A stretch of DNA of 64,000 bases from Actinomyces provencensis (lineage in GTDB: Bacteria; Actinomycetota; Actinomycetes; Actinomycetales; Actinomycetaceae). Positions within the stretch are counted from its first letter, which is position 1. The number at the start of each line of letters is the position of its first letter. Both the position numbers and the translations under genes were made by a program. Positions 1 to 64,000 of this stretch are shown here, piece by piece. The DNA is taken from contig NZ_LT700212.1 in the NCBI RefSeq assembly GCF_900155435.1, positions 872,844 through 936,843 of the forward strand, written 5' to 3'. The notes under the pieces are model-generated. The model was not told the DNA's origin. It ran no database searches and worked only from the letters and a program-made list of their open reading frames with translations.

Positions 1-669
1 ACGCATGTCAGTGCGGACGGGGCGGACTGGATCGGCGACGTCGTGGCGGAGAAGTGCCCTCATGCAGTGCGCTGCGCTGACCCGTTCCACGTCGTCAAGT
101 GGGCCACCGACGCCCTGGATGAGGTGCGCCGGCAGGCATGGAACGATGCCCGCAAGGCCGCCCGGGGTGAGCCGCGCCGCAACGTCGGCAGACCTCGCAA
201 AGACGCACCCACCAGACCCGCCAGTGACACGGCCCGCAGGTTGAAGAACTCACGCTACGCGCTGTGGAAGAACCCTGAGGATCTCACCGAGAGGCAGACC
301 GCGAAGCTCGCCTGGATCGCGCAGACCGACCCCAGGTTGCACCGCGCCTACCTCCTCAAAGAAGGACTACGGGTCGTCTTCAAGCTGCCCTACGAGCAAG
401 CCATCGACGCACTGGAGCGGTGGATCTCCTGGGCCAGGCGATGTCGTATCCCCGCCTTCGTGAAACTCCAACGCTCGATCGTCAAACACCGCGAGAGGAT
501 CCTCGCCGCGATCGAGCACGGACTCTCCAACGGGCGCATCGAGTCCGTCAACACCAAGATCCGACTCATCACCCGCGTCGCGTACGGGTTCCGCTCACCC
601 GACGCACTCATCGCCCTGGCCATGCTCACCCTCGGCGGCCACCGCCCCACCCTCCCCGGCCGACCATGA
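1..669 (+). CDS. ISL3-family transposase, C-terminal part (cut by window edge)
   Basis: The reading frame is open from base 1, so the N-terminus lies outside the window. The visible 222 residues match the end of the ISL3 DDE transposase domain: an SADGADWI segment, then CADPFHVVKWA, and near the C-terminus GRIESVNTKIRL, which carries the catalytic Glu. The protein ends GGHRPTLPG, typical of this family. Just after the stop, 671-683 (CCACGGAAGAGTC) resembles the reverse of the GRCTCTTCCG-type ends of actinobacterial ISL3 elements and is probably the right terminal repeat. The element therefore ends about 20 bp before the dif-like site. Identification is firm; whether the copy is active cannot be judged without its left half. 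Confidence 0.9.
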   Translation, partial: THVSADGADWIGDVVAEKCPHAVRCADPFHVVKWATDALDEVRRQAWNDARKAARGEPRRNVGRPRKDAPTRPASDTARRLKNSRYALWKNPEDLTERQTAKLAWIAQTDPRLHRAYLLKEGLRVVFKLPYEQAIDALERWISWARRCRIPAFVKLQRSIVKHRERILAAIEHGLSNGRIESVNTKIRLITRVAYGFRSPDALIALAMLTLGGHRPTLPGRP

Positions 670-704
670 CCCACGGAAGAGTCAGAAGCGCCCAAATTCA
701 TCCG

Positions 705-732
705 TGATCCGATAATGTACATTATGTCAGAA
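705..732 (+). other. dif: dif-like XerC/XerD recombination site
   Basis: The core ATAATGTACATTATGTCA (712-729) contains a perfect 14-bp palindrome, ATAATGTACATTAT. It has dif organisation: XerC-side arm TGATCCGATAA (705-715), 6-bp centre TGTACA, XerD-side arm TTATGTCAGAA (722-732). It agrees with E. coli dif (ATAATGTATATTATGT core) and, from memory, with the actinobacterial consensus containing CCGATAAT and ACATTATGTCA. dif is where XerCD resolves chromosome dimers, so this probably marks the terminus. The alternative is a mobile-element XerCD site, since an ISL3 end is adjacent. The outermost 3-4 bases of each arm fit less well. Confidence 0.8.
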
Positions 733-800
733 TGGCGAGAGGACTCGACTCCCCCGGACCCGTGAGCTGGCCCCATGGCAGGCGGTGTGGTTCCCCTGAG

Positions 801-983
801 GTGTCGCGGTTCTCCTCCGGCGTCTGCGTGGTTCCCTCAGAGGCAACAGGGCTCACTCAGCGGCGGCAACGTGGTTCTCTGGCGTCGCGTTGCGGGTCCG
901 TTCCACCGCCGACGTGCTCCACACCGTCAGCGCGCTTCACAGCACCGTCGTGTTTCGTGTGCGGTGTCGCGGTTCTCCTCCGG
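801..983. repeat. 20-bp direct repeat inside a gene-poor stretch
   Basis: GTGTCGCGGTTCTCCTCCGG occurs at 801-820 and again, identical, at 964-983. The bases between contain looser copies of CGTGGTTCCCTNAG-like words. Apart from this repeat and the dif-like site, I see no convincing gene, RNA or terminator between 670 and 1189. The reading frames that cross it are shadow frames with poor composition. It may be degenerated mobile-element DNA next to the terminus. Confidence 0.5.
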
Positions 984-1189
984 TGCCAGTGTGACCACCT
1001 CAGGGACGATGAGCGTCTTCTCCGGAGACGACGTTGGCTCTCAGTCCGACCCCTGCGTCGGCCTGCCCGTGCAGGCACGACGAATGCCCATGGGCGGCGG
1101 CTCGGTCCACGGTCCTGGTCCTGTGCGCTTCAGCCACGTCGTCGGGACGCCGACACTCATGTCCATCCTTGCCGTTCCTCCCCGGACGT

Positions 1190-3325
1190 TCATCCGCTGA
1201 GCGCGAAGAGCTGTCCTTCGATGAGTGGTGGCGCGTGGAGTTCGCTGTCATCGGCTTCTTCGGGTGTGCCGTTCCCCCAGCGCTGTGACGGGTCTCCCGT
1301 GGCGGGCGGACCCGTCATCCGCAAGCGCTGCACGGGACTCCCACTGGATGTGGGCGCACTTCTCCCATTGGCGACGGAAGCAGGTCTCCGGCCGAGCCCG
1401 TGCGCACTTCTCCTCTCGGTCGCAGAGGCAGGTCCCGGATCGGCAGCAGGCGCACCGGTCCCTCTGTCGCCGGGCGGCCCTACAAGGTTGCCCGCGGGCG
1501 GTCCCGTCCCGTTGTCGTCCCTCGGTACATCCGGCGCGGCGTTGCCCGATCCCGTGTCCGTGGCCCCGTCGGTGTCCCCGGGCGGGCCCTCGGCCGTGCC
1601 CGGGTGCCGGAGTGCGTCCTGGTCGAAGGAGAGATGGAGGCTGGTCTGGGCAGGGTGCCACCGGCGATGGGGGTCGACGCTGGTGGGTGGCCTCACCCAG
1701 GGAGTGCCGTCACGCATGCGGATGTCCCAGCCGAGTTGGTCGAGGTTTCGGTGGTGGTGCCAGCAGAGGGTCACGCCGTTGTCGGTGTGGGTGGGGCCGC
1801 CGTGGCGCCACTCGTGGACGTGGTGGATCTCGCACCAGGTGGCGGGCACTTCGCATCCGGGGATGATGCAACCACCATCCCTGGTGGCGATGGCGCGACG
1901 CTGGTGGGTGGTGAAGATCCTCTGGGGTGCACCCAGCTCCACGACGCGCCCCTGGGGACCGAGGACGATTCGCTGGACGGCGCCGACACAGCCGGTGTGC
2001 TGGGCGACGGAGACGTCGACGTCACTGTTGGCCTCGTGGTGGCTGCCCTGGAGGAAGGCAATGCCCCCGGGGTGGTCGAGTTGGTCGAGGGTGGTGGTGA
2101 CGACGAGCGTCGGAGCGGCACCTCCCATGAGTGGCATGGTGGGCATGCCGGCGGCCTGGGTGAGGATCCCAGCCAGGGCGTCGTGACGCTTTTGTCGGGG
2201 ACTCCGGGGGTCCGGCCTCGTCCCGCCCCCGGGGAGCTGTCGACTGTCCGTGCCCACCCCACTTCCCTCGGACGTTCCACTGCCGGTGGCGGTCCCGGCG
2301 GGAGAGGCGGTGCCGGTTCGGGGATTGAGGTAGGCATCCAGGAGACGTTCCAGCTGTGCTGCGGCATCGGGGAGGAGTTCACCCTCGATGCGCCTGGTGC
2401 CGTCCCTGGGTGGATGGATGGTGAGGAAGCGTCTGGCCTCCTGACGGCCCCGTACCTCGCGTGCGTCGACCTGTCCGCTCACGGAGCTGGCCTCCAGTGT
2501 GAGGACCCGGTTCCAGGAGCGGGCCAGACGCGTCAGCTGGGTCAGGGGCACTCCCCTCGCCTGGGTGTGGGAGCGTCGGGCCTCTCTGAGGACATCGGGA
2601 GCCAGCTGTCCGAAGACGGACTCGTGTGCGGTGATCACGTCAGCACCCAGAGCGGCGACCAGGAGCACGCACTCCGCTTGCCTGACCCTCGCCGGTGGGA
2701 CACCGAGTTCCACTGTGGGGGTGAGCGCAGTGGTGATCACATCGGTGGTCTCGGGGGAGATGAGGCCAGCGCGCAGCGCGAGGCGCAGGAGGGGAAAGGG
2801 AGTCACCACTCCCCCGGCGCCGGGACCATCCCCGTCGTGCTGGATCCCGGTCTCCTCCCCGTTGCGGGATCCGGGGGTGGGAGGCGTGGTGTGCTGCAGC
2901 GGTTCGGCCCGGCGGATGCGCTCACGCACCTGCCGGGTGGAGGTGCCGGTGACCTGGGCAATCATGTCCTCGGGTTTGGTGAAGCCCTCCCGGGTGCACA
3001 GGTCCTGTCCGGTGGCCGTCCGGGATCGTTGGGCCACCACCCCGGCAGCGAACATGCGGCCCGCGTCCACCAATCGCCCGACCTCCTCCAGGACGCGCAG
3101 GTCCGCCAGGAGGGCATCGTCATCCAGGACGGCCAGGCGGTCCCCGTCGGCCAGGTGCCGCAGCCACTCCAGGGCGGCGGTGGCAACCTCCGCAACCGGA
3201 GTTCCCGGGTCGGCAGTGCTGCCCACCCCTGGGGCGTGGTCCCTGAGCACCTCCGGGCACGCAGCCCCCCTCCGGCCACCCACCGGGGTGACCGCGAGAG
3301 TCGGGTGATCCAGGTCCGCTTCCAT
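1190..3325 (-). CDS. DUF222 / HNH endonuclease-domain protein
   Basis: A 711-residue protein. The N-terminal two-thirds has the DUF222 (13E12-like) signature: leucine-rich helices, a TQLTRLARSWNRV region and RFLTIHPPRDGTRRIEGELLP. An HNH nuclease module follows: TRDGGCIIPGCEVPATWCEIHHVHEWRHGG...NGVTLCWHHHRNLD, with zinc-binding Cys pairs and the catalytic His-His and Asn-His residues. The C-terminal ~150 residues are low-complexity Gly/Pro/Thr-rich. The start at 3325 (MEADLDHPTL) was chosen because the frame upstream is Arg/Gly-rich nonsense and a GGGGAG ribosome-binding site precedes this ATG. Such genes are multicopy in actinobacteria; their cellular role is unproven. DUF222 was once taken for a mobile or REP-related family. 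Confidence 0.85.
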   Translation of the reverse strand: MEADLDHPTLAVTPVGGRRGAACPEVLRDHAPGVGSTADPGTPVAEVATAALEWLRHLADGDRLAVLDDDALLADLRVLEEVGRLVDAGRMFAAGVVAQRSRTATGQDLCTREGFTKPEDMIAQVTGTSTRQVRERIRRAEPLQHTTPPTPGSRNGEETGIQHDGDGPGAGGVVTPFPLLRLALRAGLISPETTDVITTALTPTVELGVPPARVRQAECVLLVAALGADVITAHESVFGQLAPDVLREARRSHTQARGVPLTQLTRLARSWNRVLTLEASSVSGQVDAREVRGRQEARRFLTIHPPRDGTRRIEGELLPDAAAQLERLLDAYLNPRTGTASPAGTATGSGTSEGSGVGTDSRQLPGGGTRPDPRSPRQKRHDALAGILTQAAGMPTMPLMGGAAPTLVVTTTLDQLDHPGGIAFLQGSHHEANSDVDVSVAQHTGCVGAVQRIVLGPQGRVVELGAPQRIFTTHQRRAIATRDGGCIIPGCEVPATWCEIHHVHEWRHGGPTHTDNGVTLCWHHHRNLDQLGWDIRMRDGTPWVRPPTSVDPHRRWHPAQTSLHLSFDQDALRHPGTAEGPPGDTDGATDTGSGNAAPDVPRDDNGTGPPAGNLVGPPGDRGTGAPAADPGPASATERRSAHGLGRRPASVANGRSAPTSSGSPVQRLRMTGPPATGDPSQRWGNGTPEEADDSELHAPPLIEGQLFALSG

Positions 3326-3507
3326 GGCCCAAGTCTCCCCACCCCCATGTGCATCTGGAGTCGAACAGGCGTTCGAACTGTGGAGAACCGTCCGAAATGT
3401 GACAGAGATCACTTTATCCCTTCGGGGTGCACGCCCCATGCCACGGGAGGCGGACGGACTCCCCCACTCACCGCGCCCCCGACATCGCACTGCCCCAGAC
3501 TGGGACG

Positions 3508-3957
3508 ATGGACCAAGGCGTGCACTTCCTGACCCTGGCCACTCCCGATCTCGATGCCGCCCGGAGGTTCTACCGTGACGGCCTCGGATGGGTACCACTG
3601 CACGACGAGCCCGGGGAGATCCTCTTCTTCCAGGTCGCGCCCGGGCTCGTCCTGGGGTTCTTCGATGCCGCGAAGTTCGACCAGGACCTGGGGGCTGAGG
3701 GTTCCCGACCAGCGGCTGCGGCGGACCGAGGCGCTTCCGGCCTGACACTGTCCCACAACGTGGCCCACCGTGAGGACGTGGTCACGACCCTCGCCGCCCT
3801 TGAGGCCGCCGGCGGCACCATCCTGAAGTCGGCCCGGGAGGGAGACTTCGGAGGTGTCTTCCACGGCCACGCCGCGGACACCAACGGGATCGTCTGGGAG
3901 ATCGCGCACAACCCCGCATGGCGCGTCGACGAGGACGGGACCGTCTCCTTCGGGTGA
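3508..3957 (+). CDS. VOC (glyoxalase/bleomycin-resistance fold) family protein
   Basis: A 149-residue protein with one VOC pattern: [22 protein letters not shown] at the N-terminus (first beta-alpha unit) and a C-terminal half ending [17 protein letters not shown], where the final Glu normally binds metal. Members are small metal-dependent lyases, dioxygenases or binding proteins; the substrate cannot be read from sequence. The ATG at 3508 is used because the fold starts immediately after it and the frame upstream lacks family similarity. It is monocistronic, divergent from the DUF222/HNH gene, and precedes a repeat-rich spacer. Confidence 0.85.
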
Positions 3958-3962
3958 TCGCC

Positions 3963-4012
3963 CCACCCGGGCCAGTCCGACCCGGGCGAGTGCCACCCGG
4001 GCCAGTCCGACC
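3963..4012. repeat. 30-bp-period direct repeat (2 copies)
   Basis: CCACCCGGGCCAGTCCGACC is found at 3963-3982 and exactly repeated at 3993-4012, with a related CCCGGGCGAGTG between. It lies just after the VOC stop codon in the ~290-bp spacer before the Hsp70-like gene. The CCCGGG-rich units could form hairpins and act as a weak terminator, but there is no T-run. No gene is seen in the rest of the spacer. Confidence 0.6.
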
Positions 4013-4249
4013 GGGCCTGCTCCTCCTCCGGGGGCGGGTCGCGCCACTCCCCCGCCAGGCCCGTACCGTGCGAACTCGTCGAGCCGTTCCACCTCAGCGC
4101 TTGGCCGCACCCGGCGCGCACGTCGGTGTCGGATCCCCGCCCGCGCTGCCCGGTCCACCTATCAGCGGCAGGTGTTGGCGTCGCGCTGGTCGGAAGCCCG
4201 CCCGCGTTGCTCGGCCGCTCCCACCCGCCCACCGGCTACCCTCGAAGAC

Positions 4250-5776
4250 ATGAGACTCGGAGTGGATTTCGGGACCACGCGGACCACCGTCGCACAGGTG
4301 GACCGCGGCAACTACCCGGTCGTCGCCTTCGACGATGACAACGGCGATGTGCAGGAGTACATCCCCTCCGTCGCCGCCCTGGACGGTGACCGCCTCGTGT
4401 ACGGTTTCCGGGCCCTTCACCTGGCCCTGGAGGGCGCCCCCCACCTGCGTTCCTTCAAGCGGCTCCTGGCAGATCCCGAGGTCACCCCGGCCACCACCGT
4501 TCGTCTGGGCAACCGTGACATCGGGGTCCTGAGGATGATCACCGGATTCCTGGCACATGTCGCCCAGTCCGTCCGCACCGGTTCCTCCGTCTCAGAGGTC
4601 CCCGCCCAGGAACCCCTCGAGGCAGTCATCGGTATCCCGGCGCACGCCTACTCCGCACAGCGTTTCCTCACCCTTGAGGCCTTCCGTGACGCCGGCTTCG
4701 AGGTCCTGGCCATGGTGAACGAGCCCTCCGCTGCGGGATTCGAGTACACGCACCGTCACGGTGCCACGATCAACACACGTCGTCGCCGTGTCCTGGTCTA
4801 CGACCTGGGAGGGGGCACCTTCGACGTCTCCCTGGTGTCGGTGGACGGGACCAGCCACGAGGTCCTCGGTTCCCGTGGCAACAACCTCCTGGGTGGTGAC
4901 GACTTCGACGAGGTCCTCGCGCGTCTGGCCGCCGCACAGGCCCGCACCTCCCCCGCCGATCTCGGCGAGGTCGCCCGGCAGAGCCTGGTCGACTCCGCAC
5001 GCTCGGCCAAGGAGTCACTGAACCCGCGCAGTCACTGGCTCACCCTGGAGGTGGCGGGCGAACCGGTGACGGTGGACGTGGCCCACTACTACGAGGCCGT
5101 GGAGCCCCTGATCGCCTCGACCGTGACCACCATGGAGCCCCTGACCCAGCGCCTGGACGACGGCACGCACGGGCTCGCTGCGGACGTCGCGGGACTCTAC
5201 GTGGTGGGGGGTGGGTCCGAGCTGCCGGCGATCACCCGTCAGCTGCGCCTGCGCTTCGGGCGTCGCGTCCACCGCTCCCCCCACTCCGCGGCCTCCACGG
5301 CCATCGGTCTGGCGATCGCGGCGGACCCGGACGCGGGCTACACCCTGCGCGACCAGCTCTCGCGTGGGGTCGGGGTGTTCCGTGAGCGGGAGTCCGGCGC
5401 GGTCGTCTCCTTCGACACCCTCCTCTCCCCCGAACTGCGTGTGTCCACCTCGCAGGCCGTGAGCGTCTCACGTACGTACCGCGCCGCCCACAACATCGGG
5501 TGGTTCCGCTTCGTGGAGTACACGACCACCGACGACGAGGGCGTCCCGCGCGGCGACGTCCTGCCGTACGGGGAGATCGCCTTCCCCTTCGACCCGTTGC
5601 TGCAGGGTCTCGGCAGCTCGGTCCCCCTGGCGGACGTGGAGGTGCGCCGTACCGAGGACGGTCCCATGGTCCGCGAACGCTACACGGTTGACCCCCACGG
5701 CATCGTGGAGGTCTCCATCACCGACCTCGGGACGGGGTACTCGCTCACCCGTTCCCTGGGAGAGCTCCAGGACTGA
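4250..5776 (+). CDS. Hsp70-family (DnaK-like) ATPase with short C-terminus
   Basis: A 508-residue actin-fold ATPase. It starts MRLGVDFGTTRTTVA (phosphate-1 loop), contains a connect motif VIGIPAHAYSAQRFLTLEAFRDAGFEVLAMVNEPSAAG, phosphate-2 YDLGGGTFDVSLV near residue 184 and adenosine motif LYVVGGGSELPAI near 320. About 130 residues follow as a beta-rich substrate-binding-like segment, but the helical lid of DnaK (about 640 aa) is missing, so this is an atypical Hsp70 paralog, not the main chaperone. No grpE or dnaJ is nearby. The ATG at 4250 lies 7 nt after TACCCT (4237-4242), suggesting a leaderless transcript. Client and role are unknown. Confidence 0.88.
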   Translation: MRLGVDFGTTRTTVAQVDRGNYPVVAFDDDNGDVQEYIPSVAALDGDRLVYGFRALHLALEGAPHLRSFKRLLADPEVTPATTVRLGNRDIGVLRMITGFLAHVAQSVRTGSSVSEVPAQEPLEAVIGIPAHAYSAQRFLTLEAFRDAGFEVLAMVNEPSAAGFEYTHRHGATINTRRRRVLVYDLGGGTFDVSLVSVDGTSHEVLGSRGNNLLGGDDFDEVLARLAAAQARTSPADLGEVARQSLVDSARSAKESLNPRSHWLTLEVAGEPVTVDVAHYYEAVEPLIASTVTTMEPLTQRLDDGTHGLAADVAGLYVVGGGSELPAITRQLRLRFGRRVHRSPHSAASTAIGLAIAADPDAGYTLRDQLSRGVGVFRERESGAVVSFDTLLSPELRVSTSQAVSVSRTYRAAHNIGWFRFVEYTTTDDEGVPRGDVLPYGEIAFPFDPLLQGLGSSVPLADVEVRRTEDGPMVRERYTVDPHGIVEVSITDLGTGYSLTRSLGELQD

Positions 5777-5781
5777 GGACC

Positions 5782-6066
5782 TCAGCCGAGTTCGAACCCC
5801 TCCAGACCCTGGACGTCCACGTCCTCGACGTCGACGCGGGAGACGTGGGACCACTTGGTGCCGGTGCGCATCCAGTCCAGCATGGACTCCACCCGGTGAC
5901 CGAGGCCCTCCAGGTGGGCCGTGACGTCCCCGTCCGACTCATTGCGCACCCACCCGGCCAGGTCGAGTTCGTCCGCCTTCCGCAGGGCGCCGAAGCGGTA
6001 ACCGACGCCCTGGACGTCGCCGTGCACGCGCACGTCCACGGCCCTCTTGTCATGTGGTCCGGCCAT
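5782..6066 (-). CDS. acyP: Acylphosphatase
   Basis: A 94-residue protein of standard length for acylphosphatase (EC 3.6.1.7), which hydrolyses acyl phosphates such as acetyl phosphate. The signature GDVQGVGYRF supplies the phosphate-binding loop and catalytic Arg. LAGWVRNESDGDVTAHLEG supplies the catalytic Asn and the second signature. A strong GGAGGGGG ribosome-binding site precedes the ATG. The gene converges tail-to-tail with the Hsp70-like gene, the stop codons being only a few bases apart. Confidence 0.95.
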   Translation of the reverse strand: MAGPHDKRAVDVRVHGDVQGVGYRFGALRKADELDLAGWVRNESDGDVTAHLEGLGHRVESMLDWMRTGTKWSHVSRVDVEDVDVQGLEGFELG

Positions 6067-6147
6067 CGTTCCCCCTCCATCGCGGTCTCATGTCCGTGTC
6101 CACCAGCGTAAACGCACGTGACCCGGCTCGCGCGGCCAGGATGTGCT

Positions 6148-6708
6148 TCAGGAGGCGCTGCGCCTGCGGCGGCGGCGTTCCGCCAGCTCGTCCACGGGCT
6201 CCCCGTCGGTGTGTTCGACGGGCAGCTCCGCCAGGGAACCCTCGACCTCACGCCAGACGCGTCCCACGGCGATGCCGAACACTCCCTGCCCGCCCTGGAG
6301 CAGGTCGATGACCTCGTCGGTGGAGGTGCACTCGTAGACCGAGGCGCCGTCGCTCATCAGCGTGATCGAGGCCAGGTCGTCGATACCACGGTCCTGGAGC
6401 TGGGCAACCGCGGTGCGGACCTGCTGCAGGGAGACGCCTGCGTCGAGCAGCTTCTTGACGACCTTGAGGACCAGGATGTCCCGGAAGGAGTACAGGCGTT
6501 GGGAACCGGAGCCACGAGCGGCACGCACGGAGGGCTGGAGGAGTCCGGTGCGCGCCCAGTAGTCGAGCTGACGGTAGGTGATCCCGGCAGCACTGCAGGC
6601 CACCGGCCCGCGGTAACCGCTCTCGTCCTCGTCGATCCCCTCGAGGGGGTCGCCGAAGAGCATGCCCTGCCGCGGTTCGAGGGCGGCATCCACAGGTCGG
6701 GCGCTCAC
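6148..6708 (-). CDS. MerR-family regulator, Rv1830 type
   Basis: A 186-residue MerR-type DNA-binding protein. The winged helix is recognisable as AAGITYRQLDYWARTGLLQPS followed by GSGSQRLYSFRDILVLKVVKKLLDAGVSLQQVRTAV. The C-terminal part (ASVYECTSTDEVIDLLQGGQGVFGIAVGRVWREVEG) is characteristic of the Rv1830-like group always found near GarA. It ends in an RRRRRR tail. It is the last gene of the leftward cluster, about 100 bp after the other MerR gene. In mycobacteria a bifunctional-nuclease gene (Rv1829) lies between the two MerR genes; it is absent here. Confidence 0.88.
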   Translation of the reverse strand: MSARPVDAALEPRQGMLFGDPLEGIDEDESGYRGPVACSAAGITYRQLDYWARTGLLQPSVRAARGSGSQRLYSFRDILVLKVVKKLLDAGVSLQQVRTAVAQLQDRGIDDLASITLMSDGASVYECTSTDEVIDLLQGGQGVFGIAVGRVWREVEGSLAELPVEHTDGEPVDELAERRRRRRSAS

Positions 6709-6809
6709 AGGTGCTCCTTCGACGAGGCCGGGACTTCCTTGACTGCACCCACGCTAGGCAGTGGCGGGTCGCGGGTCAACGACACGCACGGCGAGTCTCA
6801 ATCTGAACT

Positions 6810-7580
6810 TCAACGTGAGGGTTGTCGCGAGGTCCCGTTGAGCTGCGCCAACGACACGCGCAGCATCTCCCGGTGCAGGTCGGCGACCAACTCACCCAGC
6901 TCGGTGGCGCGGGAGGTGGCGCGCTCCAGGTCCCCCGCCCGCTGACGGGAGCGTTGGGAGGAGACGGTCTGGTCGATGAGGTCGGCGTTGCGCTCCGCAC
7001 CCGAACGCACCGGGCGCAGGTTGCGTGCATCGAGGCCCTCCTGCTCCAGTGTCAGGAGCAGCTGGACCACCTGCACGCACCTCGAGGGGAAGTACCCCGC
7101 GAGGTCGGGCGTGATCAGACCGAAACGGGCGTAGCGCTCCAGCGTGCCCAGATCGGTCCCCGTGAGGTCCGCCAGGTCCCTGGCCGGCAGGGAGGGCCGG
7201 TTCGGGGGGACCACCACGTGCCCCTCCGATGTCACCACCCGCGCAGTCGGTGCGACGTCGACGTCGTGGCCGGCATCCAGCGCGCGCAGCTGGTCACCGA
7301 TGATCTTCAGGGGCGCGTAGGAGTCGCGCTGCTGGATGAGGACGAAACGGATCCGTTCGATGTCCGCCCTGGAGTACTTGCGGTACCCGGACCCGCTGCG
7401 TGTGGGTGAGACCAGCCCCTGTTCCTCCAGGAAGCGGATCTTGGAGACGGTGATGGCGGGGAACTCCCCCACCAGTGCCTCCACGACCTGCCCGATCGAC
7501 ATCACCGGGTCGCGCGGCACGCCCCGTGGCCAGGGCTCCGGTGCGGACTGCTCGTGACGAGCGCGTACCGCGGAACTCAT
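6810..7580 (-). CDS. MerR-family regulator, FtsR/Rv1828 type
   Basis: A 256-residue MerR-family regulator. The N-terminal winged helix is VMSIGQVVEALVGEFPAITVSKIRFLEEQGLVSPTRSGSGYRKYSRADIERIRFVLIQQRD, about residues 26-87. The C-terminal half has the long helices seen in Rv1828 and in corynebacterial FtsR, an activator of ftsZ. Its ATG overlaps the stop of the GarA-like gene (ATGA, 7577-7580), so the two are translationally coupled, as in mycobacteria. A role in cell-division gene control is inferred from orthology by position and sequence, not shown here. Confidence 0.88.
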   Translation of the reverse strand: MSSAVRARHEQSAPEPWPRGVPRDPVMSIGQVVEALVGEFPAITVSKIRFLEEQGLVSPTRSGSGYRKYSRADIERIRFVLIQQRDSYAPLKIIGDQLRALDAGHDVDVAPTARVVTSEGHVVVPPNRPSLPARDLADLTGTDLGTLERYARFGLITPDLAGYFPSRCVQVVQLLLTLEQEGLDARNLRPVRSGAERNADLIDQTVSSQRSRQRAGDLERATSRATELGELVADLHREMLRVSLAQLNGTSRQPSR

Positions 7581-8011
7581 GCCGTGCGCGGGGAGGGCTG
7601 GTACGTCAGGCGGTACTTGCCGATCTGCACCTCGTCGCCAGCGTGGAGCTCCGCCTGGTCCACGCGCTCACGGTTGACGTAGGTGCCGTTGAGGGATCCG
7701 GAGTCGCGGACCAGGAAACCGCCCTGGTGGGCGATGAACTGGCAGTGGCGACGTGACACGGTGACGTCGTCGAGGAAGATGTCCGACTTCGGGGAGCGAC
7801 CCGCATTGGTCACCTCGGGGTCGAGCAGGAAGCGGGCACCAGAGTTGGGGCCGCGCTGGACGATGAGCAGTGCCGAGCCGACCGGCAGCGCATCCACCGC
7901 GTCACGGTCGCGCGCGGACAGGGGCATGGGGACCGATGCGTCGACCTCGTCGGGGACAGGCACCCCCAGGATCGATGTCGCCGTGGGATCGATGTCCTTC
8001 TGAGGTTCCAT
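7577..8011 (-). CDS. garA: FHA-domain signalling protein, GarA/OdhI-like
   Basis: A 144-residue protein with a C-terminal FHA domain: LDPEVTNAGRSPKSDIFLDDVTVSRRHCQFI...DSGSLNGTYVNRERV, containing the phosphothreonine-binding GR, SRRH and NGTYVN motifs. A Thr/Ser-rich N-terminus (DPTATSILGVPVP) corresponds in place to the ETTS phosphorylation motif of GarA/OdhI, proteins that regulate 2-oxoglutarate dehydrogenase and glutamate metabolism after PknB/PknG phosphorylation. The ATG at 8011 was chosen over the upstream one because GGGAGG lies correctly before it. The glycine-cleavage gcvH usually upstream is missing. Function is inferred from family and synteny. Confidence 0.88.
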   Translation of the reverse strand: MEPQKDIDPTATSILGVPVPDEVDASVPMPLSARDRDAVDALPVGSALLIVQRGPNSGARFLLDPEVTNAGRSPKSDIFLDDVTVSRRHCQFIAHQGGFLVRDSGSLNGTYVNRERVDQAELHAGDEVQIGKYRLTYQPSPRTA

Positions 8012-8107
8012 TCGTCCCTCCCCAGGGTGTCGTGTGTTCGGAAGTGTCAAGACGTGACCAGTGTAGTGACTCGGGGCGACGGGGGTGCCACGAAACTGCC
8101 TCCCGTG

Positions 8108-8845
8108 TCACTCGACGGTCGCGAAGCGCGGCGACGAGGGCGTCACCACCGCGTCGATGACCACGTCCTCGCTCGGCTCGACGGCGACCTGCGCGCCGAG
8201 CAGACGCATCTGGGAGGCGGAGCCTCCCGCGATCTCGAGCGCCGGGGCGATGGTCGTGGAGTCCCCGATCACCTGCCAGGTGTACGGGGAGGTGATCGTC
8301 GTCCCGTCCACCACCACGGACCCGGTGTCGGAGGAGAACCAGGTCTGTGCGGTCAGTCTCACCCCGTTGAGGGAGACCGCCTCCGCGCCGGCATTGCGCA
8401 GCTCGCCCAGGGTCATGATGAACTGCGTCGCCGACAGCTTGCCCAGGGGATCGCGCACCGTCACCACCACTCCCTCGCCGTGGACGGCGACGGTCCCGGC
8501 GTTGATCCGTGACTGGACGAGGGCGTCCGCCGCAGCCTTCTCGGCCGCCTCGCGTTGGGATGCGGAGTCCTGGAGCTCGTTGAGCTGGGCGTTGAGGTCG
8601 CTGCGCTCCGAGCGGAGGTCGTCGGCCCGTGTCGTCAGCTCGTCCAGGAGCAGCACCAGGTCCTGCTCCCCCATGGTCTCGAGCGGATCCTCCTGCTGGG
8701 CACGCACCTGGGTCACCAGGGCGACGCCCAGCATCAGGCAGATGACCAGGAGCAGGGCATGGAGGGGGCGCGGCACCGCGAAGATCGCCTGCCAGGCGCG
8801 TCTCGGCAGGGAGGGCCGTTCCCGTGTCGGGGTCTCGTCGTCCAT
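8108..8845 (-). CDS. DUF881 membrane protein (second copy)
   Basis: A 245-residue protein with a cytoplasmic N-terminus, one membrane segment (PLHALLLVICLMLGVALVTQV, near residue 30), a coiled-coil stretch (LLLDELTTRADDLRSERSDLNAQLNELQDSASQREAAEKAA) and the extracytoplasmic DUF881 domain with GVVVTVRDPLG and ITSPYTWQVIGDSTTIAPAL. DUF881 proteins occur in pairs around the small basic protein and are suspected of acting at the division site, but their biochemistry is unknown. ATG 8845 is preferred (AAGG 10 nt upstream); GTG 8854, overlapping the previous stop, is possible. Confidence 0.88.
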   Translation of the reverse strand: MDDETPTRERPSLPRRAWQAIFAVPRPLHALLLVICLMLGVALVTQVRAQQEDPLETMGEQDLVLLLDELTTRADDLRSERSDLNAQLNELQDSASQREAAEKAAADALVQSRINAGTVAVHGEGVVVTVRDPLGKLSATQFIMTLGELRNAGAEAVSLNGVRLTAQTWFSSDTGSVVVDGTTITSPYTWQVIGDSTTIAPALEIAGGSASQMRLLGAQVAVEPSEDVVIDAVVTPSSPRFATVE

Positions 8846-8850
8846 GCCGG

Positions 8851-9183
8851 TCACGCCTTGAAGATCAGTCGGCGGATCGAGGCGGTGTTGGAGAAGATCC
8901 GGATCCCGAGGACCACCACGACGGCGGTGGTCATGGCCGAACCGACGCCCAGCTGGGCCCCGAGGAACACCAACAGGCAGGCCACCACCACGTTCCAGAA
9001 GAAGGACATGATGAAGACTCGGTCCGAGAAGACGCCCTCCAGCCAGGCGCGGGCCGCCCCGAAGAGGGCGTCGAGGCCGGCGACCACGGCGACGGGGAGG
9101 AAGGGCTGGAGCCACACCGGGACGGTGGGGTCCACGAGGAAACCGATGACGACTCCTGCGATGAGTCCGAGGACTGCGATCAC
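8851..9183 (-). CDS. sbp: Small basic protein Sbp (DUF1290)
   Basis: A 110-residue integral membrane protein with three or four hydrophobic segments: MIAVLGLIAGVVIGFLV, FLPVAVVAGLDALFGAARAWLEG, RVFIMSFFWNVVVACLLVFLGAQLGVG and TAVVVVLGIRIFSNTASIRRLIF. This is the DUF1290 signature, including the conserved DALFGAARAWLEG segment. The gene starts at GTG 9183, two bases after the upstream DUF881 stop, and is followed at once by the second DUF881 gene, the standard actinobacterial and firmicute arrangement. The precise function is unknown. Confidence 0.92.
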   Translation of the reverse strand: MIAVLGLIAGVVIGFLVDPTVPVWLQPFLPVAVVAGLDALFGAARAWLEGVFSDRVFIMSFFWNVVVACLLVFLGAQLGVGSAMTTAVVVVLGIRIFSNTASIRRLIFKA

Positions 9184-9184
9184 G

Positions 9185-10207
9185 TCAGCCTCCTGAGCTG
9201 TTCTGGTCGACGGGGAAGGAGTAGGTGGTCTTGGCCGGGTCGAGGGCCTCGAGGTGCAGGGACTTCGCGGACGAGGTGGACATCCGGATGCCGGAGACCG
9301 ACTGGAGTGCCGAGAGGTAGTCCCCCGTCGAGCCTCTCACGAGGCCCACGGAGAGCGCATCAGCATCCCCGATGGCCTCGATCCTGTAGGGGGACTGGAC
9401 GGCGGTGACATTGACCAGGATCGTGGAACCCGCGGTCCGCACGAAGGTCCCGGGTCCGATGCGGTGACCGTTGACGGAGATGGCCTCCGCGCCGGATCCC
9501 CACAGGGAGTTCAGGACCAGTCGGATGTCCTGGTCCCGGACCATCCCGGTGTTGCTGCGACCGTCCAGGGCGGTGCCACGTGCGTCCTGCAACGTCACGG
9601 TCAGCCCCGGACCCGTCACGGCCGTCACCGATGTGAGCAGGTCGGTGCCGGGGTCGTCGGTGCCACCTGACTGACCGGGCGTGCCCGAGAGCTCCTTGAC
9701 CTTCCGGGAGGTCTCGGCGACCTCTCCCTCCAGTCTGGTGACGGTGGCCTGCTGGGCCTGGGCCTGCTTGAGGAGGATCGCGCTGGTGTTCTCCGGGGCG
9801 GGGGTGCGCAGGGTGCGCACCGCCACCGTCGAGCCGATGCCGAGCACGACGGCCAGGACCAGGAGCAGGACCTTCGCCCAGGGGCCCGAGCCCTGTCCGT
9901 GTGGGTCCGTGGACTCGTAGGCGTGGTATCCGGCGTCGAGGGGGTTGCGGAGGAGATGGTTGAGCAGGGACATGGACGCCGCCGGGTCACCGGGGGTGGG
10001 CAGGCGTCCGTCGCCCGCCCTCGTGCCCCCGTCCCGGGTGGGTACGTACCCCTCGCCCGCCCTCGTGCCCCCCTCCCGTGCGCCTGCGTGCTCCTCGCCC
10101 GCGTCGCCCCGGGACGCAGCGGTGTCCGGTGCCCGGGGATCCTCGGGCGGCGCGGTGCCGTCGGCGCCCGGGTGACCGCTCCCCGCCCGCTCCCCGGGGC
10201 GCGTCAC
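9185..10207 (-). CDS. DUF881 membrane protein (first copy)
   Basis: A 340-residue DUF881 protein. A long low-complexity Gly/Arg/Pro/Thr-rich cytoplasmic N-terminus of ~100 residues precedes a membrane segment (WAKVLLLVLAVVLGIGSTVAV), a short coiled coil and the DUF881 domain (GPGLTVTLQDARG...NSLWGSGAEAISVNGHRIGPGT...QSPYRIEAIGDADALSVGL). GTG 10207 was chosen because a perfect AGGAGG lies 7 nt upstream and it overlaps the pepN stop (GTGA), showing translational coupling. The longer upstream frame is just shadow. The charged N-terminal repeats (EGGTRAGEG, DGGTRAGDG) are poorly conserved. Confidence 0.85.
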   Translation of the reverse strand: MTRPGERAGSGHPGADGTAPPEDPRAPDTAASRGDAGEEHAGAREGGTRAGEGYVPTRDGGTRAGDGRLPTPGDPAASMSLLNHLLRNPLDAGYHAYESTDPHGQGSGPWAKVLLLVLAVVLGIGSTVAVRTLRTPAPENTSAILLKQAQAQQATVTRLEGEVAETSRKVKELSGTPGQSGGTDDPGTDLLTSVTAVTGPGLTVTLQDARGTALDGRSNTGMVRDQDIRLVLNSLWGSGAEAISVNGHRIGPGTFVRTAGSTILVNVTAVQSPYRIEAIGDADALSVGLVRGSTGDYLSALQSVSGIRMSTSSAKSLHLEALDPAKTTYSFPVDQNSSGG

Positions 10208-13068
10208 GTCCACGCCTCCTGCACGCGCAGGGCGCGACCGAGGTCGTCGAGGTGCTCGAGCATGAGGCGTCGCAGTGCTCCCGGCGCCGACGCGTTCTCC
10301 TGCAGCCAGGACTCGGCCCGTTCCCACAGCCTGGTCGACCGTTCGGGTACGTCGATGTCGGCGTGCCCGGGGAACGCTCCACGCACGAAACGGATCCCCA
10401 TGCCGATCGAGTGGGTGGTCCAGAAGCCCAGCACCTCCTCGAAGAAGGCTCCGTCGAGCTCCGTTCCCTCCCAGGAGGAGTGGGTCAGTCCCCACAGGGT
10501 CGCGGAGAGTGCTTCGTTGGACAGCGCGCCCGAGAGGACCCGCTCCCAGGCGGCGGCCCTCGATGCAGCGTCGGGGAGGGCAGCGACCGAGCGGGCGTGC
10601 CAGGTCCGTGCCTCACCCGTCGCGGCCCCCTGCAGCCAGGAGTCCAGACGGTCGCGGTCCGCCCGGCCCACGGAGGCGAGGGCTGTGCGTGCCGACCAGG
10701 CGAGTTCGGGACCGACCTCCACTCCCGGGAGGGCGGCACCGGCGATCCGCTCCAGGACCTCGACGTCCGCAGGCGCCGGGTCGGGGGCACCGGTGGCGGT
10801 CAGCACCAGGAAGCGGGCCCAGGCACGAGCCCGGTCGGCCGGGAGCAGTGTGCTCCCGATCTGCTCCCGGGCGGTCGCCCCGGACGCCCCGCGGAGTCCG
10901 CCACGCCGCGATCCCCGGGTGTAGGTGTCCAGCGCGGCACCGGCCATCGCCAGGAGTCGCTCGGCCACGGCATCCGCGGTCTCCGACGCTGCCTGGGCCA
11001 GGACGGAGCGGACCAGGTCAGCAGGCCGGACCAGTCCGTCCCGCACCCCGTTCCAGAGGCTGGCCCACACCACCGCACGTGTCAACGGGTCCGGACAGGT
11101 CCCGATCGAGGCCAGTGCCGTCGCCGTGGAGCGTTCGTCCAGACGGGCGACCGCATAGGTGAGGTCCTCGTCATTGACCACCACCAGGTCGAGGTCGTCG
11201 AGCGCACCCGCCCGCGCGAGCACACCCTCCGTGTCGACGGGGGTCGAGCGGGCCTCGGTCCGCACGGGGAAACGGTGGGTGCGCTCCAGGGTCCGGTCGC
11301 GCAGCGCCCAGGTGGAGACCACGAGGCTGTGCGGGCGGAGCACGTCCTGGGCACCGACGGCCGGGGTCTGGACGAGGTCGAGGGACTCCACCACGCCCCC
11401 TTCACCTGCCCGCAGCCGGGCCTCGAGCACGGAGGGTCCGGTGGTGTGGAGCCAGGAGCGGTCCCAGGCGGAGAGGTCCAGCCCGGAGGAGCCCTCCAGC
11501 GCCGCCAGGAGGTCGGCCAGGGTCGCCGAGGAGAAGGCATGGTCGCGGAAGTAGCTGCGCGCCCCCGCGAAGAAGGCCTCCTCCCCCACCCAGGCGACCA
11601 ATTGCTTGAGGACGGCCGCCCCCTTGGCGTACGTGATCCCGTCGAAGTTGTTCCTCGCAGCGTCCAGGTCGGGCACGTCCGCGGCGATGGGATGGGTCGT
11701 GGGGTACTGGTCCTGCTCGTAGGCCCATGCCTTGCGGCCCACCGCGAAGGCCGCCCACTCCCCCGTGTAGGGGGTGGCGGTCGCCGCCGCGAGGGTGCCC
11801 TGGTGGTCGGCCAAGGACTCCTTGAGCCACAGGTCCCCCCACCAGGCGGGGGTGACCAGGTCCCCGAACCACATGTGGCACATCTCGTGGAGGATCGTGT
11901 TGGCCCGCCCCTGGCGCTGGGCGAAGGTCGGGACGTCACGCGAGAGGTAGTGCTCGTTGAAGGTCACGCAGCCGGGGTTCTCCATGGCCCCGAGGTTGTA
12001 CTCCGGGACGAACACCTGGTCGTACGTCCCCCAGGGGTAGGTGGTGCCGTAGCGGTGGTGGTAGAAGTCCAGGCCGGCCCGGGTGACGGCGAGGACGTCC
12101 TCGGAGTCCATGTGGGGGGCCAGGGCACGTCGGCACATGAGGCGCAGGGGCACCTCGACCGTGCGCCCGTCGGACCCCGGGCCGGTCGCGCCGCCCCGCC
12201 AGGTCCCGCCGTCGACGACGGCCCACTCCCCCGCCACCACTGCGGTGATGTAGCTGGACAGGGGCGGGGTGGGTGCGAAGTGGTGGGTGCGCACCGCCGG
12301 CCCGCCGTCTGAGGGGCTGTCTGTCGCCGGGTGCCCCTCCCCCGGACCTTCCCCCGCTCGGTCGGGGGTGGACGAGGGCGACTGCGCGGGAACCGCCGGG
12401 TCGGGGGTGGACGAGGGCGACTGCGCGGGAACCGCCGGGTCGGGGGTGGACGAGGGCGACTGCGCGGGAACCGCCGGATGCGTGAGCGCGGCGTCCACCG
12501 GATGCAGCTTCGCGGCGTCCGCCGTGCGGGTGGTGCCGGCACCGCTGGTCGGGAGGGGGGACCGGGACCCGGTGAGCTCCTCCCCGTTGGAGGCGACGAC
12601 CCACCCCTCGGGGGCGGTGACGTGGAACGTCCAGCGCGCCTTGAGGTCGGGTTGGTCGAAGCAGGGCCACGCGCGCCGGGCGTCGGCGGGCTCGAACTGG
12701 GTGTAGAGGTAGGTACGCGAGTCCTCCGGGTCGACGTAGCGGTGGAGGCCCTCGCCCGTGCGTGAGTACTCACACCGTGCCCGGACCTCGAGCTCCACGG
12801 GACGCCCGACGGGGAGGTCCCGCAGCCACAGGCGCGCTCCGTCGTGCTCGACGCGCCGGGGCACCCCGTCGACGAGCAGCTCCTCAACCCTCCCGATGAC
12901 GTCGAGGAAGGTCTCGGCCCCCGACACCGTGAGCGTGAGGACGCTGGTCACGGGGAAGGTGGGGGAACCCGTGTCACCGGCCGCGGACAGGTCGAGGCGC
13001 ACGTCGACGGATTGCAGGTCGACCAGTGCCGAGCGCGCGGCGGCATCCGTGCGGGTGAGGGAGTACAT
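10204..13068 (-). CDS. pepN: Aminopeptidase N (M1 metallopeptidase)
   Basis: A 954-residue M1-family aminopeptidase. NLGAMENPG (near residue 358) is the exopeptidase motif and HEMCHMWFGDLVTPAWWGDLWLKES (near 393) is the HExxH-18-E zinc site. Length exceeds the usual ~850 residues because a low-complexity insert (about residues 190-260) contains three exact 13-residue repeats and splits the N-terminal domain. The remainder follows the ERAP-like C-terminal helical domain. It probably acts in the cytosol in peptide turnover. The ATG lies 6 nt after a TAGAAT box, so a leaderless message is likely. It is first in the leftward operon, coupled to DUF881. Confidence 0.93.
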   Translation of the reverse strand: MYSLTRTDAAARSALVDLQSVDVRLDLSAAGDTGSPTFPVTSVLTLTVSGAETFLDVIGRVEELLVDGVPRRVEHDGARLWLRDLPVGRPVELEVRARCEYSRTGEGLHRYVDPEDSRTYLYTQFEPADARRAWPCFDQPDLKARWTFHVTAPEGWVVASNGEELTGSRSPLPTSGAGTTRTADAAKLHPVDAALTHPAVPAQSPSSTPDPAVPAQSPSSTPDPAVPAQSPSSTPDRAGEGPGEGHPATDSPSDGGPAVRTHHFAPTPPLSSYITAVVAGEWAVVDGGTWRGGATGPGSDGRTVEVPLRLMCRRALAPHMDSEDVLAVTRAGLDFYHHRYGTTYPWGTYDQVFVPEYNLGAMENPGCVTFNEHYLSRDVPTFAQRQGRANTILHEMCHMWFGDLVTPAWWGDLWLKESLADHQGTLAAATATPYTGEWAAFAVGRKAWAYEQDQYPTTHPIAADVPDLDAARNNFDGITYAKGAAVLKQLVAWVGEEAFFAGARSYFRDHAFSSATLADLLAALEGSSGLDLSAWDRSWLHTTGPSVLEARLRAGEGGVVESLDLVQTPAVGAQDVLRPHSLVVSTWALRDRTLERTHRFPVRTEARSTPVDTEGVLARAGALDDLDLVVVNDEDLTYAVARLDERSTATALASIGTCPDPLTRAVVWASLWNGVRDGLVRPADLVRSVLAQAASETADAVAERLLAMAGAALDTYTRGSRRGGLRGASGATAREQIGSTLLPADRARAWARFLVLTATGAPDPAPADVEVLERIAGAALPGVEVGPELAWSARTALASVGRADRDRLDSWLQGAATGEARTWHARSVAALPDAASRAAAWERVLSGALSNEALSATLWGLTHSSWEGTELDGAFFEEVLGFWTTHSIGMGIRFVRGAFPGHADIDVPERSTRLWERAESWLQENASAPGALRRLMLEHLDDLGRALRVQEAWT
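12361..12477. repeat. Three exact 39-bp tandem repeats inside pepN
   Basis: Units at 12361-12399, 12400-12438 and 12439-12477 are identical at the DNA level and encode DPAVPAQSPSSTP three times in PepN. A degenerate unit precedes them (LTHPAVPAQSP continuing into the array). Exact identity points to recent slippage-type expansion, and copy number may vary between strains. The frame is kept, so length changes would alter only the linker-like insert. Confidence 0.95.
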
Positions 13069-13074
13069 GTCCCG

Positions 13075-13166
13075 ATTCTATGAGGTCGTGCGCCGGGCGC
13101 CTCCCGGACCACCCCGTGACGCACACGGGTGAGGTTCCACGCTCCCGCGCGGCGCGCGGCTACAGT
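13075..13166. promoter_or_regulatory. Divergent pepN / murE-like promoter region
   Basis: On the minus strand TAGAAT (plus-strand 13075-13080) ends 6 nt before the pepN ATG. On the plus strand TACAGT (13161-13166) ends 7 nt before the murE-like ATG. Both match the TANNNT -10 box spaced for transcription starting at the start codon. No clear -35 hexamers or ribosome-binding sites are visible in the 105-bp gap, which supports leaderless starts in both directions. Confidence 0.55.
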
Positions 13167-13173
13167 GTCCGCC

Positions 13174-14751
13174 ATGACCTCGGTTGCCGACATCCGTCCC
13201 CACGTCACGCCCATGCCGTTCTCGCGCGCACTGGAGGATGTGGAAGTGCTCGAGTGGGTTACCGCGGGGACCGCAGCGGCGGCCGCGCAGTCGACACCCG
13301 TCAGCGGTGTGACCGTCTCGAACCGCGACCTGGCACAGGGATGGATCTTCGTGGCCGTCCCCGGCCTCACCCAGCACGGGATCCGCTTCGCCCCCGCAGC
13401 AGCCGGGGCCGGGGCCGTCGCGGTTCTCACGGATCCCGAGGGGGCGCGTCTGTCCCGGGAGCTGCAGGTGGACCTGCCGCTGGCCGTGGTCGCGGATCCG
13501 CGCGCGGCCGCACCACTGGTGGCGGCCACGGTCTACGGTCATCCCGCCGAGCACCTGACGACCATGGCCGTGACGGGGACGAACGGCAAGACCACGACCA
13601 CGTACCTCATGCGCGCGGCCCTGTGGGCCGCGCATCCCCGCCCGGCCATGTGCAACTCCGTCGAACTGGTGGTCGGCGACGTGCACGTGGCCGCCGAGCG
13701 CACCACCGCAGAGGCCCCCGTGATCGAGAGGGTCCTCGCCCTGGCGCAGCAGGAAGGGCTGGGGGCCGCCGTGGTGGAGACCTCCGCCCATGCACTGAGC
13801 CTCAACCGGGTCGACGGCATCGTCTTCGACGTCGCGGCATTCACCAACCTGCAGCACGACCACCTCGACTACTACGGCGACATGGAGCACTACTTCGAGG
13901 CGAAGAGGATCCTCTTCACCCCGGCGCACTGCCGCCAGGGTGTGGTCTGCGTCGACGACGAGTGGGGACGTCGACTGGCCACGGAGGCCGAGGTCCCCGT
14001 GGTGACCGTCTCCGCCCTGACCGACACGCCTGCGGACTGGAGCGTCCGCGACGTCCACCGGGAAGGTGACTCCGCCCGCACCACCTTCACCCTGGTGGAC
14101 CCGGACGGGGTCGGCCACGAGGTGCGCTGCCCACTCCTCGGCGAGGTGAACGTCCAGAACTGCGCCCTCGCCGTGGTGAGCGCCGTCCGTCTGGGCCTGG
14201 ACGTCGATGACGTCATCCCTGCGGTGGAGGCCTGCGAGCCGGTCCCGGGGCGCATGGTGGAGGTCAATCCCGTCCACCCGGGCCAACCCCTGGTGGTCGT
14301 CGACTACGCCTACACCCCCGAGGCCCTCGAATGGTCCCTGGGGACGGCCAGGGGGCTGGTCGGCGGGCGCGTGTGCGTGGTCTTCGGTTCCGAGGGGGAT
14401 CGCGACGCCTCGAAACGGGAGGACGTGGGCTCCGTCGCCGCACGCTGCGCCGACACCCTCTGGGTGACGGATGAGAGTCCTCGGGACGAGGACCCCCAGG
14501 CGATCCGGGACCAGCTCCTGACGGGCATCCGGCGGGTCCGGCCGGGAATGGAGCACGTCACCGAGGTGACCACCTGCCGACGCGACGCGGTGCGCAGGGC
14601 GATCCTCGACGCGGGACCGGAGGACGTCGTCATGGTGACGGGCAAGGGGGCCGAGCCCTACCAGATCATCCAGGGCATCGAACACGCCTACAACGACGTG
14701 CCCGTCGCCCGTGAGGTGCTCGCGCAGGACCCCCGCGTGCACGCCGTCTGA
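13174..14751 (+). CDS. Mur ligase family protein, divergent MurE type
   Basis: A 525-residue Mur ligase: N-terminal UDP-binding domain (AQGWIFVAVPGLTQHGIRFAPAA), ATP loop TGTNGKTTTTYL near residue 133, FTNLQHDHLDYYGDMEHYFEAKRILF with the carbamylated-Lys position, and C-terminal VDYAYTPEALEWSL and GKGAEPYQII. MurE adds the third stem-peptide residue to UDP-MurNAc-L-Ala-D-Glu. Several hallmark residues deviate: DYAYTP for DYAHTP, VETSAHAL for VEVSSHAL, TTAEA for TTPEA, and TDESPR where DAP-adding enzymes have DNPR. It stands alone outside the dcw cluster, next to pepN and der. It may be a paralog with another amino-acid specificity (L-Lys, L-Orn) or another substrate. Confidence 0.82.
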   Translation: MTSVADIRPHVTPMPFSRALEDVEVLEWVTAGTAAAAAQSTPVSGVTVSNRDLAQGWIFVAVPGLTQHGIRFAPAAAGAGAVAVLTDPEGARLSRELQVDLPLAVVADPRAAAPLVAATVYGHPAEHLTTMAVTGTNGKTTTTYLMRAALWAAHPRPAMCNSVELVVGDVHVAAERTTAEAPVIERVLALAQQEGLGAAVVETSAHALSLNRVDGIVFDVAAFTNLQHDHLDYYGDMEHYFEAKRILFTPAHCRQGVVCVDDEWGRRLATEAEVPVVTVSALTDTPADWSVRDVHREGDSARTTFTLVDPDGVGHEVRCPLLGEVNVQNCALAVVSAVRLGLDVDDVIPAVEACEPVPGRMVEVNPVHPGQPLVVVDYAYTPEALEWSLGTARGLVGGRVCVVFGSEGDRDASKREDVGSVAARCADTLWVTDESPRDEDPQAIRDQLLTGIRRVRPGMEHVTEVTTCRRDAVRRAILDAGPEDVVMVTGKGAEPYQIIQGIEHAYNDVPVAREVLAQDPRVHAV

Positions 14752-14842
14752 CGGCAGGTCACGACCCTCCTTCCGCGTGACACTGGGCACCCCGGGGTCA
14801 ACGGTCGGGCACCGGTGGCGACCGCGCCCGTAGGATTGGGCC

Positions 14843-16390
14843 GTGACTGACGACGAGACGACGAACCTCCTGCACGGAGACGGCACGCCCACCGGGGCGG
14901 ATACCGGGACCATCCCCGGGGCGGACCCGCGGAGCGAGACGCTGGAGGGCCCCGAGGCGGAGGCCCGCGCACGCACCATGCGGGCCGGGTTGGATGCCTA
15001 CGAGCTCGACGAGGAGGACCTCGCCCTCCTCGAGGGCGGTGAGGTGGAGGCCGTCGGTCCGACCGCACCCGCCGGCCTGCCCGTCCTCGCAGTGGTCGGT
15101 CGCCCCAATGTCGGGAAGTCGACGTTGGTCAACAGGATCCTCGGTCGGCGCGAGGCCGTCGTGCAGGACACCCCCGGTGTCACCCGCGACCGGGTCTCCT
15201 ACCCTGCGGAGTGGGCCGGGCGCGACTTCACCCTGGTCGACACCGGTGGGTGGGAGGTCGACGTGCGCGGCCTCGACCGCTCCGTCGCGGACCAGGCCGA
15301 GGTGGCGGTGGAGATGGCCGACGCCGTCCTGCTGGTCGTCGATGCCAATGTCGGGGTGACCGCCACCGATGAGCGGATCGTGGAGATGCTGCGGCGCTCC
15401 GGTCGCCCGGTGGTGCTCGCCGCGAACAAGGTCGACTCCCGCGTCCAGGAGGCCGACGCCACCTACCTGTGGGCACTCGGACTCGGTGAGCCCCACCCGG
15501 TCTCCGCCCTCCACGGCCGCGGGACCGGGGACCTGCTCGACGCGGTCCTCGAGGTGCTCCCGGAGCACTCCCGGGTGGCCCGCCCCCGCCCGGCCGGCGG
15601 ACCCCGACGGGTCGCACTGGTGGGCCGACCCAATGTCGGGAAGTCCTCCCTGCTCAACGCCCTGGCGGGCTCCGAGCGCGTGGTCGTCAACGAGTTGGCG
15701 GGCACGACCCGCGACCCGGTCGACGAGCTCGTGGAGCTCGACGGGAAGGAGTGGTGGTTCGTCGACACCGCCGGGGTCCGGCGCAAGATGCACCGCACCA
15801 CGGGCGCCGACTACTACGCCTCGATCCGCACCCAGGCCGCCATCGAGAAGGCCGAGGTGGCCCTCGTGCTCCTCGACGCCTCGGAGGCGATGACCGAGCA
15901 GGACGTCCGTGTCGTCCAGCAGGTGGTGGACGCGGGCCGCGCACTGGTCATCGTCAACAACAAGTGGGACCTCGTCGACGAGGAACGCCAGTCGGAGCTG
16001 CGCGCCGAGCAGGAGCGGGACCTGGTGCAGGTCCAGTGGGCGCCGCGCATCAACCTCTCCGCACTCACCGCCTGGCACACGAACCGCATCACGCGCGCCC
16101 TGGAGACCGCCCTGGAGGGGTGGGGCACCCGCATCCCCACGGGGAAGCTCAACGCGTTCCTCGGCCAGCTCGTCGCCGCCCACCCGCACCCCCTGCGCGG
16201 CGGGAAGCAACCGCGGATCCTCTTCGCCACCCAGGTGTCCACCAGGCCACCGCGCTTCGTGCTCTTCACGACGGGGTTCCTGGACCCCGCCTACCGCCGC
16301 TTCATCGAGCGACGCCTGCGCGAGGACTTCGGGTTCGTGGGCTCCCCCATCCAGCTCTCGGTGCGTGTGCGGGAGCGCCGCCGCCGCTGA
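14843..16390 (+). CDS. der: Ribosome-assembly GTPase Der (EngA)
   Basis: A 515-residue double GTPase needed for 50S subunit maturation. The first G domain starts [11 protein letters not shown] near residue 84, with DTPGVTRDR and DTGGW; its NKxD is AANKVDS. The second starts [11 protein letters not shown] near residue 258, with [16 protein letters not shown] and NNKWD. The C-terminal KH-like domain ends [16 protein letters not shown]. An acidic N-terminal extension of ~75 residues is usual in actinobacterial Der. GTG start 14843 follows a TAGGAT box by 6 nt, suggesting a leaderless transcript. Actinobacterial der is often beside cmk; that gene is not adjacent here. Confidence 0.96.
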
Positions 16391-16420
16391 GGCGACAGCG
16401 GCCCGCGCGCCGACACCACC

Positions 16421-16440
16421 CGGGTCCCGTCGCGGACCCG
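16421..16440. terminator. Hairpin between convergent der and marC
   Basis: CGGGTCC (16421-16427) and GGACCCG (16434-16440) form a 7-bp perfect stem around a 6-nt loop in the 52-bp gap between the der and marC-type stop codons. The position suits a bidirectional terminator, but no T-run follows on either strand, so this is a moderate call. Confidence 0.5.
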
Positions 16441-16442
16441 CC

Positions 16443-17060
16443 TCAGAGCTTGAGGGCCTGGATCCCGTGGACGCCCAGCTCCACCCCGATGACGAGGATC
16501 AGGAAGCCCATCACACGGGTCATGGCACCGGTGCCCGTGGGTCCCATGCGGTCCACCAGCGGGGTGCCCCACCGCAGCGTGACACCGATGAGGACACTGA
16601 TCACCAGGATGCCCAGGACGATCCCGGCGCGTGCCTCGGCTCCCGGGTGGCGTGCGGCCAGGGCGATGACCACACCGATCGCGCCGGGGCCGGCGATGAG
16701 TGGCAGTGCCATCGGCGAGAAGGAGATGTCGGGCTTGGAGCGGGCGTGCTGCTGTTCGGGGGAGTTCATCTGTTCGCTCGGGACGAGCATCCGGAAGCCG
16801 GCGTGCCCCACGACGATCGCGCCGGCGATCTGCAGTGACGCCAGGGAGACCCCCAGCGCGTTGAGCAGGAGCATCCCCAGCAGGGCGAAGACCACGAGGA
16901 CCGCCGCGACGTCGACGGCGGTGCGCCAGGCCTGGCGACGCACGCGCCCGGGTTCCTGACCGGCGGTGAGCGCGGCGAAGGTGGCCACGGCACCCAGGGG
17001 ATTCGTGATGGGCAGCAGGGCGGCGAAGGTCGCGGTGAGCACGGCGAGCAGTCCGCTCAT
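16443..17060 (-). CDS. MarC-family integral membrane protein
   Basis: A 205-residue membrane protein with six hydrophobic segments. It carries the UPF0056/MarC signature: LPITNPLGAVATFAALT near the N-terminus and MALPLIAGPGAIGVVIALA in the middle (the duplicated NP/GP half motifs). MarC was once linked to multiple antibiotic resistance, but that was not confirmed; the transported substrate is unknown. It lies tail-to-tail with der and upstream of nothing coupled, the DedA gene being a separate unit 120 bp away. Confidence 0.92.
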   Translation of the reverse strand: MSGLLAVLTATFAALLPITNPLGAVATFAALTAGQEPGRVRRQAWRTAVDVAAVLVVFALLGMLLLNALGVSLASLQIAGAIVVGHAGFRMLVPSEQMNSPEQQHARSKPDISFSPMALPLIAGPGAIGVVIALAARHPGAEARAGIVLGILVISVLIGVTLRWGTPLVDRMGPTGTGAMTRVMGFLILVIGVELGVHGIQALKL

Positions 17061-17181
17061 GCCCGCTCCCCGGGACCGCTGGGACGGGCTCCGCGACTGG
17101 TGCCGGTGGTCGTGCGTGGGGCCATGGGTTCCTCCCGAGGTGTCGGGGACTGCTCCCCTCCATCATGCCCCAGGCGGGCCG

Positions 17182-17880
17182 TCAGTCCAGGGCAGGGTTG
17201 CGACGCGTCGCCCTCGTGCGCGCCACGACGCGGCGGACGAGGAACACGCCGACCGCCAGACCGGCCGCCGCCAGGACCAGGGTGGAGAGGACCGCACTCC
17301 ACTCCTCCAGCACGGGTCGGATGGCGGGGCCGAAGGCGTACCCCAGTCCGATCCAGAGGGCGTTCCAGACCCCGGAGCCCAGCACCGTCCAGAGGCTGAA
17401 GACCGGCAACGGCATGCGCTCGATGCCCGCGGGGATCGAGATGAAGGACCTCACCAGCGGGACACAACGTCCCACCAGCACAGCGGTCCCACCCCAGCGC
17501 GCGAAGAAGCGCTCGGCCCGGTCGAAGTCCTCGTGCTCCAGCAACGGGAGGCGACCCACGAGGCGACGGGTCCTCACCGGTCCCAGTGCAGCCCCCACCG
17601 CGTACCAGATCCAGGCGCCCACCAGGGCCGCGAGGGTGGCGGCGAGCCAGGCCCCCACGGGGCTCATCCGCCCCTCCCAGGCGAGGAACCCGGCAGCGGG
17701 GAGCACCGCCTCCGAGGGGATGGGAGGGATGAACGTCTCGGCCAGGAGCGCTGCCCCCACGCCGACCTCACCGAGGGTGTCCATCAGGGAGAGCACCCAG
17801 CCGATGAAGCCGTCGTAGCCGGAGGTGGCGTCAGTGGCGGTGGCCAGGGGCAGTGCGGCCGCGAGGGCGGGACTCGGCAT
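17182..17880 (-). CDS. DedA-family membrane protein
   Basis: A 232-residue DedA/SNARE-associated (VTT) protein. The E(T/N)xxPPIPSE motif appears as LLAETFIPPIPSEAVLPAAGFLA. The second conserved segment is RFFARWGGTAVLVGRCVPLVRSFISIPAGIERMPLPVFSLWTVLGSGVWNALWIGLGY, with the F..R/G..R.iP..R pattern. Several membrane helices follow. DedA proteins act in membrane lipid and undecaprenyl-phosphate translocation. The ATG at 17880 starts immediately before the first hydrophobic region; an upstream in-frame ATG is possible but adds only Pro/Arg-rich residues. Confidence 0.92.
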   Translation of the reverse strand: MPSPALAAALPLATATDATSGYDGFIGWVLSLMDTLGEVGVGAALLAETFIPPIPSEAVLPAAGFLAWEGRMSPVGAWLAATLAALVGAWIWYAVGAALGPVRTRRLVGRLPLLEHEDFDRAERFFARWGGTAVLVGRCVPLVRSFISIPAGIERMPLPVFSLWTVLGSGVWNALWIGLGYAFGPAIRPVLEEWSAVLSTLVLAAAGLAVGVFLVRRVVARTRATRRNPALD

Positions 17881-18024
17881 GGGCGGGGTCCTCCGGGGGT
17901 CGACGAGGGCGGGGCGGTGTGCCGTCGGCATCGAGCCTGCAGGAGACGGCGTCGGCCCGCAACCCGAGTCCGGCCCGCGGGGGCGAGTCATCCACCACAG
18001 TGGGCCCGGCGGGGAGCGGCCGAC

Positions 18025-20787
18025 CTACGGGGCCGGGGCGGGCTCAGAGCCACTCGTGCCAGTGGCGGATGTAGAGGCCCTTCGCCACTGGGTGACCAGG
18101 CAGTAGGCGAGGACGATGCCCACCAGCCACGGGTAGAAGGCACCCGGAGGGGCCACGAAACTGAAGGCCGTCGCAGTCACCGGGACGAGGGGCAGCACCA
18201 GTGCGACCACGATCGCCGCAGCACTCGCCCACATCACGGGCGGAGCGGCCCGGGACTGCAGGAACGGGATCCTCTCGGTGCGGATCATGTGCACGACCAT
18301 GACCTGCGTGCAGATCCCGACCAGGAACCACCCGGTCTGGAAGAGGTGTTGGGAGGAGACGTCCGTCGCCCCCGAGGCCGTCGTCCCGGTGGCGCCGAAG
18401 ACGAACCACATGACGAGGAAGGCGACGATGTCGAAGACGGTGGAGAGAGGACCCATGACGACCATGAAGCGGGTGATGTGGCCGTCGGTCCAGCGGCGTG
18501 GCCGCGCGAGGAAGGAGGAGTCCATGCGGTCCCAGGGCAGGGAGGTCTGGCTGATGTCGTAGAGCATGTTCTGGACGAGCAGCTGGACGGCGAGCATCGG
18601 CAGGAAGGGGATGAACACGGAGGCGACCAGCACCGAGAACACATTGCCGAAGTTCGAGGCGACGGTGATCTTCAGGTACTTCTGGATGTTGCCGAAGGTG
18701 CGGCGACCCTCCGTGATGCCGTCGTGGAGGACCCGCAGGTCCTGCTCCAGCAGGATGATGTCGGCCGTGTCCTTGGCGATCTCGACGCCGTCCGTGACGG
18801 AGATCCCGACATCGGCGCGTCGCAGGGCCGGGGCGTCGTTGATGCCGTCGCCCATGTGACCGACGACGTGTCCGCGGGACTGCAGGGCTCCCACGACGCG
18901 GGCCTTCTGCAGCGGGCTCATCTCGGCGAAGACCAGGACGTCCTCGACGCGCGCCGCGAGTGCTGCGTCCTCCAGTGCGTCGACCTCACGTCCCGTCATG
19001 GAGCGGGCGGCCTGTGGCGTGTCCTTCCACATGCCCAGGGAATCCACCACGTGGGCGCAGACCAGGTGGGAGTCACCCGAGATCACCTTCACGTCGACAT
19101 CCGCCGCGTGCAGGGCCTCGACGGCCGCGCCGGCGGACTCCTTGGGCGGGTCCAGGAAGGCGAGGAGTCCGATGAGGGTCATGCCGGTCTCGTCGGCGGG
19201 GGGTGTAGTCCCAGTCGTCCTTGACGTAGCGGGAGCGCGCCACGTCCCCGGGCACGATGCGCGTGGCCACGGCCAGGACACGCATTCCCGGGGAGTTCAG
19301 GCGGTCGGTGGTCGCCGTGGCGCGTGCGAGGGCGTCCTGGTCGAGGTCCTGGATGCGTCCCCCCACCAGGACCCGGGTGCAGACCTGGATGACCTCGGGC
19401 ACGGCGCCCTTGGTGACCAGGAGGTCCTCCCCGTCGGCCAGGCGCAGTTCCTCCGGGCCGACGTCCCGGACCTCGCCGGGGCCCGCCAACTGGTCGATGG
19501 CGGGCACCCGGTCCAGCACGACGGAGAGGCGGCGGCGTTCGAAGTCGAAGGGGATCTCGTCCACGACCCGGTAGGTGGGCAGCGCCGGGCGGTCCCCCTG
19601 GTCGACGGCGGCGATGACGGCGTCGTCGAGGGTGTTGCGCACGCCCGTGGAATGCATGGAGTTGAGGTAGCCCGCGACCAGCGCCAGCCGGCTGGGCCGG
19701 GCATCGATGTCGAGGTGGCGCTGCAGGACGATGCGGTCCTCGGTGAGCGTCCCGGTCTTGTCGGTGCACAGCACGTCCATGGAGCCCAGGTCCTGGATGA
19801 CGTCGGGGACCTTGACGATGACCTTGCGTCCGGCCATGAAACTGGTCCCCCGGGCCAGGTTCGCGGAGATGATCGTCGGGAGCATCGAGGGTGTCAGCCC
19901 CACCGCGATGGCGACGGCGAAGAGCAGGGCCTGCAGCCAGTCGCCGGTGTGCCACCAGTTGAGGGTGAAGACGACCGGGGCCATGACGAGCATGATCCGG
20001 ATGAGCAGCATCGTCACCCGGCGTATCGCGAGGTCGTAGGCGGGGTGGGTCTGCACCGTCTCCACCGCGTGCGCCATGGCGCCGAAGTACGTCTGCCGTC
20101 CGGAGGAGACCACCACCCCCAGGCCCGATCCGGAGAGTACGGAGGTCCCCATGAAGCACACGTTGCGCGCGTGGAGGAGGTCGTCGTCCGCGGTGTCGAG
20201 GGCGTGTGCGGTCTTGTCCTGGGGTCGTGACTCCCCCGTCAGGGACGACTGGGACAGCGTGAGGTCCTTCGCCCGGATGACCCGCAGGTCTGCGGGGACC
20301 AGGTCGCCGGCCTTGAGCTCGATGACGTCCCCGGGGACCACCTGGGAGACGGGGACCTCGGAGGTCGCACCCTGTCTCACCACCGTCGTCGTGGAGACGA
20401 CCATGGCCTGCAGGGCGTGCGCCGCGCGCGTGGCCTTGTACTCCTGGGAGGTGTTGAGGACGACGGAGATCGCCACCATGACCGTGATCGTGACGGCCCC
20501 GATGTGGTCCTGGGTGGCCGCCATGATGAGGGCCAGCACGATGAGCAGCAGGACGAAGGGATTGCGGAATGAGGACAGAGCCGTGCGCGCGAGGCTGGGT
20601 GGGCGCGGGACTCCTGGACGACGTTCGGGCCGTGCGCGGTGTGGGAGGCCTCGACCTCGGCCGCGGTGAGGCCGCCCTCGCGTGAGTGGAGGCCGGCGAG
20701 GACGACCTCCGGTTCCTGGCGGCTCGCCGTGGCCAGCGCCGTGTCGGTGCGCTGGCGTGTGGGTGCCGCACCCGGGATGCTCTGCAT
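18025..20787 (-). pseudogene. mgtA: Mg2+-importing P-type ATPase (MgtA type), two frameshifts
   Basis: The parts add up to ~920 residues, full length for MgtA/MgtB, but lie in three frame segments. 20787 to ~20603 encodes MQSIPGAAPTRQRTD...GPNVVQES. ~20603 to ~19200 encodes SFRNPFVLLLIVLALIM, the TGES motif (SSLTGESRP) and phosphorylation site CTDKTGTLTED. ~19200 to 18025 encodes GDGINDAP (as MGDGINDAPALRR), VISGD and the C-terminal membrane helices. The first shift is in TGGGTGGGCGCGGG (20595-20608); the second is at a G6 run (19198-19203) between DYTP and ADETGMTLIG. The two shifts have opposite sign. The protein would import Mg2+. The gene is either inactivated or misread. It is transcribed divergently from the SDR pair. 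Confidence 0.8.
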
Positions 20788-20957
20788 GACTCCATGGTGC
20801 GCGCATGTCCGACGCAGGTCCAGCACCTGTGGGCGACCTCGTGCGGTCCTCCGGGTCTGCGCGTGCGGGAGCCCGTGGCGGAACATACGCTGGCCCCACC
20901 AATGGGGGCCGTGGTCGCCCGCGGTCGCCCGTGAGCCGCCCACGGAAGGAAGTCAGC

Positions 20958-21692
20958 ATGTCATCCCACCAGGTCGGACCGGATCTGACCGGCCAGCGTG
21001 TCCTCATCGTCGGAGGTGCACGCGACATCGGCCTCGCCCTCGCCCGTGCGGTCGCCGCAGCGGGGGCCACTGCGGTCATCGGCGCACGGGACGCCGGACG
21101 GGCCGCCGGGGCCGCGGCCGACGTGCCGGGTGCGGAGTGGGTCCGGGTGGACGTCACCGACGAGGCGGGCGTCGTGGAGGCCCTGGAGCAGGTCCGTCCC
21201 CTCGACCACATCGTGGTCACGGCCTCGGCCCACCACAACGTGCCGGTCGTCGACCTCGACCACGACCTCACGGTCGCCGCCTTCGAGGCCAAGGTCATCG
21301 GCCCCATGCTGCTGGCCAAGCACGCGGCCTCCGTGCTGCCACCCACCGGCTCCATCGTGCTGTTCTCCGGCGTCGCCGCCTGGAACCCCGCCCCCGGCTA
21401 CGCGGTCATGGGCATCACGAACGGCGCCGTGGCCTTCGCCGCGACGCACCTCGCCCGCGAGCTCGCCCCGATCCGCGTCAATGCCGTCTCCCCGGGGATC
21501 ATCGACTCCGGCAGCTGGGACACGATGGGTGAGGAGACCAAGCGCGACTTCCTCCGGGGTGCGGCACAGCAGACCCTCGTCGGGCGTGTCGGGGAGAACG
21601 AGGACATCGCCTCCGCGGTGCTGTGGCTGCTCGGGGCCGGTTTCGTCAGCGGGGAGACCATCCACGTCGAGGGAGGGGCGCGGCACGCATGA
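20958..21692 (+). CDS. SDR-family protein with atypical active site
   Basis: A 244-residue Rossmann-fold protein: VLIVGGARDIGLALARAVAAAGATAVIGAR at the N-terminus (modified TGxxxGIG), then a C-terminal RVNAVSPGIIDSGSW and DIASAVLWLLGAGFVSGETIHVEGGARHA typical of SDRs. The YxxxK catalytic pair is not preserved: the segment reads YAVMGITNGAVAF, with Asn where Lys normally precedes GAV. It may bind nucleotide without normal oxidoreductase chemistry. The ATG at 20958 has AAGGAAG upstream. Its stop overlaps the next gene's start (ATGA), so the two SDRs are coupled and probably work together. Confidence 0.85.
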   Translation: MSSHQVGPDLTGQRVLIVGGARDIGLALARAVAAAGATAVIGARDAGRAAGAAADVPGAEWVRVDVTDEAGVVEALEQVRPLDHIVVTASAHHNVPVVDLDHDLTVAAFEAKVIGPMLLAKHAASVLPPTGSIVLFSGVAAWNPAPGYAVMGITNGAVAFAATHLARELAPIRVNAVSPGIIDSGSWDTMGEETKRDFLRGAAQQTLVGRVGENEDIASAVLWLLGAGFVSGETIHVEGGARHA

Positions 21693-22462
21693 GCGCGAAC
21701 CACTACGCACTGGAGGGGAAGGTCGTCATCGTCACGGGTGCCGGGTCGGGCATGGGTCGTGCGATCGCCCGGGGCTTCCTCGACAACGGGGCCCACGTGG
21801 TCGTGGCCGGACGGCACGCGGAGCCGCTGCGCTCCACCATCGAGGGGTACGGGCCTGACCGGGCCCTCGCCGTGGCCGCGGACGTCTCGGACCCGGAGGC
21901 CGTCGCGTCGTTGGTCGCGGCCACCGTGGACGCCTTCGGCGCACTCGACGTGGTCGTGAGCAACGCCGCCCTCTACGCCTCGGGGGAGCTCGTGGACCTG
22001 CCGGAGGAGAGGTGGCGCGCACTCTTCGACGTCAACGTCGGTGGGCTGCGCAACCTCGTGGTGGCTGCGTCGCCGCACCTGGTCGCCTCGCGCGGGAACG
22101 TCGTGGCAGTGTCCTCCGTCTCCGGGGAGTACGGCGACTGGGGGCAGGCCGCGTACAACGCCACCAAGCACGCGATCAACGGTCTCGTGCGCTCGCTCGC
22201 CCTCGACTACGGAGGGAGGGGCGTCCGCTTCAACGCGGTCGCGCCGGCCTTCACGATCACGGACATGACGGCGGGGGTGTGGGAGGGCGGGAAGGACCTG
22301 TCCGCCTTCACGAACCGCATCGCCCTGGGGCGCCCGGGGGCACCGGAGGACGTGGTCGGTCCCGTGCTGTTCCTCGCCAGTGCCGACGCCGGGTACGTGA
22401 CCGGATCCGTGCTGACGGTGGACGGGGGCACGAGCGCCTCCTCGGGGCAGCCGCACCTGTAG
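21689..22462 (+). CDS. Short-chain dehydrogenase/reductase
   Basis: A 257-residue classical SDR. The cofactor loop is VTGAGSGMGRAIARGF and NNAG is modified to SNAA. The catalytic Ser is in VAVSSVSGEYG, the YxxxK pair is AAYNATKHAIN, and the C-terminus (PGAPEDVVGPVLFLASADAGYVTGSVLTVDGGTS) is standard. An NAD(P)-dependent oxidoreductase is certain as a class; the substrate is not. It starts inside the stop codon of the upstream atypical SDR, so the pair forms an operon reading away from mgtA. Confidence 0.93.
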   Translation: MSANHYALEGKVVIVTGAGSGMGRAIARGFLDNGAHVVVAGRHAEPLRSTIEGYGPDRALAVAADVSDPEAVASLVAATVDAFGALDVVVSNAALYASGELVDLPEERWRALFDVNVGGLRNLVVAASPHLVASRGNVVAVSSVSGEYGDWGQAAYNATKHAINGLVRSLALDYGGRGVRFNAVAPAFTITDMTAGVWEGGKDLSAFTNRIALGRPGAPEDVVGPVLFLASADAGYVTGSVLTVDGGTSASSGQPHL

Positions 22463-22505
22463 CCGTACCCGTGTTCGCACCTGCCGGGCCCCGCACCCGC
22501 TCGCG

Positions 22506-22567
22506 CTCCCGGGGGCACCGGGCCCGTCCCAGGGGGCGCCGGGCCCGTCCCCGGGGGTTCCGGGCCC
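22506..22567. repeat. Three ~21-bp GC-rich tandem units
   Basis: Imperfect units of the form GTCCCNGGGGGCNCCGGGCCC occupy 22506-22525, 22526-22546 and 22547-22567, between the second SDR and fadD. Each unit is partly self-complementary (CCCGGG, GGGCCC), so the array could fold as a terminator for the SDR operon. No T-run follows. Confidence 0.6.
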
Positions 22568-22639
22568 CGCTGGTACGCCGTCGCCCGCGCGTAGACTGCG
22601 GGCAGTCCAGCGTTCGAGCATCCGCACGGAGGCCTGCAC

Positions 22640-24478
22640 ATGACACGAGGCACGGACGGCACGTGGAGTGAACCCGCCCTGGCACCCCTGGACCCGGCAC
22701 TGACCGTCCCCGCACTGCTGCGTCGACGTGCCCGGGAGTTCCCCGAGGACGTGCTCGTGGAGCGGCGCAGCGGAACCGGGTCCTGGGAGCCCATGACCGC
22801 ACCGGAGGTGGCCCGGGACGTCGACACCGTGGCCAGTGGGCTCATCGCCCTGGGCGTCGGGGTCGGTGACGGGGTCGCCGTCCTGGGATCGACCAGCTAC
22901 GAGTGGATGCTGCTGGACCTGGCCGTCCAGGCCGTCCGGGGGGTCGTCGTGCCCATCTACCAGACGGACTCCCTGTCACAGGTCCGGCACATCCTCACCG
23001 ACGCCGACGTGTCCGTGGTCATCACGGACACCGCTGAGCAGGCGGAGCTGGTGCGCTCCGCGCACGGGCCCACGCTCCGTCACCTCCTCTGCCTGGAGCG
23101 GGGTGGGTTGGAGGACCTGCGAGCCGCGGCCGGGCGTGCCCCCCGGGGCGAGTCGGAGCGGAGACGCGCGTCGGCGGGGGCGGATGACCTGGCGTCCATC
23201 GTGTACACGTCGGGCACCACCGGGGAGCCCAAGGGAGTGGAGCTCACCCAGGCGAATTTCGTGGAGATGACACGCGGGGTGAGGCACATCCTCCCCGAGA
23301 TCCTCGACAGCCCCGACACCCGCGTGCTGATGTTCCTGCCCTTGGCCCACGTCTTCGCGCGTTTCGTCGTCCACACGCTCATCGCCGGACGGGGGTCGGT
23401 GGGATTCTCCCCCGACACCCGCAGCCTGCTGTCCGACATCTCCTCCTTCCGCCCCACGGGCATGCTCGTGGTGCCCCGCGTGCTGGAGAAGGTCTACAAC
23501 GCGGCCGCTGCGAAGGCCGGGGGCGGGGTGCGTGGCAAGGTCTTCTCCTGGTCGGCGCGCCAGGCGCGACGTGTCGCCGAGGCCGGTCCCGGGTCCGAGG
23601 GCGTCGGTCCGGGTGCGCGCGGGGCACTGGCAGTGGCGGACCGGCTGGTGCTCTCCCAGGTGCGCGCGGCCCTGGGCAACCAGTTGCGGTACGTCATCAG
23701 CGGAGGGGCTCCCCTGTCCCAGGACCTGGCAGACTTCTTCGGTGGCGTGGGGATCACCATCATCCAGGGGTACGGACTCACGGAGACCACCGGGCCCGCC
23801 ACGGGACAGCGCATCGGCGACAACGACCCCTCGAACGTGGGCCGCCCGCTTCCGGGCACGTCCCTGCGGATCGAGACCGACGGGGAGATCCTCCTGCGGG
23901 GCCCCTCGCTGTTCAGGGGTTACCACAACCTGCCCGGGGCGACCGAGGAAGCACTCCGGGGCGGGTGGTTCCACACCGGTGACCTCGGCACGGCCGATGA
24001 GGAGGGGCACCTGGGCATCACCGGACGCAAGAAGGAACTCCTCGTGACGGCGAGCGGGAAGAACGTCTCACCGGAGGTGCTGGAGGACGCCCTGGCCTCC
24101 CACCCCCTCATCGGGCATGTCATCGTGGTCGGCGACGCGCGCCCCTACGTCGGGGCACTGGTGACCCTGGACCCGGAGATGCTCCCCGTGTGGTTGCGGA
24201 AGAAGGGACTGGAGCCCACCGACCCCGCCCACGCCGCGCAGATGCCGGAGGTGCGTGCCTCCCTGGACCGCGCCATCGCCCGTGCCGACCAACGGGTGTC
24301 CCGGGCGGAGTCGATCCGGCGCTACCGGATCGTCGACGCCGAGTTCTCGGTGGAGAACGGGTACCTCACCCCTTCCCTGAAGGTGCGCCGCCACAAGGTG
24401 CTCCAGGACCTCGCCGACGAGGTCGACGCGCTCTACGAGGAGGGCGAGCGGGACAAGGAGGCCGGCAGGCTCGGGTGA
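22640..24478 (+). CDS. fadD: Long-chain acyl-CoA synthetase (AMP-forming)
   Basis: A 612-residue ANL-superfamily enzyme that activates fatty acids with ATP and CoA. Motif A3 is SIVYTSGTTGEPKGVELT near residue 187. LPLAHVFARF, the A5 motif GYGLTETTGPA and the A7/A8 motifs GWFHTGDLGTADEEGHLGITGRKKELLVTASGKNVSP are all present. The C-terminal Lys-bearing segment reads ENGYLTPSLKVRR. It is closest in character to FadD15-like long-chain ligases. GGAGG precedes the ATG, and a TAGACT box (22591-22596) upstream suggests its own promoter. Exact chain-length preference is not readable. Confidence 0.92.
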   Translation: MTRGTDGTWSEPALAPLDPALTVPALLRRRAREFPEDVLVERRSGTGSWEPMTAPEVARDVDTVASGLIALGVGVGDGVAVLGSTSYEWMLLDLAVQAVRGVVVPIYQTDSLSQVRHILTDADVSVVITDTAEQAELVRSAHGPTLRHLLCLERGGLEDLRAAAGRAPRGESERRRASAGADDLASIVYTSGTTGEPKGVELTQANFVEMTRGVRHILPEILDSPDTRVLMFLPLAHVFARFVVHTLIAGRGSVGFSPDTRSLLSDISSFRPTGMLVVPRVLEKVYNAAAAKAGGGVRGKVFSWSARQARRVAEAGPGSEGVGPGARGALAVADRLVLSQVRAALGNQLRYVISGGAPLSQDLADFFGGVGITIIQGYGLTETTGPATGQRIGDNDPSNVGRPLPGTSLRIETDGEILLRGPSLFRGYHNLPGATEEALRGGWFHTGDLGTADEEGHLGITGRKKELLVTASGKNVSPEVLEDALASHPLIGHVIVVGDARPYVGALVTLDPEMLPVWLRKKGLEPTDPAHAAQMPEVRASLDRAIARADQRVSRAESIRRYRIVDAEFSVENGYLTPSLKVRRHKVLQDLADEVDALYEEGERDKEAGRLG

Positions 24479-24711
24479 GGGTGACCGTGGCGGCTGCGGG
24501 ATCACGGTCCGGACCGACGCGCCGTGCGTGCGGCCGCCCTCGTGCACACCCCCACCGTCACCGCCGCAGCCCACGACCACGCCGTGCGGGGAGCTCCGCC
24601 CTCCCCCGCCCCTGCCCACACGTGGGGATGGAGGCGTCGGGGGATGCCTGCCTACCATGGCAGTGCGCCCCTGTTCCGGGGTGCCCGCCACCGTCAGGAC
24701 CGAGGTCGTCC

Positions 24712-24909
24712 ATGAGCACAGAGACACGCACACCCCGCTCCCGCGGAGGCCACCGGCGGCACCTGCCCGCCGCGGTCGCCCTCGTCGGTGGGACCTCCCC
24801 GACCGCCGACCCCGCTGTCGAGGCGCCGGGAGAGCGGCCCTCCGACGGCGTGCGGGCGCGGGACGGGCTCCGCAGCACGCTCGGTGTGCTCGGGGAGGGG
24901 ACACGATGA
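24712..24909 (+). CDS. Possible small ORF coupled to glutaminase gene
   Basis: A 65-codon ORF (MSTETRTPRSRGGHRRHLPA... ending LGVLGEGTR) whose stop overlaps the glutaminase ATG in an ATGA arrangement. It is Arg/Pro/Gly-rich and has no recognisable domain. Possible readings are a translated leader that couples or regulates glsA expression, or a chance frame, which is common in this GC range. The remaining spacer (24479-24711) shows only a small CTGCC-TACCAT-GGCAG palindrome and no other gene. Confidence 0.35.
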   Translation: MSTETRTPRSRGGHRRHLPAAVALVGGTSPTADPAVEAPGERPSDGVRARDGLRSTLGVLGEGTR

Positions 24910-26006
24910 CACCCGCACCCCCGTCCCCGGACGGGGACCACCGCTTCACCTCCACCGGGCACCTCCCCGAGGACACCCGCGTCGAGGAGGTCCTCCAGCG
25001 GTGCCACGACGAGGTCGCCGGTGTCGAGGAGGGACACCTCTCCCCCGTCTACCCGACGCTCACGAGGGCGGACCCGCGCTGTTTCGGCCTCGCGCTGGCA
25101 CGGGCCGACGGACAGGTGCACGAGATGGGTGACTCGCGTGTCCCCTTCCCGATCATGAGTGTCGCCAAGCCCTTCGTCTTCGCGTTGGCCTGCCAGGAGC
25201 ACGGCACCACACCCGTGCGCGACCTCGTGGGTGTGGACGCCACCGGCCTGCCCTTCAACTCGGCGAGCGCCGTGGAACGCTCGCCGGGAGGACGGACGAA
25301 CCCCATGGTGAACGCTGGTGCCATCGCGACGACGAGCCTGACACCCGGTGCCGACCTGGAGTCGCGCTGGGAGCACCTGCGCGCGGGCCTGTCACGGTTC
25401 GCCGGGCGTGAACTCCTCCCGGACGCCGAGACCCTGGAGACCTCGCGCCGGACGAACACCCAGAACAGGGCCCTCGCCCTGCTGCTCGCCGGTGCCGGGG
25501 CGATCCGGGGGGATGCCATGGAGGCCACCGAGCTCTACACGCGCCAGAGTGCCCTGGAGGTCACCGCGGTGGACCTGGCCCACATGGGCGCCTGCCTGGC
25601 TGCGGGGGGCGTCAACCCGTGGACGGGGGAACGTGTGGTCGGTGAGGAGGCCGCGCGGGTTGCCCTGGCCGTCATGACGGTGGCCGGGATGTATGAGTCC
25701 TCCGGGTCGTGGCTCGTCGACGTCGGGCTGCCCGGGAAGAGCGGGATCGGCGGCGGGATCGTCACCGTCTCCCCCGGGAAGGGCGCACTGGGGAGCTACT
25801 CCCCGCTCCTGGACGCCCACGGGAACAGCGTGCGCGGGACCCTGGCGGCGCAGTGGCTGTCCGAGAAGTTGGGCCTGGACATCCTCGCGTCGGCCGCAGC
25901 AGCGTCGGGGGCGGTGTCGGCGGTGGGCAGTTCGGCACCCGCCGACGGGGGCGGGCACGGAGCCCTGCCCGACCGGGACCCGACCGGCTCGGCGCCCGCG
26001 TCCTGA
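24906..26006 (+). CDS. glsA: Glutaminase (serine-dependent, GlsA family)
   Basis: A 366-residue glutaminase (EC 3.5.1.2) converting L-glutamine to L-glutamate and ammonia. The beta-lactamase-like SxxK motif is in IMSVAKPFVFAL, near residue 84. Other family blocks are GVDATGLPFNSASAVE, RTNPMVNAGAIATTSL, TNTQNRALALLL and the GLPGKSGIGGGIVTVSPGKGALGSYSPLLDAHGNSVRG segment with substrate-binding residues. The C-terminal ~35 residues are an added Ala/Ser/Gly-rich tail. With a GarA-like switch nearby it fits a glutamate-focused nitrogen metabolism, though the genes are not linked transcriptionally. Confidence 0.95.
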   Translation: MTPAPPSPDGDHRFTSTGHLPEDTRVEEVLQRCHDEVAGVEEGHLSPVYPTLTRADPRCFGLALARADGQVHEMGDSRVPFPIMSVAKPFVFALACQEHGTTPVRDLVGVDATGLPFNSASAVERSPGGRTNPMVNAGAIATTSLTPGADLESRWEHLRAGLSRFAGRELLPDAETLETSRRTNTQNRALALLLAGAGAIRGDAMEATELYTRQSALEVTAVDLAHMGACLAAGGVNPWTGERVVGEEAARVALAVMTVAGMYESSGSWLVDVGLPGKSGIGGGIVTVSPGKGALGSYSPLLDAHGNSVRGTLAAQWLSEKLGLDILASAAAASGAVSAVGSSAPADGGGHGALPDRDPTGSAPAS

Positions 26007-26068
26007 CGGGAGCGGCCGCGTCCTGACCCCGGCTCGCGCACGGATGGTCCGGGTGGCAGGCTGCCTCC

Positions 26069-26863
26069 GTGAGCATCGAGTCCCCCCTCCCCGGCGACCC
26101 CCGTCGGCCCCACGGTCCCCTCGACCCCGGAGACGCCTTCGTGGTCGCCCCCGACGGGGAGAGGTTCTGGGGTCGCTACGGGGCCGCGGGACTGCTCGCA
26201 CACGACCCCTCCCGCGGGGTCCTCATGCAGCACCGCGTCGGGTGGAGCCACCACGGAGGGACCTGGGCGCTGCCCGGCGGGGCACTCCACCGCGGTGAGT
26301 CCGCCCGGGAGGGCGCACTCCGTGAGGCCCACGAAGAGGCGGGAGTCCCGCAGGACGCTGTGCGTCCCCTCTTCCTCAGCGTCGCCGACCGCGGCGTGTG
26401 GAGCTACTCGACCCTCGTCGCCCGGGTGACCAGACCCTTCGAACCGGCGATCTCCGACGCCGAGAGCCTGGCGCTGGCGTGGGTCCCCGTGGACCGGGTG
26501 CGCGACCTGCCCCTGCACCCGGGGTTCGCCGCGTCCTGGCCCGGGCTGAGCGCCCTCCTGGACCTGGCGCCCGCCCTCGTGGTCGATGTCCGCGCAGGAG
26601 GTGCCGGGGCCCGCCGTGCCGCCGGGCAACTGGCCGGGGAAGGGATGGAGGGGGCGCTCTTCGGTGTCCCTGTCGACCGTGTGTTCCCGGAGGTCGTGGA
26701 GGTGGACGTGGAGGGAGCATCTCAGGGGAGGGCACAGGCGTTGCGGGACCAGGGGCGGCCGACCGTCCTCGCCTCCGGGCTGCCCGGGGTGGGGTGCGCC
26801 GGACCGCTCGGGAACTCGCAGGAGGGTCGTGGAAGCGGGGAGCACCCACCAGGAGTGTCCTAG
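26069..26863 (+). CDS. NUDIX hydrolase
   Basis: A 264-residue protein (GTG start) with a complete Nudix box, GALHRGESAREGALREAHEEAGV, matching GX5EX7REUXEEXGU, about residues 71-93. The N-terminal region (GERFWGRYGAAGLLAHDPSRGVLMQHRVGWSHHGGTWALPGG) forms the first strands. Roughly 100 residues after the Nudix fold (from LDLAPALVVDVRAGGAGARRAAGQL) are unusual and Gly-rich, and could be a second small domain. It hydrolyses a nucleoside-diphosphate derivative of unknown identity. It lies 50 bp upstream of the UDP-glucose pyrophosphorylase gene on the same strand. Confidence 0.9.
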   Translation: MSIESPLPGDPRRPHGPLDPGDAFVVAPDGERFWGRYGAAGLLAHDPSRGVLMQHRVGWSHHGGTWALPGGALHRGESAREGALREAHEEAGVPQDAVRPLFLSVADRGVWSYSTLVARVTRPFEPAISDAESLALAWVPVDRVRDLPLHPGFAASWPGLSALLDLAPALVVDVRAGGAGARRAAGQLAGEGMEGALFGVPVDRVFPEVVEVDVEGASQGRAQALRDQGRPTVLASGLPGVGCAGPLGNSQEGRGSGEHPPGVS

Positions 26864-26913
26864 ACTCTGTGAGCGGAGACCCACTGTTCCCGCGACCACA
26901 TGGGAGTGACGAC

Positions 26914-28281
26914 ATGACAGATTCCGCCCTCGACGCCTCGGTGGACAAGCTCCGCGCGGACGGCGCCGCCCCCTCGGTGGTTGCGGCCTTCATCGACCGC
27001 TACCAACGACTGGACAGCGGTGAGACGGGCTACGTCCACGAGGCCGACCTGGAACCGCTCACCGATCCGCCGGTGCTGGCCGACCAGGCGCTGGACGAGG
27101 CCGCGACACGAGCCCTGGCCCAGACGGCCGTCATCAGGCTCAACGGTGGTCTGGGGACGTCCATGGGGCTGGCGGGGCCGAAGTGCCTGATCCCCGTGCG
27201 CGACGGTCTGAGCTTCCTGGACATCGTGGTGCGTCAGGTGCTGGCACTGCGGGAGGCGCACGGCGTGGAGCTGCCCCTGCTCCTGATGAACAGCTACAAC
27301 ACCTCGGAGGCCTCCCTGGAGGCCCTCGGGGCCTATCCCGACCTCCCCGTGGGTGACCTGCCCCTGGAGTTCGTGCAGAGCCGGGAGCCCAAGCTCCTGG
27401 CGGACACGCACATGCCGGCGACCTGGCCCGCCAACCCCGACCTGGAGTGGTGCCCGCCGGGCCACGGGGACTTCTACCCCTCCCTCTACGCCTCGGGGCT
27501 GGTGGGGAAGCTCCTGGCGGAAGGGTTCCGCTACCTGTTCGTCGCGAACATCGACAACCTCGGGGCCGTCCCGGACCCGCGTCTGGCCGGCTGGTTCGCG
27601 GCCACCGGTGCCCCCTACGCAGCGGAGGTCACCGAGCGCACGGACATGGACCGCAAGGGTGGCCACCTCGCCCACCGCATCGCGGACGGACGCCTCGTGC
27701 TGCGCGACACCGCCCAGGTCAGTCCCGACGAGATGGATTCCTTCATCGACATCCACCGCCATCCCTGGGCCCACACGAACAACATCTGGCTGGACCTGGC
27801 CCAGGTCGAACGGGTGCTGGAGGGCAACGAGGGCACGCTCTCGCTGCCGCTGATCATCAATCGGAAGACCCTGGACCCCGCCGACGGCGACTCCCCCGCC
27901 GTCGTCCAGCTGGAGGGTGCCATCGGGGCGGCCGTGGAGATCTTCGACGGCGCCGAGGCCATCGGGGTCCCGCGCAGCCGGTTCCTGCCGGTGAAGTCCA
28001 CCGCGGACCTGCTGGTGCTGCGCAGTGACATCTACGAGTTCACCGAGGATGCGCGACTGGTGGGACGCGAGATCAGCCCCGTGGTCCGGCTGGACCCCGA
28101 CTTCTACAAGCTCATCGACGACTTCGAGGCCCGTTTCCCCGCCGGCCCTCCCTCCCTGGAGGAGGCGGACTCGCTGAGGGTGGAGGGGGACTTCACCTTC
28201 GGACGTGGTGTCGTGGTGCGTGGCGACGTCGAGCTGGTCTCGGACACGCCGGAGCGGATCGCGGATGGGACCGTGCTCTGA
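26914..28281 (+). CDS. UTP--glucose-1-phosphate uridylyltransferase, eukaryotic type
   Basis: A 455-residue UDPGP-family enzyme (EC 2.7.7.9) making UDP-glucose. The nucleotide-binding loop is IRLNGGLGTSMGLAGPKCLIPV (from about residue 74). Further family motifs are LLLMNSYNTSE, EWCPPGHGDFYPSL, FVANIDNLGAVPD and the C-terminal SRFLPVKSTADLLVLRSDIY. Bacterial GalU is unrelated in these motifs; actinobacteria such as bifidobacteria use this eukaryote-like form. A TAGACT box 45 bp upstream of the ATG suggests a separate promoter. Transcription ends at the strong hairpin just downstream. Confidence 0.95.
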   Translation: MTDSALDASVDKLRADGAAPSVVAAFIDRYQRLDSGETGYVHEADLEPLTDPPVLADQALDEAATRALAQTAVIRLNGGLGTSMGLAGPKCLIPVRDGLSFLDIVVRQVLALREAHGVELPLLLMNSYNTSEASLEALGAYPDLPVGDLPLEFVQSREPKLLADTHMPATWPANPDLEWCPPGHGDFYPSLYASGLVGKLLAEGFRYLFVANIDNLGAVPDPRLAGWFAATGAPYAAEVTERTDMDRKGGHLAHRIADGRLVLRDTAQVSPDEMDSFIDIHRHPWAHTNNIWLDLAQVERVLEGNEGTLSLPLIINRKTLDPADGDSPAVVQLEGAIGAAVEIFDGAEAIGVPRSRFLPVKSTADLLVLRSDIYEFTEDARLVGREISPVVRLDPDFYKLIDDFEARFPAGPPSLEEADSLRVEGDFTFGRGVVVRGDVELVSDTPERIADGTVL

Positions 28282-28286
28282 GCCGA

Positions 28287-28326
28287 CCGGGGGCCTGCGG
28301 GCGCAGTGGCGCTCGCAGGCCCCCGG
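28287..28326. terminator. Strong bidirectional hairpin terminator
   Basis: CCGGGGGCCTGCG (28287-28299) pairs with CGCAGGCCCCCGG (28314-28326). The inner GCGC/GCGC pairs extend the stem around an AGTG loop. It sits between the convergent UDPGP and amidinohydrolase stop codons. No T-run, as is common in high-GC actinobacteria. Confidence 0.75.
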
Positions 28327-28371
28327 CGGGCCGTGCTCGGGTGGGCCCCGTCGGGCCCCGTCCGGCGGGGC

Positions 28372-29283
28372 TCAGTCGCCCTCGTCCACCCGGCGCAGGG
28401 GCAGCGTGGCGCAGCGGAAGCCGCCGGGGAACTTCGTGACCTCCGAGAAGTCGAGGGCCACCGGCTCCACGTCGTGCGCGCGCAGTGCCTCGGCGAGTCG
28501 GTGGGCGCGCCGGTCGATGATGATCCGGTCGGGTGCGAGGGCGACCGTGTTGACCATGAGGTCACGTGCCTCCTCGTCGGTGGCCTCGATGAGCTCGAAG
28601 CGCTCGGCCAGGAGGCTGCGCGAGTAGGGCGTGAGGGACGCGGAGTGGATGTACCCGAGTCCCGGGCCCACCATCGTGAACTTCGTGTCGAGGTGCACCA
28701 CTCCCCTGCGGGAGAACTCGATCGGGAGCACCTCCCGCTCGATGCCGACGCGCGCGAAGGCCTCGCGCAGGGCGGTGACACCGGCCAGGTTGGTGGCCTC
28801 CCCCAGTCCGACGAGCACCACGTCATCGGTGACCATCACGTCGCCACCCTCGATGTACCCGCCGCCGAGGCGCTCCACCCGGGACAGCTCGGGGAGGAGT
28901 GCGTCCAGCGCGCGCTGCTCCTTGCGGCGGATCGGGTCGCGTGAGCGCGAGAGGAAGAGCGTCCCGTCCACTGCGAAGGCGAGGTCACGCGGGTAGAGCT
29001 GGATGTCGACGTCGGGAAGGGAGTGGAGGGTGTGGACCTGTACCCCCGAGTCGAGGATCGTCTGGACGAACGCCTCGTGCTGGCGTCGGGCGATGTCGTG
29101 GTCGGGCACCTGGACCCTGTTGTTGCTCACGTACCGCAGGCTGGCGAGGTCGGGGTACCTCACGGAACCCCAGATCAGGTTCCACCAGGTGAACGGCTTG
29201 TACGGCCCCACCACCACCTCCCGGAGAGGGGCGATGTCGCTCGGGTTCGAGATCTGGACGAGAGGTGTCTTGTTATTGGCCAT
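28372..29283 (-). CDS. Amidinohydrolase, arginine deiminase/DDAH-like
   Basis: A 303-residue guanidino-group hydrolase of the pentein fold. Family signatures: VVVGPYKPF at the N-terminus, QLYPRDLAFAV (substrate-binding Asp), GGGYIEGGDVMVTDDVVLVGLGEATN (Glu/Asp pair), VVHLDTKFTMVGPG (catalytic His near residue 196) and GGFRCATLPLRRV with the nucleophilic Cys near 288. The length and motifs fit dimethylarginine dimethylaminohydrolase or related citrulline-forming hydrolases better than full arginine deiminase (~410 aa). It is controlled by the adjacent TetR gene: the 16-bp palindrome overlaps its start codon. With the MFS gene it probably handles an imported guanidino compound. Confidence 0.88.
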   Translation of the reverse strand: MANNKTPLVQISNPSDIAPLREVVVGPYKPFTWWNLIWGSVRYPDLASLRYVSNNRVQVPDHDIARRQHEAFVQTILDSGVQVHTLHSLPDVDIQLYPRDLAFAVDGTLFLSRSRDPIRRKEQRALDALLPELSRVERLGGGYIEGGDVMVTDDVVLVGLGEATNLAGVTALREAFARVGIEREVLPIEFSRRGVVHLDTKFTMVGPGLGYIHSASLTPYSRSLLAERFELIEATDEEARDLMVNTVALAPDRIIIDRRAHRLAEALRAHDVEPVALDFSEVTKFPGGFRCATLPLRRVDEGD

Positions 29284-29318
29284 ATGGCCAAGTTAAGGCA
29301 GGTCGCCGGTGCCGTCAA
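29276..29318 (-). promoter_or_regulatory. Amidinohydrolase promoter with overlapping TetR operator
   Basis: Reading leftward: -35 TTGACG (29318-29313), 17-nt spacer, -10 TAACTT (29295-29290), then ATG at 29283. The transcript would start at or within a base or two of the ATG, so it is leaderless. The perfect palindrome TTGGCCATATGGCCAA (29276-29291) covers the end of the -10 box and the start codon, ideal for repression. A nearly identical palindrome sits on the MFS promoter. Confidence 0.8.
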
Positions 29319-29365
29319 GGGCAGGGCGCACCGTCGGGCCGATCCTGACCGCTAGGCTTGCGATC

Positions 29366-29971
29366 ATGCCGAAGATCGTCGACCATGCGGAGCGTCGTCG
29401 GGAGATCGTGGACGCCTGCCTGCGCGTGGTGTCACGTGCGGGGCTCGCCGGGGCCACGACCCGGGAGATCGCGAACGAGGCGGGCGTCTCGCACGGGATC
29501 ATCGCCCACTACTTCACGGGCAAGGACGAGATCCTGCGAGCCGCCCTCCAGCGGTCCTACGAACTGCTCGCCGAACGCATCGGCGTCGACCTCGCAGGAC
29601 TCTCGGGTGTGGAGGCGCTGCGACGCGCGGTCCACGAGGCCCTCCCCGTCGACGAGGAGGACCGGACCGGTGAACAGATCGAGCTCGCCTTCTGGGGGTA
29701 CGCACTGGGTGACGCCCGGGTGGCGGAGGAACGCCGTCTCTCCTACGAGGAGACCCGCGGGGTGCTCGAGTCGCTGGTGCGGGATGCGCAGGCGGAGCAG
29801 GGGACGCATGTCGCCGATCCGGCGGTGGTCGTGGACACGCTGATCGCCCTGATCGACGGCCTGGGCGTGCAGGTGGCCCTCTACCCCGACCACATGACGG
29901 CGGAGCGGATGCGGGCCGTCCTCGATGCGACGCTGGTCTCCTTCGGATTCGGGGGTCCCGCAGGCGACTGA
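29366..29971 (+). CDS. TetR-family transcriptional regulator
   Basis: A 201-residue TetR/AcrR regulator. The helix-turn-helix is RREIVDACLRVVSRAGLAGATTREIANEAGVSHGIIAHYFTGKDEILRAAL, about residues 9-59. The C-terminal ligand domain resembles BetI-like members (VDTLIALIDGLGVQVALYPDHMTAERMRAVLDA). The ATG at 29366 follows TAGGCT (29353-29358) by 7 nt, so its own mRNA is probably leaderless. It is flanked by an amidinohydrolase on the opposite strand and an MFS transporter downstream, both carrying the same TTGGCCAT(A/C)TGGCCAA operator; its own promoter has no copy. Confidence 0.93.
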   Translation: MPKIVDHAERRREIVDACLRVVSRAGLAGATTREIANEAGVSHGIIAHYFTGKDEILRAALQRSYELLAERIGVDLAGLSGVEALRRAVHEALPVDEEDRTGEQIELAFWGYALGDARVAEERRLSYEETRGVLESLVRDAQAEQGTHVADPAVVVDTLIALIDGLGVQVALYPDHMTAERMRAVLDATLVSFGFGGPAGD

Positions 29972-29994
29972 CCGCCCGGCCAGTGGACGGAGGG

Positions 29995-30037
29995 GTGACG
30001 GGCGCGGGAATGCCTTTTATATTGGCCATCTGGCCAA
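29995..30037 (+). promoter_or_regulatory. MFS-gene promoter with overlapping TetR operator
   Basis: GTGACG (29995-30000), a 17-nt spacer and TATATT (30018-30023) form a sigma70-type promoter. The palindrome TTGGCCATCTGGCCAA (30022-30037) begins in the -10 box and covers the start site. It differs from the amidinohydrolase operator at one central base. The gene then has a normal leader with GAGGAG before the ATG at 30076. Confidence 0.8.
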
Positions 30038-30075
30038 CGGAAGCGCCCGGTGGTCGACCCGCTGTGAGGAGTGAC

Positions 30076-31349
30076 ATGACGAATGGACGCGTGACGACGG
30101 AGGAGGCCACGACCGGGACCCGGAGCGGGACGTCGACCGCCGGAGCGGGCTACTTCCCCGCACTCTTCGCCGCGAGCACGACACTGTGGGCCCTCCTGCT
30201 CGGACCGGTCCTGACGACGATCCCGGCGCAGGTGGACCGGCTCGCCCCCGACGACAAGGTCCTCGCACTGGCCCTGGTGACAGGGATCGGGGGCTGGTGG
30301 GCATCGTCACCAACCCCGTGATCGGTCATCTCAGTGACACCACCCGGAGCCGCCTGGGGCGACGCCGCCCGTGGCTCCTGGCCGGTGTCCCCGTGGTCCT
30401 GGCCCTCTCCGTGGCCGCTGGGAGCGCCGACTCCGTCCCCGCACTGACCCTGTGGTGGAGCCTCCTCCAGGTGGGCGTGAACATGATGATGGCGCCACTG
30501 GCGGCGACCGTGCCGGACCTCGTCCCCGAGGGCAGGAGGGGTCGGGCCACGGCATGCCTGGGAATCGCGGGTGCCTGCGCACCCGTGCTCGGGACGGCCG
30601 TCCAGGCGGTGCTCACCTCCCCCGCGCTCACGTATCCGGCCCTCGCCGCCCTCATCGCCGTGTCACAGGCCGTCTTCGTGTCGACCCTGCGTGGTGACGA
30701 CGTGCAGCCCCGCCCTCGTCCCCGGGTCCTCCCCCGTGCCACCGGCAGGGGATCCCGTGCCCTCCTCCCCCACGACCGCGACTTCTGGATCGTGTGGGTG
30801 CACCGATTGCTCTTCGCGCTGGGGCAGAACGCGGCGCTGGCCTACCTCTTCTACTACCTCCAGGACGTCATCGACTACGAGGGACTGAACCCCGGCAGGA
30901 CCACGGACGACGGCGTCCTGCTGCTCACCGCGGTCTACGCGCCCTGCGTCATGGCGGCCGCGGTGGTCGTGGGCGCGCTGTCGGACCGCACCCGTCGCTT
31001 CAGGGTCTACATCATCGGTGCCACGCTGCTGTTCGGCACGGGTGCCGTGCTGGGTGCGGTGACGGGGAGCTGGGGCGGGGTCCTGGCGCTCGCCGCCCTC
31101 ACCGGCATCGGCTACGGCGCCTACGAGGAGGTGAGCATGGCCATGGCGATCCACCTCCTCCCCGACGACGAGCGACGGGGGCGGGACCTGAGCATCATCA
31201 ACGTGGCCACGCTGCTGGCGATCGGTCTGGGGCCCTTCGTCGCCGCGGCGGGGATCGCCCTGTCCGGGTACGCCGCGGTCTTCCTCGGCTCGGGTGTCCT
31301 CGTCCTCGTCGGGGGGATGATGGTCACCCTGGTGCGGGGCGCGCGCTGA
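30076..31349 (+). pseudogene. MFS transporter, frameshifted at a G run
   Basis: Two frames together encode a ~425-residue major facilitator protein. The first (30076 to ~30290) carries FPALFAASTTLWALLLGPVLTTIPAQVDRLAPDDKVLALALVTGIGG. The second (to 31349) continues LVGIVTNPVIGHLSDTTRSRLGRRRPWLLAG, the A-type MFS loop, and the remaining helices ending VGGMMVTLVRGAR. The break is at ATC-G5-CTGG (G run 30289-30293); adding one G restores a single ORF. So either a sequencing slip or a recent inactivation. Divergent location with the amidinohydrolase and the shared operator suggest uptake or export of its guanidino substrate or product. Confidence 0.82.
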
Positions 31350-31411
31350 GGTCCTCGTCCCCGGTGGTCGCCCAACCGGCTGGCCACCCACCTGCCCCAC
31401 CCGCACACAGA

Positions 31412-31448
31412 AATGGCCCGAACCCACAATCCGTGGGCTCGGGCCATT
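31412..31448 (-). terminator. Rho-independent terminator of the displaced tRNA-Pro
   Basis: AATGGCCCGA (31412-31421) and TCGGGCCATT (31439-31448) form a 10-bp stem, extended by CCCAC/GTGGG around a short AATCC loop. On the minus strand the hairpin is followed by TCTGT after ATT, giving a T-rich tail. It lies just past the CCA end of the tRNA-Pro fragment, so it originally ended tRNA transcription. It can also stop MFS transcription from the other side. Confidence 0.85.
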
Positions 31449-31469
31449 CCGATGTCCTGCGACACCACA

Positions 31470-31514
31470 TGGTCGGGCTGGCGGGATTTGAACCCACGAC
31501 CCCTTGACCCCCAG
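31470..31514 (-). tRNA. tRNA-Pro(GGG) 3' fragment = ICE attachment site
   Basis: Read on the minus strand, this is the last 45 nt of a proline tRNA: anticodon loop CTGGGGGTC, the 3' anticodon stem, variable loop, T arm with GTGGGTTCAAATCCCGC, acceptor strand GCCCG and encoded ACCA. The 5' half is absent; upstream bases (31515 onward) do not fold as a D arm or acceptor strand. This is the expected leftover when an integrase inserts an element into the 3' part of a tRNA gene. The reconstructed tRNA should sit at the far end of the element. Confidence 0.9.
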
Positions 31515-31556
31515 GTGCCGGAATCGACGACTCTACCGCCCCTGACCTGGGGTTTT
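31509..31556 (+). terminator. Inverted repeat with T-run at the ICE edge
   Basis: CCCCAGGT (31509-31516) pairs with ACCTGGGG (31545-31552), followed by TTTT. The 28-nt loop is long, but the stem plus T-run is terminator-like on the plus strand. It overlaps the end of the tRNA fragment, and could also be an integrase arm or core-site feature of the ICE terminus. Confidence 0.5.
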
Positions 31557-31664
31557 CTGTTTCAGCCGCTTGCTCTGGGCATCTCGTTTTGCAGCGTTTG
31601 CAGGCTGTTGGTCACTTGATTGGTCCACTTCGGTTGTCTGCGTCACGCCGACGTCGGCGCACTC

Positions 31665-32663
31665 TCAACTTGCTGCCTTTCGGATGTTGCAGATCAGGTG
31701 CGCGAGGACCGAGTTGCTGCGAGTGTGGTCCCCACCCCTCGACAGGGGAACGACGTGGTCCAAGCTCGCGCTCATGGCATCGGGGTGTAGCACTTGTGGA
31801 TCGACCTTCCCTCCACAGATGCCGCAAGTCCAAGCGTCTCGTTCGTACACCTCCGCTGGATCAAACCGCTCGATGGTGGCTTCTGAACGGGCCCGTCGCT
31901 CGTGCTTTGCCGAATTGCTGCTAACTCGGCGGCGACGATCCATCTCCGCTCGGTAGCGCGGCGAGTGCATCGGCTCGGGGTAGGCCGGTGCGTCAACGGG
32001 GACGGCGGCGTAGCACTCCCAGAAGAAGTAGTCCGCACCGTCGGGCTGTAGATCCGTGATCCGCTCGCGGCGCCATTGACACAGGACGCCGTTGATGTCG
32101 AAGGTGTGGCTGAATAGCTGACCCTCAAGGCGTCCGCCTCCTGGACCGTGCGGTCCGATCACCAGGGATGAGTAGTAGCCATCATCAGTCGCCCCTGCTA
32201 CGAACATGTCACCGCTCTCGGCAACGGCTACAACGATGCGCGAGGTGAAGTAGCCGTCGGGCATGTCCTGGACGAGGTACTGGGTCAAGATGCCGTAGCG
32301 CTCGACCACATCACCTGGATGCGGCCCGTACCCTTCCCACTCGATAGGCAATTCAAGCGAGCGTGCATCCGGGAGGGTGCGGAAGACACGAGGGCCGCTG
32401 GTGCGTGGATTCGGTCGCGGCCCGGTGGCTTCGACCGCCGCCGCCACTCGTTCGGCGTTGATGCTCGCGCTTCCCCGACCGTAGCGGCGACGCAGGAGGT
32501 TGTTGCACCGTCCGGAGCACACATGTCGGTCTCGTTGCACCCAGTGGGCGCTCGCCGGCACCGGCTTGCCACAGATGACGCAGGGCTCTCCGCCCTTGGC
32601 TCGGCCATCTGGATGTTTCAGTGCCTCATCCATGACGCGGAAGTGAGCGTCTTGATCTGCCAT
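31665..32663 (-). CDS. HNH endonuclease with N-terminal zinc finger (defence candidate)
   Basis: A 332-residue protein. The N-terminus has a CxxC...CxxxC zinc finger (CVICGKPVPASAHWVQRDRHVCSGRCNNLLRRRYG, residues ~28-62). The middle ~170 residues resemble no family I know (QYLVQDMPDGYFTSRIVVAV, DYFFWECYAAVPVD). The C-terminus is an HNH nuclease: ERDAWTCGICGGKVDP, then SLDHVVPLSRGGDHTRSNSVLAHLICNIRKAA, with zinc Cys pairs and catalytic His/Asn. It is the last gene of a four-gene leftward set with an SMC-like ATPase, the pairing seen in Septu-type systems (PtuA ATPase plus PtuB HNH). The DNA-cutting effector role is inferred. Confidence 0.85.
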   Translation of the reverse strand: MADQDAHFRVMDEALKHPDGRAKGGEPCVICGKPVPASAHWVQRDRHVCSGRCNNLLRRRYGRGSASINAERVAAAVEATGPRPNPRTSGPRVFRTLPDARSLELPIEWEGYGPHPGDVVERYGILTQYLVQDMPDGYFTSRIVVAVAESGDMFVAGATDDGYYSSLVIGPHGPGGGRLEGQLFSHTFDINGVLCQWRRERITDLQPDGADYFFWECYAAVPVDAPAYPEPMHSPRYRAEMDRRRRVSSNSAKHERRARSEATIERFDPAEVYERDAWTCGICGGKVDPQVLHPDAMSASLDHVVPLSRGGDHTRSNSVLAHLICNIRKAAS

Positions 32664-32705
32664 GAGATTCTGTCTTTGCGTCGGTGATGACGGGTCGAGG
32701 CGCGT

Positions 32706-33419
32706 CTACTGCGCGAATCTGAAGTCCCGATAGGTGCTTCTCACGTTGAAGCGGCGTCCTTGCTTCCTGCGTTCCAGGAAGCCCGTGATCGTCTCGATAT
32801 CGTTGGGCCGCATCTTCAGCTCACGGCACTTGGCTCGAACTTGCTCAACGGTGATGGGGGCCCATCGTTCCGGGCAGTTCATCATGTCCGCCTTGAGCTT
32901 GTCTTCTTCGTTCCACTTAAGACCCGAGTCGTATCCAGCTGCCCAAGCGGCGATGTGCTCCAAGATCTCCCCGACGCCGTTCGGCAACGGCTCGGCCGCT
33001 TCCACGGGTGCCGGCTGAGGTGCGGGCTGCACGGTCTGACCGGGCAGAAGTCGCACTGGGTTCGCGTCCTCGATCCACGTCGCAGTCTCGGCCCGCCCCC
33101 ACTCGATGACGACAAGCGCATCTGCGTCGGCGCCCCAAAGATCGTTGAGGTGCTTCCGGTCCGGCCAGGCATAGAGCACACGGTGATTCGCGAGCGAGCC
33201 CGTAAACAAGCCGCGCCAGGTGAGGTGTGTGACTCCTGGACGGGCAGCAACGCGCCTGAGGATGTCGCTGTCGAACTGCTTCTGCGGCGTTACGACAACG
33301 ATGGAACCGCCACGCTGTTCCAGAAGCCACTGGACGGCGCGGGCGTTTTGAGACTCACGCGAGTCTTGCTCGCCCAGTTGCGACACTGCAACCGGGAAGG
33401 GGTACTCCGTCGATGACAT
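32706..33419 (-). CDS. Unknown 237-aa protein between ATPase and HNH genes
   Basis: I do not recognise a family. The N-terminal ~110 residues look like an alpha/beta domain: GGSIVVVTPQKQF, VTHLTWRGL, HRVLYAWPDRKHL and ADALVVIEWGRAE form alternating strands and helices. A Pro-rich linker (VQPAPQPAPVEAAEPLP) leads to a helical C-terminus (ILEHIAAWAAGYDSGLKWNEEDKLKADMMNCPERWAPITVEQVRAKCRELKMRPNDIETITGFLERRKQGRRF) that looks helix-turn-helix-like and basic. Gaps of 54 bp and 42 bp to its neighbours, all on the same strand, argue that it is part of the ATPase/HNH operon. Confidence 0.7.
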   Translation of the reverse strand: MSSTEYPFPVAVSQLGEQDSRESQNARAVQWLLEQRGGSIVVVTPQKQFDSDILRRVAARPGVTHLTWRGLFTGSLANHRVLYAWPDRKHLNDLWGADADALVVIEWGRAETATWIEDANPVRLLPGQTVQPAPQPAPVEAAEPLPNGVGEILEHIAAWAAGYDSGLKWNEEDKLKADMMNCPERWAPITVEQVRAKCRELKMRPNDIETITGFLERRKQGRRFNVRSTYRDFRFAQ

Positions 33420-33473
33420 GCGGCCGCTCCTTGCTCAGTCCGTGAGCGGAAACTTTCGCTCACCACGGGGTTA

Positions 33474-36038
33474 TCACTTCGACAGGTACTTTCGGACGCG
33501 CTTCTGCCAGTCGGTCAGGCGTGTCAGTTCGCGTTCGAGGTCTGCGGGTTCCGGTGCGACGTAGTTGGTCTCGGCGGACTTGTCATGGCGTCTTCCCCAG
33601 AGTGACGTAGCGCCATAGCCGTCCTGCACGTCTTGGTTGTCCGCGTCGGTGATCTCTGCCAGCAGGCGGAACTTCATCATCCGTACTTGTGAGCTTCCGC
33701 GGTCGAACACTTGGTTCATGACCTCGGTCGTGACGCTGCGTTCCCATGTCTCGGAGAGGTACCCCGCCCATGTCGCCACGCGTTCTTCCCACTGGTCTTG
33801 AACGAGCCCCGAGCGCTCCTTCTTGAGCCTCGCGAGTTCGCTGGTGAGGTGGGTGACGCGTGAGCCGAAGTCTTTTGCTTTCCAGGGGAAGCTCTCGATG
33901 CAGATGCCGGGCTCGGCCCCGCGCCGCTCCACAGCGCGCTCAGTGAGAGCAACGCCTTCTCGCTCTGCTGCCGCGGCAAGATCGCCGGTGAACGCGACAT
34001 CGTGAGTGAATACAACGACCTGCCGGTCTTGAGCGAGTTGCGCCAGTCGCTCGGCGACTTTGTCTCGTCGAACGTGGTCCAGCGACGTGACTGGGTCATC
34101 AAAGATGAGTGCGGACTTCGACTGATCGAAGACTGCCTCGGTGAAGAACCCGGCAAGTCCGAGAGCGGTCTGCTCGCCCTCACTGAGCACGGTGTGCGCA
34201 GCCACGCTCTTGGCGGCCCCGAGCAGGCCAGGCTTTTGGTTCAACTGTCCTTTACGTCCGCCAAGATCCTGCAATGTCACCTTCTGAAGTCGCAGGCGTT
34301 CGGTTTCTCGGGTGAAGCGATCCAGGATGCGATCGGTGGCGTACTCGCGAGTCAGCGCCGAGGCCTTCTGGGTGATGCTGTTGGTGTCCGCAGCGGTGCG
34401 TGCCACCTTCAACGCGCTCAACTGGCGCAAGCGCTGGACCTCGGCTTTGACCTTGTCTGCCGCCTCCGAGAGTCGGACACGTGCTTGCAACTCGGCCTTT
34501 TCGGTTCTCAGGTCGGTCACCGCAGTTTGGAACTGCGTCACGTCTGTAGCAGAGGCGCGTTCCTGGAGCTGCGAAGCAAGCGCGGCTAGCTTGCTGGGGG
34601 TATCCATTGCGGCGAGTGCCGTCGGAGCGGGGTCTTCACTGGTCAAGTGCTGCACGACGGCATCGCGTTGATCCTCAAGCTTGGTGAGCAGCGCCGTGGC
34701 TGTGCCACCGAGCTGAGCGTCGTGCGCCTCCAAGGCAGTGAGAGCGGCGGTCCGGGCAGGTGTCGCGAAGTCCAGCGTTCGCAGCTCGCTGAGAGTCGCG
34801 GCGAAGTTCTGCTCGGCGGTAAGGGCGTCGCGTTCGGTGGTGTCGGTCATGTACTGGTCAAAGCGGCGAAGGCGAGTCTTGGCTTCATCGTCGAGCACCT
34901 GCTGGCACAGGACGCAGACCGCCCCTTCCCCTGTGACGGGGAATTGGTGGGCGTGATACGCCTCGGCGACTGAGTAGTTACGTGCTGCGCTCCACAGCAG
35001 GCGCCAGGTCTCCGAACCCACCCCTGGCAGTGGCTCATCATCGAACGAGGAGGCGGCCGCGATCGATGCTGCCGCCCGCGCATTAGCAGCTATGGATCGA
35101 AGTTCGTGGCGCGCATCTGTCTTCTCCGCTCCCAAGGCTTCGAGCAAGCGGGCCAGATCGTCGCCCAGGGTCTTGACTTGGTTCGCGAGCGTCGTGAGTC
35201 GAGACCGTTCCTTCTGCGGGTCTGTCGCCGCGAGCCTCGCCTGCTCCTGCAGCACGTCGGCCAGTCGCTCGTTGGTACCTGCCGCCAGGGTGGTCGCGGC
35301 TTCGATCTGCGTCTCGGTGGTAGCGGCGGTCAGGGTAGCCAGGAAGGCTCCCGCCGTTGTTGTTGGGGGCAAGTCCAGGTCGAGTGCCTTGACCTCATTG
35401 CTCTTGATCCGTGCGGCGATGTCGCTCCGAGCCTCGTCGCACACCCGGATGAGACCGTCGAGGAGAGTCAATGCCGAGGGGCGGTACGAGATCGTCGATT
35501 CTTTGGTGAGGTACTCATCGCCACAGTGCTCGTCGTAGAAGCTCATCTTCAGCAGTTCCGGCGGCGGCGCTGAAGGGAATGTCAGCGTTTGGTCCTGGCC
35601 TCCGACGCGGTAATGCAGTGCCCCGGAGGGCTCGTCCGGTGAATCGTGGAACACGTTGGGGAGGATGTCGGCGCGGTGGCGGGCCTTGACCATCGCTTTG
35701 ATCAAGCGTGCATATCCAGACTTGCCGCTGCCGTTGTCGCCATAGATGACTGTGATGCCGGTTGTGGCGAAGTTGAGGCGCTGTCCGTCCACGAGAGCGT
35801 TCACTCCGCGAAGGTCGGCGACCGCCAAAAGGTCTACCTGCTCGACCACCGCGGACTTCACCTGAATGCTCTTGGCCTCCTGGCTCGGCGCGCTGTTGGT
35901 GTCCTCCAGAACCTCATCGACAACGGCCGTGATCTGGGCCGGTCCGTATGTTTCACCGTTCGCGAGAGCGACCAGCACGTCTTGCTGCCAGCCAGGGCGG
36001 TCCAACGCCCACGCGATGATGTCGCTCTCGATCGTCAT
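33474..36038 (-). CDS. SMC/Rad50-like AAA_13 ATPase with zinc hook (defence)
   Basis: An 854-residue ABC-type ATPase with a split head. Walker A ITVIYGDNGSGKSGYARL is near residue 100, a long coiled coil is interrupted by a CVLCQQ zinc hook near 373, signature LSEGEQTALGLAGFF is near 616, Walker B SALIFDDPVTSLDH near 641, and H-loop VVFTHDVAF near 678. The ~95 N-terminal residues before Walker A and the last ~100 (ending SLWGRRHDKSAETNYVAPEPADLERELTRLTDW) are accessory. This architecture is shared by RloC, PtuA-like and other phage-defence ATPases. I see no recognisable anticodon-nuclease domain. Its neighbours (HEPN-Abi upstream, unknown plus HNH downstream) suggest it is the sensor/regulator. 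Confidence 0.88.
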   Translation of the reverse strand: MTIESDIIAWALDRPGWQQDVLVALANGETYGPAQITAVVDEVLEDTNSAPSQEAKSIQVKSAVVEQVDLLAVADLRGVNALVDGQRLNFATTGITVIYGDNGSGKSGYARLIKAMVKARHRADILPNVFHDSPDEPSGALHYRVGGQDQTLTFPSAPPPELLKMSFYDEHCGDEYLTKESTISYRPSALTLLDGLIRVCDEARSDIAARIKSNEVKALDLDLPPTTTAGAFLATLTAATTETQIEAATTLAAGTNERLADVLQEQARLAATDPQKERSRLTTLANQVKTLGDDLARLLEALGAEKTDARHELRSIAANARAAASIAAASSFDDEPLPGVGSETWRLLWSAARNYSVAEAYHAHQFPVTGEGAVCVLCQQVLDDEAKTRLRRFDQYMTDTTERDALTAEQNFAATLSELRTLDFATPARTAALTALEAHDAQLGGTATALLTKLEDQRDAVVQHLTSEDPAPTALAAMDTPSKLAALASQLQERASATDVTQFQTAVTDLRTEKAELQARVRLSEAADKVKAEVQRLRQLSALKVARTAADTNSITQKASALTREYATDRILDRFTRETERLRLQKVTLQDLGGRKGQLNQKPGLLGAAKSVAAHTVLSEGEQTALGLAGFFTEAVFDQSKSALIFDDPVTSLDHVRRDKVAERLAQLAQDRQVVVFTHDVAFTGDLAAAAEREGVALTERAVERRGAEPGICIESFPWKAKDFGSRVTHLTSELARLKKERSGLVQDQWEERVATWAGYLSETWERSVTTEVMNQVFDRGSSQVRMMKFRLLAEITDADNQDVQDGYGATSLWGRRHDKSAETNYVAPEPADLERELTRLTDWQKRVRKYLSK

Positions 36039-36127
36039 GCCTCATGATCTCACCCGTCCGTGCCTATGCCCTGGAACTACGCCGCTCATCCGGGTCGGGT
36101 GGGTGCGGACGGACGCGACCCGGCGGT

Positions 36128-36826
36128 TCACTCTCGGGCGGTCAGTAGGCCTGGGACTGTTGAGTTTTCTGCGACGTAGCTTCCGAGCTGTGGGGAGAGC
36201 AGGGTCGCGATCTCCAGAAGGTCTACGTGGAGACTCGGTGTATCGAGCCCGAGCAAGGGCTCATGATGAGCGACGCGATTGCGAAGCTCGTGGAGTCGTC
36301 CGATGCGGGCGTCGACGTCAGAACGGCTGGTGCCGGCAGGGTAGGCATGGTGCAGTGCCGGGCGCCACAAGGTGACCTCGTGAGCTGCTGATGTCAGGTA
36401 GCGCCAGAAGCCGAAGGTGAGTTGGGCGATCACCTTCCCTGGTGGGGCCTTGCGTCCACCGGCCTCGCGGATCGCGCGCTCCAAGCTGGCGCGCGGCCTG
36501 GCGTTGATGTCCACCGTGACCTTGCCGCTGCTCCCGCGCTTACGGGTGCGCAGGACCGGGGCGAAGACTTGGTCCCCGCATGCTGTCCAGTGTCGTGGCA
36601 GTTCCAGATGTTCGGTCAGTGCGCCGTCGTAGGCGTTGCGCAGTCCGACTTCCAGGTGGGCGAGGTCGTGGCTGAGCGCGGAGCCGAGACGTGCGTTCCG
36701 CTCGTAGAGTGCCAGAGCAGCATCCCGGTCGTTTCCTGCGGCGTTGAGGTAAACGGCGAACCGTGGTGAGCTCAGCCAGCGCTCGACCCACTCTCCAACG
36801 TCGTCGTTGGTGGATTCGGCTGGCAT
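36128..36826 (-). CDS. Abi-family protein with HEPN ribonuclease motif
   Basis: A 232-residue protein of the Abi_2/AbiD-F-like group. DLAHLEVGLRNAYDGALTEHL sits in the N-terminal half and LRNRVAHHEPLLG near residue 180 provides the HEPN Rx4H catalytic signature (RNRVAH). HEPN Abi proteins abort phage infection by cleaving RNA. The start at 36826 (MPAEST) follows GAGGGG; the upstream in-frame ATG at 36850 lacks a ribosome-binding site. It is 89 bp upstream of the AAA_13 ATPase on the same strand, so it may be the first gene of the same defence operon or an independent neighbour. Confidence 0.82.
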   Translation of the reverse strand: MPAESTNDDVGEWVERWLSSPRFAVYLNAAGNDRDAALALYERNARLGSALSHDLAHLEVGLRNAYDGALTEHLELPRHWTACGDQVFAPVLRTRKRGSSGKVTVDINARPRASLERAIREAGGRKAPPGKVIAQLTFGFWRYLTSAAHEVTLWRPALHHAYPAGTSRSDVDARIGRLHELRNRVAHHEPLLGLDTPSLHVDLLEIATLLSPQLGSYVAENSTVPGLLTARE

Positions 36827-36861
36827 GATCCCCTCAGTATCGCGTAGCATGGATGACAGAA

Positions 36862-36902
36862 AGCCCCGGTGGACCTCTGACCTCGGTCATGTCGCCGGGG
36901 CT
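36862..36902 (-). terminator. Terminator before the defence genes
   Basis: On the minus strand AGCCCCGG ... CCGGGGCT forms an 8-bp stem with an inner GACC/GGTC pairing, followed by TTCTGT. It directly follows the stop codon of the 74-aa ORF, so it should end transcription of the two small upstream genes and separate them from the Abi/ATPase set. Confidence 0.65.
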
Positions 36903-37126
36903 CAGTCATTCTCCCGTGCTGAGTCCGGCCGTACTGGGCTCCGGTAGGTCTCGGGGGCCTCCTCGGCGCGGCGGTGTGCCCGTGACTGGCCGACCTCCTG
37001 CAGGGTGAGCCGGATCGGGGCTTCGCAGAGCTTGTGCAGGTCGGGCGGGTCACGGTGCGCTGCGCGGAGGGTGAACTGTCGTTCGTCGTAGCGGCGCCGG
37101 GCGGTCTTCTTCACGTACGTGCCCAT
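36902..37126 (-). CDS. Small basic hypothetical protein
   Basis: A 74-residue protein (MGTYVKKTARRRYDERQFTLRAAHRDPPDLHKLCEAPIRL...) rich in Arg and Lys with no recognised domain. The ATG at 37126 is preceded by AGGGGG, which favours it over the longer upstream frame. It lies just after the 117-aa membrane-protein gene (11-bp gap) and before a terminator, so the two form a small leftward unit. Small paired genes of this type occur in related actinobacterial ICEs, but I cannot assign a role. Confidence 0.55.
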   Translation of the reverse strand: MGTYVKKTARRRYDERQFTLRAAHRDPPDLHKLCEAPIRLTLQEVGQSRAHRRAEEAPETYRSPVRPDSAREND

Positions 37127-37136
37127 CACGCACCCC

Positions 37137-37490
37137 CTACGCGGCGACCATGGGCCGGTGGTCGGCACGCTGCTCGCGGCGGCGTGCGGCGTGCTCGCGG
37201 AGGCGTGCACGGAGCAGGAGGACGAGGCTGACCGGTCCCATGATGGCGAACTTCATCGCGTTGTAGATGAACAGCAGCACGAGCAGGTGCAGCCAGCCGG
37301 GACCGCCGCCCTCGATGAGCTGCATGCAGAGGTCCGCGGCGTACAGGTACGGGATGGCCAGCAGCATCGCCGGCAGGCCCCAGCGCAGTCCACGGCGGGT
37401 CCGGATGGCGTCGAGCAGGATGTTGGTGGGCATGTAGCGGCGCAGGAAGTAGCGGGTGTGGACGCTGAGAGCCCAGATGAGTCGGAGCAT
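37137..37490 (-). CDS. Small membrane protein, ICE-associated
   Basis: A 117-residue protein with two clear hydrophobic segments (LRWGLPAMLLAIPYLYAADLCMQL and WLHLLVLLFIYNAMKFAIMGPVSLVLLLRARLREHAARRR) and a basic C-terminus. Database annotations of similar ICE proteins as sulfate permease are, as far as I can see, unsupported: it is far too short. It is transcribed with the 74-aa ORF. A conjugation or entry-exclusion-like function is only a guess. Confidence 0.7.
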   Translation of the reverse strand: MLRLIWALSVHTRYFLRRYMPTNILLDAIRTRRGLRWGLPAMLLAIPYLYAADLCMQLIEGGGPGWLHLLVLLFIYNAMKFAIMGPVSLVLLLRARLREHAARRREQRADHRPMVAA

Positions 37491-37724
37491 GGACAGACCT
37501 CTTCAAAGGTTCGGCGACAAGAACCTGAAAGGACCGCCCGTCCCCGGGAAGGTCATACCGTCGTAAGGAGCGACAGCGCCGCATAAGAGGCCGCCTCAGG
37601 AACTACTTTACGACGCCGCGCAGACACCCGGAAGAGGCGAAGGTGACCGGGCGCCCGCCCTCGCTGGGGTGTGCAGCTCGCGTGTGCGCTCCGCGTCTGG
37701 GCGTGTCCGTGGTGGACTTGAGGC

Positions 37725-38870
37725 ATGGATGATGCGTCGTTGCTGATCGACCAGCGCTCGGCCTCCCTGGCTGCCGCCGGGGAGGATGTGCGGGCGTGGG
37801 CGAGCGGGCGGCGGGTGTTCGTATCCAGCCTGATCACCGACATGCCCGACGAGCGGGCCGCGGTACGGGCAGCGATCGAGTCGGTCGGGGCGACGGCGGT
37901 GATGTTCGAGGATCTCGGAGCGCAGGACATCTCGGCCGAGCAGGCCTACCTCTCCGGCGTTCGCAGCTCCGAGGTCTACGTGGGCATGTGGGGTTCGCGT
38001 TACGGCGTGCGGATGCCCGACGGGTACTCAGCCACGCATGCGGAGTTCTTGGAGGCCGAGCGCAACGGACTGCGGCTGTGCCTGTTCGTGCACGGCGAGA
38101 CCGGCGGGGAGATGGACGGTGCGCAGCGCGATCTGATCCAGGGTGCCCGCAACCTGTACACGACGAGCCCGTGGAGTGACCCGGAAGACCTCGGTCGGCG
38201 GGTGCGACGTCGTCTGGAGGAGCTGGCGGCGGAGGAGCTGGCGCCGTGGGTGCGGGTGGGCCGGACTCTGTTTCGTGCGCGCGAGATCACCAACGACGGG
38301 AAGACGATCTCGCTCACCGCGGCGGTGCGCAGCGACGCGGTCCATGCCGAGCTGGTGCGGCTTCGGGACAACCGTGCCGGCGGTGTCCCGTTCGCCTCCC
38401 CTCATACCGCGCTGCCAGTGCAGATCGTGGAGCTGTCCACCAGGACCGTCTCGACGATCGGTCATGAGGAGCGGCTGACGTTGGTCACCCAGGAGCAGCG
38501 GGGCTCGAACATGCGCGCATCCATCAACGGAATATCGGCTGACGAGGTCAGCCAGCGGGCGCTGTCCGACGGGCTCTTCGGCACCTCGCTGCTCGGCCAG
38601 CAGATGGGGTGGATGGCACGGCCGATCGATCCTCTGGCACCACTTCGGGGACTGGGCCTGGACGACAGCGTCCTGCGTCCAGTGGCGCGACTGCTGTTCA
38701 CTGAACGCCTGATCACAGACCAGGCCGCGTCCATGATCGACTCCTTCGCGCTCGGCCCCTCCCATCAGGGCGCGCGACGTCTACGGGCCACCTGGACCCC
38801 GCCGCAGGTCTACGTGAACGAACCCGACCCAGCACCCATCTCGATCGACGGCACCGTGACGGGCCTGTGA
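37725..38870 (+). CDS. DUF4062-domain protein (candidate defence sensor)
   Basis: A 381-residue protein. The N-terminal DUF4062 domain (RRVFVSSLITDMPDERAAVRAAIESVGATAVMFEDLGAQDISAEQAYLSGVRSSEVYVGMWGSRYGVRMPDGYSATHAEFLEAERNG in outline) resembles a TIR/SEFIR-like Rossmann fold found at the N-terminus of many bacterial STAND-type defence proteins. The remaining ~220 residues have no NTPase motif and resemble nothing I know. It stands alone between the small membrane protein and the relaxase, facing the relaxase 3' end. Role in immunity or signalling is inferred only from the domain. Confidence 0.75.
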   Translation: MDDASLLIDQRSASLAAAGEDVRAWASGRRVFVSSLITDMPDERAAVRAAIESVGATAVMFEDLGAQDISAEQAYLSGVRSSEVYVGMWGSRYGVRMPDGYSATHAEFLEAERNGLRLCLFVHGETGGEMDGAQRDLIQGARNLYTTSPWSDPEDLGRRVRRRLEELAAEELAPWVRVGRTLFRAREITNDGKTISLTAAVRSDAVHAELVRLRDNRAGGVPFASPHTALPVQIVELSTRTVSTIGHEERLTLVTQEQRGSNMRASINGISADEVSQRALSDGLFGTSLLGQQMGWMARPIDPLAPLRGLGLDDSVLRPVARLLFTERLITDQAASMIDSFALGPSHQGARRLRATWTPPQVYVNEPDPAPISIDGTVTGL

Positions 38871-38930
38871 TCGAGACGGGTCCTCAGAGAACGGACTTGC
38901 GCGGTGCGGGTCTTGCGGATCGGCTCAGTC

Positions 38931-38978
38931 CGCTCCAGGTTCGTGTGATGAGAGCGCTCCAGGTTCGTGTGATTAGAG
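38931..38978. repeat. 24-bp tandem repeat (2 copies) at relaxase 3' end
   Basis: CGCTCCAGGTTCGTGTGATG plus AGAG at 38931-38954 is repeated at 38955-38978 with a single G/T change. The second copy includes the relaxase stop codon. It lies in the ~100-bp gap between DUF4062 and the relaxase. Possible uses are a protein-binding iteron or a remnant of recombination. Confidence 0.85.
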
Positions 38979-41900
38979 ACTGAGTGGGTCCCGCTCCTGC
39001 GTGCGATGCGTTGTGGGCTCATCCGAGTTGTTGATGATTCGGCTGACGTGGTCGAGGGCGGTCTTCGCGCGGGCGGCGTCGACCTTCTGCGCGGTCGACG
39101 CCGCCGGGGCACCCAAGGGTGTGTCGTCAGTGATGCCATATCGGTCGCGGTAGGCCGCGACCGTCCTGCCCTGCTGGCGCCATGCCCGCCGCTGTGCCGC
39201 CGTCCGCGGCGGTGTCCCAAGGGGTGCGGTCCAGGCGGCGCCCTGGTCGAGAGCGGTGTCGAGGACGGCATCGGCTCGGTGCTCGATCAGCTCGCGCCGC
39301 TCATCGAGGGCGTGGCGCATGTCGTCGCTCATCTCGCCCTGGGCATGCGGGATGAGCCCCGCGATCAGCCTGGGGCTCTTGCGGGTGCGCCCGGACCCGG
39401 CCGGGCGAGCGGTGGCGCGGGCGAGCCGGTGGTGCAGGACCGACGCGAGGTCGTCAGCATCGGCGAGGTCGCGCGCGGCGACCAGGCGCGGGAACAACCG
39501 GTCCAGGTCGTGGTGGTTGGCCTCCGCCCTCCGCAGCTCGGCGGTGAGCGCCCCGAACGCCTCGGACTCCACCACAGCATCGGCTTGCTCGGCAGTCAGG
39601 CCGGAGCCGCGGATGAGGGTGGCCCAGCGGTCGTGTTGGGCTGCTGCGGCGATGGTCTCGTACTCGGCGGCGAGCTGGGCGATCGAGCCCCACTGCTCCT
39701 GTTCGGCGGTGATGGTCTCGTGTGCGGACAGCTCCGCACCGACGTGCTGGAACACCCCGTAGAGGACTGACCGGCCGGTGGCGTCGGGGTTGTCGCTGGG
39801 ATGCGGGTGGGCGTGCTCGTCGGGCCGGTCGAGGATCACGTAGGCGCGGTTGGTGTGCTTGCCGCGGGTCATCGCGACGTAGAAGTTCTCCCGCGTGCTC
39901 GTCGGCTCGACCAGGACGTGGGCGGTATCGACGGTGACGCCTTGCGCACGGTGGGCGGTGATCGCGTAGCCGAGGTCGAGGTGCTCGGCCACATAGTTGG
40001 CTGGCAGCACGATCGAGCCGCCGAACCGACGCCCGGTCGGGCGGATCGTGACAGAGCCGTCGTCGCGGACCTTGGTGATGGTCCAGGTGTCGCCGTTGCG
40101 GACCCAGTCCCGTCCGTTGCGCAGGCGCCGGTCGTTGCGGCGGGTGATGACCGTGTCCCCCGCCCCGGCCGTGGTGCCATCGGTCAGGGCGACCTCGCGG
40201 CCCGGTGTGAGGGTGCCGTCGAGGATCAGGTCCGCGCGGGCACGGGTGTTCAGGGCGGTGACGTCCTCGCGTGCCTCGGCGATCAGCACCGACGCGAGAC
40301 CGGTTTGGCGATCGGCGCGCCAGGCGGTGTAGGCGGCTTCGGTCATTGCCTCGGCGTTGCCCTCGTGGATGCGGTCGTGTTCGAGGTAGGTGTCGATCAC
40401 CTCGGTCCGGCCGTGCCGCAGGCTGAGGGAGGCGGTCTTCTCCCACTCGTGGCTGAACCGGTGCACGTCGACCAGCTCGGGGGCGTCATCACGGTCGCCC
40501 ACGAGGAGGCCGAAGGCGCCGCCGGCGTCGACGGACTGGAGCTGCGCGATATCGCCGACCAGCAGCACCTTCGCGCTCGCCTGCTCGGCCAGGTGGGTGA
40601 TGCGGTCCAGCGAGAGGGTGCCGGCCAGGGAGGCCTCGTCGATGATGACGAGCTGCCCCGCCTCGAACGTGGTGCCGTGGGTGAGGTGGTTGGTCCACCA
40701 CTTCGCCGTGTTCTCCGTGGCGACCCCGAGATCGTCGGCGAGCACCTGGGCGGCGACCGCGGACGCTGCCAGCCCGACCACGGACCCTGTGCCGTGCTCG
40801 GTCTCCCAGGCTTGCCGCAACCCGAACATCGCTGTGGTCTTCCCGGCGCCGGCCGGACCGACCAGCACGTCGAGCATCCGCCCGGAGACCGCGATGCGTG
40901 TCAGCGCGTCCGCCTGGTCGGCACCGAGCATCCGTCCCTGGTGGTCGGGCTTGGTGGTGATCTTCTCGACAGTCGCCACCGGAACGGTCGGGGCGGTCAT
41001 GGTGCGGGTGCGGTCGAGCAGCCGGTCCTCGCTGGCGAGGAGTTCCTCGGAGGAGAACACGGTCGAGTGCTTCGGCCGGAACACCGAGGTGCCGTCCACG
41101 CGGCGGAACACGGCCGGGCTGGTCGCCAGGTCCGGCGGCGTCAGCCGCAACGACACGGCTTCGGCTGCGTCAGCGACCATCGCGACGATCGCCTCCCGGT
41201 CCTGCATGGACGCGAAGCGCCAACCCATCGTCTGCCGGGAAGCCTCGGCCATCAGGTTCCACCGCCGCCACGTCGAGCGCTTCTCACCCACCACCGCCAC
41301 CACGCTCTGGCCGAGATCAGCGACCACTTCCAACGGCACGTCGTCAGCGCGCAACAGCAACGGCTGGTCGTTGTCAGTCACCTCGCGCGCCCAGGCCGTC
41401 GCGTCCTTTCCGAGCACCCCGCCGGCGCGGGCGCGCCACTCGGCGGTGAGGTCTGCCAGCGACCGCACCTCCTTCTCCGGCCGGGTGGACAGGGTGGCTT
41501 GGGCGCGGAGTTTGATGATCGTCGCCGTCGAGGGCTGGCGGCCGTGCCGGGCGACGTACTCGGCGATCAGCAGGTCCTTCTCCACCTCGATGTGCCGGGC
41601 ACGGGTGGAGAACTCGGCCACCAGCTCCTCCGGCACGGTGCTGATCGCCCAGGCGGGGTTGCGGTCCCGGCCCATGTCGCGGGCCTCCCATTCGACGCCG
41701 AAGCTGCGGGTCATGTGGTCGGCGAACACCGCCTCGTGCAGCTCCGACAGCGCGACCACCGCGGCGTGCATCGGCCGCCCATCCAAGCTCCGCCACTTCC
41801 CATCAAGCACGGTCTGCACCTTGTTGCTGATCACGACATGGGTGTGGAGGTGGGGATCGCCCGCGCGGGAGTCGAAGTGATCGAACGCCGTCGCTACCAG

Positions 41901-42518
41901 CCCGGCGACATCGACCTGCGCAACGGCACCGTCGCCCGCGGTTGCACCGGTGCGGGTGGCCGCAACCTCTCGCTCCATGAACGCAACCACCTCCGCAACC
42001 GCCGCGTGATGCGCCTCCCCGATCAACGCCTGGGTGCCTGCGTCGGCCACCGCCCACAACGCCGAGGCGGACTTCGGGATCGAGAACGTGAAGTCGAACC
42101 CCGCCACCCCACGACGCTTCCCACGCTCGGCCTCCTCGCTCTCGATCCGAGCGACCGCCTCGCCTTTCGCGCCCGGACTCAGCGATGGGTCGAGGTCGGC
42201 GATCCGGGCCTCGATCCGCTCCGGGACTGACTTGTAGGCCGGGAACGCGAGGCCGAGCGGGTCGCCGGTGATCGGATCACGGCCCATTCCCATCACGAGC
42301 TGGAGCTGGGCCTCCGACACCCGATCCCCGACCGCGAGTTGCCCATTGCCGAGTGAGGCGACCCCAGAGCCGAGCCATTGCCCGGGTGGGGTGCCAGCCT
42401 CGGCGTAGTACCTCGTCAACGGCGTCGACAGTGAGCGGTCCCCATCAGCGGCAGCCACCGTGCGCAGCAGGTACTTGTAGCCGTCGCCGGCGCTCATCAC
42501 CCGCATCGAAACCGTCAC
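38973..42518 (-). CDS. MobF conjugative relaxase-helicase (TraA/TrwC type)
   Basis: An 1181-residue relaxase. The N-terminal TrwC domain begins TVSMRVMSAGDGYKYLL (Tyr near residue 14) and has the three-His metal motif in HFDSRAGDPHLHTHVVISNKV near 213-229. A RecD-like helicase follows with Walker A LVGPAGAGKTTAMFGL near 552, LVIIDEASLAG, LLVGDIAQLQSVDAGGAF and late motif LGYAITAHRAQGVTVD...ENFYVAMTRGKH. It nicks oriT, pilots the strand and unwinds the DNA. Start GTG 42518 is supported because the first residues are conserved in MobF proteins of actinobacterial ICEs. Unlike most tra genes here it is on the minus strand. Confidence 0.95.
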   Translation of the reverse strand: MTVSMRVMSAGDGYKYLLRTVAAADGDRSLSTPLTRYYAEAGTPPGQWLGSGVASLGNGQLAVGDRVSEAQLQLVMGMGRDPITGDPLGLAFPAYKSVPERIEARIADLDPSLSPGAKGEAVARIESEEAERGKRRGVAGFDFTFSIPKSASALWAVADAGTQALIGEAHHAAVAEVVAFMEREVAATRTGATAGDGAVAQVDVAGLVATAFDHFDSRAGDPHLHTHVVISNKVQTVLDGKWRSLDGRPMHAAVVALSELHEAVFADHMTRSFGVEWEARDMGRDRNPAWAISTVPEELVAEFSTRARHIEVEKDLLIAEYVARHGRQPSTATIIKLRAQATLSTRPEKEVRSLADLTAEWRARAGGVLGKDATAWAREVTDNDQPLLLRADDVPLEVVADLGQSVVAVVGEKRSTWRRWNLMAEASRQTMGWRFASMQDREAIVAMVADAAEAVSLRLTPPDLATSPAVFRRVDGTSVFRPKHSTVFSSEELLASEDRLLDRTRTMTAPTVPVATVEKITTKPDHQGRMLGADQADALTRIAVSGRMLDVLVGPAGAGKTTAMFGLRQAWETEHGTGSVVGLAASAVAAQVLADDLGVATENTAKWWTNHLTHGTTFEAGQLVIIDEASLAGTLSLDRITHLAEQASAKVLLVGDIAQLQSVDAGGAFGLLVGDRDDAPELVDVHRFSHEWEKTASLSLRHGRTEVIDTYLEHDRIHEGNAEAMTEAAYTAWRADRQTGLASVLIAEAREDVTALNTRARADLILDGTLTPGREVALTDGTTAGAGDTVITRRNDRRLRNGRDWVRNGDTWTITKVRDDGSVTIRPTGRRFGGSIVLPANYVAEHLDLGYAITAHRAQGVTVDTAHVLVEPTSTRENFYVAMTRGKHTNRAYVILDRPDEHAHPHPSDNPDATGRSVLYGVFQHVGAELSAHETITAEQEQWGSIAQLAAEYETIAAAAQHDRWATLIRGSGLTAEQADAVVESEAFGALTAELRRAEANHHDLDRLFPRLVAARDLADADDLASVLHHRLARATARPAGSGRTRKSPRLIAGLIPHAQGEMSDDMRHALDERRELIEHRADAVLDTALDQGAAWTAPLGTPPRTAAQRRAWRQQGRTVAAYRDRYGITDDTPLGAPAASTAQKVDAARAKTALDHVSRIINNSDEPTTHRTQERDPLSL

Positions 42519-42695
42519 CGGACCACCGCCTTTCGGCAGTCAGGTGAGCAGCAGACGCCCGTGACCTCCGCCCCGGAAATGCCCGCCGCTGGTGCGGCCG
42601 GCCGCGGCATCCGGCATCCACTGCTTGGCTCCGTCAGTTCGCCACGTCGATGCTGACGTGCATCTCCGGCATCCGGGTGCTGGGAGACTGGTGGG
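42519..42695. promoter_or_regulatory. Relaxase/Mrr intergenic region, candidate oriT
   Basis: A 177-bp gap between divergent relaxase and Mrr-type genes. It contains a 6-bp inverted repeat CACGTC-GATGCT-GACGTG (42643-42660) and repeated GGCATCCGG words (around 42606-42617 and 42668-42677). oriT of MobF relaxases usually lies next to the relaxase gene and has inverted repeats near the nick, so this is the best oriT candidate. No nick sequence can be assigned from sequence alone. Confidence 0.35.
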
Positions 42696-43868
42696 GTGAA
42701 TCTCGACGAGTTGCTACCGGTGATGGATCGCGCCTCGGCGAACCTTGCCAAGCTCCAAGCGATCTGGGACCGTGCGGAGCCGATGATCCCGTCGAGTCCT
42801 CAGCGGGGTACGAATCGGGAGTATGAGGATCTGCGTCGGGCATGGACGCCACTGTTGGCGGGGCTGCCTCCGATCGACGGGTTCACAGTCACCGAGGAGC
42901 TGCCCGACATTGACGAGGCGGGGCAATCCTTCATCGACTACTTCGAGATCAGCGAGCCTGCTTTCGCTCTCATGAACGAGTTGGAGAAGCCGGGCCAACA
43001 GCTCGACGAGTACAGATTCAAACTCGCTCAAGCGCGTCGCCGGGCGATTCACGAGCGCCTCGACGATCTCGTGTCGACGATCAACGCGACGCTTGGTCAG
43101 ATCACTGATTCCGTTGCGCGGGACTCATCCGATCGCGTGGACGATCTCAGAACGAAAGCGGTGGAGGAGTCGATCAGCGAGATCGAGCGGTTGCTCGCCG
43201 ACACCACTGACCGAAAGGGACGATGGGGCGATCTTCACCGGCACCTCCGTTTCAGTCAGGGGCACGATTGGCACGACATCGCCGAGATGGATTGGCCGTC
43301 TGTCCGGGCTGACATTGAGGCCGCGAGCCTCTCCGAGTCCGACCCTTTGCCGGTGCCAGCGGTTGACCTCGGCGTAGCTGCTTCCGCGAAACCCGCAGGT
43401 GGCGCAAGCATCGGCCTCGATTGGAGTGCCCTTGATGACGACGGCTTCGAGCGACTGCTGTTTGACCTTCTACGGGGCTTTCCCAGCTACCAGAACGTCG
43501 AGTGGTTGATGAAGACGCGCGCGCCCGATCGGGGCCGCGATCTGTCCGCTGAACGCGTCATAAGGGACGACGGCGGGACGACGCGAACCGAGCGGGTCAT
43601 CGTGCAGGCCAAGCACTGGACGTCGAAATCCGTCGCACCTACCGACATCACGAATACCCTGGCGGCGCTGTCGCTCTGGGAGCCGCCGGTCGTTCGGACT
43701 TTGGTGATCGCGACGAGCGGTCGCTTCACCACCGACGCGGTGGCGATTGTCGAGAAGCACAACGTCGATGGGAAACTGCCGTTCATCGAGCTTTGGGCAG
43801 ATAGCCGCCTCGAAACGCAGTTGTCGCAACGACCGGATCTGATCGCGAGCTACGGCCTCCGCTCGTAA
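42696..43868 (+). CDS. Mrr-like restriction endonuclease
   Basis: A 390-residue protein. The N-terminal ~230 residues are helical with coiled-coil stretches (AYKSV-free, LAQARRRAIHERLDDLVSTINATL, RVDDLRTKAVEESISEIERLLADT) and match nothing I recognise. The C-terminal ~150 residues are an Mrr-type PD-(D/E)xK nuclease: DDDGFERLLFDLLRGFPSYQNVEW, APDRGRDLSAERVI near residue 277 and ERVIVQAKHW near 303, giving the D...QxK active site, then VVRTLVIATSGRFTTDAVAIVEKHN. Solo Mrr enzymes cut modified or foreign DNA. It is divergent from the relaxase. GTG start, 42696. Confidence 0.82.
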   Translation: MNLDELLPVMDRASANLAKLQAIWDRAEPMIPSSPQRGTNREYEDLRRAWTPLLAGLPPIDGFTVTEELPDIDEAGQSFIDYFEISEPAFALMNELEKPGQQLDEYRFKLAQARRRAIHERLDDLVSTINATLGQITDSVARDSSDRVDDLRTKAVEESISEIERLLADTTDRKGRWGDLHRHLRFSQGHDWHDIAEMDWPSVRADIEAASLSESDPLPVPAVDLGVAASAKPAGGASIGLDWSALDDDGFERLLFDLLRGFPSYQNVEWLMKTRAPDRGRDLSAERVIRDDGGTTRTERVIVQAKHWTSKSVAPTDITNTLAALSLWEPPVVRTLVIATSGRFTTDAVAIVEKHNVDGKLPFIELWADSRLETQLSQRPDLIASYGLRS

Positions 43869-44553
43869 GTCCGACATGAGCGATTCGCGACCTTCTACCT
43901 CGACCTGCAAGACGCGTGGTAGCTCAATGAGGTAGCTCGATCGAGCTGAGTGGGCCAAGGCTACGAGCCGATCTCGGACGAGTTCTGGCCGGCTTGTTCG
44001 ACGGAGGCTCGACCTTGAACGTGGGTGCGGACAGCAGTCTCGTCCTATCGTCGCCTCGGCGCGACTGGCTGGATCAGATGTCTCGACGCCGCTGAGGTGG
44101 ACAAGTCGGTGGCGATGCACGTCCGCGAAGGCGATGCGGAGGTCTGCCTGAGCACTTCCGTGTGCACAGCACCACTGCGGCGGTCACTTCCACCGCGGTC
44201 GGTTCCGATGCGTCGCGGCTGTCGGCAAGTTGGACGCTGCGTAAGCACCGAGAGCGGGCACGGTTCGACGTAAGTCAGGGCACCGCACGCCGGGCAGTGC
44301 TCGGGCACATCAATCCCGTTACCCCAGAGCACGGAAACCGAGACGGTCGTGGCAGCAGCCGCCAGATGTAGGTCCAGGCGACCCGCTTCGGGGGAACAGC
44401 CACAGTCTCGGCATGAGCGAGTCGTGTATGTCGCGGCGCATGACACCGGCGCGCGCGCAAGTGGTGCTTGATTCAACAACTCTCACCGTAGCCAGAGCGG
44501 CCCACTAGGTCAGTAGGTAGACTTTCTACCGGTAGTCAGCTAGCCTACTGATC
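43869..44553. other. 685-bp stretch without a confident gene
   Basis: No ORF here has convincing coding character. The best candidate is on the minus strand (44045-44479): a ~140-codon frame with CRDCGC and HCPACGALTYVEPC, which could be a small zinc-ribbon protein. It lacks an ATG or GTG with a ribosome-binding site, and its second half is Ser/Thr/Arg-rich. The stretch may be a decayed gene between the Mrr gene and the PadR cassette. The last 45 bp hold the PadR promoter and operator. Confidence 0.4.
44511..44550 (+). promoter_or_regulatory. padR-type promoter with nested inverted repeats
   Basis: TAGACT (44518-44523), a 17-nt spacer and TAGCCT (44541-44546) make a promoter. The GTG at 44554 is 7 nt after the -10 box, so the mRNA is probably leaderless. 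Outer arms CAGTAGG/CCTACTG (44511-44517, 44544-44550) and inner arms GGTAG/CTACC (44516-44520, 44526-44530) are inverted repeats across the promoter, the kind of site a PadR dimer would use for autoregulation. Confidence 0.65.
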
Positions 44554-44910
44554 GTGAGCGGAAACATGCGCCAGCACTGGCTCCACGGGTTCTTGGACGT
44601 GTGCCTGCTTGCCCATGGTCGGGATTACGGTCGAGGGCTGGCGGAACGGCTCGCGGAGGCGGGGTTCGACGAAGTGCCTGGTGGGACCTTGTATCCGGCA
44701 CTCCTCCGTCTGGAGAAACAGGCGCTGGTGCGAACGGAGCGAGAAGCGTCGGCGTCTGGTCCGCCGCGGAAGTACTACGAACTCACCGACTTGGGCTACG
44801 CGACCATGCGCGAACGGCAAGAGGCGTGGCAGCAGTTCCGCGCAGCGATGAGCACGGTTGTGGAGACGTCGAGCTGTGCACCAAACGGCCAGGCTGGAAG
44901 GTTGCGATGA
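44554..44910 (+). CDS. PadR-family transcriptional regulator
   Basis: A 118-residue PadR regulator. The winged helix spans WLHGFLDVCLLAHGRDYGRGLAERLAEAGFDEVPGGTLYPALLRLEKQALVRTE, followed by the wing SGPPRKYYELTDLGYATMRERQEAWQQF, all family hallmarks. PadR proteins of this size typically repress an adjacent transporter and are released by a drug or peptide. GTG start; the stop overlaps the ABC ATPase start (ATGA), so it is co-translated with the transporter it presumably controls. Confidence 0.93.
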   Translation: MSGNMRQHWLHGFLDVCLLAHGRDYGRGLAERLAEAGFDEVPGGTLYPALLRLEKQALVRTEREASASGPPRKYYELTDLGYATMRERQEAWQQFRAAMSTVVETSSCAPNGQAGRLR

Positions 44911-45734
44911 CAGCGACGCACTGGGAAGCCGAACTGCTCAAGCACTTGACCGAGGCTGGTATCGAAACCGCCGAGGCAAGTGAGTTGGCCAGTGACGCGG
45001 TGGCTGAGGCGGAAACGGCTGGTCTCGACCCGGACTCGATGTACGGGCCTGCGGTGGCCTATGCCGATAGGCTCGCCCAGACGGTGCGTCGGGCTACCGC
45101 GATCGCCGCTCCGTTGCCACGCGATCGCGGAGTGGTCGTACTTCGCTTACGCCGGGTGAGTAAGAGTTATCGACGCCATCAGGTTCTGCGTGAGGTGGAC
45201 CTCAGTCTACGCGCAGGAGAGGTCGCGGCGATCGTGGGCGCCAACGGCTCGGGTAAGTCGACCTTGCTCAATATCTGCGCCGGCCTCGCCCGGGCGTCAT
45301 CTGGGACGGTCGAGCGCACCCCACGGATTGGATACGCCCCGCAGCACGATGGCGTGGCTGCTCTGTTGACTCCAGCAGAGCACTTCCGACTCTTCGGCTC
45401 GGTCTACCAGATGAACTCGAAGAAGTCCGTGTCAGTCGGTACGCATCTGGCGTCGCAACTCGGCTGGCGGCCTCGTAAGGATCTCATCGCGTCCCATCTC
45501 TCCGGCGGGACGCAGCAGAAACTTAACGTCGTCCTCAGTGAGCTGAACCGCCCAGACCTCATCCTGCTCGATGAGCCCTACCAAGGCTTCGACCAGGACT
45601 CCTACGTCGACTTCTGGGATCAAGTCTTCCGCTGGCGAGATGGCGGTGCGGGAGTGCTGGTCGTCACGCACTTGCTCCACGATCTCGACCGGGTTGACCA
45701 TGTGCTCGAACTGCATCCAGTCGAGGATTCCTGA
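44907..45734 (+). CDS. ABC transporter ATPase with helical N-terminal prefix
   Basis: A 275-residue protein. Residues ~1-75 are a helical prefix (WEAELLKHLTEAGIETAEASELASDAVAEAETAGLDPDSMYGPAVAYADRL) resembling the HAAS/permease-prefix domains that accompany PadR regulators. The rest is an ABC ATPase: Walker A VGANGSGKSTLLNICAG, Q-loop YAPQHDG, signature LSGGTQQKLNVVLS, Walker B LILLDEPYQGFD, H-loop VTHLLHDLD. It powers the downstream permease, probably for drug or peptide export. A fusion of the prefix to the ATPase itself is uncommon. Confidence 0.92.
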   Translation: MTATHWEAELLKHLTEAGIETAEASELASDAVAEAETAGLDPDSMYGPAVAYADRLAQTVRRATAIAAPLPRDRGVVVLRLRRVSKSYRRHQVLREVDLSLRAGEVAAIVGANGSGKSTLLNICAGLARASSGTVERTPRIGYAPQHDGVAALLTPAEHFRLFGSVYQMNSKKSVSVGTHLASQLGWRPRKDLIASHLSGGTQQKLNVVLSELNRPDLILLDEPYQGFDQDSYVDFWDQVFRWRDGGAGVLVVTHLLHDLDRVDHVLELHPVEDS

Positions 45735-46507
45735 TGCTACTCACTGTCACTTCGACCGCTTTGCGGGAGATGAGCCGCCGTCGGGTAGCTCTGCTGTTCG
45801 TCTTCCTCTTACCGCTGGTCTTCTACCTGGTGCGCATCGACGTGCATTGGCAGGCGATCCGCTTCCTTGCTATCGGCGTCGGGTGGGCTGTGGCCACCCT
45901 GTCGCTTTTCAGCCACGTCGGCTCCCGCCGCCTGGACCGGCGGCTCAGCGTGATCGGAGCCTCACCCACGGCGCTGTTCTTCGGCAGACAACTCGCGCTC
46001 GTCACAGTGGGCGTGGTGGTCGCCGCAGCCTATTTCTGTCTCGTTGCCCTGACTCAGGACGATTTGCCTCGCCCCGGCGGAATCGCACTGCTGCTGGTGA
46101 CGACCGTCCTGATCGGCGTGCCGCTGGGCACGCTCGTCAGCCTTGTCATCACCCGAGAACTCGAAGGCGCACTTGCCTTGCTCTCCATCATGGCCCTCCA
46201 GCTCCTCGTGGACCCGGACGGGTCATTGGCGAAACTGCTACCGCTGTGGTCGACCAGGGAACTGTCTGCCTACGCCATCCAAGAGCACAGCACCGACAGC
46301 CTCAGCGCTGGACTGATCCACTTCATCGTCACGGCGTCGATCTGCGTTCTCGTTGCTTGGATCGCCAGCCTTGTCCGACTCAGACCAGTTCGCATCCTTC
46401 CGCCGACCCAAGAAGAACCAGCCCATGCGGACTTGAGTATCTCGGCGTCGCGTGATGATGAAGGCCCTCCCCACGCCGGTACCGCAGATACGAGAAGCAG
46501 AGACTAA
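45734..46507 (+). CDS. ABC transporter permease
   Basis: A 257-residue membrane protein with about six hydrophobic segments (VALLFVFLLPLVFYLV, RFLAIGVGWAVATLSLF, LALVTVGVVVAAAYFCLV, GIALLLVTTVLIGVPLGTLVSLVI, ALALLSIMALQLLV, LIHFIVTASICVLVAWIASLV). It matches ABC-2-type permeases in layout. Its start overlaps the ATPase stop (TGATG). The 3' end overlaps the AraC gene by 56 bp, an unusual arrangement that suggests either coupled translation or a displaced AraC start. Confidence 0.88.
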   Translation: MLLTVTSTALREMSRRRVALLFVFLLPLVFYLVRIDVHWQAIRFLAIGVGWAVATLSLFSHVGSRRLDRRLSVIGASPTALFFGRQLALVTVGVVVAAAYFCLVALTQDDLPRPGGIALLLVTTVLIGVPLGTLVSLVITRELEGALALLSIMALQLLVDPDGSLAKLLPLWSTRELSAYAIQEHSTDSLSAGLIHFIVTASICVLVAWIASLVRLRPVRILPPTQEEPAHADLSISASRDDEGPPHAGTADTRSRD

Positions 46508-47405
46508 GTACAGCCCGGTTGCTGCTCGCACGCATACCGCACACGGCCCGACATCCCCTATCGCCTACGACTGCGTGAAACTGATCGTCGTCCGCTCCGG
46601 GTCGGCAATCCTGTTCAGTGAGTTCGGCACCGGGCACGTAAATGTCGGCGATGTCGTTGTGCTCGCGGCGAACACCCTCTGCGGAGCCGAACCGGAGGGG
46701 AAGGTCACGACCACAACGCTCTACCTCGACCGTGACTATCTGATCGATCAGGTGTTCTGGCAGCATGCCGCCCAGTTCACGGACAGGCTCGATGCGCAAC
46801 GGTTTGTCGAGACTCGCTACGCCGAGCCCGCGCAGATACTCCGGATCGGCGAGGCACGAGCAGGATTACTGATGCCCTGGCTGGACGAGTTCGCGGCATT
46901 GAGCATCGACGGGCTCGACCCTGCCAGGTTCTACCGAGCGCAGTCACTGCTCTTTGCAGTTCTCGACGTAGTCGTCCCTTATATGACGGTAACCGGGGAG
47001 CGTGTCACCTCGACACAACGAGTGACCACCTATCCGACCCTTCCCCGTCATCGCGCCTTCCTCCCGCTGCGCATTGAAGCGCGGCACGCGGCAGAGCTGT
47101 TGCGCGACACGCCAGAACGGCGCTGGACCGTCCCGGACCTCGCGCGCGCTGTCCACCTCTCTCCCTCGCAGTTCAGTCGGGTCTTCGTAGCGGCATTCGG
47201 TAAATCCCCGATCGCGTACCTGACGATGGTGCGCGCCGAGCGTATGGCTCACCTGTTGCACACGACGGACGCGCCCATCACCCTCATCGCCGCTGAGGCA
47301 GGCTGGAGCGATCCTACATATGCAGCCCGGCAGTTCCGCCGCAGCGTCGGCCTCACGCCTCGCCAGTACCGGGCGCTGCGCAAGCGGAAACCGAGCGCCC
47401 GCTGA
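46452..47405 (+). CDS. AraC-family transcriptional regulator
   Basis: A 317-residue regulator. The N-terminal ~140 residues form a cupin-like ligand domain (DCVKLIVVRSGSAILFSEFGTGHVNVGDVVVLAANTLCGAEPEGKVTTTTLYLDRDYL). The C-terminal double helix-turn-helix is clear: RRWTVPDLARAVHLSPSQFSRVFVAAFGKSPIAYLTMVRAERMAHLLHTTDAPITLIAAEAGWSDPTYAARQFRRSVGLTPRQYRALR. GTG 46452 or ATG 46458 could start it. AraC genes at this position are frequent in actinobacterial ICEs, so it may control transfer genes and not the transporter. Confidence 0.9.
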   Translation: MMMKALPTPVPQIREAETKYSPVAARTHTAHGPTSPIAYDCVKLIVVRSGSAILFSEFGTGHVNVGDVVVLAANTLCGAEPEGKVTTTTLYLDRDYLIDQVFWQHAAQFTDRLDAQRFVETRYAEPAQILRIGEARAGLLMPWLDEFAALSIDGLDPARFYRAQSLLFAVLDVVVPYMTVTGERVTSTQRVTTYPTLPRHRAFLPLRIEARHAAELLRDTPERRWTVPDLARAVHLSPSQFSRVFVAAFGKSPIAYLTMVRAERMAHLLHTTDAPITLIAAEAGWSDPTYAARQFRRSVGLTPRQYRALRKRKPSAR

Positions 47406-47639
47406 CTCGGACGATTCGCGCATGAACTCGGACGATTATGCGCGCATCCGACCCCTCGCACCCGGCTTTCTTCTGGCGCGAGTAGACCGGATGGGACTCG
47501 TCGGGTTCATCCCGGAGCCTGGTGGTCGCGACCTCGTTTCGTCGTCCGTCTCGTCCTCCTGATCCTCCCGGCGCACCTCGTTGGTGCACCGCCGCCCTCT
47601 CCTGGGCGCGCGGTCTACGCCGGGAGGAGGCCGGAGCAG

Positions 47640-48752
47640 ATGGCAACGAGGCAGGAGACCCGCCGGGCGCGGGAAGCGAAGCTCGACGAGCTGCACGAGA
47701 AGCTGACCGGCGCGGTCGAACAGCTCGTGTCCGGCCCGGATTGGGCACGCGCGTTGGCGTTCGCGGCCCGGTTCCGAACACGGAGCTTTTCAAACAGTCT
47801 CCTTATCTGGGCACAGCACGCGGCCGCCTATGAGGCGGGCCGGGTGCCTGAGCCGTTCCCGTCGTATGTGGCCGGCTACAAGCAGTGGCAGGCGTTGGGA
47901 CGGCAGGTGGAGAAGGGGCAGCCCGGCTACCAGATTCTCGCTCCGGTGACGGGTCGGTTCGCGTCGGCGAACCCGGCGGATGCGGACTCCTGGCGTCGCC
48001 TCGGGAAGGGCGAGAAGCCTCGGCCAGGTGAGGTGGTGCGCTCCAAGATGGTGGGCGTCCGACCGGCCTACGTGTGGGACGCGAGCCAGACCACCGGCGA
48101 CCCGATCCCCGAACCACCGTCGCCGCGGCTGCTGGAAGGCGAAGCGCCCGCCGAGTTGTGGGACGGCCTCGCAGCGCAGGTCGAGGAGCGCGGGTTCACG
48201 GTGCTGCGGGTGCCGCACGAGGGGATGATCCACGGCGCCAACGGCATGACGGACTACACCGCGAACACCGTGGCGGTGCGGGAGAACATGGACCCCGCAG
48301 CGCAGGTCAAGACCCTCGCCCACGAGCTGGGCCACGTCCTGCTCCACGGCCCCGATCAGGACGAGGCGCGGCAGCATCGCGGCATCGGTGAGGTGGAAGC
48401 CGAGTCCGTCGCGCTGATGGTCGGTGCCGCTCACGGGATGGACACGTCCGGTTACACGATCCCGTACGTGTCGACCTGGGCAGCCCGCGTCGACGGGAAA
48501 GAGCCGGTGGAAGTCGTCAAGGCCACCGGGGAGCGGGTCCGCAAGACCGCCCGGGCGATCCTGGACCAGCTCGACACCGCGCAGGTCGGTGACGGCACCC
48601 CGCCCGGTTTGGACCGGGACGTGACCCACCGCGAGACACCCGCGCACGTACGACCGGCACCGGAGCCAGCGCCGTCGCGGCAGGCGTCGTCGTTGCCTGA
48701 GCCAGGTGTACGCCCCGTCCCGGTGCCGGCGCTCGAGGGACGGGGGCTGTGA
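47640..48752 (+). CDS. ArdC-like antirestriction / metallopeptidase protein
   Basis: A 370-residue protein. The N-terminal ssDNA-binding ArdC-like domain has FRTRSFSNSLLIWAQHAAAYEAGRVP...VAGYKQWQALGRQVEKGQPGYQILAPV. A zincin domain with VKTLAHELGHVLLH (HExxH near residue 227) and EVEAESVALMVGAAHGMD follows. ArdC protects incoming single-stranded DNA from host restriction during conjugation. The C-terminal ~60 residues are Pro/Ala-rich. It is first in the rightward transfer operon, and its TGA overlaps the next ATG. Confidence 0.9.
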   Translation: MATRQETRRAREAKLDELHEKLTGAVEQLVSGPDWARALAFAARFRTRSFSNSLLIWAQHAAAYEAGRVPEPFPSYVAGYKQWQALGRQVEKGQPGYQILAPVTGRFASANPADADSWRRLGKGEKPRPGEVVRSKMVGVRPAYVWDASQTTGDPIPEPPSPRLLEGEAPAELWDGLAAQVEERGFTVLRVPHEGMIHGANGMTDYTANTVAVRENMDPAAQVKTLAHELGHVLLHGPDQDEARQHRGIGEVEAESVALMVGAAHGMDTSGYTIPYVSTWAARVDGKEPVEVVKATGERVRKTARAILDQLDTAQVGDGTPPGLDRDVTHRETPAHVRPAPEPAPSRQASSLPEPGVRPVPVPALEGRGL

Positions 48753-49711
48753 TGGCCGAGCACGGTGCGGTCTCCTCGGTCCTGCTGCTGCGGATGAGCG
48801 GGGCGTGGCCGTTGTCGGCGGCCGCACGGGAGTTCGCGTCCGCGGGGGTGCCGGTCTTCCCCTGTGTGTCGTATGGGAAGCGGCCGGCCACCGGACACGG
48901 CTTCTACGACGCCACCACGAACCTGGATCAGATCGAGGCGTGGTGGCGGCAGTCGCCGGGAGCGAACATCGGTGTCCCGACCGGCGCCGCCTCGGGCGCG
49001 GTCGTGGTCGATGTGGATGTCCACGGCCCGGTGGACGGCCATGCCGGGTTCGACCGCGCCGCCCGTGCCGGGCTGGTGGACGGGTGGGAGCTGTTGGTGC
49101 GCACTCCCACGGGCGGGATGCACGCCTACTACCCGGCGACGCCCGACACGGAGCAGCGGTCGTGGCAGGCCGGGCGCGCTGGGATCGACTTCCGCGGCGA
49201 CGGCGGCTACATCATCGTCCCACCCTCGCTTCGCTCCATCGAGGGCACCACAGTCGGATACCGGGTCGAGGCGATCAACACTGGCCCCGCCGGCCTGTTG
49301 GACTCCGACGCGCTGCGGGATTTCCTTGACCCCCGCCCCGCACCTCGCCCACGGACCGAGACCTGGCAGCCGGTGGGGCGGAAGGATGCGCAGCGGTTGG
49401 CGTTATGGCTGGACCGGCAGGAGACCGACCGGAACTTGAAGCTGTTCTGGGCGTCCTGCCGTCTCGCCGAGGGCGGCGTCCCGCTCACCGATGCCCTCGA
49501 TGCCGTGCTGGCGGCAGCGAAGTCGGACTTCGGGCCACGAGAGATCACCGCCACGGTCCGGTCCGCCTACCGCACCGTCCGCGGCGAACCAGCCCGACGC
49601 GGCCCATCGTCTTCGCTGGTGCGAGGTGAGCCGCCGGTGGCCGCGGACGGCTGGTTCAGCCGTGACCCCGCCCGTCCGTCAACCGGGCCGTCGAGGGTGC
49701 GAGGGCTGTGA
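48752..49711 (+). CDS. Bifunctional DNA primase/polymerase (Prim-Pol)
   Basis: A ~319-residue protein with the archaeo-eukaryotic primase fold: AAREFASAGVPVFPCVSYGKRPAT, NIGVPTGAASGAVVVDVDVHGP (catalytic DxD), TPTGGMHAYY and GIDFRGDGGYIIVPPS. A small helical C-terminal domain (RLALWLDRQETDRNLKLFWASCRLAEGG) follows. Prim-Pols prime replication of plasmids and ICEs after transfer. ATG 48752 overlaps the ArdC stop (TGATG); GTG 48749 is an alternative. Its own stop overlaps the DUF2637 gene in the same way. Confidence 0.93.
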   Translation: MAEHGAVSSVLLLRMSGAWPLSAAAREFASAGVPVFPCVSYGKRPATGHGFYDATTNLDQIEAWWRQSPGANIGVPTGAASGAVVVDVDVHGPVDGHAGFDRAARAGLVDGWELLVRTPTGGMHAYYPATPDTEQRSWQAGRAGIDFRGDGGYIIVPPSLRSIEGTTVGYRVEAINTGPAGLLDSDALRDFLDPRPAPRPRTETWQPVGRKDAQRLALWLDRQETDRNLKLFWASCRLAEGGVPLTDALDAVLAAAKSDFGPREITATVRSAYRTVRGEPARRGPSSSLVRGEPPVAADGWFSRDPARPSTGPSRVRGL

Positions 49712-50469
49712 TGACCAGCCCAATCACCATCAGCACGGTCACGAGCAGGGCGACGAGTCGCCGCTGGGCGGTGGTGACGGCGGTGTCCGGGACGGTGTTC
49801 ATCGCCACCGGCGCGTTCTGGCTGTCTTTCACCGCGCTGGCAGACCTCGCAGCCCGAAGCGGTGTCGGTGCAGGGCAGGCGTGGGCGTGGCCGCTGATCG
49901 TGGACGGCATCATCGTCGTCGCCACCGTCGCCGTCGTCGCCCTCGCAGGCCAGAAGACCGCCTGGTATCCGTGGGCGCTGCTGATCGGCGGCGCCGCGGT
50001 ATCGGTGACCGCCAACGCGATCCACGCCGTGGTCGCCGCCGATGCCGACGTGCCCGGCGTGCTCGCCGCGTCGGTGGCGGCGGTGCCGCCGGTGGTGCTG
50101 CTGGCGATCACCCACCTGACCGTCATCCTCACCCGCCCCACACCGAGCACCGCCAGCACTGATGACGCAGACGCCGTTCTCGCGGCGCCCGACCCCGCGG
50201 TCCTGGATGCTCTGGGCCGGTCATCGCCGCAGGAGCTAACAGCACCACACGACACCGAGCAGTCCGCACACGGCACGCGCACGAACGCGCCTGACACGCC
50301 TGCGACCGCCGCCCTGAACCGGAAAGACCGGGCGGCCGAGCTGCGCCGGCGGAGCTGGTCGAACAAGCGCATCGCCCGCGAACTCGGCGTGCACCCGTCC
50401 ACGGTCGGGCGCTGGTTCGCCAGTGCGCACCTTCCTGACAGCAACGATGGTGAGGAGGCGACCCGATGA
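49711..50469 (+). CDS. DUF2637 membrane protein with C-terminal HTH
   Basis: A ~252-residue protein. Four membrane segments form the DUF2637 domain (VVTAVSGTVFIATGAFWLSFTALADLA, WPLIVDGIIVVATVAVVAL, YPWALLIGGAAVSVTANAIHAVVAA, VPPVVLLAITHLTVIL), as in Streptomyces Spd spread proteins. After a Thr/Ala-rich linker comes a helix-turn-helix, DRAAELRRRSWSNKRIARELGVHPSTVGRWF. It may link membrane location to DNA during intermycelial-type spread or transfer. Start overlaps the Prim-Pol stop. Confidence 0.88.
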   Translation: MTSPITISTVTSRATSRRWAVVTAVSGTVFIATGAFWLSFTALADLAARSGVGAGQAWAWPLIVDGIIVVATVAVVALAGQKTAWYPWALLIGGAAVSVTANAIHAVVAADADVPGVLAASVAAVPPVVLLAITHLTVILTRPTPSTASTDDADAVLAAPDPAVLDALGRSSPQELTAPHDTEQSAHGTRTNAPDTPATAALNRKDRAAELRRRSWSNKRIARELGVHPSTVGRWFASAHLPDSNDGEEATR

Positions 50470-50861
50470 ACGGGAACCCACACGAACAGCACGAGCGGCG
50501 ACGGCCGACCCCCGAGCCCGAAGGCGAGCGGGAGTCGGATGACGAGACCGGCACGCCGGATGCGGTGGAAGCCGCCCAGGTTCGCCGTGACGGTGATCAG
50601 GGCACGCCCGGACACGAGAGGCGGGCGCGGGGGGTGGAGTGGGTGCGGCCCACCGATCTGATCGCTCGGCATGGGGCGACGCTGTCGGGGCGGGGTATCG
50701 ACTTCGAGGCCGAACTGGCCCGCCGCGCCCGCGCCCCGCTCGCGAACCGGATGCACGACCTCGCCGACCGGGCGCGCCGATTGCCGCCGCTGTCCGCCTT
50801 CGGCCACAACACCACCAGCCCCACGGGGCCGGTGCGCTCCGGTGTCGGGATGAACAGGTGA
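50466..50861 (+). CDS. Hypothetical ICE protein, disordered N-terminus
   Basis: A 131-residue protein. The first ~55 residues are charged and disordered (HEQHERRRPTPEPEGERESDDETGTPDAVE). The remainder (VEWVRPTDLIARHGATLSGRGIDFEAELARRARAPLANRMHDLADRARRLPPLSAFG) looks like a compact helical domain. No family recognised. The start overlaps the DUF2637 stop (ATGA), so it is firmly in the transfer operon. Confidence 0.75.
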   Translation: MNGNPHEQHERRRPTPEPEGERESDDETGTPDAVEAAQVRRDGDQGTPGHERRARGVEWVRPTDLIARHGATLSGRGIDFEAELARRARAPLANRMHDLADRARRLPPLSAFGHNTTSPTGPVRSGVGMNR

Positions 50862-50867
50862 CCGGCC

Positions 50868-51794
50868 ATGACCACCACGACACACCACGACGACGACCAC
50901 AGGGAGCGGGCCGAGGACTTCACCACGGGTGAGGGTCTGCGGACCCTGCTGACCCGGCTGCACGAGGCAGGCGAGAGCGCGTGGGCGTCCGATCCGGCCG
51001 CACGGGAGCTGATGGCCTATACGGCGGAGAAGTACACCCCGCTGGCGCGCAAGCACGGTCTCGATCCGTGGGAGGCAGCATCGGCCGCGTTCGATGCGAT
51101 GCAGTACGCCTCCACCCGGCGCGCGGATGATCCGTGGGCGATGGTCACGCACGGGGTGCGGATCACCTGCATCTTCGAGGAACGCGCCCAGGGACTGCTC
51201 TGCTCGGTCCACCAAGCAAGGCGTCCGCACGTGTCGGCGTTCCACGACCCGGAGCGGTTCGGCGACCGGGACAACCCGCTGACCGACTACCATCCCGCCT
51301 TCCACATCCACGATCGCGCCCCTGGAGACAGCGAGACCGCCGCCGACTCGGACAGCGGCAGTTCTGGCGGCGGTTCGGGGTCGGATCGGGCGTGCATGTC
51401 CGCCGAATCGGCGAGCGAGGATGCCATCGCCTTGCTGTGCCTGCTGGGCTGGGCACTGGAGACGGCACGGGCCTCGGTGGAGCACGTGTGCGGGGCGCTG
51501 ATGCGAGCCGGCACCCGGCAGTCCGCGTATGAGGGGCTGCGGCGGGACCGGCACGCCCGCGTCCTACTGGACCTGCCCGGCCGATCCTGGACCGTGCTGC
51601 TGCGGGCGCTGCTGGGCAACCCGCACCCCGCCTACACCGCGACGAATGCGGGCAAAGGGGTGCTGCTGCGGCTGCTGATCGGCGAGACGCTGCCGGTGCT
51701 GCTGCGCGACGACGACCTGGTGCTCTCCCTGTCCCTGGCCGCCCCCACCCACCATGACCGCGACCGTGATCGTGGCGGGGGTGATGGGGTGTGA
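50868..51794 (+). CDS. Conserved ICE protein of unknown function
   Basis: A 308-residue protein, mostly helical. The N-terminal half (EGLRTLLTRLHEAGESAWASDPAARELMAYTAEKYTPLARKHGLDPWEAASAAFDAMQYASTRRADDPWAMVTHGVRITCIFEERAQGLLCS) has a sigma-factor-like look. A Ser/Gly/Asp linker and a second helical half (LGWALETARASVEHVCGALMRAGTRQSAYEGLRRDRHARVLLDLPGRSWTVLLRALLGN) follow. The layout resembles proteins usually found beside ParB in actinobacterial ICEs. A DNA-binding role is possible but unproven. Its GTGA end overlaps the ParB-like start. Confidence 0.75.
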   Translation: MTTTTHHDDDHRERAEDFTTGEGLRTLLTRLHEAGESAWASDPAARELMAYTAEKYTPLARKHGLDPWEAASAAFDAMQYASTRRADDPWAMVTHGVRITCIFEERAQGLLCSVHQARRPHVSAFHDPERFGDRDNPLTDYHPAFHIHDRAPGDSETAADSDSGSSGGGSGSDRACMSAESASEDAIALLCLLGWALETARASVEHVCGALMRAGTRQSAYEGLRRDRHARVLLDLPGRSWTVLLRALLGNPHPAYTATNAGKGVLLRLLIGETLPVLLRDDDLVLSLSLAAPTHHDRDRDRGGGDGV

Positions 51795-52816
51795 GTGAGG
51801 TGCAGGCCGGCGGAGTCCAGCTCGACCGGGTGGTGGACTCCATCATCGTCGGGACACGGCACCGCGCCGACCTGGGCGACGTCGACGCCCTGGCCGCCTC
51901 CATCGAACGCGAGGGCCTGCTGCAACCGCTGACGGTCACCATCGACGGAGTGCTGGTATGCGGGGCGCGGCGGTTGGCGGCGATCAAGCAGCTCCGCTGG
52001 CGCACCGTCAGCGTCTGGGTCCGCTCGGCCCTGTCAGATCGTCTCGGGCAGTTGCTGGGCGAACAGGACGACAACATGCTGCACAAGCCGCTGACCCAGC
52101 TCGAAGCCGCCGGCCTGTACCGGGAACTGAAACAGGAGATGGCCCAAGACGCCGCCCGCCGGCAGGCCGCGACCCGGTTCACCAGCGAGCATCAACCCGG
52201 GAGCAACGGTGGTGGACAATGTCCACCACCGTCAACCGGGCAACTCGGAAAGACCCGCGAGCAGGCCGCCGCCATGATCGGAGGTGGCGCCTCCTACAAG
52301 ACCTTCGAGCGGATCGGCTACCTCGAACGAATCGCCGCCGACCCCGCCCAACCCGAACCCCTGCGCGCGCAAGCCGCCGCGGGACTGGAGCAGATCGAGG
52401 CCGGCGCCCCCGTACACCCCATCTTCCAAGCCGTCCGCGACGCCGCGATCACCGCTCAAAGCGAGCGGGAGGCCGACCTGCACCAGATGGCCGACGAGGC
52501 CGTCGCCCGCGCCACCGCCGCCAAGAAGCAGAAAGGCAAGCAGCCGGCGCCACGTCCGGTGCCGCTGATCGGCGCCGATGGGCAGCCGGTGCGGTATCCG
52601 GTGCGGGCCTTCATCCACACCTGGGGCGAGCTGACCGAGTGGTGGACCCACTACGACCCAGACCAGCTCGCCGCCGAACTGAGCGACGAGCAGATCGAGT
52701 CCTTCCTGAACACCGCCGAAGGCACGAGCCGGTTCGCCGAGGAACTGCGCGCCGCACGCGACCGCCGAGCAGCCGACGACGCCCCATCGGCGCGAGGGCA
52801 CCTGCGCGCCCTCTGA
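51791..52816 (+). CDS. ParB N-terminal domain protein
   Basis: A 341-residue protein. The ParB/Srx nuclease-CTPase fold occupies residues ~10-100: VDSIIVGTRHRADLGDVDALAASIEREGLLQPLTVTIDGVLVCGARRLAAIKQL, with the GARRLAA motif standing in for the usual GERRxxA. A helical stretch with KTREQAAAMIGGGASYKTFERIGYLERI provides a helix-turn-helix. Alone, without a ParA partner in view, it is more likely a regulator or maintenance factor of the ICE than a partition protein. Confidence 0.88.
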   Translation: MSEVQAGGVQLDRVVDSIIVGTRHRADLGDVDALAASIEREGLLQPLTVTIDGVLVCGARRLAAIKQLRWRTVSVWVRSALSDRLGQLLGEQDDNMLHKPLTQLEAAGLYRELKQEMAQDAARRQAATRFTSEHQPGSNGGGQCPPPSTGQLGKTREQAAAMIGGGASYKTFERIGYLERIAADPAQPEPLRAQAAAGLEQIEAGAPVHPIFQAVRDAAITAQSEREADLHQMADEAVARATAAKKQKGKQPAPRPVPLIGADGQPVRYPVRAFIHTWGELTEWWTHYDPDQLAAELSDEQIESFLNTAEGTSRFAEELRAARDRRAADDAPSARGHLRAL

Positions 52817-52863
52817 CTCCGTCGCGCTGAGCGCGAGGGAAAGGGTGCGCGCACCTGTCGGGT

Positions 52864-53574
52864 ATGAAGACTCCCTTGGCCTCGTCCGATGCTCGTTCCC
52901 GTCGCCGGTTCATCGCCCTGGTCGCTGCACTGGTGGTGATCGTGGTGCTGGCCGGGGTCGGCGTCTACGGCCTCCTGACCGGACCCCCCACGAGCGATCG
53001 CGACCCTGACCATGACGGCGGCACGCGGCCGGGACCGGTGGTCACCTCTCCTGGCGACCCGGCCCCAACCGGAACCCCGTCCCTCCCAGCCCTGCCGGAG
53101 GTCGAGGCGTCGGACGACCCGGAGACCTTTGCCCGCAACGTCGCCACGGCGTTGTTCGCGTGGGACACCGCCTCGGGCTTGATGCCGCTGGACTACAGCT
53201 CGGTGGTCCTCGCTGTGGGTGACCCCTCCGGCGCAGAGCAGGCCGGCCTCGCCTCCGATGTCGCCGCCTACCTCCCCTCGCGGGAAGCCTGGCTGGAGCT
53301 GCGCCAGTACGCCACCGCCCAGCACCTGACCATCGAGGACGCCTTCGTCCCCGAGGCGTGGGACACGGCGGTGGAACAGGCCCAACCCAGCCAGCTCGCC
53401 GAAGGCACCACCGCCTACACGATCGAGGGCACCCGCCACCGCGAAGGCGTCTGGAACAACGAGCAGGTGACCTCCGAGCATCCGGTGGCGTTCACCGTCT
53501 TCATCGTCTGCGCCCCGACGTACGACACCTGCCATCTGCTGCGGCTGTCCCAGCTCGACAACCCCCTGCGATAA
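52864..53574 (+). CDS. Membrane-anchored transfer protein, VirB8/TcpC-like
   Basis: A 236-residue bitopic protein: cytoplasmic N-terminus, one membrane helix (FIALVAALVVIVVLAGVGVYGLL, residues ~16-38), a Pro/Thr-rich periplasm-side linker and a folded domain of ~140 residues (DDPETFARNVATALFAWDTASGLMPLDYSSVVLAVGD...CHLLRLSQLDNPLR). Position between ParB and the M23 hydrolase, and the anchor-plus-NTF2-like layout, match VirB8/TcpC scaffold subunits of Gram-positive T4SS. The small palindrome TCGCGCTGAGCGCGA precedes the gene. Confidence 0.72.
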   Translation: MKTPLASSDARSRRRFIALVAALVVIVVLAGVGVYGLLTGPPTSDRDPDHDGGTRPGPVVTSPGDPAPTGTPSLPALPEVEASDDPETFARNVATALFAWDTASGLMPLDYSSVVLAVGDPSGAEQAGLASDVAAYLPSREAWLELRQYATAQHLTIEDAFVPEAWDTAVEQAQPSQLAEGTTAYTIEGTRHREGVWNNEQVTSEHPVAFTVFIVCAPTYDTCHLLRLSQLDNPLR

Positions 53575-53588
53575 CGGGGTGATCGCTC

Positions 53589-55244
53589 GTGTTGAAGAAG
53601 GTCACGGTCGCCGCGCTGTTCCTGGTGTTCTTCGGACCCGCCCTGGCGTTGCTGTCGGTCGGGGTGCTGATGAACCCCGCCGCCACCGCGACCGTCACCT
53701 GCACCGTCAACGGAGGGGTCACGGTCGGAGACGTCCCTGACGAGCTGGAAGTCACCACCGCCAACGGCGAGACGTTCACCCTCAACCGGCAACAGCTCAC
53801 CCACGCCGCCACGATCATCGAGACCGGCTCCGGCATCGACGGAGTGACCCGCGACGGCCTCGTCATCGCGTTGATGGCCGCGCTCACCGAATCCACCCTG
53901 CGGATGCTCTCCAACACCTCCGCCTACCCCGAGAGCGCGAACTACCCCAACGACGGCGACGGCTCCGACCACGACTCGTTGGGCCTGTTCCAGATGCGGC
54001 CCCAGTCCGGCTGGGGCACCGTCGCCGAGCTGATGGACCCCGTCTACCAGGCGCAGGCGTTCTTCGGCGGCCCCACCGGACCCAACCACCCGAGCCCGCG
54101 GGGCCTGTTGGACATCCCCGGCTGGGAACAGATGGACAAGGGCGAGGCCGCCCAAGCCGTCGAAGTGTCCGCCTACCCGGACCGGTACCGCAACTACGAG
54201 CCGGTCGCCGAGAACATCCTTGCCACCCTCACCACCACGACAGCCGGCGCCAGCGAGGCGAGTGACGACGGAGTCGTTCCGGTCGCACAGGCAGCCGGGC
54301 CGGAGTCGTCGCGGGTGGTATTCCCGGTCCCGGAGGGCACCTGGGTGCTCACCAGCGAGTACGGGCCGCGGGCGCATCCCATCACCGGACAGGACTCCTT
54401 CCACACCGGCACCGACTTCGCCGCCCCCGACGGCACCCCGCTCCTCGCCGCCGCCGATGGCGTGGTCACGGTCGCGGAGTTCAGTGGCGGGTACGGCGGG
54501 CTCATCGTCATCGAGCACACCATCTACGGGCAGACCGTCGCCACGGCATACGCGCACATGTGGGAGCACGGCATCCACGTCCAAACCGGCGACACCGTGA
54601 CCGCCGGGCAGCACATCGGCGACATCGGCTCCTCGGGCAACTCCACCGGCCCGCACCTGCATTTCGAGGTCCGCCTCGGCGGCACCGATGGTGAGCACAC
54701 CGACCCCGCCGCCTGGCTCAACAGCCATGACGCGGCCGACCTGCCCGAACCCGAGACCGGCACACCCGGCCAGGACTGCGACCCCGACACCGACACTCCC
54801 GGTCAGGCGCCGCAACCGTACGACGGCGACCCGAACCAGATGGTCGACGACCCCACCAGCGACGGCCAGATCACCGCCCGCATGCTCCACCTCTACCAGC
54901 AGACCATCGCCGCGTTCCCCGACACCTCCTGGGCCTGCTACTCACCCCGCCCCGGCACCAGCTCCGAACACCCCCTCGGACGAGCATGCGACGGCACCTT
55001 CGGCAACGCCATCGGCCAGCACCCCACCCCCGCACAGCGCGAGCTCGGCTGGGACGTCACCAACTGGATGCAGGACCACGCCGAAGCCCTGGGCGTGGAG
55101 TACCTGATCTGGGACGGCCGCATCTGGTCCCTGGCCCGCGACGCCGAAGGGTGGCGCCCCTACGACGGCGGCGGCATGCACAACCCCGGCGACGTCACCG
55201 GCGGCCACTACGACCACCTGCACGTCACCGTCCGGGCCAACTGA
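53589..55244 (+). CDS. Conjugative cell-wall hydrolase with M23 peptidase domain
   Basis: A 551-residue exported protein. The N-terminal membrane segment is VAALFLVFFGPALALLSVGVLM. A lysozyme/transglycosylase-like region follows (LVIALMAALTESTLRMLSNTSAY...DHDSLGLFQMRPQSGWGTVAEL). The M23 LytM-type peptidase contains HTGTDFAAPDGTPLLAAADG near residue 270 and HLHFEVRLGG near 355, the zinc ligands. A C-terminal domain (EHPLGRACDGTFGNAIGQ...GHYDHLHVTV) resembles a D-Ala-D-Ala peptidase-like or ARB_07466-type module. It opens peptidoglycan for the mating channel. Confidence 0.9.
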   Translation: MLKKVTVAALFLVFFGPALALLSVGVLMNPAATATVTCTVNGGVTVGDVPDELEVTTANGETFTLNRQQLTHAATIIETGSGIDGVTRDGLVIALMAALTESTLRMLSNTSAYPESANYPNDGDGSDHDSLGLFQMRPQSGWGTVAELMDPVYQAQAFFGGPTGPNHPSPRGLLDIPGWEQMDKGEAAQAVEVSAYPDRYRNYEPVAENILATLTTTTAGASEASDDGVVPVAQAAGPESSRVVFPVPEGTWVLTSEYGPRAHPITGQDSFHTGTDFAAPDGTPLLAAADGVVTVAEFSGGYGGLIVIEHTIYGQTVATAYAHMWEHGIHVQTGDTVTAGQHIGDIGSSGNSTGPHLHFEVRLGGTDGEHTDPAAWLNSHDAADLPEPETGTPGQDCDPDTDTPGQAPQPYDGDPNQMVDDPTSDGQITARMLHLYQQTIAAFPDTSWACYSPRPGTSSEHPLGRACDGTFGNAIGQHPTPAQRELGWDVTNWMQDHAEALGVEYLIWDGRIWSLARDAEGWRPYDGGGMHNPGDVTGGHYDHLHVTVRAN

Positions 55245-55252
55245 CGGTCGTA

Positions 55253-55984
55253 TCAGTGGGCGCAGCAGTGACCGCTGGGGTGGGCATCGCTGTACTGGTC
55301 GTGAAGGTCCCACCACACATATGGCTCGCCCTGGGGTCGCCCGGCAGGGCTGTCTTCCCAGCTCTCCTGGCGTCCAAGCGGTGTGAGATCCAGCAGGGGG
55401 AAGAGTGGGCCGAGGGTCTCCACGGCTCGTGCGTTGGTGAAGTAGCTGCGGTACACCTGGTCGTGGTCGCGGACGAAGACATTGAACCCGAAGAACTCCG
55501 GCACGTCGAAGTCCTGCTCGAAGTCGCTGTCGACCATGGTGTACCAGGGCACGCCATGCCAACCCATCCGGGCTCGGTACCGAGCGATGAGGTCTTGCGA
55601 TGCGGTCGAGACCATCGCGAACGTCGTGTCGCGTGCGTTCAGATGCGCGGGATGAACCAGGCTGTCGGCCAACAGGGAACATCCCGAGCAGGCCCCCTCG
55701 GGCCAGTTCTCCACATCGGGTGCGTAGAAGAATCGGTACACGATGAGCTGATGGCGGCCCTCGAACATCTCCAGCAGGTCGAGCCGGCCGTCTGGACCTT
55801 CGAAGGAATAGTCGTGGTGCACGCGCGTCATCGGCATGCGGCGGCGTTGGGCCGCCAGCGCATCGCGGGCCGCAGTCAGTTCCTTCTCTTTGAGGAGCAA
55901 CTCCTGCAACCGCTGCCGCCACTGGTCTTCATTGACGATCTCGGGCCACGTGATGGGCCCGGATGTGGACGGAGCGTCAACCAT
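55253..55984 (-). CDS. DUF899 thioredoxin-like protein (cargo)
   Basis: A 243-residue DUF899 protein: EKELTAARDALAAQRRRMPMTRV, YSFEGPDGRLDLLEMFEGRHQLIVYRFFYAPDVENWPEGACSGCSLLADSLVHPAHLNARDTTFAMVSTA and FNVFVRDHDQVYRSYFTN are family blocks, and CSGC is a thioredoxin-like Cys pair. Members are thought to be thiol-linked oxidoreductases of unknown substrate. It lies on the minus strand inside the rightward transfer operon, converging with the M23 gene, so it is inserted cargo. Confidence 0.9.
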   Translation of the reverse strand: MVDAPSTSGPITWPEIVNEDQWRQRLQELLLKEKELTAARDALAAQRRRMPMTRVHHDYSFEGPDGRLDLLEMFEGRHQLIVYRFFYAPDVENWPEGACSGCSLLADSLVHPAHLNARDTTFAMVSTASQDLIARYRARMGWHGVPWYTMVDSDFEQDFDVPEFFGFNVFVRDHDQVYRSYFTNARAVETLGPLFPLLDLTPLGRQESWEDSPAGRPQGEPYVWWDLHDQYSDAHPSGHCCAH

Positions 55985-56201
55985 CGGGTCCTCCTCTCAG
56001 TAGCGTCCAGAGTATCTGGGCACAGCGCAACCTGTCCCGGCCACGACACAACCACGTGCGAATTAACCGGCGCACCGTGCATCTGATGACGACCACAGCC
56101 GGCACCTCACTGCCCATGCGGGACACCACCATGCGCACCTGACAGGCATGGATTTCGAACGCTTTGAATACTTGCCTGCGCCGGTTGAGAGCTGAGTCGT
56201 G

Positions 56202-56468
56202 ATGGACGTGTTCCCCGATTTCGAGGGCCTCGGTGGGATCGGTGAGCTGCGCGAGGTCATCGGCGCTCTCCTCACCTTCGTACTCATCATCGCCGTACTC
56301 ATGCTGATCGTGTCGGCGATCATCTGGGCTGTCGCCTCCGCGCACGGCAACCACGCCACCGCTTCCAAAGCTCGCACCGGCATCCTCGTCGCCCTCGGCA
56401 CCGCCGCGCTCGCAGGCGGCGGGGTCGCGTGGATGAACTGGCTGATCGCTCTGGGCGACCAGATTTAG
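56202..56468 (+). CDS. DUF6112-type small membrane protein (copy 1)
   Basis: An ~88-residue protein with two membrane helices (VIGALLTFVLIIAVLMLIVSAIIWAVAS and TGILVALGTAALAGGGVAWMNWLIALG) after a short polar N-terminus. It is plainly homologous to the 106-residue protein at 59137, with the same LR.(V/I)(V/I)GA...L(I/V)SAI.W pattern. Size and topology recall VirB2/TrbC-type pilins. It is separated from its paralog by the disrupted nuclease gene and IS630. GTG 56199 is an alternative start. Confidence 0.8.
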   Translation: MDVFPDFEGLGGIGELREVIGALLTFVLIIAVLMLIVSAIIWAVASAHGNHATASKARTGILVALGTAALAGGGVAWMNWLIALGDQI

Positions 56469-56507
56469 ACATCGCAGGCTCACTACGCTCCGCCATAGAG
56501 GATGTTC

Positions 56508-56939
56508 CTAGAACGGGAGCCCTGTCGAGGAAGTGTCGGGAAACGCCGCTGCTGACTCGGATTCAGTGTCTTCTTGCCACTCCGTCCTGATCGCGATGAT
56601 CAGTTCCCGGTCAGATCCGAGCTTCTCCATCGCTTTTCTGAATGCCTTGGAACGCGTACTCGCTGTTCCGACGAATCCACGCGAGATGAGTTGAGTGAAG
56701 GCCTTCCGCCCTAGGTACTTCGCATTCCTGTAGGTAACTCGGAAGCCTTCTCGGGGCCCGACTTTGAATGTGGAATCAGTCATGGCTAGTCGTATCCAGT
56801 CAACGGAGACGTACATGCCTTTAAGCGTCTGTCCGTCGAGTTTACGACCAGCGTCTCCACGCACGAACTTGAACCAGAATGGTGTCTCGAATGCTCGCCA
56901 GTCTGCCGCGCTCTTTGGGATCTCACGACCTCTTGGCAT
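56508..56939 (-). pseudogene. C-terminal half of IS630-disrupted nuclease-like gene
   Basis: The frame (143 residues from the first ATG: MPRGREIPKSAADWRAFETPFWFKFV...) is the continuation of the 307-residue ORF at 58114-59037. Removing the IS630 element and one TA copy gives ...NEIEKQL-GL-MPRGREIP... in one frame, a protein of ~452 residues. The fragment has its own possible ATG but no good ribosome-binding site. Lower GC than the surrounding transfer genes marks it as cargo. No domain is recognised in this half. Confidence 0.8.
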
Positions 56940-56947
56940 GAGGCCTA

Positions 56948-58116
56948 TAGCGTGAACAGAACGAGTTCTTACAGTTTGTAGGGGAATGTGTTTCCGGTGA
57001 TGAATGTTTCGAACGCGTGGCGGGTCTGTTCGAACGTGTCGCGTTGGAGGTTGGAGATCTGGGCCTTGGCTTCTGCCCAGACGTGTTCGATGGGATTGTG
57101 GTCGGGAGCGTAGGGCGGCATGTTGATCAAGTGAATACCGGCCAGCGTCTGGTTGGTGGCGAGTTCATGGCGGAGTTTCTTCGACTTGTGCCAGCCTGCA
57201 TTGTCCCACACGATGGTGATCTTGTGGCCCTTGTGGTGGAGTGCGAAACTGGTGAGCGCAGTGATGATGGTGTCACTGTTTTGCCACTCGACTGCTTCCA
57301 GGTGCACGCTACCCGTCTTCTGGTCGAGGAACCCGATGTAGGACTGGGCCTGACGCTGACGGTCGACCTTCAGCTTCGTCTTCTCACCCCGCTTGTACCA
57401 TGCCCGCCGCGTGATCGCCTCGTGCTCAAGGCGGACCTCATCTGCTGCCACCACAATCACCTCAGGGTCGGCGAGGTCCTCAGCGAGCTCCGCCTGGATC
57501 TCCCCCATGCGCACCTCAATCACATCGTCGCTGGCCCGGCGCTTGTCGAACGCTTCCACACCATGGAAGGACAAGCCTGCTTGGTGGAGGAGGAACACCA
57601 AGGACGTGTCACTGTCGTAGGTCACCTCGAAGCGGTCACTGACCCACGCGCTCAGTGCAGGCACCGTCCAAAACCCACTCGGCACCAAGTCCGGGGAGGG
57701 TGGTTGGGACAGGACCTCCATGACTTCCTCCCGTTGGGAGACAGTCAGCTTGGAAGCATTCAGGTTCCCCAACTTGAAGTCATGGATGGACGCCAACCGA
57801 CACTCCCCAAAGTCCCTCTTCCACTGATTGACCGTGGAGGGCTGACGTCCGACAATGCGAGCAACGAAATCAATGCCTGCACCTTCGGCGAGCATGAGCA
57901 TTGCCTCAGCCTTCTCACGCATCAAGACCGTCGGCCCGTGTCTCTTGTGGTCAAGAAGAATATCCCATTCTTCCACCGTCACCTCAATCTTTCCCATAGC
58001 GTAATTCTACGGGCCCGCTCACACATTTTGGCGTTATCACCAAAGCGTGTCCGGATTACGATCGCGAAATATCGACAGGCAATTCTGAACCATCAGAACT
58101 CGTTCTGTTCCCGCTA
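56948..58116 (-). mobile_element. IS630-family insertion sequence
   Basis: About 1.17 kb bounded by 24-bp terminal inverted repeats with one mismatch: left 56946-56969 (begins TATAGCGTGAACAGAACGAG) and right 58095-58118 (its complement reads TATAGCGGGAACAGAACGAG). TA dinucleotides at 56946-56947 and 58117-58118 fit the TA target duplication of IS630/Tc1-mariner elements. It contains a single transposase ORF and interrupts a host gene of the ICE. Confidence 0.92.
56969..57997 (-). CDS. IS630-family transposase
   Basis: A 342-residue intact DDE transposase. The N-terminal helix-turn-helix is AEGAGIDFVARIVGRQPSTVNQWKRDFGECRLASIHD. The catalytic triad lies in VIVVAADEVRLEHE near residue 180, ITIVWDNAGWHKSK near 262, and NMPPYAPDHNPIEHVWAEAKAQI near 300. 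The full length and intact motifs suggest it could still be active. Both ends of the gene lie within ~120 bp of the terminal repeats. Confidence 0.95.
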   Translation of the reverse strand: MGKIEVTVEEWDILLDHKRHGPTVLMREKAEAMLMLAEGAGIDFVARIVGRQPSTVNQWKRDFGECRLASIHDFKLGNLNASKLTVSQREEVMEVLSQPPSPDLVPSGFWTVPALSAWVSDRFEVTYDSDTSLVFLLHQAGLSFHGVEAFDKRRASDDVIEVRMGEIQAELAEDLADPEVIVVAADEVRLEHEAITRRAWYKRGEKTKLKVDRQRQAQSYIGFLDQKTGSVHLEAVEWQNSDTIITALTSFALHHKGHKITIVWDNAGWHKSKKLRHELATNQTLAGIHLINMPPYAPDHNPIEHVWAEAKAQISNLQRDTFEQTRHAFETFITGNTFPYKL

Positions 58117-59037
58117 TAACTGCTTCTCGATCTCATTCTTACGCCGATAGGCCCACTCGTAGGTGCCGCTTCCGTCGCCACTGTCGACGCGTTCGAGCCT
58201 CTTGTACTGGACGAAGGTGAAGGCGTCGTGCGCTTGGTCCCAGTAGAGGAGGTCGACGCCGAGTTCTTCCTCGATGGGCTTCTTGTTGACGGACATGACC
58301 AGTAGCTTCCGCTGTCCGTCTCGGTCCTCGAACACCGCAAGGCTCGCCGCTCGTTGGTTGGCGATGAGCTTGCCATCGAAGCGCTGAATATCAAGCGGCA
58401 GCAGTTCCTCTTCCATATCTCGTTCGTAACCAGCGTTCAGCACGGTGTCGAGGAGAGTCTCTTTCTCCTCCACGCTGGGTGGCTCGCTAAAGGCATCTGC
58501 AGGGAGCGGAACTTCGGCAATCTGCGAAGCCAACAGGACGGCGTCTCGTGCCTCGACTCTCGACTGCTGCACGTCATCATTGAACGTGCGCGGTTCTCTG
58601 AACACTGAGTCCAGCCAGGGGTCGACCGTCGGATCGAACTGCCTGAGATATTCCAGGAGAGCCCTAGCTGTAGGGCCGTCAAGTCGGCGGGCGTAGAAAT
58701 GTTGCGGCATCGACGGTATCGAGACTGCCTGCTCTCGCAACTGCCCGAGATCGAGAGGTGAGAGTAGGCGGAGGATTGGCGACAAGGTCGCACGTAGCGT
58801 TCCGCTCGCAATCCCTGCGACCCCGCGCGTGACAGCCAAACCGATCAGGAACTCCCCGGGGCCGAGTTCTTCATCTCCCTCGCGGACGATGGCGCAGAGG
58901 GAACCCACAGTCGGCGTGGATTCCTTGTCGAACGCTTCGCTGATCTTCTCGGCACTCAGGTAGCTGATCCGATTCGCGCCCTTCGCGTGCACGACATACA
59001 TCACTAGGGGCTTCACTGTCTTGGCGCTTCCCCTCAT
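58114..59037 (-). pseudogene. N-terminal part of IS630-disrupted nuclease-like gene
   Basis: A 307-residue ORF whose stop codon TAG is supplied by the IS630 end; before insertion it ran on into 56508-56939. Residues ~270-290 read EELGVDLLYWDQAHDAFTFVQYKRLE, a D...(E/Q)xK arrangement typical of PD-(D/E)xK nucleases. LLPLDIQRFDGKLIANQRAASLAVFEDRDGQRKLLVMSVNKK provides preceding strands. The first ~200 residues are unrecognised. Location within ICE cargo, low GC and the nuclease-like core suggest a defence gene, now broken. A truncated product may still be made. Confidence 0.78.
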
Positions 59038-59136
59038 CCCCCGATCTTAGGCGGGGCCCTCGGCACGCCGTGGGCATGCGGTGCACCTGGCTGGCAAGTC
59101 CGGCAAGTGCCGGTCCATCAGCAGAAGGAGCCCATC

Positions 59137-59457
59137 GTGTTCGACCTCGCCACCGTCCTCCTCGCCGCACCCGTCGTGGTGCCGATGGACATCAACATCG
59201 ACCCCAACTCTGATGGCCTGCCCGGCATCGCGCAGCTGCGGACCATCGTCGGCGCCGTCATGACGGTCGGCCTCATCCTCTCCGTCCTCGCCCTCATCAT
59301 CTCCGCGATCGTGTGGGGCTTCGGCGCCAACTCCTCCAACCCCCACCTCGCGGGCCGGGGGAAGGTCGGCGTCCTCGTCTCCTGCGGCGCCGCCGTCATC
59401 TGCGGGGCGTCGGTGACGCTCATCAACTTCTTCTGGAACGTCGGCCAGCAGGTCTGA
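59137..59457 (+). CDS. DUF6112-type small membrane protein (copy 2)
   Basis: A 106-residue protein. The GTG at 59137 is chosen because AGAAGGAG lies 6 nt upstream; the upstream ATG (59107) has none. A hydrophobic leader (FDLATVLLAAPVVVPM) precedes DGLPGIAQLRTIVGAVMTVGLILSVLALIISAIVWGFGA and GKVGVLVSCGAAVICGASVTLINFFWNVG, giving two membrane helices. It is paralogous to the protein at 56202. Directly upstream of the TrbL-like gene, it is a good pilin/VirB2-like candidate. Confidence 0.85.
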   Translation: MFDLATVLLAAPVVVPMDINIDPNSDGLPGIAQLRTIVGAVMTVGLILSVLALIISAIVWGFGANSSNPHLAGRGKVGVLVSCGAAVICGASVTLINFFWNVGQQV

Positions 59458-59495
59458 CCCGCCCACGCGATCGAGCAAGGAAAGCGGGTCTTGTG

Positions 59496-60917
59496 ATGGG
59501 TGTCTGCGACGTCCCTGTCATCTCCTCCGTGTGTGACGCGGTCGGTGAAGGTGCGGCCAGTCTGGTGGCGGCGCCGTTCGACTGGCTGGCCCAAGCGATG
59601 GGCGCTGCGGCCGGGTGGCTGTTCGAGGCCGTGTGGGCGGTGTTCGACACCACCACCCTCGTGGATGTCACCAGCGACGAGTACGTGGCGGTCTACAACA
59701 TCCTCTTCGGCATCGCCGTATTCGTGATGCTGATCTTCTTCTGCCTCCAGCTCATCACCGGCCTCATCCGCCGCGACCCCACCGCACTCTCCCGCGCCGC
59801 GTTGGGGTTGGCGAAGTCCGTGCTGGGGTCGTTCGTGGTCATCACGCTGACCGCCTTGTTGTTGGAGATCGTCGACCAGCTCTGCGTCGGGATCATCCAG
59901 GCCGCCGGGGAGACCACCGAGAGCATGGGCGACAAGATCGCCCTGCTCGCCGCCGGCCTGGTCGGCATCAACATCGCCGCCCCCGGCGTCGGGGCGATCA
60001 TCACGATCTTCCTCGCCGGCCTCGCCATCGCCGCCGCCGCGATCGTCTGGCTGAGCCTGCTGGTGCGCAAGGCGCTGCTGCTGGTGGCGATCGTATTCGC
60101 CCCGCTGGCGTTCTCCGGCGCATCGTGGGACGCCAGCCGGGGGTGGATCAGCAAGTGGGCCATGTTCGTCATCGCCCTCATCTGCTCCAAGCTCGTCCTG
60201 GTCGTGATGTTCCTCGTCGCCATCACCCAGGTCAGTGCGCCGATCGACGGGGACCTGGCCTCGGTGGCCGACCCGATCGCGGGAATCGTGCTCATGGCGA
60301 TGGCCGCGTTCGCGCCCTATCTGACGTACAAGTTCATCGCGTTCGTCGGGTTCGACATGTACCACGCCATCGGCTCCGAACAGGACGCCAAGAACGCCCT
60401 CAACCGTCCCGTCCCGGTCCCCTCCAAGCCCGGCGGCAACGGCGGTAGCGAGCCGAAGAAGGTCCTCGACGGCAACGACGGTGGAGGCGACGGGGGCGGT
60501 GGGAAGAAACCGCCGGAGCCGAAGAACCCTGCACCAGCGTCCTCCAGCGGCACCGCCGGCGCAGGCGGCAAGACCGCCGCCGGCAGCTCCGCAGGAGCCG
60601 GTGCCGGTGGCGGGGCCGGAGCGGGCGCTGGGGCCGGCGCGGGTGCGGCGGCTGGCCCAGCCGCGGCCGCGGTGGTGGCCGCGAAAGTCGCCAAAGACGC
60701 CGCCACCGCCGGTCCCAAGGCCGGCAAGACCCTCGGTAACCAGGGCGAGAGCGCCGCCGACTCCGCGGGCCAGACCGGCACCACCCCGCCGCCCGCCCAG
60801 GCACCCCCGCCCTCGACCCCGGCACCACAGACACCCTCGGCAGGCCCATCGGCGCCGGAGTCGCGTCCGCCGAAGCAACCACCGCCGCCGGCGCCGAAGC
60901 CGACCGGAAAGGAGTGA
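59496..60917 (+). CDS. TrbL/VirB6-like conjugal transfer membrane protein
   Basis: A 473-residue polytopic protein. About seven hydrophobic segments occupy residues ~60-300 (NILFGIAVFVMLIFFCLQLITGLI, VLGSFVVITLTALLLEIVDQL, VGAIITIFLAGLAIAAAAIVWLSLLV, ALLLVAIVFAPLAFSG, WAMFVIALICSKLVLVVMFLVA, IAGIVLMAMAAFAPYLTYKFIAFVG), with the conserved FAPLAF...W...W segment of TrbL proteins. The C-terminal ~170 residues are Gly/Ala/Pro-rich and disordered. It forms the inner-channel component of the T4SS. GTG 59493 is an alternative start. Confidence 0.88.
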   Translation: MGVCDVPVISSVCDAVGEGAASLVAAPFDWLAQAMGAAAGWLFEAVWAVFDTTTLVDVTSDEYVAVYNILFGIAVFVMLIFFCLQLITGLIRRDPTALSRAALGLAKSVLGSFVVITLTALLLEIVDQLCVGIIQAAGETTESMGDKIALLAAGLVGINIAAPGVGAIITIFLAGLAIAAAAIVWLSLLVRKALLLVAIVFAPLAFSGASWDASRGWISKWAMFVIALICSKLVLVVMFLVAITQVSAPIDGDLASVADPIAGIVLMAMAAFAPYLTYKFIAFVGFDMYHAIGSEQDAKNALNRPVPVPSKPGGNGGSEPKKVLDGNDGGGDGGGGKKPPEPKNPAPASSSGTAGAGGKTAAGSSAGAGAGGGAGAGAGAGAGAAAGPAAAAVVAAKVAKDAATAGPKAGKTLGNQGESAADSAGQTGTTPPPAQAPPPSTPAPQTPSAGPSAPESRPPKQPPPPAPKPTGKE

Positions 60918-60923
60918 GCCGCC

Positions 60924-62396
60924 ATGTCCGCAAAGCAGAACGAACCCGCCGCGTCGTCGGGCGAGCTGGTGCCGGTGAAGTTCTCCCGCCTCACCCGCCG
61001 CGGCGTGCTCCTGGGGCTGTCGCTGGCGCAGCTCATCACCCTCGCCATCGGCATCCTCTCCATCGTCGGCGCGCTTTACGCAGGCGGCGGCATCCTGCTC
61101 GCCTACACCGCCCCCATCTGGGTCGTAGCGGCCTGCATGACGTGGATACCGGTGGCGGGCCGTCCGGCGGTGGAGTGGCTACCGGTCGCGTGCTGGTGGC
61201 TGTGGCGCACCACCGGCGGCCAGCTCCTCTACCGACGCCGGGTGGTCAAGCCCCGACCGGTAGGGACACTCGCGCTACCCGGCGACCAGGCGCGGTTGCG
61301 GGAATACACCGACCCCGAAACCGGGGCCGGAATGATCCACGACCCCACCGCCAACACGCTGACCGTGGTCTGCGAGGTCACGCATCCCGCGTTCGTGCTC
61401 CTCGATCCCGGCGAGCAAGAACGACGCGTCACCTCCTGGGGCCGCGTCCTCGCCACCGTCTGCCGATCCGGCCGCATCGCGACCTTGCAGGTGCTGGAAC
61501 GGACGCTGCCGGACTCCGGCACCGGACTCGCGGAATGGTGGGCCAGCCACGGCACCGCCGACGACACCTGGGCCGCGACCACCTACGCCGAGCTGATCGA
61601 CCGGGCCGGACCGGCCGGCGAGCGACACGCGACCACCCTGTCGCTGGCGCTGGACATGAACGCCAGCGCACGGCAGATCAGGACCGCCAGCGGCGGCCTG
61701 CGTGGCGCGGCCGCGGTACTGCGGCAAGAGATGAACACCCTGATCGCTGCCCTCCGCTCCGCCGACCTGGCACCCTCGGGATGGCTCACACCGGGGCAGA
61801 TCGCGGTGATCCTCCGCAGCGCGTATGACCCGGCGATCGCCGCCACTCTCGAGCGCCACGGCCAGCTCGGCCAGTCCCTCGCCACCGCCGGCCCGGTCGC
61901 GGTCAACGAGTCCTGGTCGCGGCTGCGCACCGACTCGGCGCACCATGCGGTGCTGTGGGTCTCCGAGTGGCCGCGGTCGCTGGTGTATCCGGGGTTCCTG
62001 TCCCCGGTCCTCCTCTCCACGGGCATCCAGCGCAGCTTCTCGTTGCTGTGCACGCCGATGCGCTCCGACGCTGCCGCCCGTGACATCCGCAAGAAGAAGG
62101 TCGAACACATCTCCGACCAAGCGCAGCGAGCCAAGATCGGACAGATCGAGGACGCCGCCCAGACCGCCGAGTACCACGACGTGCTCCAACAGGAAGCCGA
62201 CCTCACCGCCGGCCACGGCGTCCTGCGCTACACCGGCCTCATCAGCGTCTCCGCCCCCACCGTGGAAGAACTCGACGCGGGCGTGGCGGCGATCGAACAG
62301 GCCGCCATCCAAGCCTCCTGCGAGACCCGCCTCCTCGTCGGCCAGCAAGCCGCCGCGTTCACCGCCGCCGCCCTCCCGCTCTGCCGCCGCATCTGA
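60924..62396 (+). CDS. SCO6880-family T4SS membrane-anchored protein
   Basis: A 490-residue protein. The N-terminus carries a PrgI-like pair of membrane helices (GVLLGLSLAQLITLAIGILSIVGALYAGGGILLAYTAPIWVVAACMTWIPV). A large cytoplasmic domain like the VirB4 N-terminal region follows (RRVTSWGRVLATVCRSGRIATLQVLERTLPDSG...SWSRLRTDSAHHAVLWVSEWPRSLVYPGFLSPVL...SFSLLCTPM...RAKIGQIEDAAQTAEYHDVLQQEADLTAGHGVLRYTG). SCO6880-like proteins always sit just upstream of the VirB4-like ATPase in actinobacterial ICEs and probably dock it. Confidence 0.9.
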   Translation: MSAKQNEPAASSGELVPVKFSRLTRRGVLLGLSLAQLITLAIGILSIVGALYAGGGILLAYTAPIWVVAACMTWIPVAGRPAVEWLPVACWWLWRTTGGQLLYRRRVVKPRPVGTLALPGDQARLREYTDPETGAGMIHDPTANTLTVVCEVTHPAFVLLDPGEQERRVTSWGRVLATVCRSGRIATLQVLERTLPDSGTGLAEWWASHGTADDTWAATTYAELIDRAGPAGERHATTLSLALDMNASARQIRTASGGLRGAAAVLRQEMNTLIAALRSADLAPSGWLTPGQIAVILRSAYDPAIAATLERHGQLGQSLATAGPVAVNESWSRLRTDSAHHAVLWVSEWPRSLVYPGFLSPVLLSTGIQRSFSLLCTPMRSDAAARDIRKKKVEHISDQAQRAKIGQIEDAAQTAEYHDVLQQEADLTAGHGVLRYTGLISVSAPTVEELDAGVAAIEQAAIQASCETRLLVGQQAAAFTAAALPLCRRI

Positions 62397-62482
62397 CCCC
62401 GGCCCGTGCGTGGGAGACGTGGCGCACCTGACCGGTGGCCTCCGAATCGCGGGGGTGCTCGCCCGCGTCCAGGGAGGCTGTC

Positions 62483-63700
62483 ATGCCCACGTTCCACGAC
62501 CCACTCGCCGATGCCGCCGAAGTATCCGAGGCGATGCGAGGTCTCGCCCACGCATCCCGTGTGTTCGATGACCCGGCCGACACCTACACCGTGTTCGGCG
62601 ACCTCACCGCGACCATGCGGTCACTGCGGCAGGTACTCGACCAGCTCGCCGCCACCCACCTCGCTCACCGAGACCGGGCACACCACGATGACGGCGACCA
62701 CCTCGCCGGAGACCGCTCCGCGCTCGGCGCCGCCGACGAGCTGCACCAGGCCGGCACCCTGCTCAACCAGGCCCACGACCACCTCAACGCCGCGTTCTCC
62801 CACTCCGGGCGCATCGCCTGGTACCCCGAACCCGCACAGACCGGGCTCGACCAGGACTCTCCCGCGCGTACCACCGCGGTGTCGGCAGGGACTCTGAGGC
62901 TGACGGTCTGGCCCGACGCCCCGGTGGGTGAGCACCAGCGCTACGCCTACCGGATCACTGACACCACCACCGGGCAGGAGCTGGAGGGCCGGGACCTGTT
63001 CACCGGCGCCGGCCAGCCCATCGACCCCGGCCACGCGATCCGCGACCTCGCTACCTTCCTCTCCGCCGCCGGTGAGGCCCGCCAGTACGCCCTCGACAAC
63101 CCCGACAGCGAGCCCGAGCACGCGGGCCTGTTCCCCGGCTGGGCGGCAGAGGCCGCCCGCACCAACGCCGACACACTCACCGAACTCACCGAACCGACCG
63201 AGCAGACGGCTCCAGCCGAGGCGTCCCGGCCGGCCGGGCGGTGGATCAGCGTGGTGTTCCTCCAAGGCGAGGAAGCCGACAAAGTGCTGGACCTGATCGA
63301 CCGCGACGGCACCGCGGCGGCGATCGAACACTTGGCCGGCTACGACTACGGGGAGGAGACCACCCAGGCGGCACTGGAGAACGGCTACGTCTACGACGAG
63401 CCCCCGACCGGAGCCCTGGACCGAGTCGTCACCGGCCAGGACGGCTACACCCTCACCTACAACCCCTTCGCCGGACACGTCAGCCTCCTCCGCGAGCACC
63501 ACACCCCGCCAGCCGACGCCCTCGACGACCCCGCCGTGGAGCCGACGCGCGAGGCGATCGCCGGGATCGGTACCCCCACACCCGAGCCGGCACCGAAGCA
63601 GCAGGCGCCGTCCGAACGGTCGCACAGGGCACCCGATCCGTCCTGGTTCGAGCACCCCGGCGCCGCCGCGGTCAAGCAGTCCCGAGGACTCTCGCTATGA
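62483..63700 (+). CDS. Conserved ICE protein of unknown function
   Basis: A 405-residue protein. A helical N-terminus (LADAAEVSEAMRGLAHASRVFDDPADTYTVFGDLTATMRSLRQVLDQLAATHLAHRD) looks like an ESX/WXG-sized helical bundle. An alpha/beta middle (RLTVWPDAPVGEHQRYAYRITDTTTGQELEGRDLFTGAGQ) and a later segment (ISVVFLQGEEADKVLDLIDRDGTAAAIEHLAGYDYGEETTQAALENGYVYDEPPTG) follow. ATG 62483 has GGAGG 6 nt upstream. Between SCO6880-like and VirB4-like genes, it is probably a transfer accessory; no enzymatic motif is seen. Confidence 0.78.
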   Translation: MPTFHDPLADAAEVSEAMRGLAHASRVFDDPADTYTVFGDLTATMRSLRQVLDQLAATHLAHRDRAHHDDGDHLAGDRSALGAADELHQAGTLLNQAHDHLNAAFSHSGRIAWYPEPAQTGLDQDSPARTTAVSAGTLRLTVWPDAPVGEHQRYAYRITDTTTGQELEGRDLFTGAGQPIDPGHAIRDLATFLSAAGEARQYALDNPDSEPEHAGLFPGWAAEAARTNADTLTELTEPTEQTAPAEASRPAGRWISVVFLQGEEADKVLDLIDRDGTAAAIEHLAGYDYGEETTQAALENGYVYDEPPTGALDRVVTGQDGYTLTYNPFAGHVSLLREHHTPPADALDDPAVEPTREAIAGIGTPTPEPAPKQQAPSERSHRAPDPSWFEHPGAAAVKQSRGLSL

Positions 63701-64000
63701 ACGAGAGTGAGCCCGAGCGGCTGCACACCTCCGTCCTGGTCGCTCCCGCCGCCGAACGACGCCGGCTGCGCAAGCAACGCCGACAGGCCGCCGCCCGCCT
63801 CCAAGCCGAACAACGCGCAGCCGAGAAGCAGGCGGCGCGAGCGAAGGCCGAAGCCGAGAAGGCCGAACGCCGCGCAACAACCTACCTGCCCGCCGCCGGC
63901 GAACCCGGACCGGCCGCGCTCCGGTCACCGGGACGGTTCCGACTGCCCCGCCATCAAGACACGTCCGCGACCCTTGCCGGGGCGTACCCGTTCGTCGCCG
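63697..64000 (+). CDS. VirB4/TraC-like T4SS ATPase, N-terminus (cut by window edge)
   Basis: Only the first 101 codons are visible; the frame is open to base 64000. The start overlaps the preceding stop (ATGA). The N-terminus ESEPERLHTSVLVAPAAERRRLRKQRRQAAARLQAEQRAAEKQAARAKAE is a charged coiled coil, and RLPRHQDTSATLAGAYPFVA matches the segment that leads into the AAA_10 ATPase domain of SCO6880-linked VirB4 proteins. The Walker motifs lie beyond the edge, so the call rests on this lead-in and on gene order. Confidence 0.78.
   Translation, partial: MNESEPERLHTSVLVAPAAERRRLRKQRRQAAARLQAEQRAAEKQAARAKAEAEKAERRATTYLPAAGEPGPAALRSPGRFRLPRHQDTSATLAGAYPFVA

What the first reader, a model, noticed from the sequence alone, without database searches (positions are those of the whole stretch)
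56508..59037. IS630 splits a single nuclease-like gene; TA removal restores the frame
Seen in sequence: the stop codon of the 58114-59037 ORF is made by the IS630 end. Deleting the element plus one TA joins ...NEIEKQL to GLMPRGRE... in frame, giving a ~452-aa protein with an LGVDLLYWD...FVQYKRLE nuclease-like core. Known: IS630 duplicates TA. Inference: a cargo defence nuclease was recently inactivated, perhaps because it was costly.
Basis: partly seen in the sequence, partly recalled or inferred. Interest (0 to 1): 0.75.

Follow-up and report, generated by a model that had tools for sequence, protein, structure and literature searches.

The report
Transposon-split nuclease-like gene in ICE
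A small jumping gene has landed inside, and so split, a nuclease-like gene carried by a mobile element in an actinobacterium; intact copies exist in relatives, so it is a clear case of a familiar kind of event, affecting a gene family without a name in the libraries used.

Summary
A 1,169-bp IS630-type element (56948-58116, TA on both sides) splits one minus-strand gene and supplies the stop codon of its 307-codon first part. All 6 close relatives found are uninterrupted 452-aa proteins, matching the pieces plus two codons (307+2+143). An identical IS copy elsewhere in the genome interrupts a CRISPR spacer; that unit measures 1,232 = 61+1,169+2 bp, an independent check of the element's ends.

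'Nuclease' rests on residues invariant in 12 of 12 aligned homologues (E209, D216, E256, D262, Q277-Y-K279). Pfam, NCBIfam, PADLOC, PHROGs, PDB and two structure predictions gave nothing usable. 'Defence cargo' is contextual: the gene lies between two DUF6112 genes of a conjugation operon, a slot holding 0.7 kb or more in 17 of 37 cases, sometimes PADLOC-matching genes; homologues precede Gabija genes on two plasmids. 'Recent' is supported: three identical IS copies, no decay in either piece. 'Because it was costly' is untested; the other two IS copies, in a spacer and in a transposase-like frame, suit ordinary TA-targeted spread.

The parts
58114..59037 (-). 5' piece of the split gene (307 codons); its stop codon 58114-58116 lies inside the IS end; carries the nuclease-like residues E209...D262...Q277-Y-K279
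56508..56945 (-). 3' piece of the split gene (ORF 56508-56939, 143 aa, plus two in-frame codons before its ATG); corresponds to the part with 7 of the 17 residues invariant in 12 homologues
56948..58116 (-). IS630-type insertion sequence, 1,169 bp; terminal inverted repeats of 22 bp with one mismatch (56948-56969 and 58095-58116)
56969..57997 (-). transposase, 342 aa, DDE_3 plus helix-turn-helix matches; 3 identical copies in the genome
56946..56947 (.). TA, one copy of the target duplication
58117..58118 (.). TA, other copy of the target duplication
56199..56468 (+). first DUF6112 gene, one border of the cargo slot
   Evidence: E 5.2e-47
59107..59457 (+). second DUF6112 gene, other border of the cargo slot (homology from about 59191)
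   Evidence: E 1.1e-23
59313..60917 (+). conjugation gene, similar to the SCO6881 family (122.8 bits, below the curated cut-off of 325)
60924..62396 (+). conjugation gene, SCO6880 family (456.6 bits, cut-off 60)
53589..55244 (+). peptidoglycan-peptidase-like (M23-like) gene of the same operon; its NCBIfam matches are below the curated cut-offs
55253..55984 (-). DUF899 gene, an additional insert between the M23-like and first DUF6112 genes; absent from that junction in 6 of 6 close relatives

Best explanation
A conjugative element of an Actinomycetaceae-type bacterium carries, on the strand opposite to its transfer operon and between two tandem DUF6112 genes, a single gene for a 452-aa protein that most likely is a stand-alone nuclease used against incoming DNA (phage or rival mobile element). 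An IS630-type element, which has three identical copies in this genome, recently transposed into a TA inside the gene. It ends the protein after residue 307 and cuts off the conserved C-terminal third, so the gene is very probably non-functional here. Shown: the split, the TA duplication, intact homologues at the same place in other elements, lack of decay, the slot being a variable insertion site. Inferred: nuclease activity, defence role, loss of function. Not shown: any selective reason for the insertion.
For: Six of 6 close relatives (Gulosibacter, Leucobacter, Mycetocola, and three MAGs labelled Actinomycetaceae, Propionibacterium and Microthrixaceae) are uninterrupted 452-aa frames; amino-acid identity 86-90% to the 5' piece and 79-84% to the 3' piece. 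In all 6 the gene lies between two DUF6112 genes, antisense to them. Three of 3 IS copies identical, each flanked by TA. CRISPR unit 1,232 = 61+1,169+2. Both pieces keep low dN/dS against relatives (5' 0.05-0.10, 3' 0.10-0.15), in or below the range between intact copies, with no stop or frameshift. The 5' piece has lower dN (0.055-0.076) than three of four element genes measured (0.17-0.22) at similar dS; the fourth, DUF6112, has dN 0.086-0.109 at dS 0.55-0.78. G+C of the pieces (0.60, 0.55) is below the operon's 0.71. Seventeen residues invariant in 12 of 12 homologues include E209, D216, E256, D262, Q277-Y278-K279. Slot: 17 of 37 intervals between adjacent DUF6112 genes are 0.7 kb or more; 3 of 10 insert ORFs scanned match PADLOC models, two of them PDC-S54 and PDC-S60. 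Homologues on two plasmids lie directly upstream of GajA, with GajB following in one.
Against: No Pfam, NCBIfam, PADLOC or PHROGs match in the proteins scanned; weak PDB sequence hits only, none to a nuclease. Profile comparison with Mrr_cat puts D262 and Q277-x-K279 on the Mrr residues but with probability 1-3%, and 1 of 30 shuffled controls scored higher. Both AlphaFold runs failed, mean pLDDT 31.7 and 31.4. Other slot inserts include a methyltransferase and an AraC-type regulator, and 5 of 10 scanned ORFs matched nothing, so the slot is not shown to be a defence site. PADLOC was run on neighbours in only 2 of the 9 plasmid neighbourhoods looked at. A Pseudorhizobium homologue ends just after Q-x-K (291 aa), so the C-terminal part may be missing from some natural forms, or that copy is broken too.
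Confidence: 0.6

Rival explanations
1. The insertion was selected: the nuclease cost its host or blocked a useful element, and cells in which the IS had silenced it won.
For: IS insertions into cas genes, and of IS1 and IS10 into 12 other defence gene clusters, are described as a fitness trade-off in PMC10359306 (abstract, section 14 and passages seen). In this genome the same IS also sits in a CRISPR array.
Against: The third copy lies in a frame that reads like another transposase, and the CRISPR copy interrupts one spacer of a 47-repeat stretch (though it may also split the array's transcript); three insertions at TA do not need selection. No fitness or population data.
Confidence: 0.2
2. 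The two pieces are still made and work as a split or shortened protein, since gene, transposase and 3' piece lie on the same strand, the 3' piece has its own ATG, and the 5' piece keeps the nuclease-like residues.
For: Orientation and an open frame of 218 codons around the 3' piece; both pieces show no decay; one plasmid homologue naturally ends just after Q-x-K.
Against: The break removes 7 of 17 residues invariant in 12 homologues from the catalytic piece; no decay is equally expected of a recent insertion; 13 of 13 chromosomal or ICE homologues read are full-length single frames.
Confidence: 0.08
3. The intact protein is not a defence nuclease but a DNA-processing or regulatory protein of the conjugative element itself.
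For: In all 6 close relatives it lies at the same place in the transfer operon and its 5' part has lower dN than three of four element genes measured; no known defence model matches it.
Against: 20 of 37 DUF6112 intervals are under 300 bp and, in the 14 other elements with longer ones, no homologue is found there, so this operon type does without it; homologues occur on unrelated proteobacterial plasmids, some beside Gabija or toxin-antitoxin genes; its G+C differs from the operon's.
Confidence: 0.2

Closest known systems
IS insertion into cas and other defence genes (PMC10359306)
   Same: An IS interrupts an immune or immune-like gene; the paper reports IS1 and IS10 in 12 defence gene clusters besides CRISPR-Cas, and its introduction cites IS insertion into CRISPR loci as already observed.
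   Different: Here the IS is IS630-type with a TA target (IS630 has 0 occurrences in that paper's main text), the gene family is not a described defence system, and no benefit of the insertion is shown.
Mrr-type PD-(D/E)xK restriction nucleases (Pfam Mrr_cat)
   Same: Spacing of D and Q-x-K; the best profile alignment puts these residues on each other.
   Different: Profile similarity is not significant (1-3% probability; 1 of 30 shuffles higher); no Mrr_cat match in any of 12 homologues; the conserved C-terminal part matches nothing in Pfam.
Gabija (GajA/GajB)
   Same: Homologues of the split gene lie directly upstream of GajA on a Dinoroseobacter and a Pelagibacterium plasmid.
   Different: The pieces and those two homologues match neither GajA nor GajB; no Gabija gene was noted beside the gene in the window.

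Membership tests
IS630 family | DDE transposase of the DDE_3 type with helix-turn-helix N-terminus | tested here: met
   DDE_3 E 2.6e-23; several HTH models, HTH_23 above its cut-off
IS630 family | TA target duplicated on insertion | tested here: met
   TA on both sides of 3 of 3 copies; CRISPR unit length 61+1,169+2
IS630 family | terminal inverted repeats | tested here: met
   22 bp, one mismatch
IS630 family | match to a named member in an IS reference collection | not testable with these tools
   no such collection is held; no plasmid record matches the element
PD-(D/E)xK nuclease superfamily | acidic residue, D and (D/E/Q)-x-K in order and invariant (signature recalled) | tested here: met
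   E209, D262, Q277-Y-K279 invariant in 12 of 12 aligned homologues
PD-(D/E)xK nuclease superfamily | significant profile similarity to a known branch (Mrr_cat tried) | tested here: inconclusive
   right register, probability 1-3%, 1 of 30 shuffles higher; other branches not compared
PD-(D/E)xK nuclease superfamily | the alpha-beta core fold | tested here: inconclusive
   two models with mean pLDDT about 31; not searched against structures because confidence was too low
known anti-phage systems (PADLOC) | match to a model | tested here: not met
   0 families for both pieces (E up to 10) and for the Dinoroseobacter and Pelagibacterium homologues (E up to 0.01)
Gabija | GajA or GajB similarity of the protein itself | tested here: not met

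The most novel reading that the evidence does not exclude
The intact gene founds an undescribed family of stand-alone defence nucleases, shared by actinobacterial conjugative elements and proteobacterial plasmids (sometimes coupled to Gabija), and exchanged through a cargo slot between two DUF6112 genes inside the transfer operon; a single active IS630 in this genome has hit both this gene and the CRISPR array, so innate-type and adaptive immunity are being eroded or varied by the same element.
Probability: 0.3. Interest if true: 0.6.

Novelty: new member of a known kind. Interest (0 to 1): 0.38.

Why it matters
The event itself is of a known kind (an IS breaking a defence-like gene). What could matter is the gene family, which has invariant catalytic-looking residues and no name in the libraries used, and the DUF6112-DUF6112 slot, which offers a place to look for further undescribed cargo in actinobacterial conjugative elements. 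Intact copies in Gulosibacter and Leucobacter make the function directly testable.

Tried and rejected
Halves being separate genes: rejected. Element ends lying at GCG with extra TA left over: rejected by the 452-codon length in relatives and by the 61-bp CRISPR period. Structure prediction on close relatives alone, and with one added viral-contig relative: both failed; no fold search was run on them. PDB by sequence and by profile: no usable hit. Relatives in viral contigs: none confirmed with the queries A2, A3 and A4, 1 with a proteobacterial alignment, the same one again. Phage records: no match. Mrr_cat profile comparison: inconclusive; 24 of the 29 matches were used, 5 (short, very long or with a stop) left out. 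Transposase in the genomes of 4 relatives: 0 of 4, and the tool warns that an empty answer shows little. Same IS in plasmid records: no match. Spacers of the CRISPR stretch against the DNA held then: one 16-base match, to the window, taken as chance. Papers: DUF6112, 0 papers; SCO6880, 1 paper, listing only; DUF6119, 1 paper, listing only; seen as listings, from which only PMC10359306 (outline with abstract, section 14, passages) and PMC10482375 (one passage) were opened. That the slot or the family is undescribed rests on these searches and the named libraries, no more.

Full report
WHAT WAS CHECKED. The transposase matches DDE_3 (E 2.6e-23) and helix-turn-helix models. The genome has three copies of this transposase at 100% identity. 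The whole 1,169-bp element, 56948-58116, is identical in 3 of 3 copies, with TA on both sides in all three. Its ends are 22-bp inverted repeats with one mismatch.

IS IT ONE GENE? Yes. A scan of the contigs of 84,980 genomes gave 6 loci, and in 6 of 6 the protein is one frame of 452 aa: Gulosibacter chungangensis, Leucobacter luti, Mycetocola reblochoni, and MAGs labelled Actinomycetaceae, Propionibacterium and Microthrixaceae. That scan uses short peptide patterns and finds close relatives only. Aligned to these, the window's pieces cover residues 1-307 and 310-452, the two residues between being coded before the ATG of the 3' piece. Seven distant homologues, in 7 of the 394 genomes searched of the class besides the window's own, also hold both halves in one frame (20-36% identity); one of them (L017) has a longer upstream frame, of which I used only part in alignments A3 and A5. 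A profile search of 396 genomes of the phylum rang in 4, the window's own and one from another class among them. Among 200 genomes of the family 2 have the gene: the window's and one other. Not all homologues are full length: of 10 plasmid records with a homologue, a Pseudorhizobium protein is 291 aa and ends just after Q-x-K, with no C-terminal match nearby, and a Pseudomonas protein is 373 aa and lies between two IS21 transposase genes.

AN INDEPENDENT CHECK OF THE ELEMENT'S ENDS. The second IS copy lies in a CRISPR array. In the 4-kb stretch read there are 47 repeats; of 46 repeat-to-repeat distances, 44 are 61 bp, one is 62 and one is 1,232. 1,232 is 61 + 1,169 + 2: element plus one TA, the boundary that also fits the 452-aa length. 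A Cse1 gene lies about 12 kb from this stretch. The third copy lies in an open frame that reads like an ISL3-type transposase (that name is recalled, not searched).

HOW RECENT? The three IS copies are identical over their whole length. Neither piece has a stop or frameshift. Window-to-relative dN/dS is 0.05-0.10 for the 5' piece and 0.10-0.15 for the 3' piece; between intact copies, leaving out two near-identical pairs, it is 0.04-0.15 and 0.12-0.22. So no decay is visible and the insertion is recent. One genome per species is held, so an empty site in the same species could not be sought. In 4 of the relatives' genomes the transposase was not found (0 of 4).

WHERE IT SITS. In the window and in 6 of 6 relatives the gene lies between two DUF6112 genes, on the opposite strand; in the window, and in the relatives whose DNA reaches that far, SCO6880-family and SCO6881-like conjugation genes follow. 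G+C of the pieces is 0.60 and 0.55 against 0.71 for the operon. Of 37 intervals, 17 are 700 bp or longer (8 of 20 from the family, 9 of 17 from the class; two of the 9 are in one element, G535) and 20 are under 300 bp. Two of the 17 hold this gene. The others, in 14 elements, were fetched, and none contains a homologue (tblastn E up to 0.1). One ORF from each of 10 of these 14 was scanned; L064, L067, L068 and L070 were not. PADLOC: PDC-S54 (E 1.2e-65), PDC-S60 (E 9.6e-23) and a partial mad2 match for what Pfam calls a methyltransferase; that PDC stands for phage-defence candidate is recalled. Pfam also gave Hypoth_Ymh, an AraC-type regulator and DUF4062 (below its cut-off). Five of the ten matched nothing in either library. 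The slot is thus a place of variable cargo, some of it defence-like. The genome's own second operon of this kind has an empty slot (L063).

WHAT IS THE PROTEIN? No family matched in Pfam, NCBIfam, PADLOC or PHROGs among the pieces and homologues given to each (in, 0 of 12 homologues). The best sequence hits in the PDB are weak and not to nucleases. In an alignment of 12 homologues (8 from chromosomes or ICEs, 4 from plasmids; the short Pseudorhizobium and Pseudomonas p1 proteins were not in it) 17 residues are invariant: E209, D216, E256, G260, D262, Y265, F273, Q277, Y278, K279, and, beyond the break, R324, K333, G350, Y352, G374, F390, G400. An acidic residue, then D, then Q-x-K is the signature of PD-(D/E)xK nucleases (recalled). 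In an alignment of six proteobacterial plasmid proteins, three of them also in the first set, the same acidic residues and Q-Y-K are invariant. Against this, a profile comparison with 24 Mrr_cat domains gave 1-3% probability, although D262 and Q277-x-K279 fell on the Mrr residues; 1 of 30 shuffled-column controls scored higher. Two AlphaFold runs failed (mean pLDDT 31.7 and 31.4). Nuclease is therefore the best reading, not a result.

IS IT A DEFENCE GENE? Of the 10 plasmid records I looked at the surroundings of 9. On a Dinoroseobacter plasmid the homologue is followed, 39 bp on, by GajA and then GajB, and on a Pelagibacterium plasmid by GajA (PADLOC, E 1.1e-178 or better). Neighbours in the other 7 were not run through PADLOC; by annotation one has toxin-antitoxin genes (Novosphingobium), one a restriction endonuclease nearby (Aurantiacibacter), and the rest show nothing clear. 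A relative in a viral contig is followed by an ATPase-like gene (my reading of the sequence). tblastn found no homologue in 50,697 phage records. The 5' piece has dN 0.055-0.076 at dS 0.76-1.07 and the 3' piece 0.083-0.136 at 0.83-0.92. Three element genes have dN 0.17-0.22 at dS 0.88-1.10; the neighbouring DUF6112 gene is nearer to the split gene, 0.086-0.109 at 0.55-0.78.

MOST LIKELY MECHANISM. A cargo nuclease that attacks incoming DNA, spread by conjugative elements through the DUF6112 slot, has been broken by a TA-targeting IS630-type element that is multiplying in this genome. The truncated product keeps E209, D262 and Q-x-K but lacks the part with 7 of 17 invariant residues, so loss of function is likely. 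It has no direct support here. The copies in a CRISPR spacer and in a transposase-like frame look like ordinary spread.

HOST. The window's genome is labelled as the same family as G005, whose first contig has the same length (937,120) as the contig titled Actinomycetaceae bacterium. That the host is an Actinomycetaceae is inferred from this. No drug-resistance gene was noticed among the window ORFs scanned with Pfam or NCBIfam (20, plus those); the rest of the window was not scanned for one.

VERDICT. Observation confirmed; interpretation partly supported; a new member of a known kind of event, in a gene family that the libraries used here do not name.

Noticed in passing
L002 (G000:C1:3046177-3050202): An identical copy of the IS630-type element interrupts a spacer of a CRISPR array (47 repeats in the stretch read, nearly all at 61-bp spacing); a Cse1 gene is about 12 kb away.
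   Followed up: partly
L003 (G000:C1:164481-168506): The third IS copy lies in an open frame that reads like an ISL3-type transposase (name recalled).
   Followed up: partly
window 55253-55984 (-): A DUF899 gene lies between the M23-like gene and the first DUF6112 gene; in 6 of 6 close relatives the matches of these two genes are only about 50-65 bp apart, so it is a further insert in the window.
   Followed up: partly
window 31665-43868: Defence-like genes in the same stretch: a PADLOC PDC-S06 match (33474-36038, E 6.3e-174), an HNH protein (31665-32663), DUF4062 (37725-38870), Mrr_cat (42696-43868).
   Followed up: no
L063 (G000:C1:2701000-2702700): The genome has a second DUF6112 pair of a like operon, with nothing in the slot (136 bp).
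   Followed up: no
L006 and L008; L010 and L011: The 5' part of the gene is 99.8% identical in DNA between Gulosibacter and Leucobacter, and 99.6% between Mycetocola and a MAG labelled Microthrixaceae: recent transfer between genera, or MAG contamination in the second case.
   Followed up: no
L080 6088-10966 (Pelagibacterium plasmid): The GajA beside the homologue matches only positions 1-455 of 570 of its model and is followed at once by IS3 and IS110 transposase genes, with a UvrD-helicase gene beyond: possibly another IS-broken defence system.
   Followed up: no
L084 5662-9960 and L116 (Pseudorhizobium and Pseudomonas plasmids): Two short homologues: one of 291 aa ending just after Q-x-K, followed by 3.4 kb without a listed gene; one of 373 aa between two IS21 transposase genes. 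Possibly further broken copies of the family.
   Followed up: partly
L081 5623-8615 (Paracoccus plasmid pAMI8): The homologue overlaps by a few bases with a DUF6119 gene downstream, suggesting a two-gene unit in some relatives.
   Followed up: no
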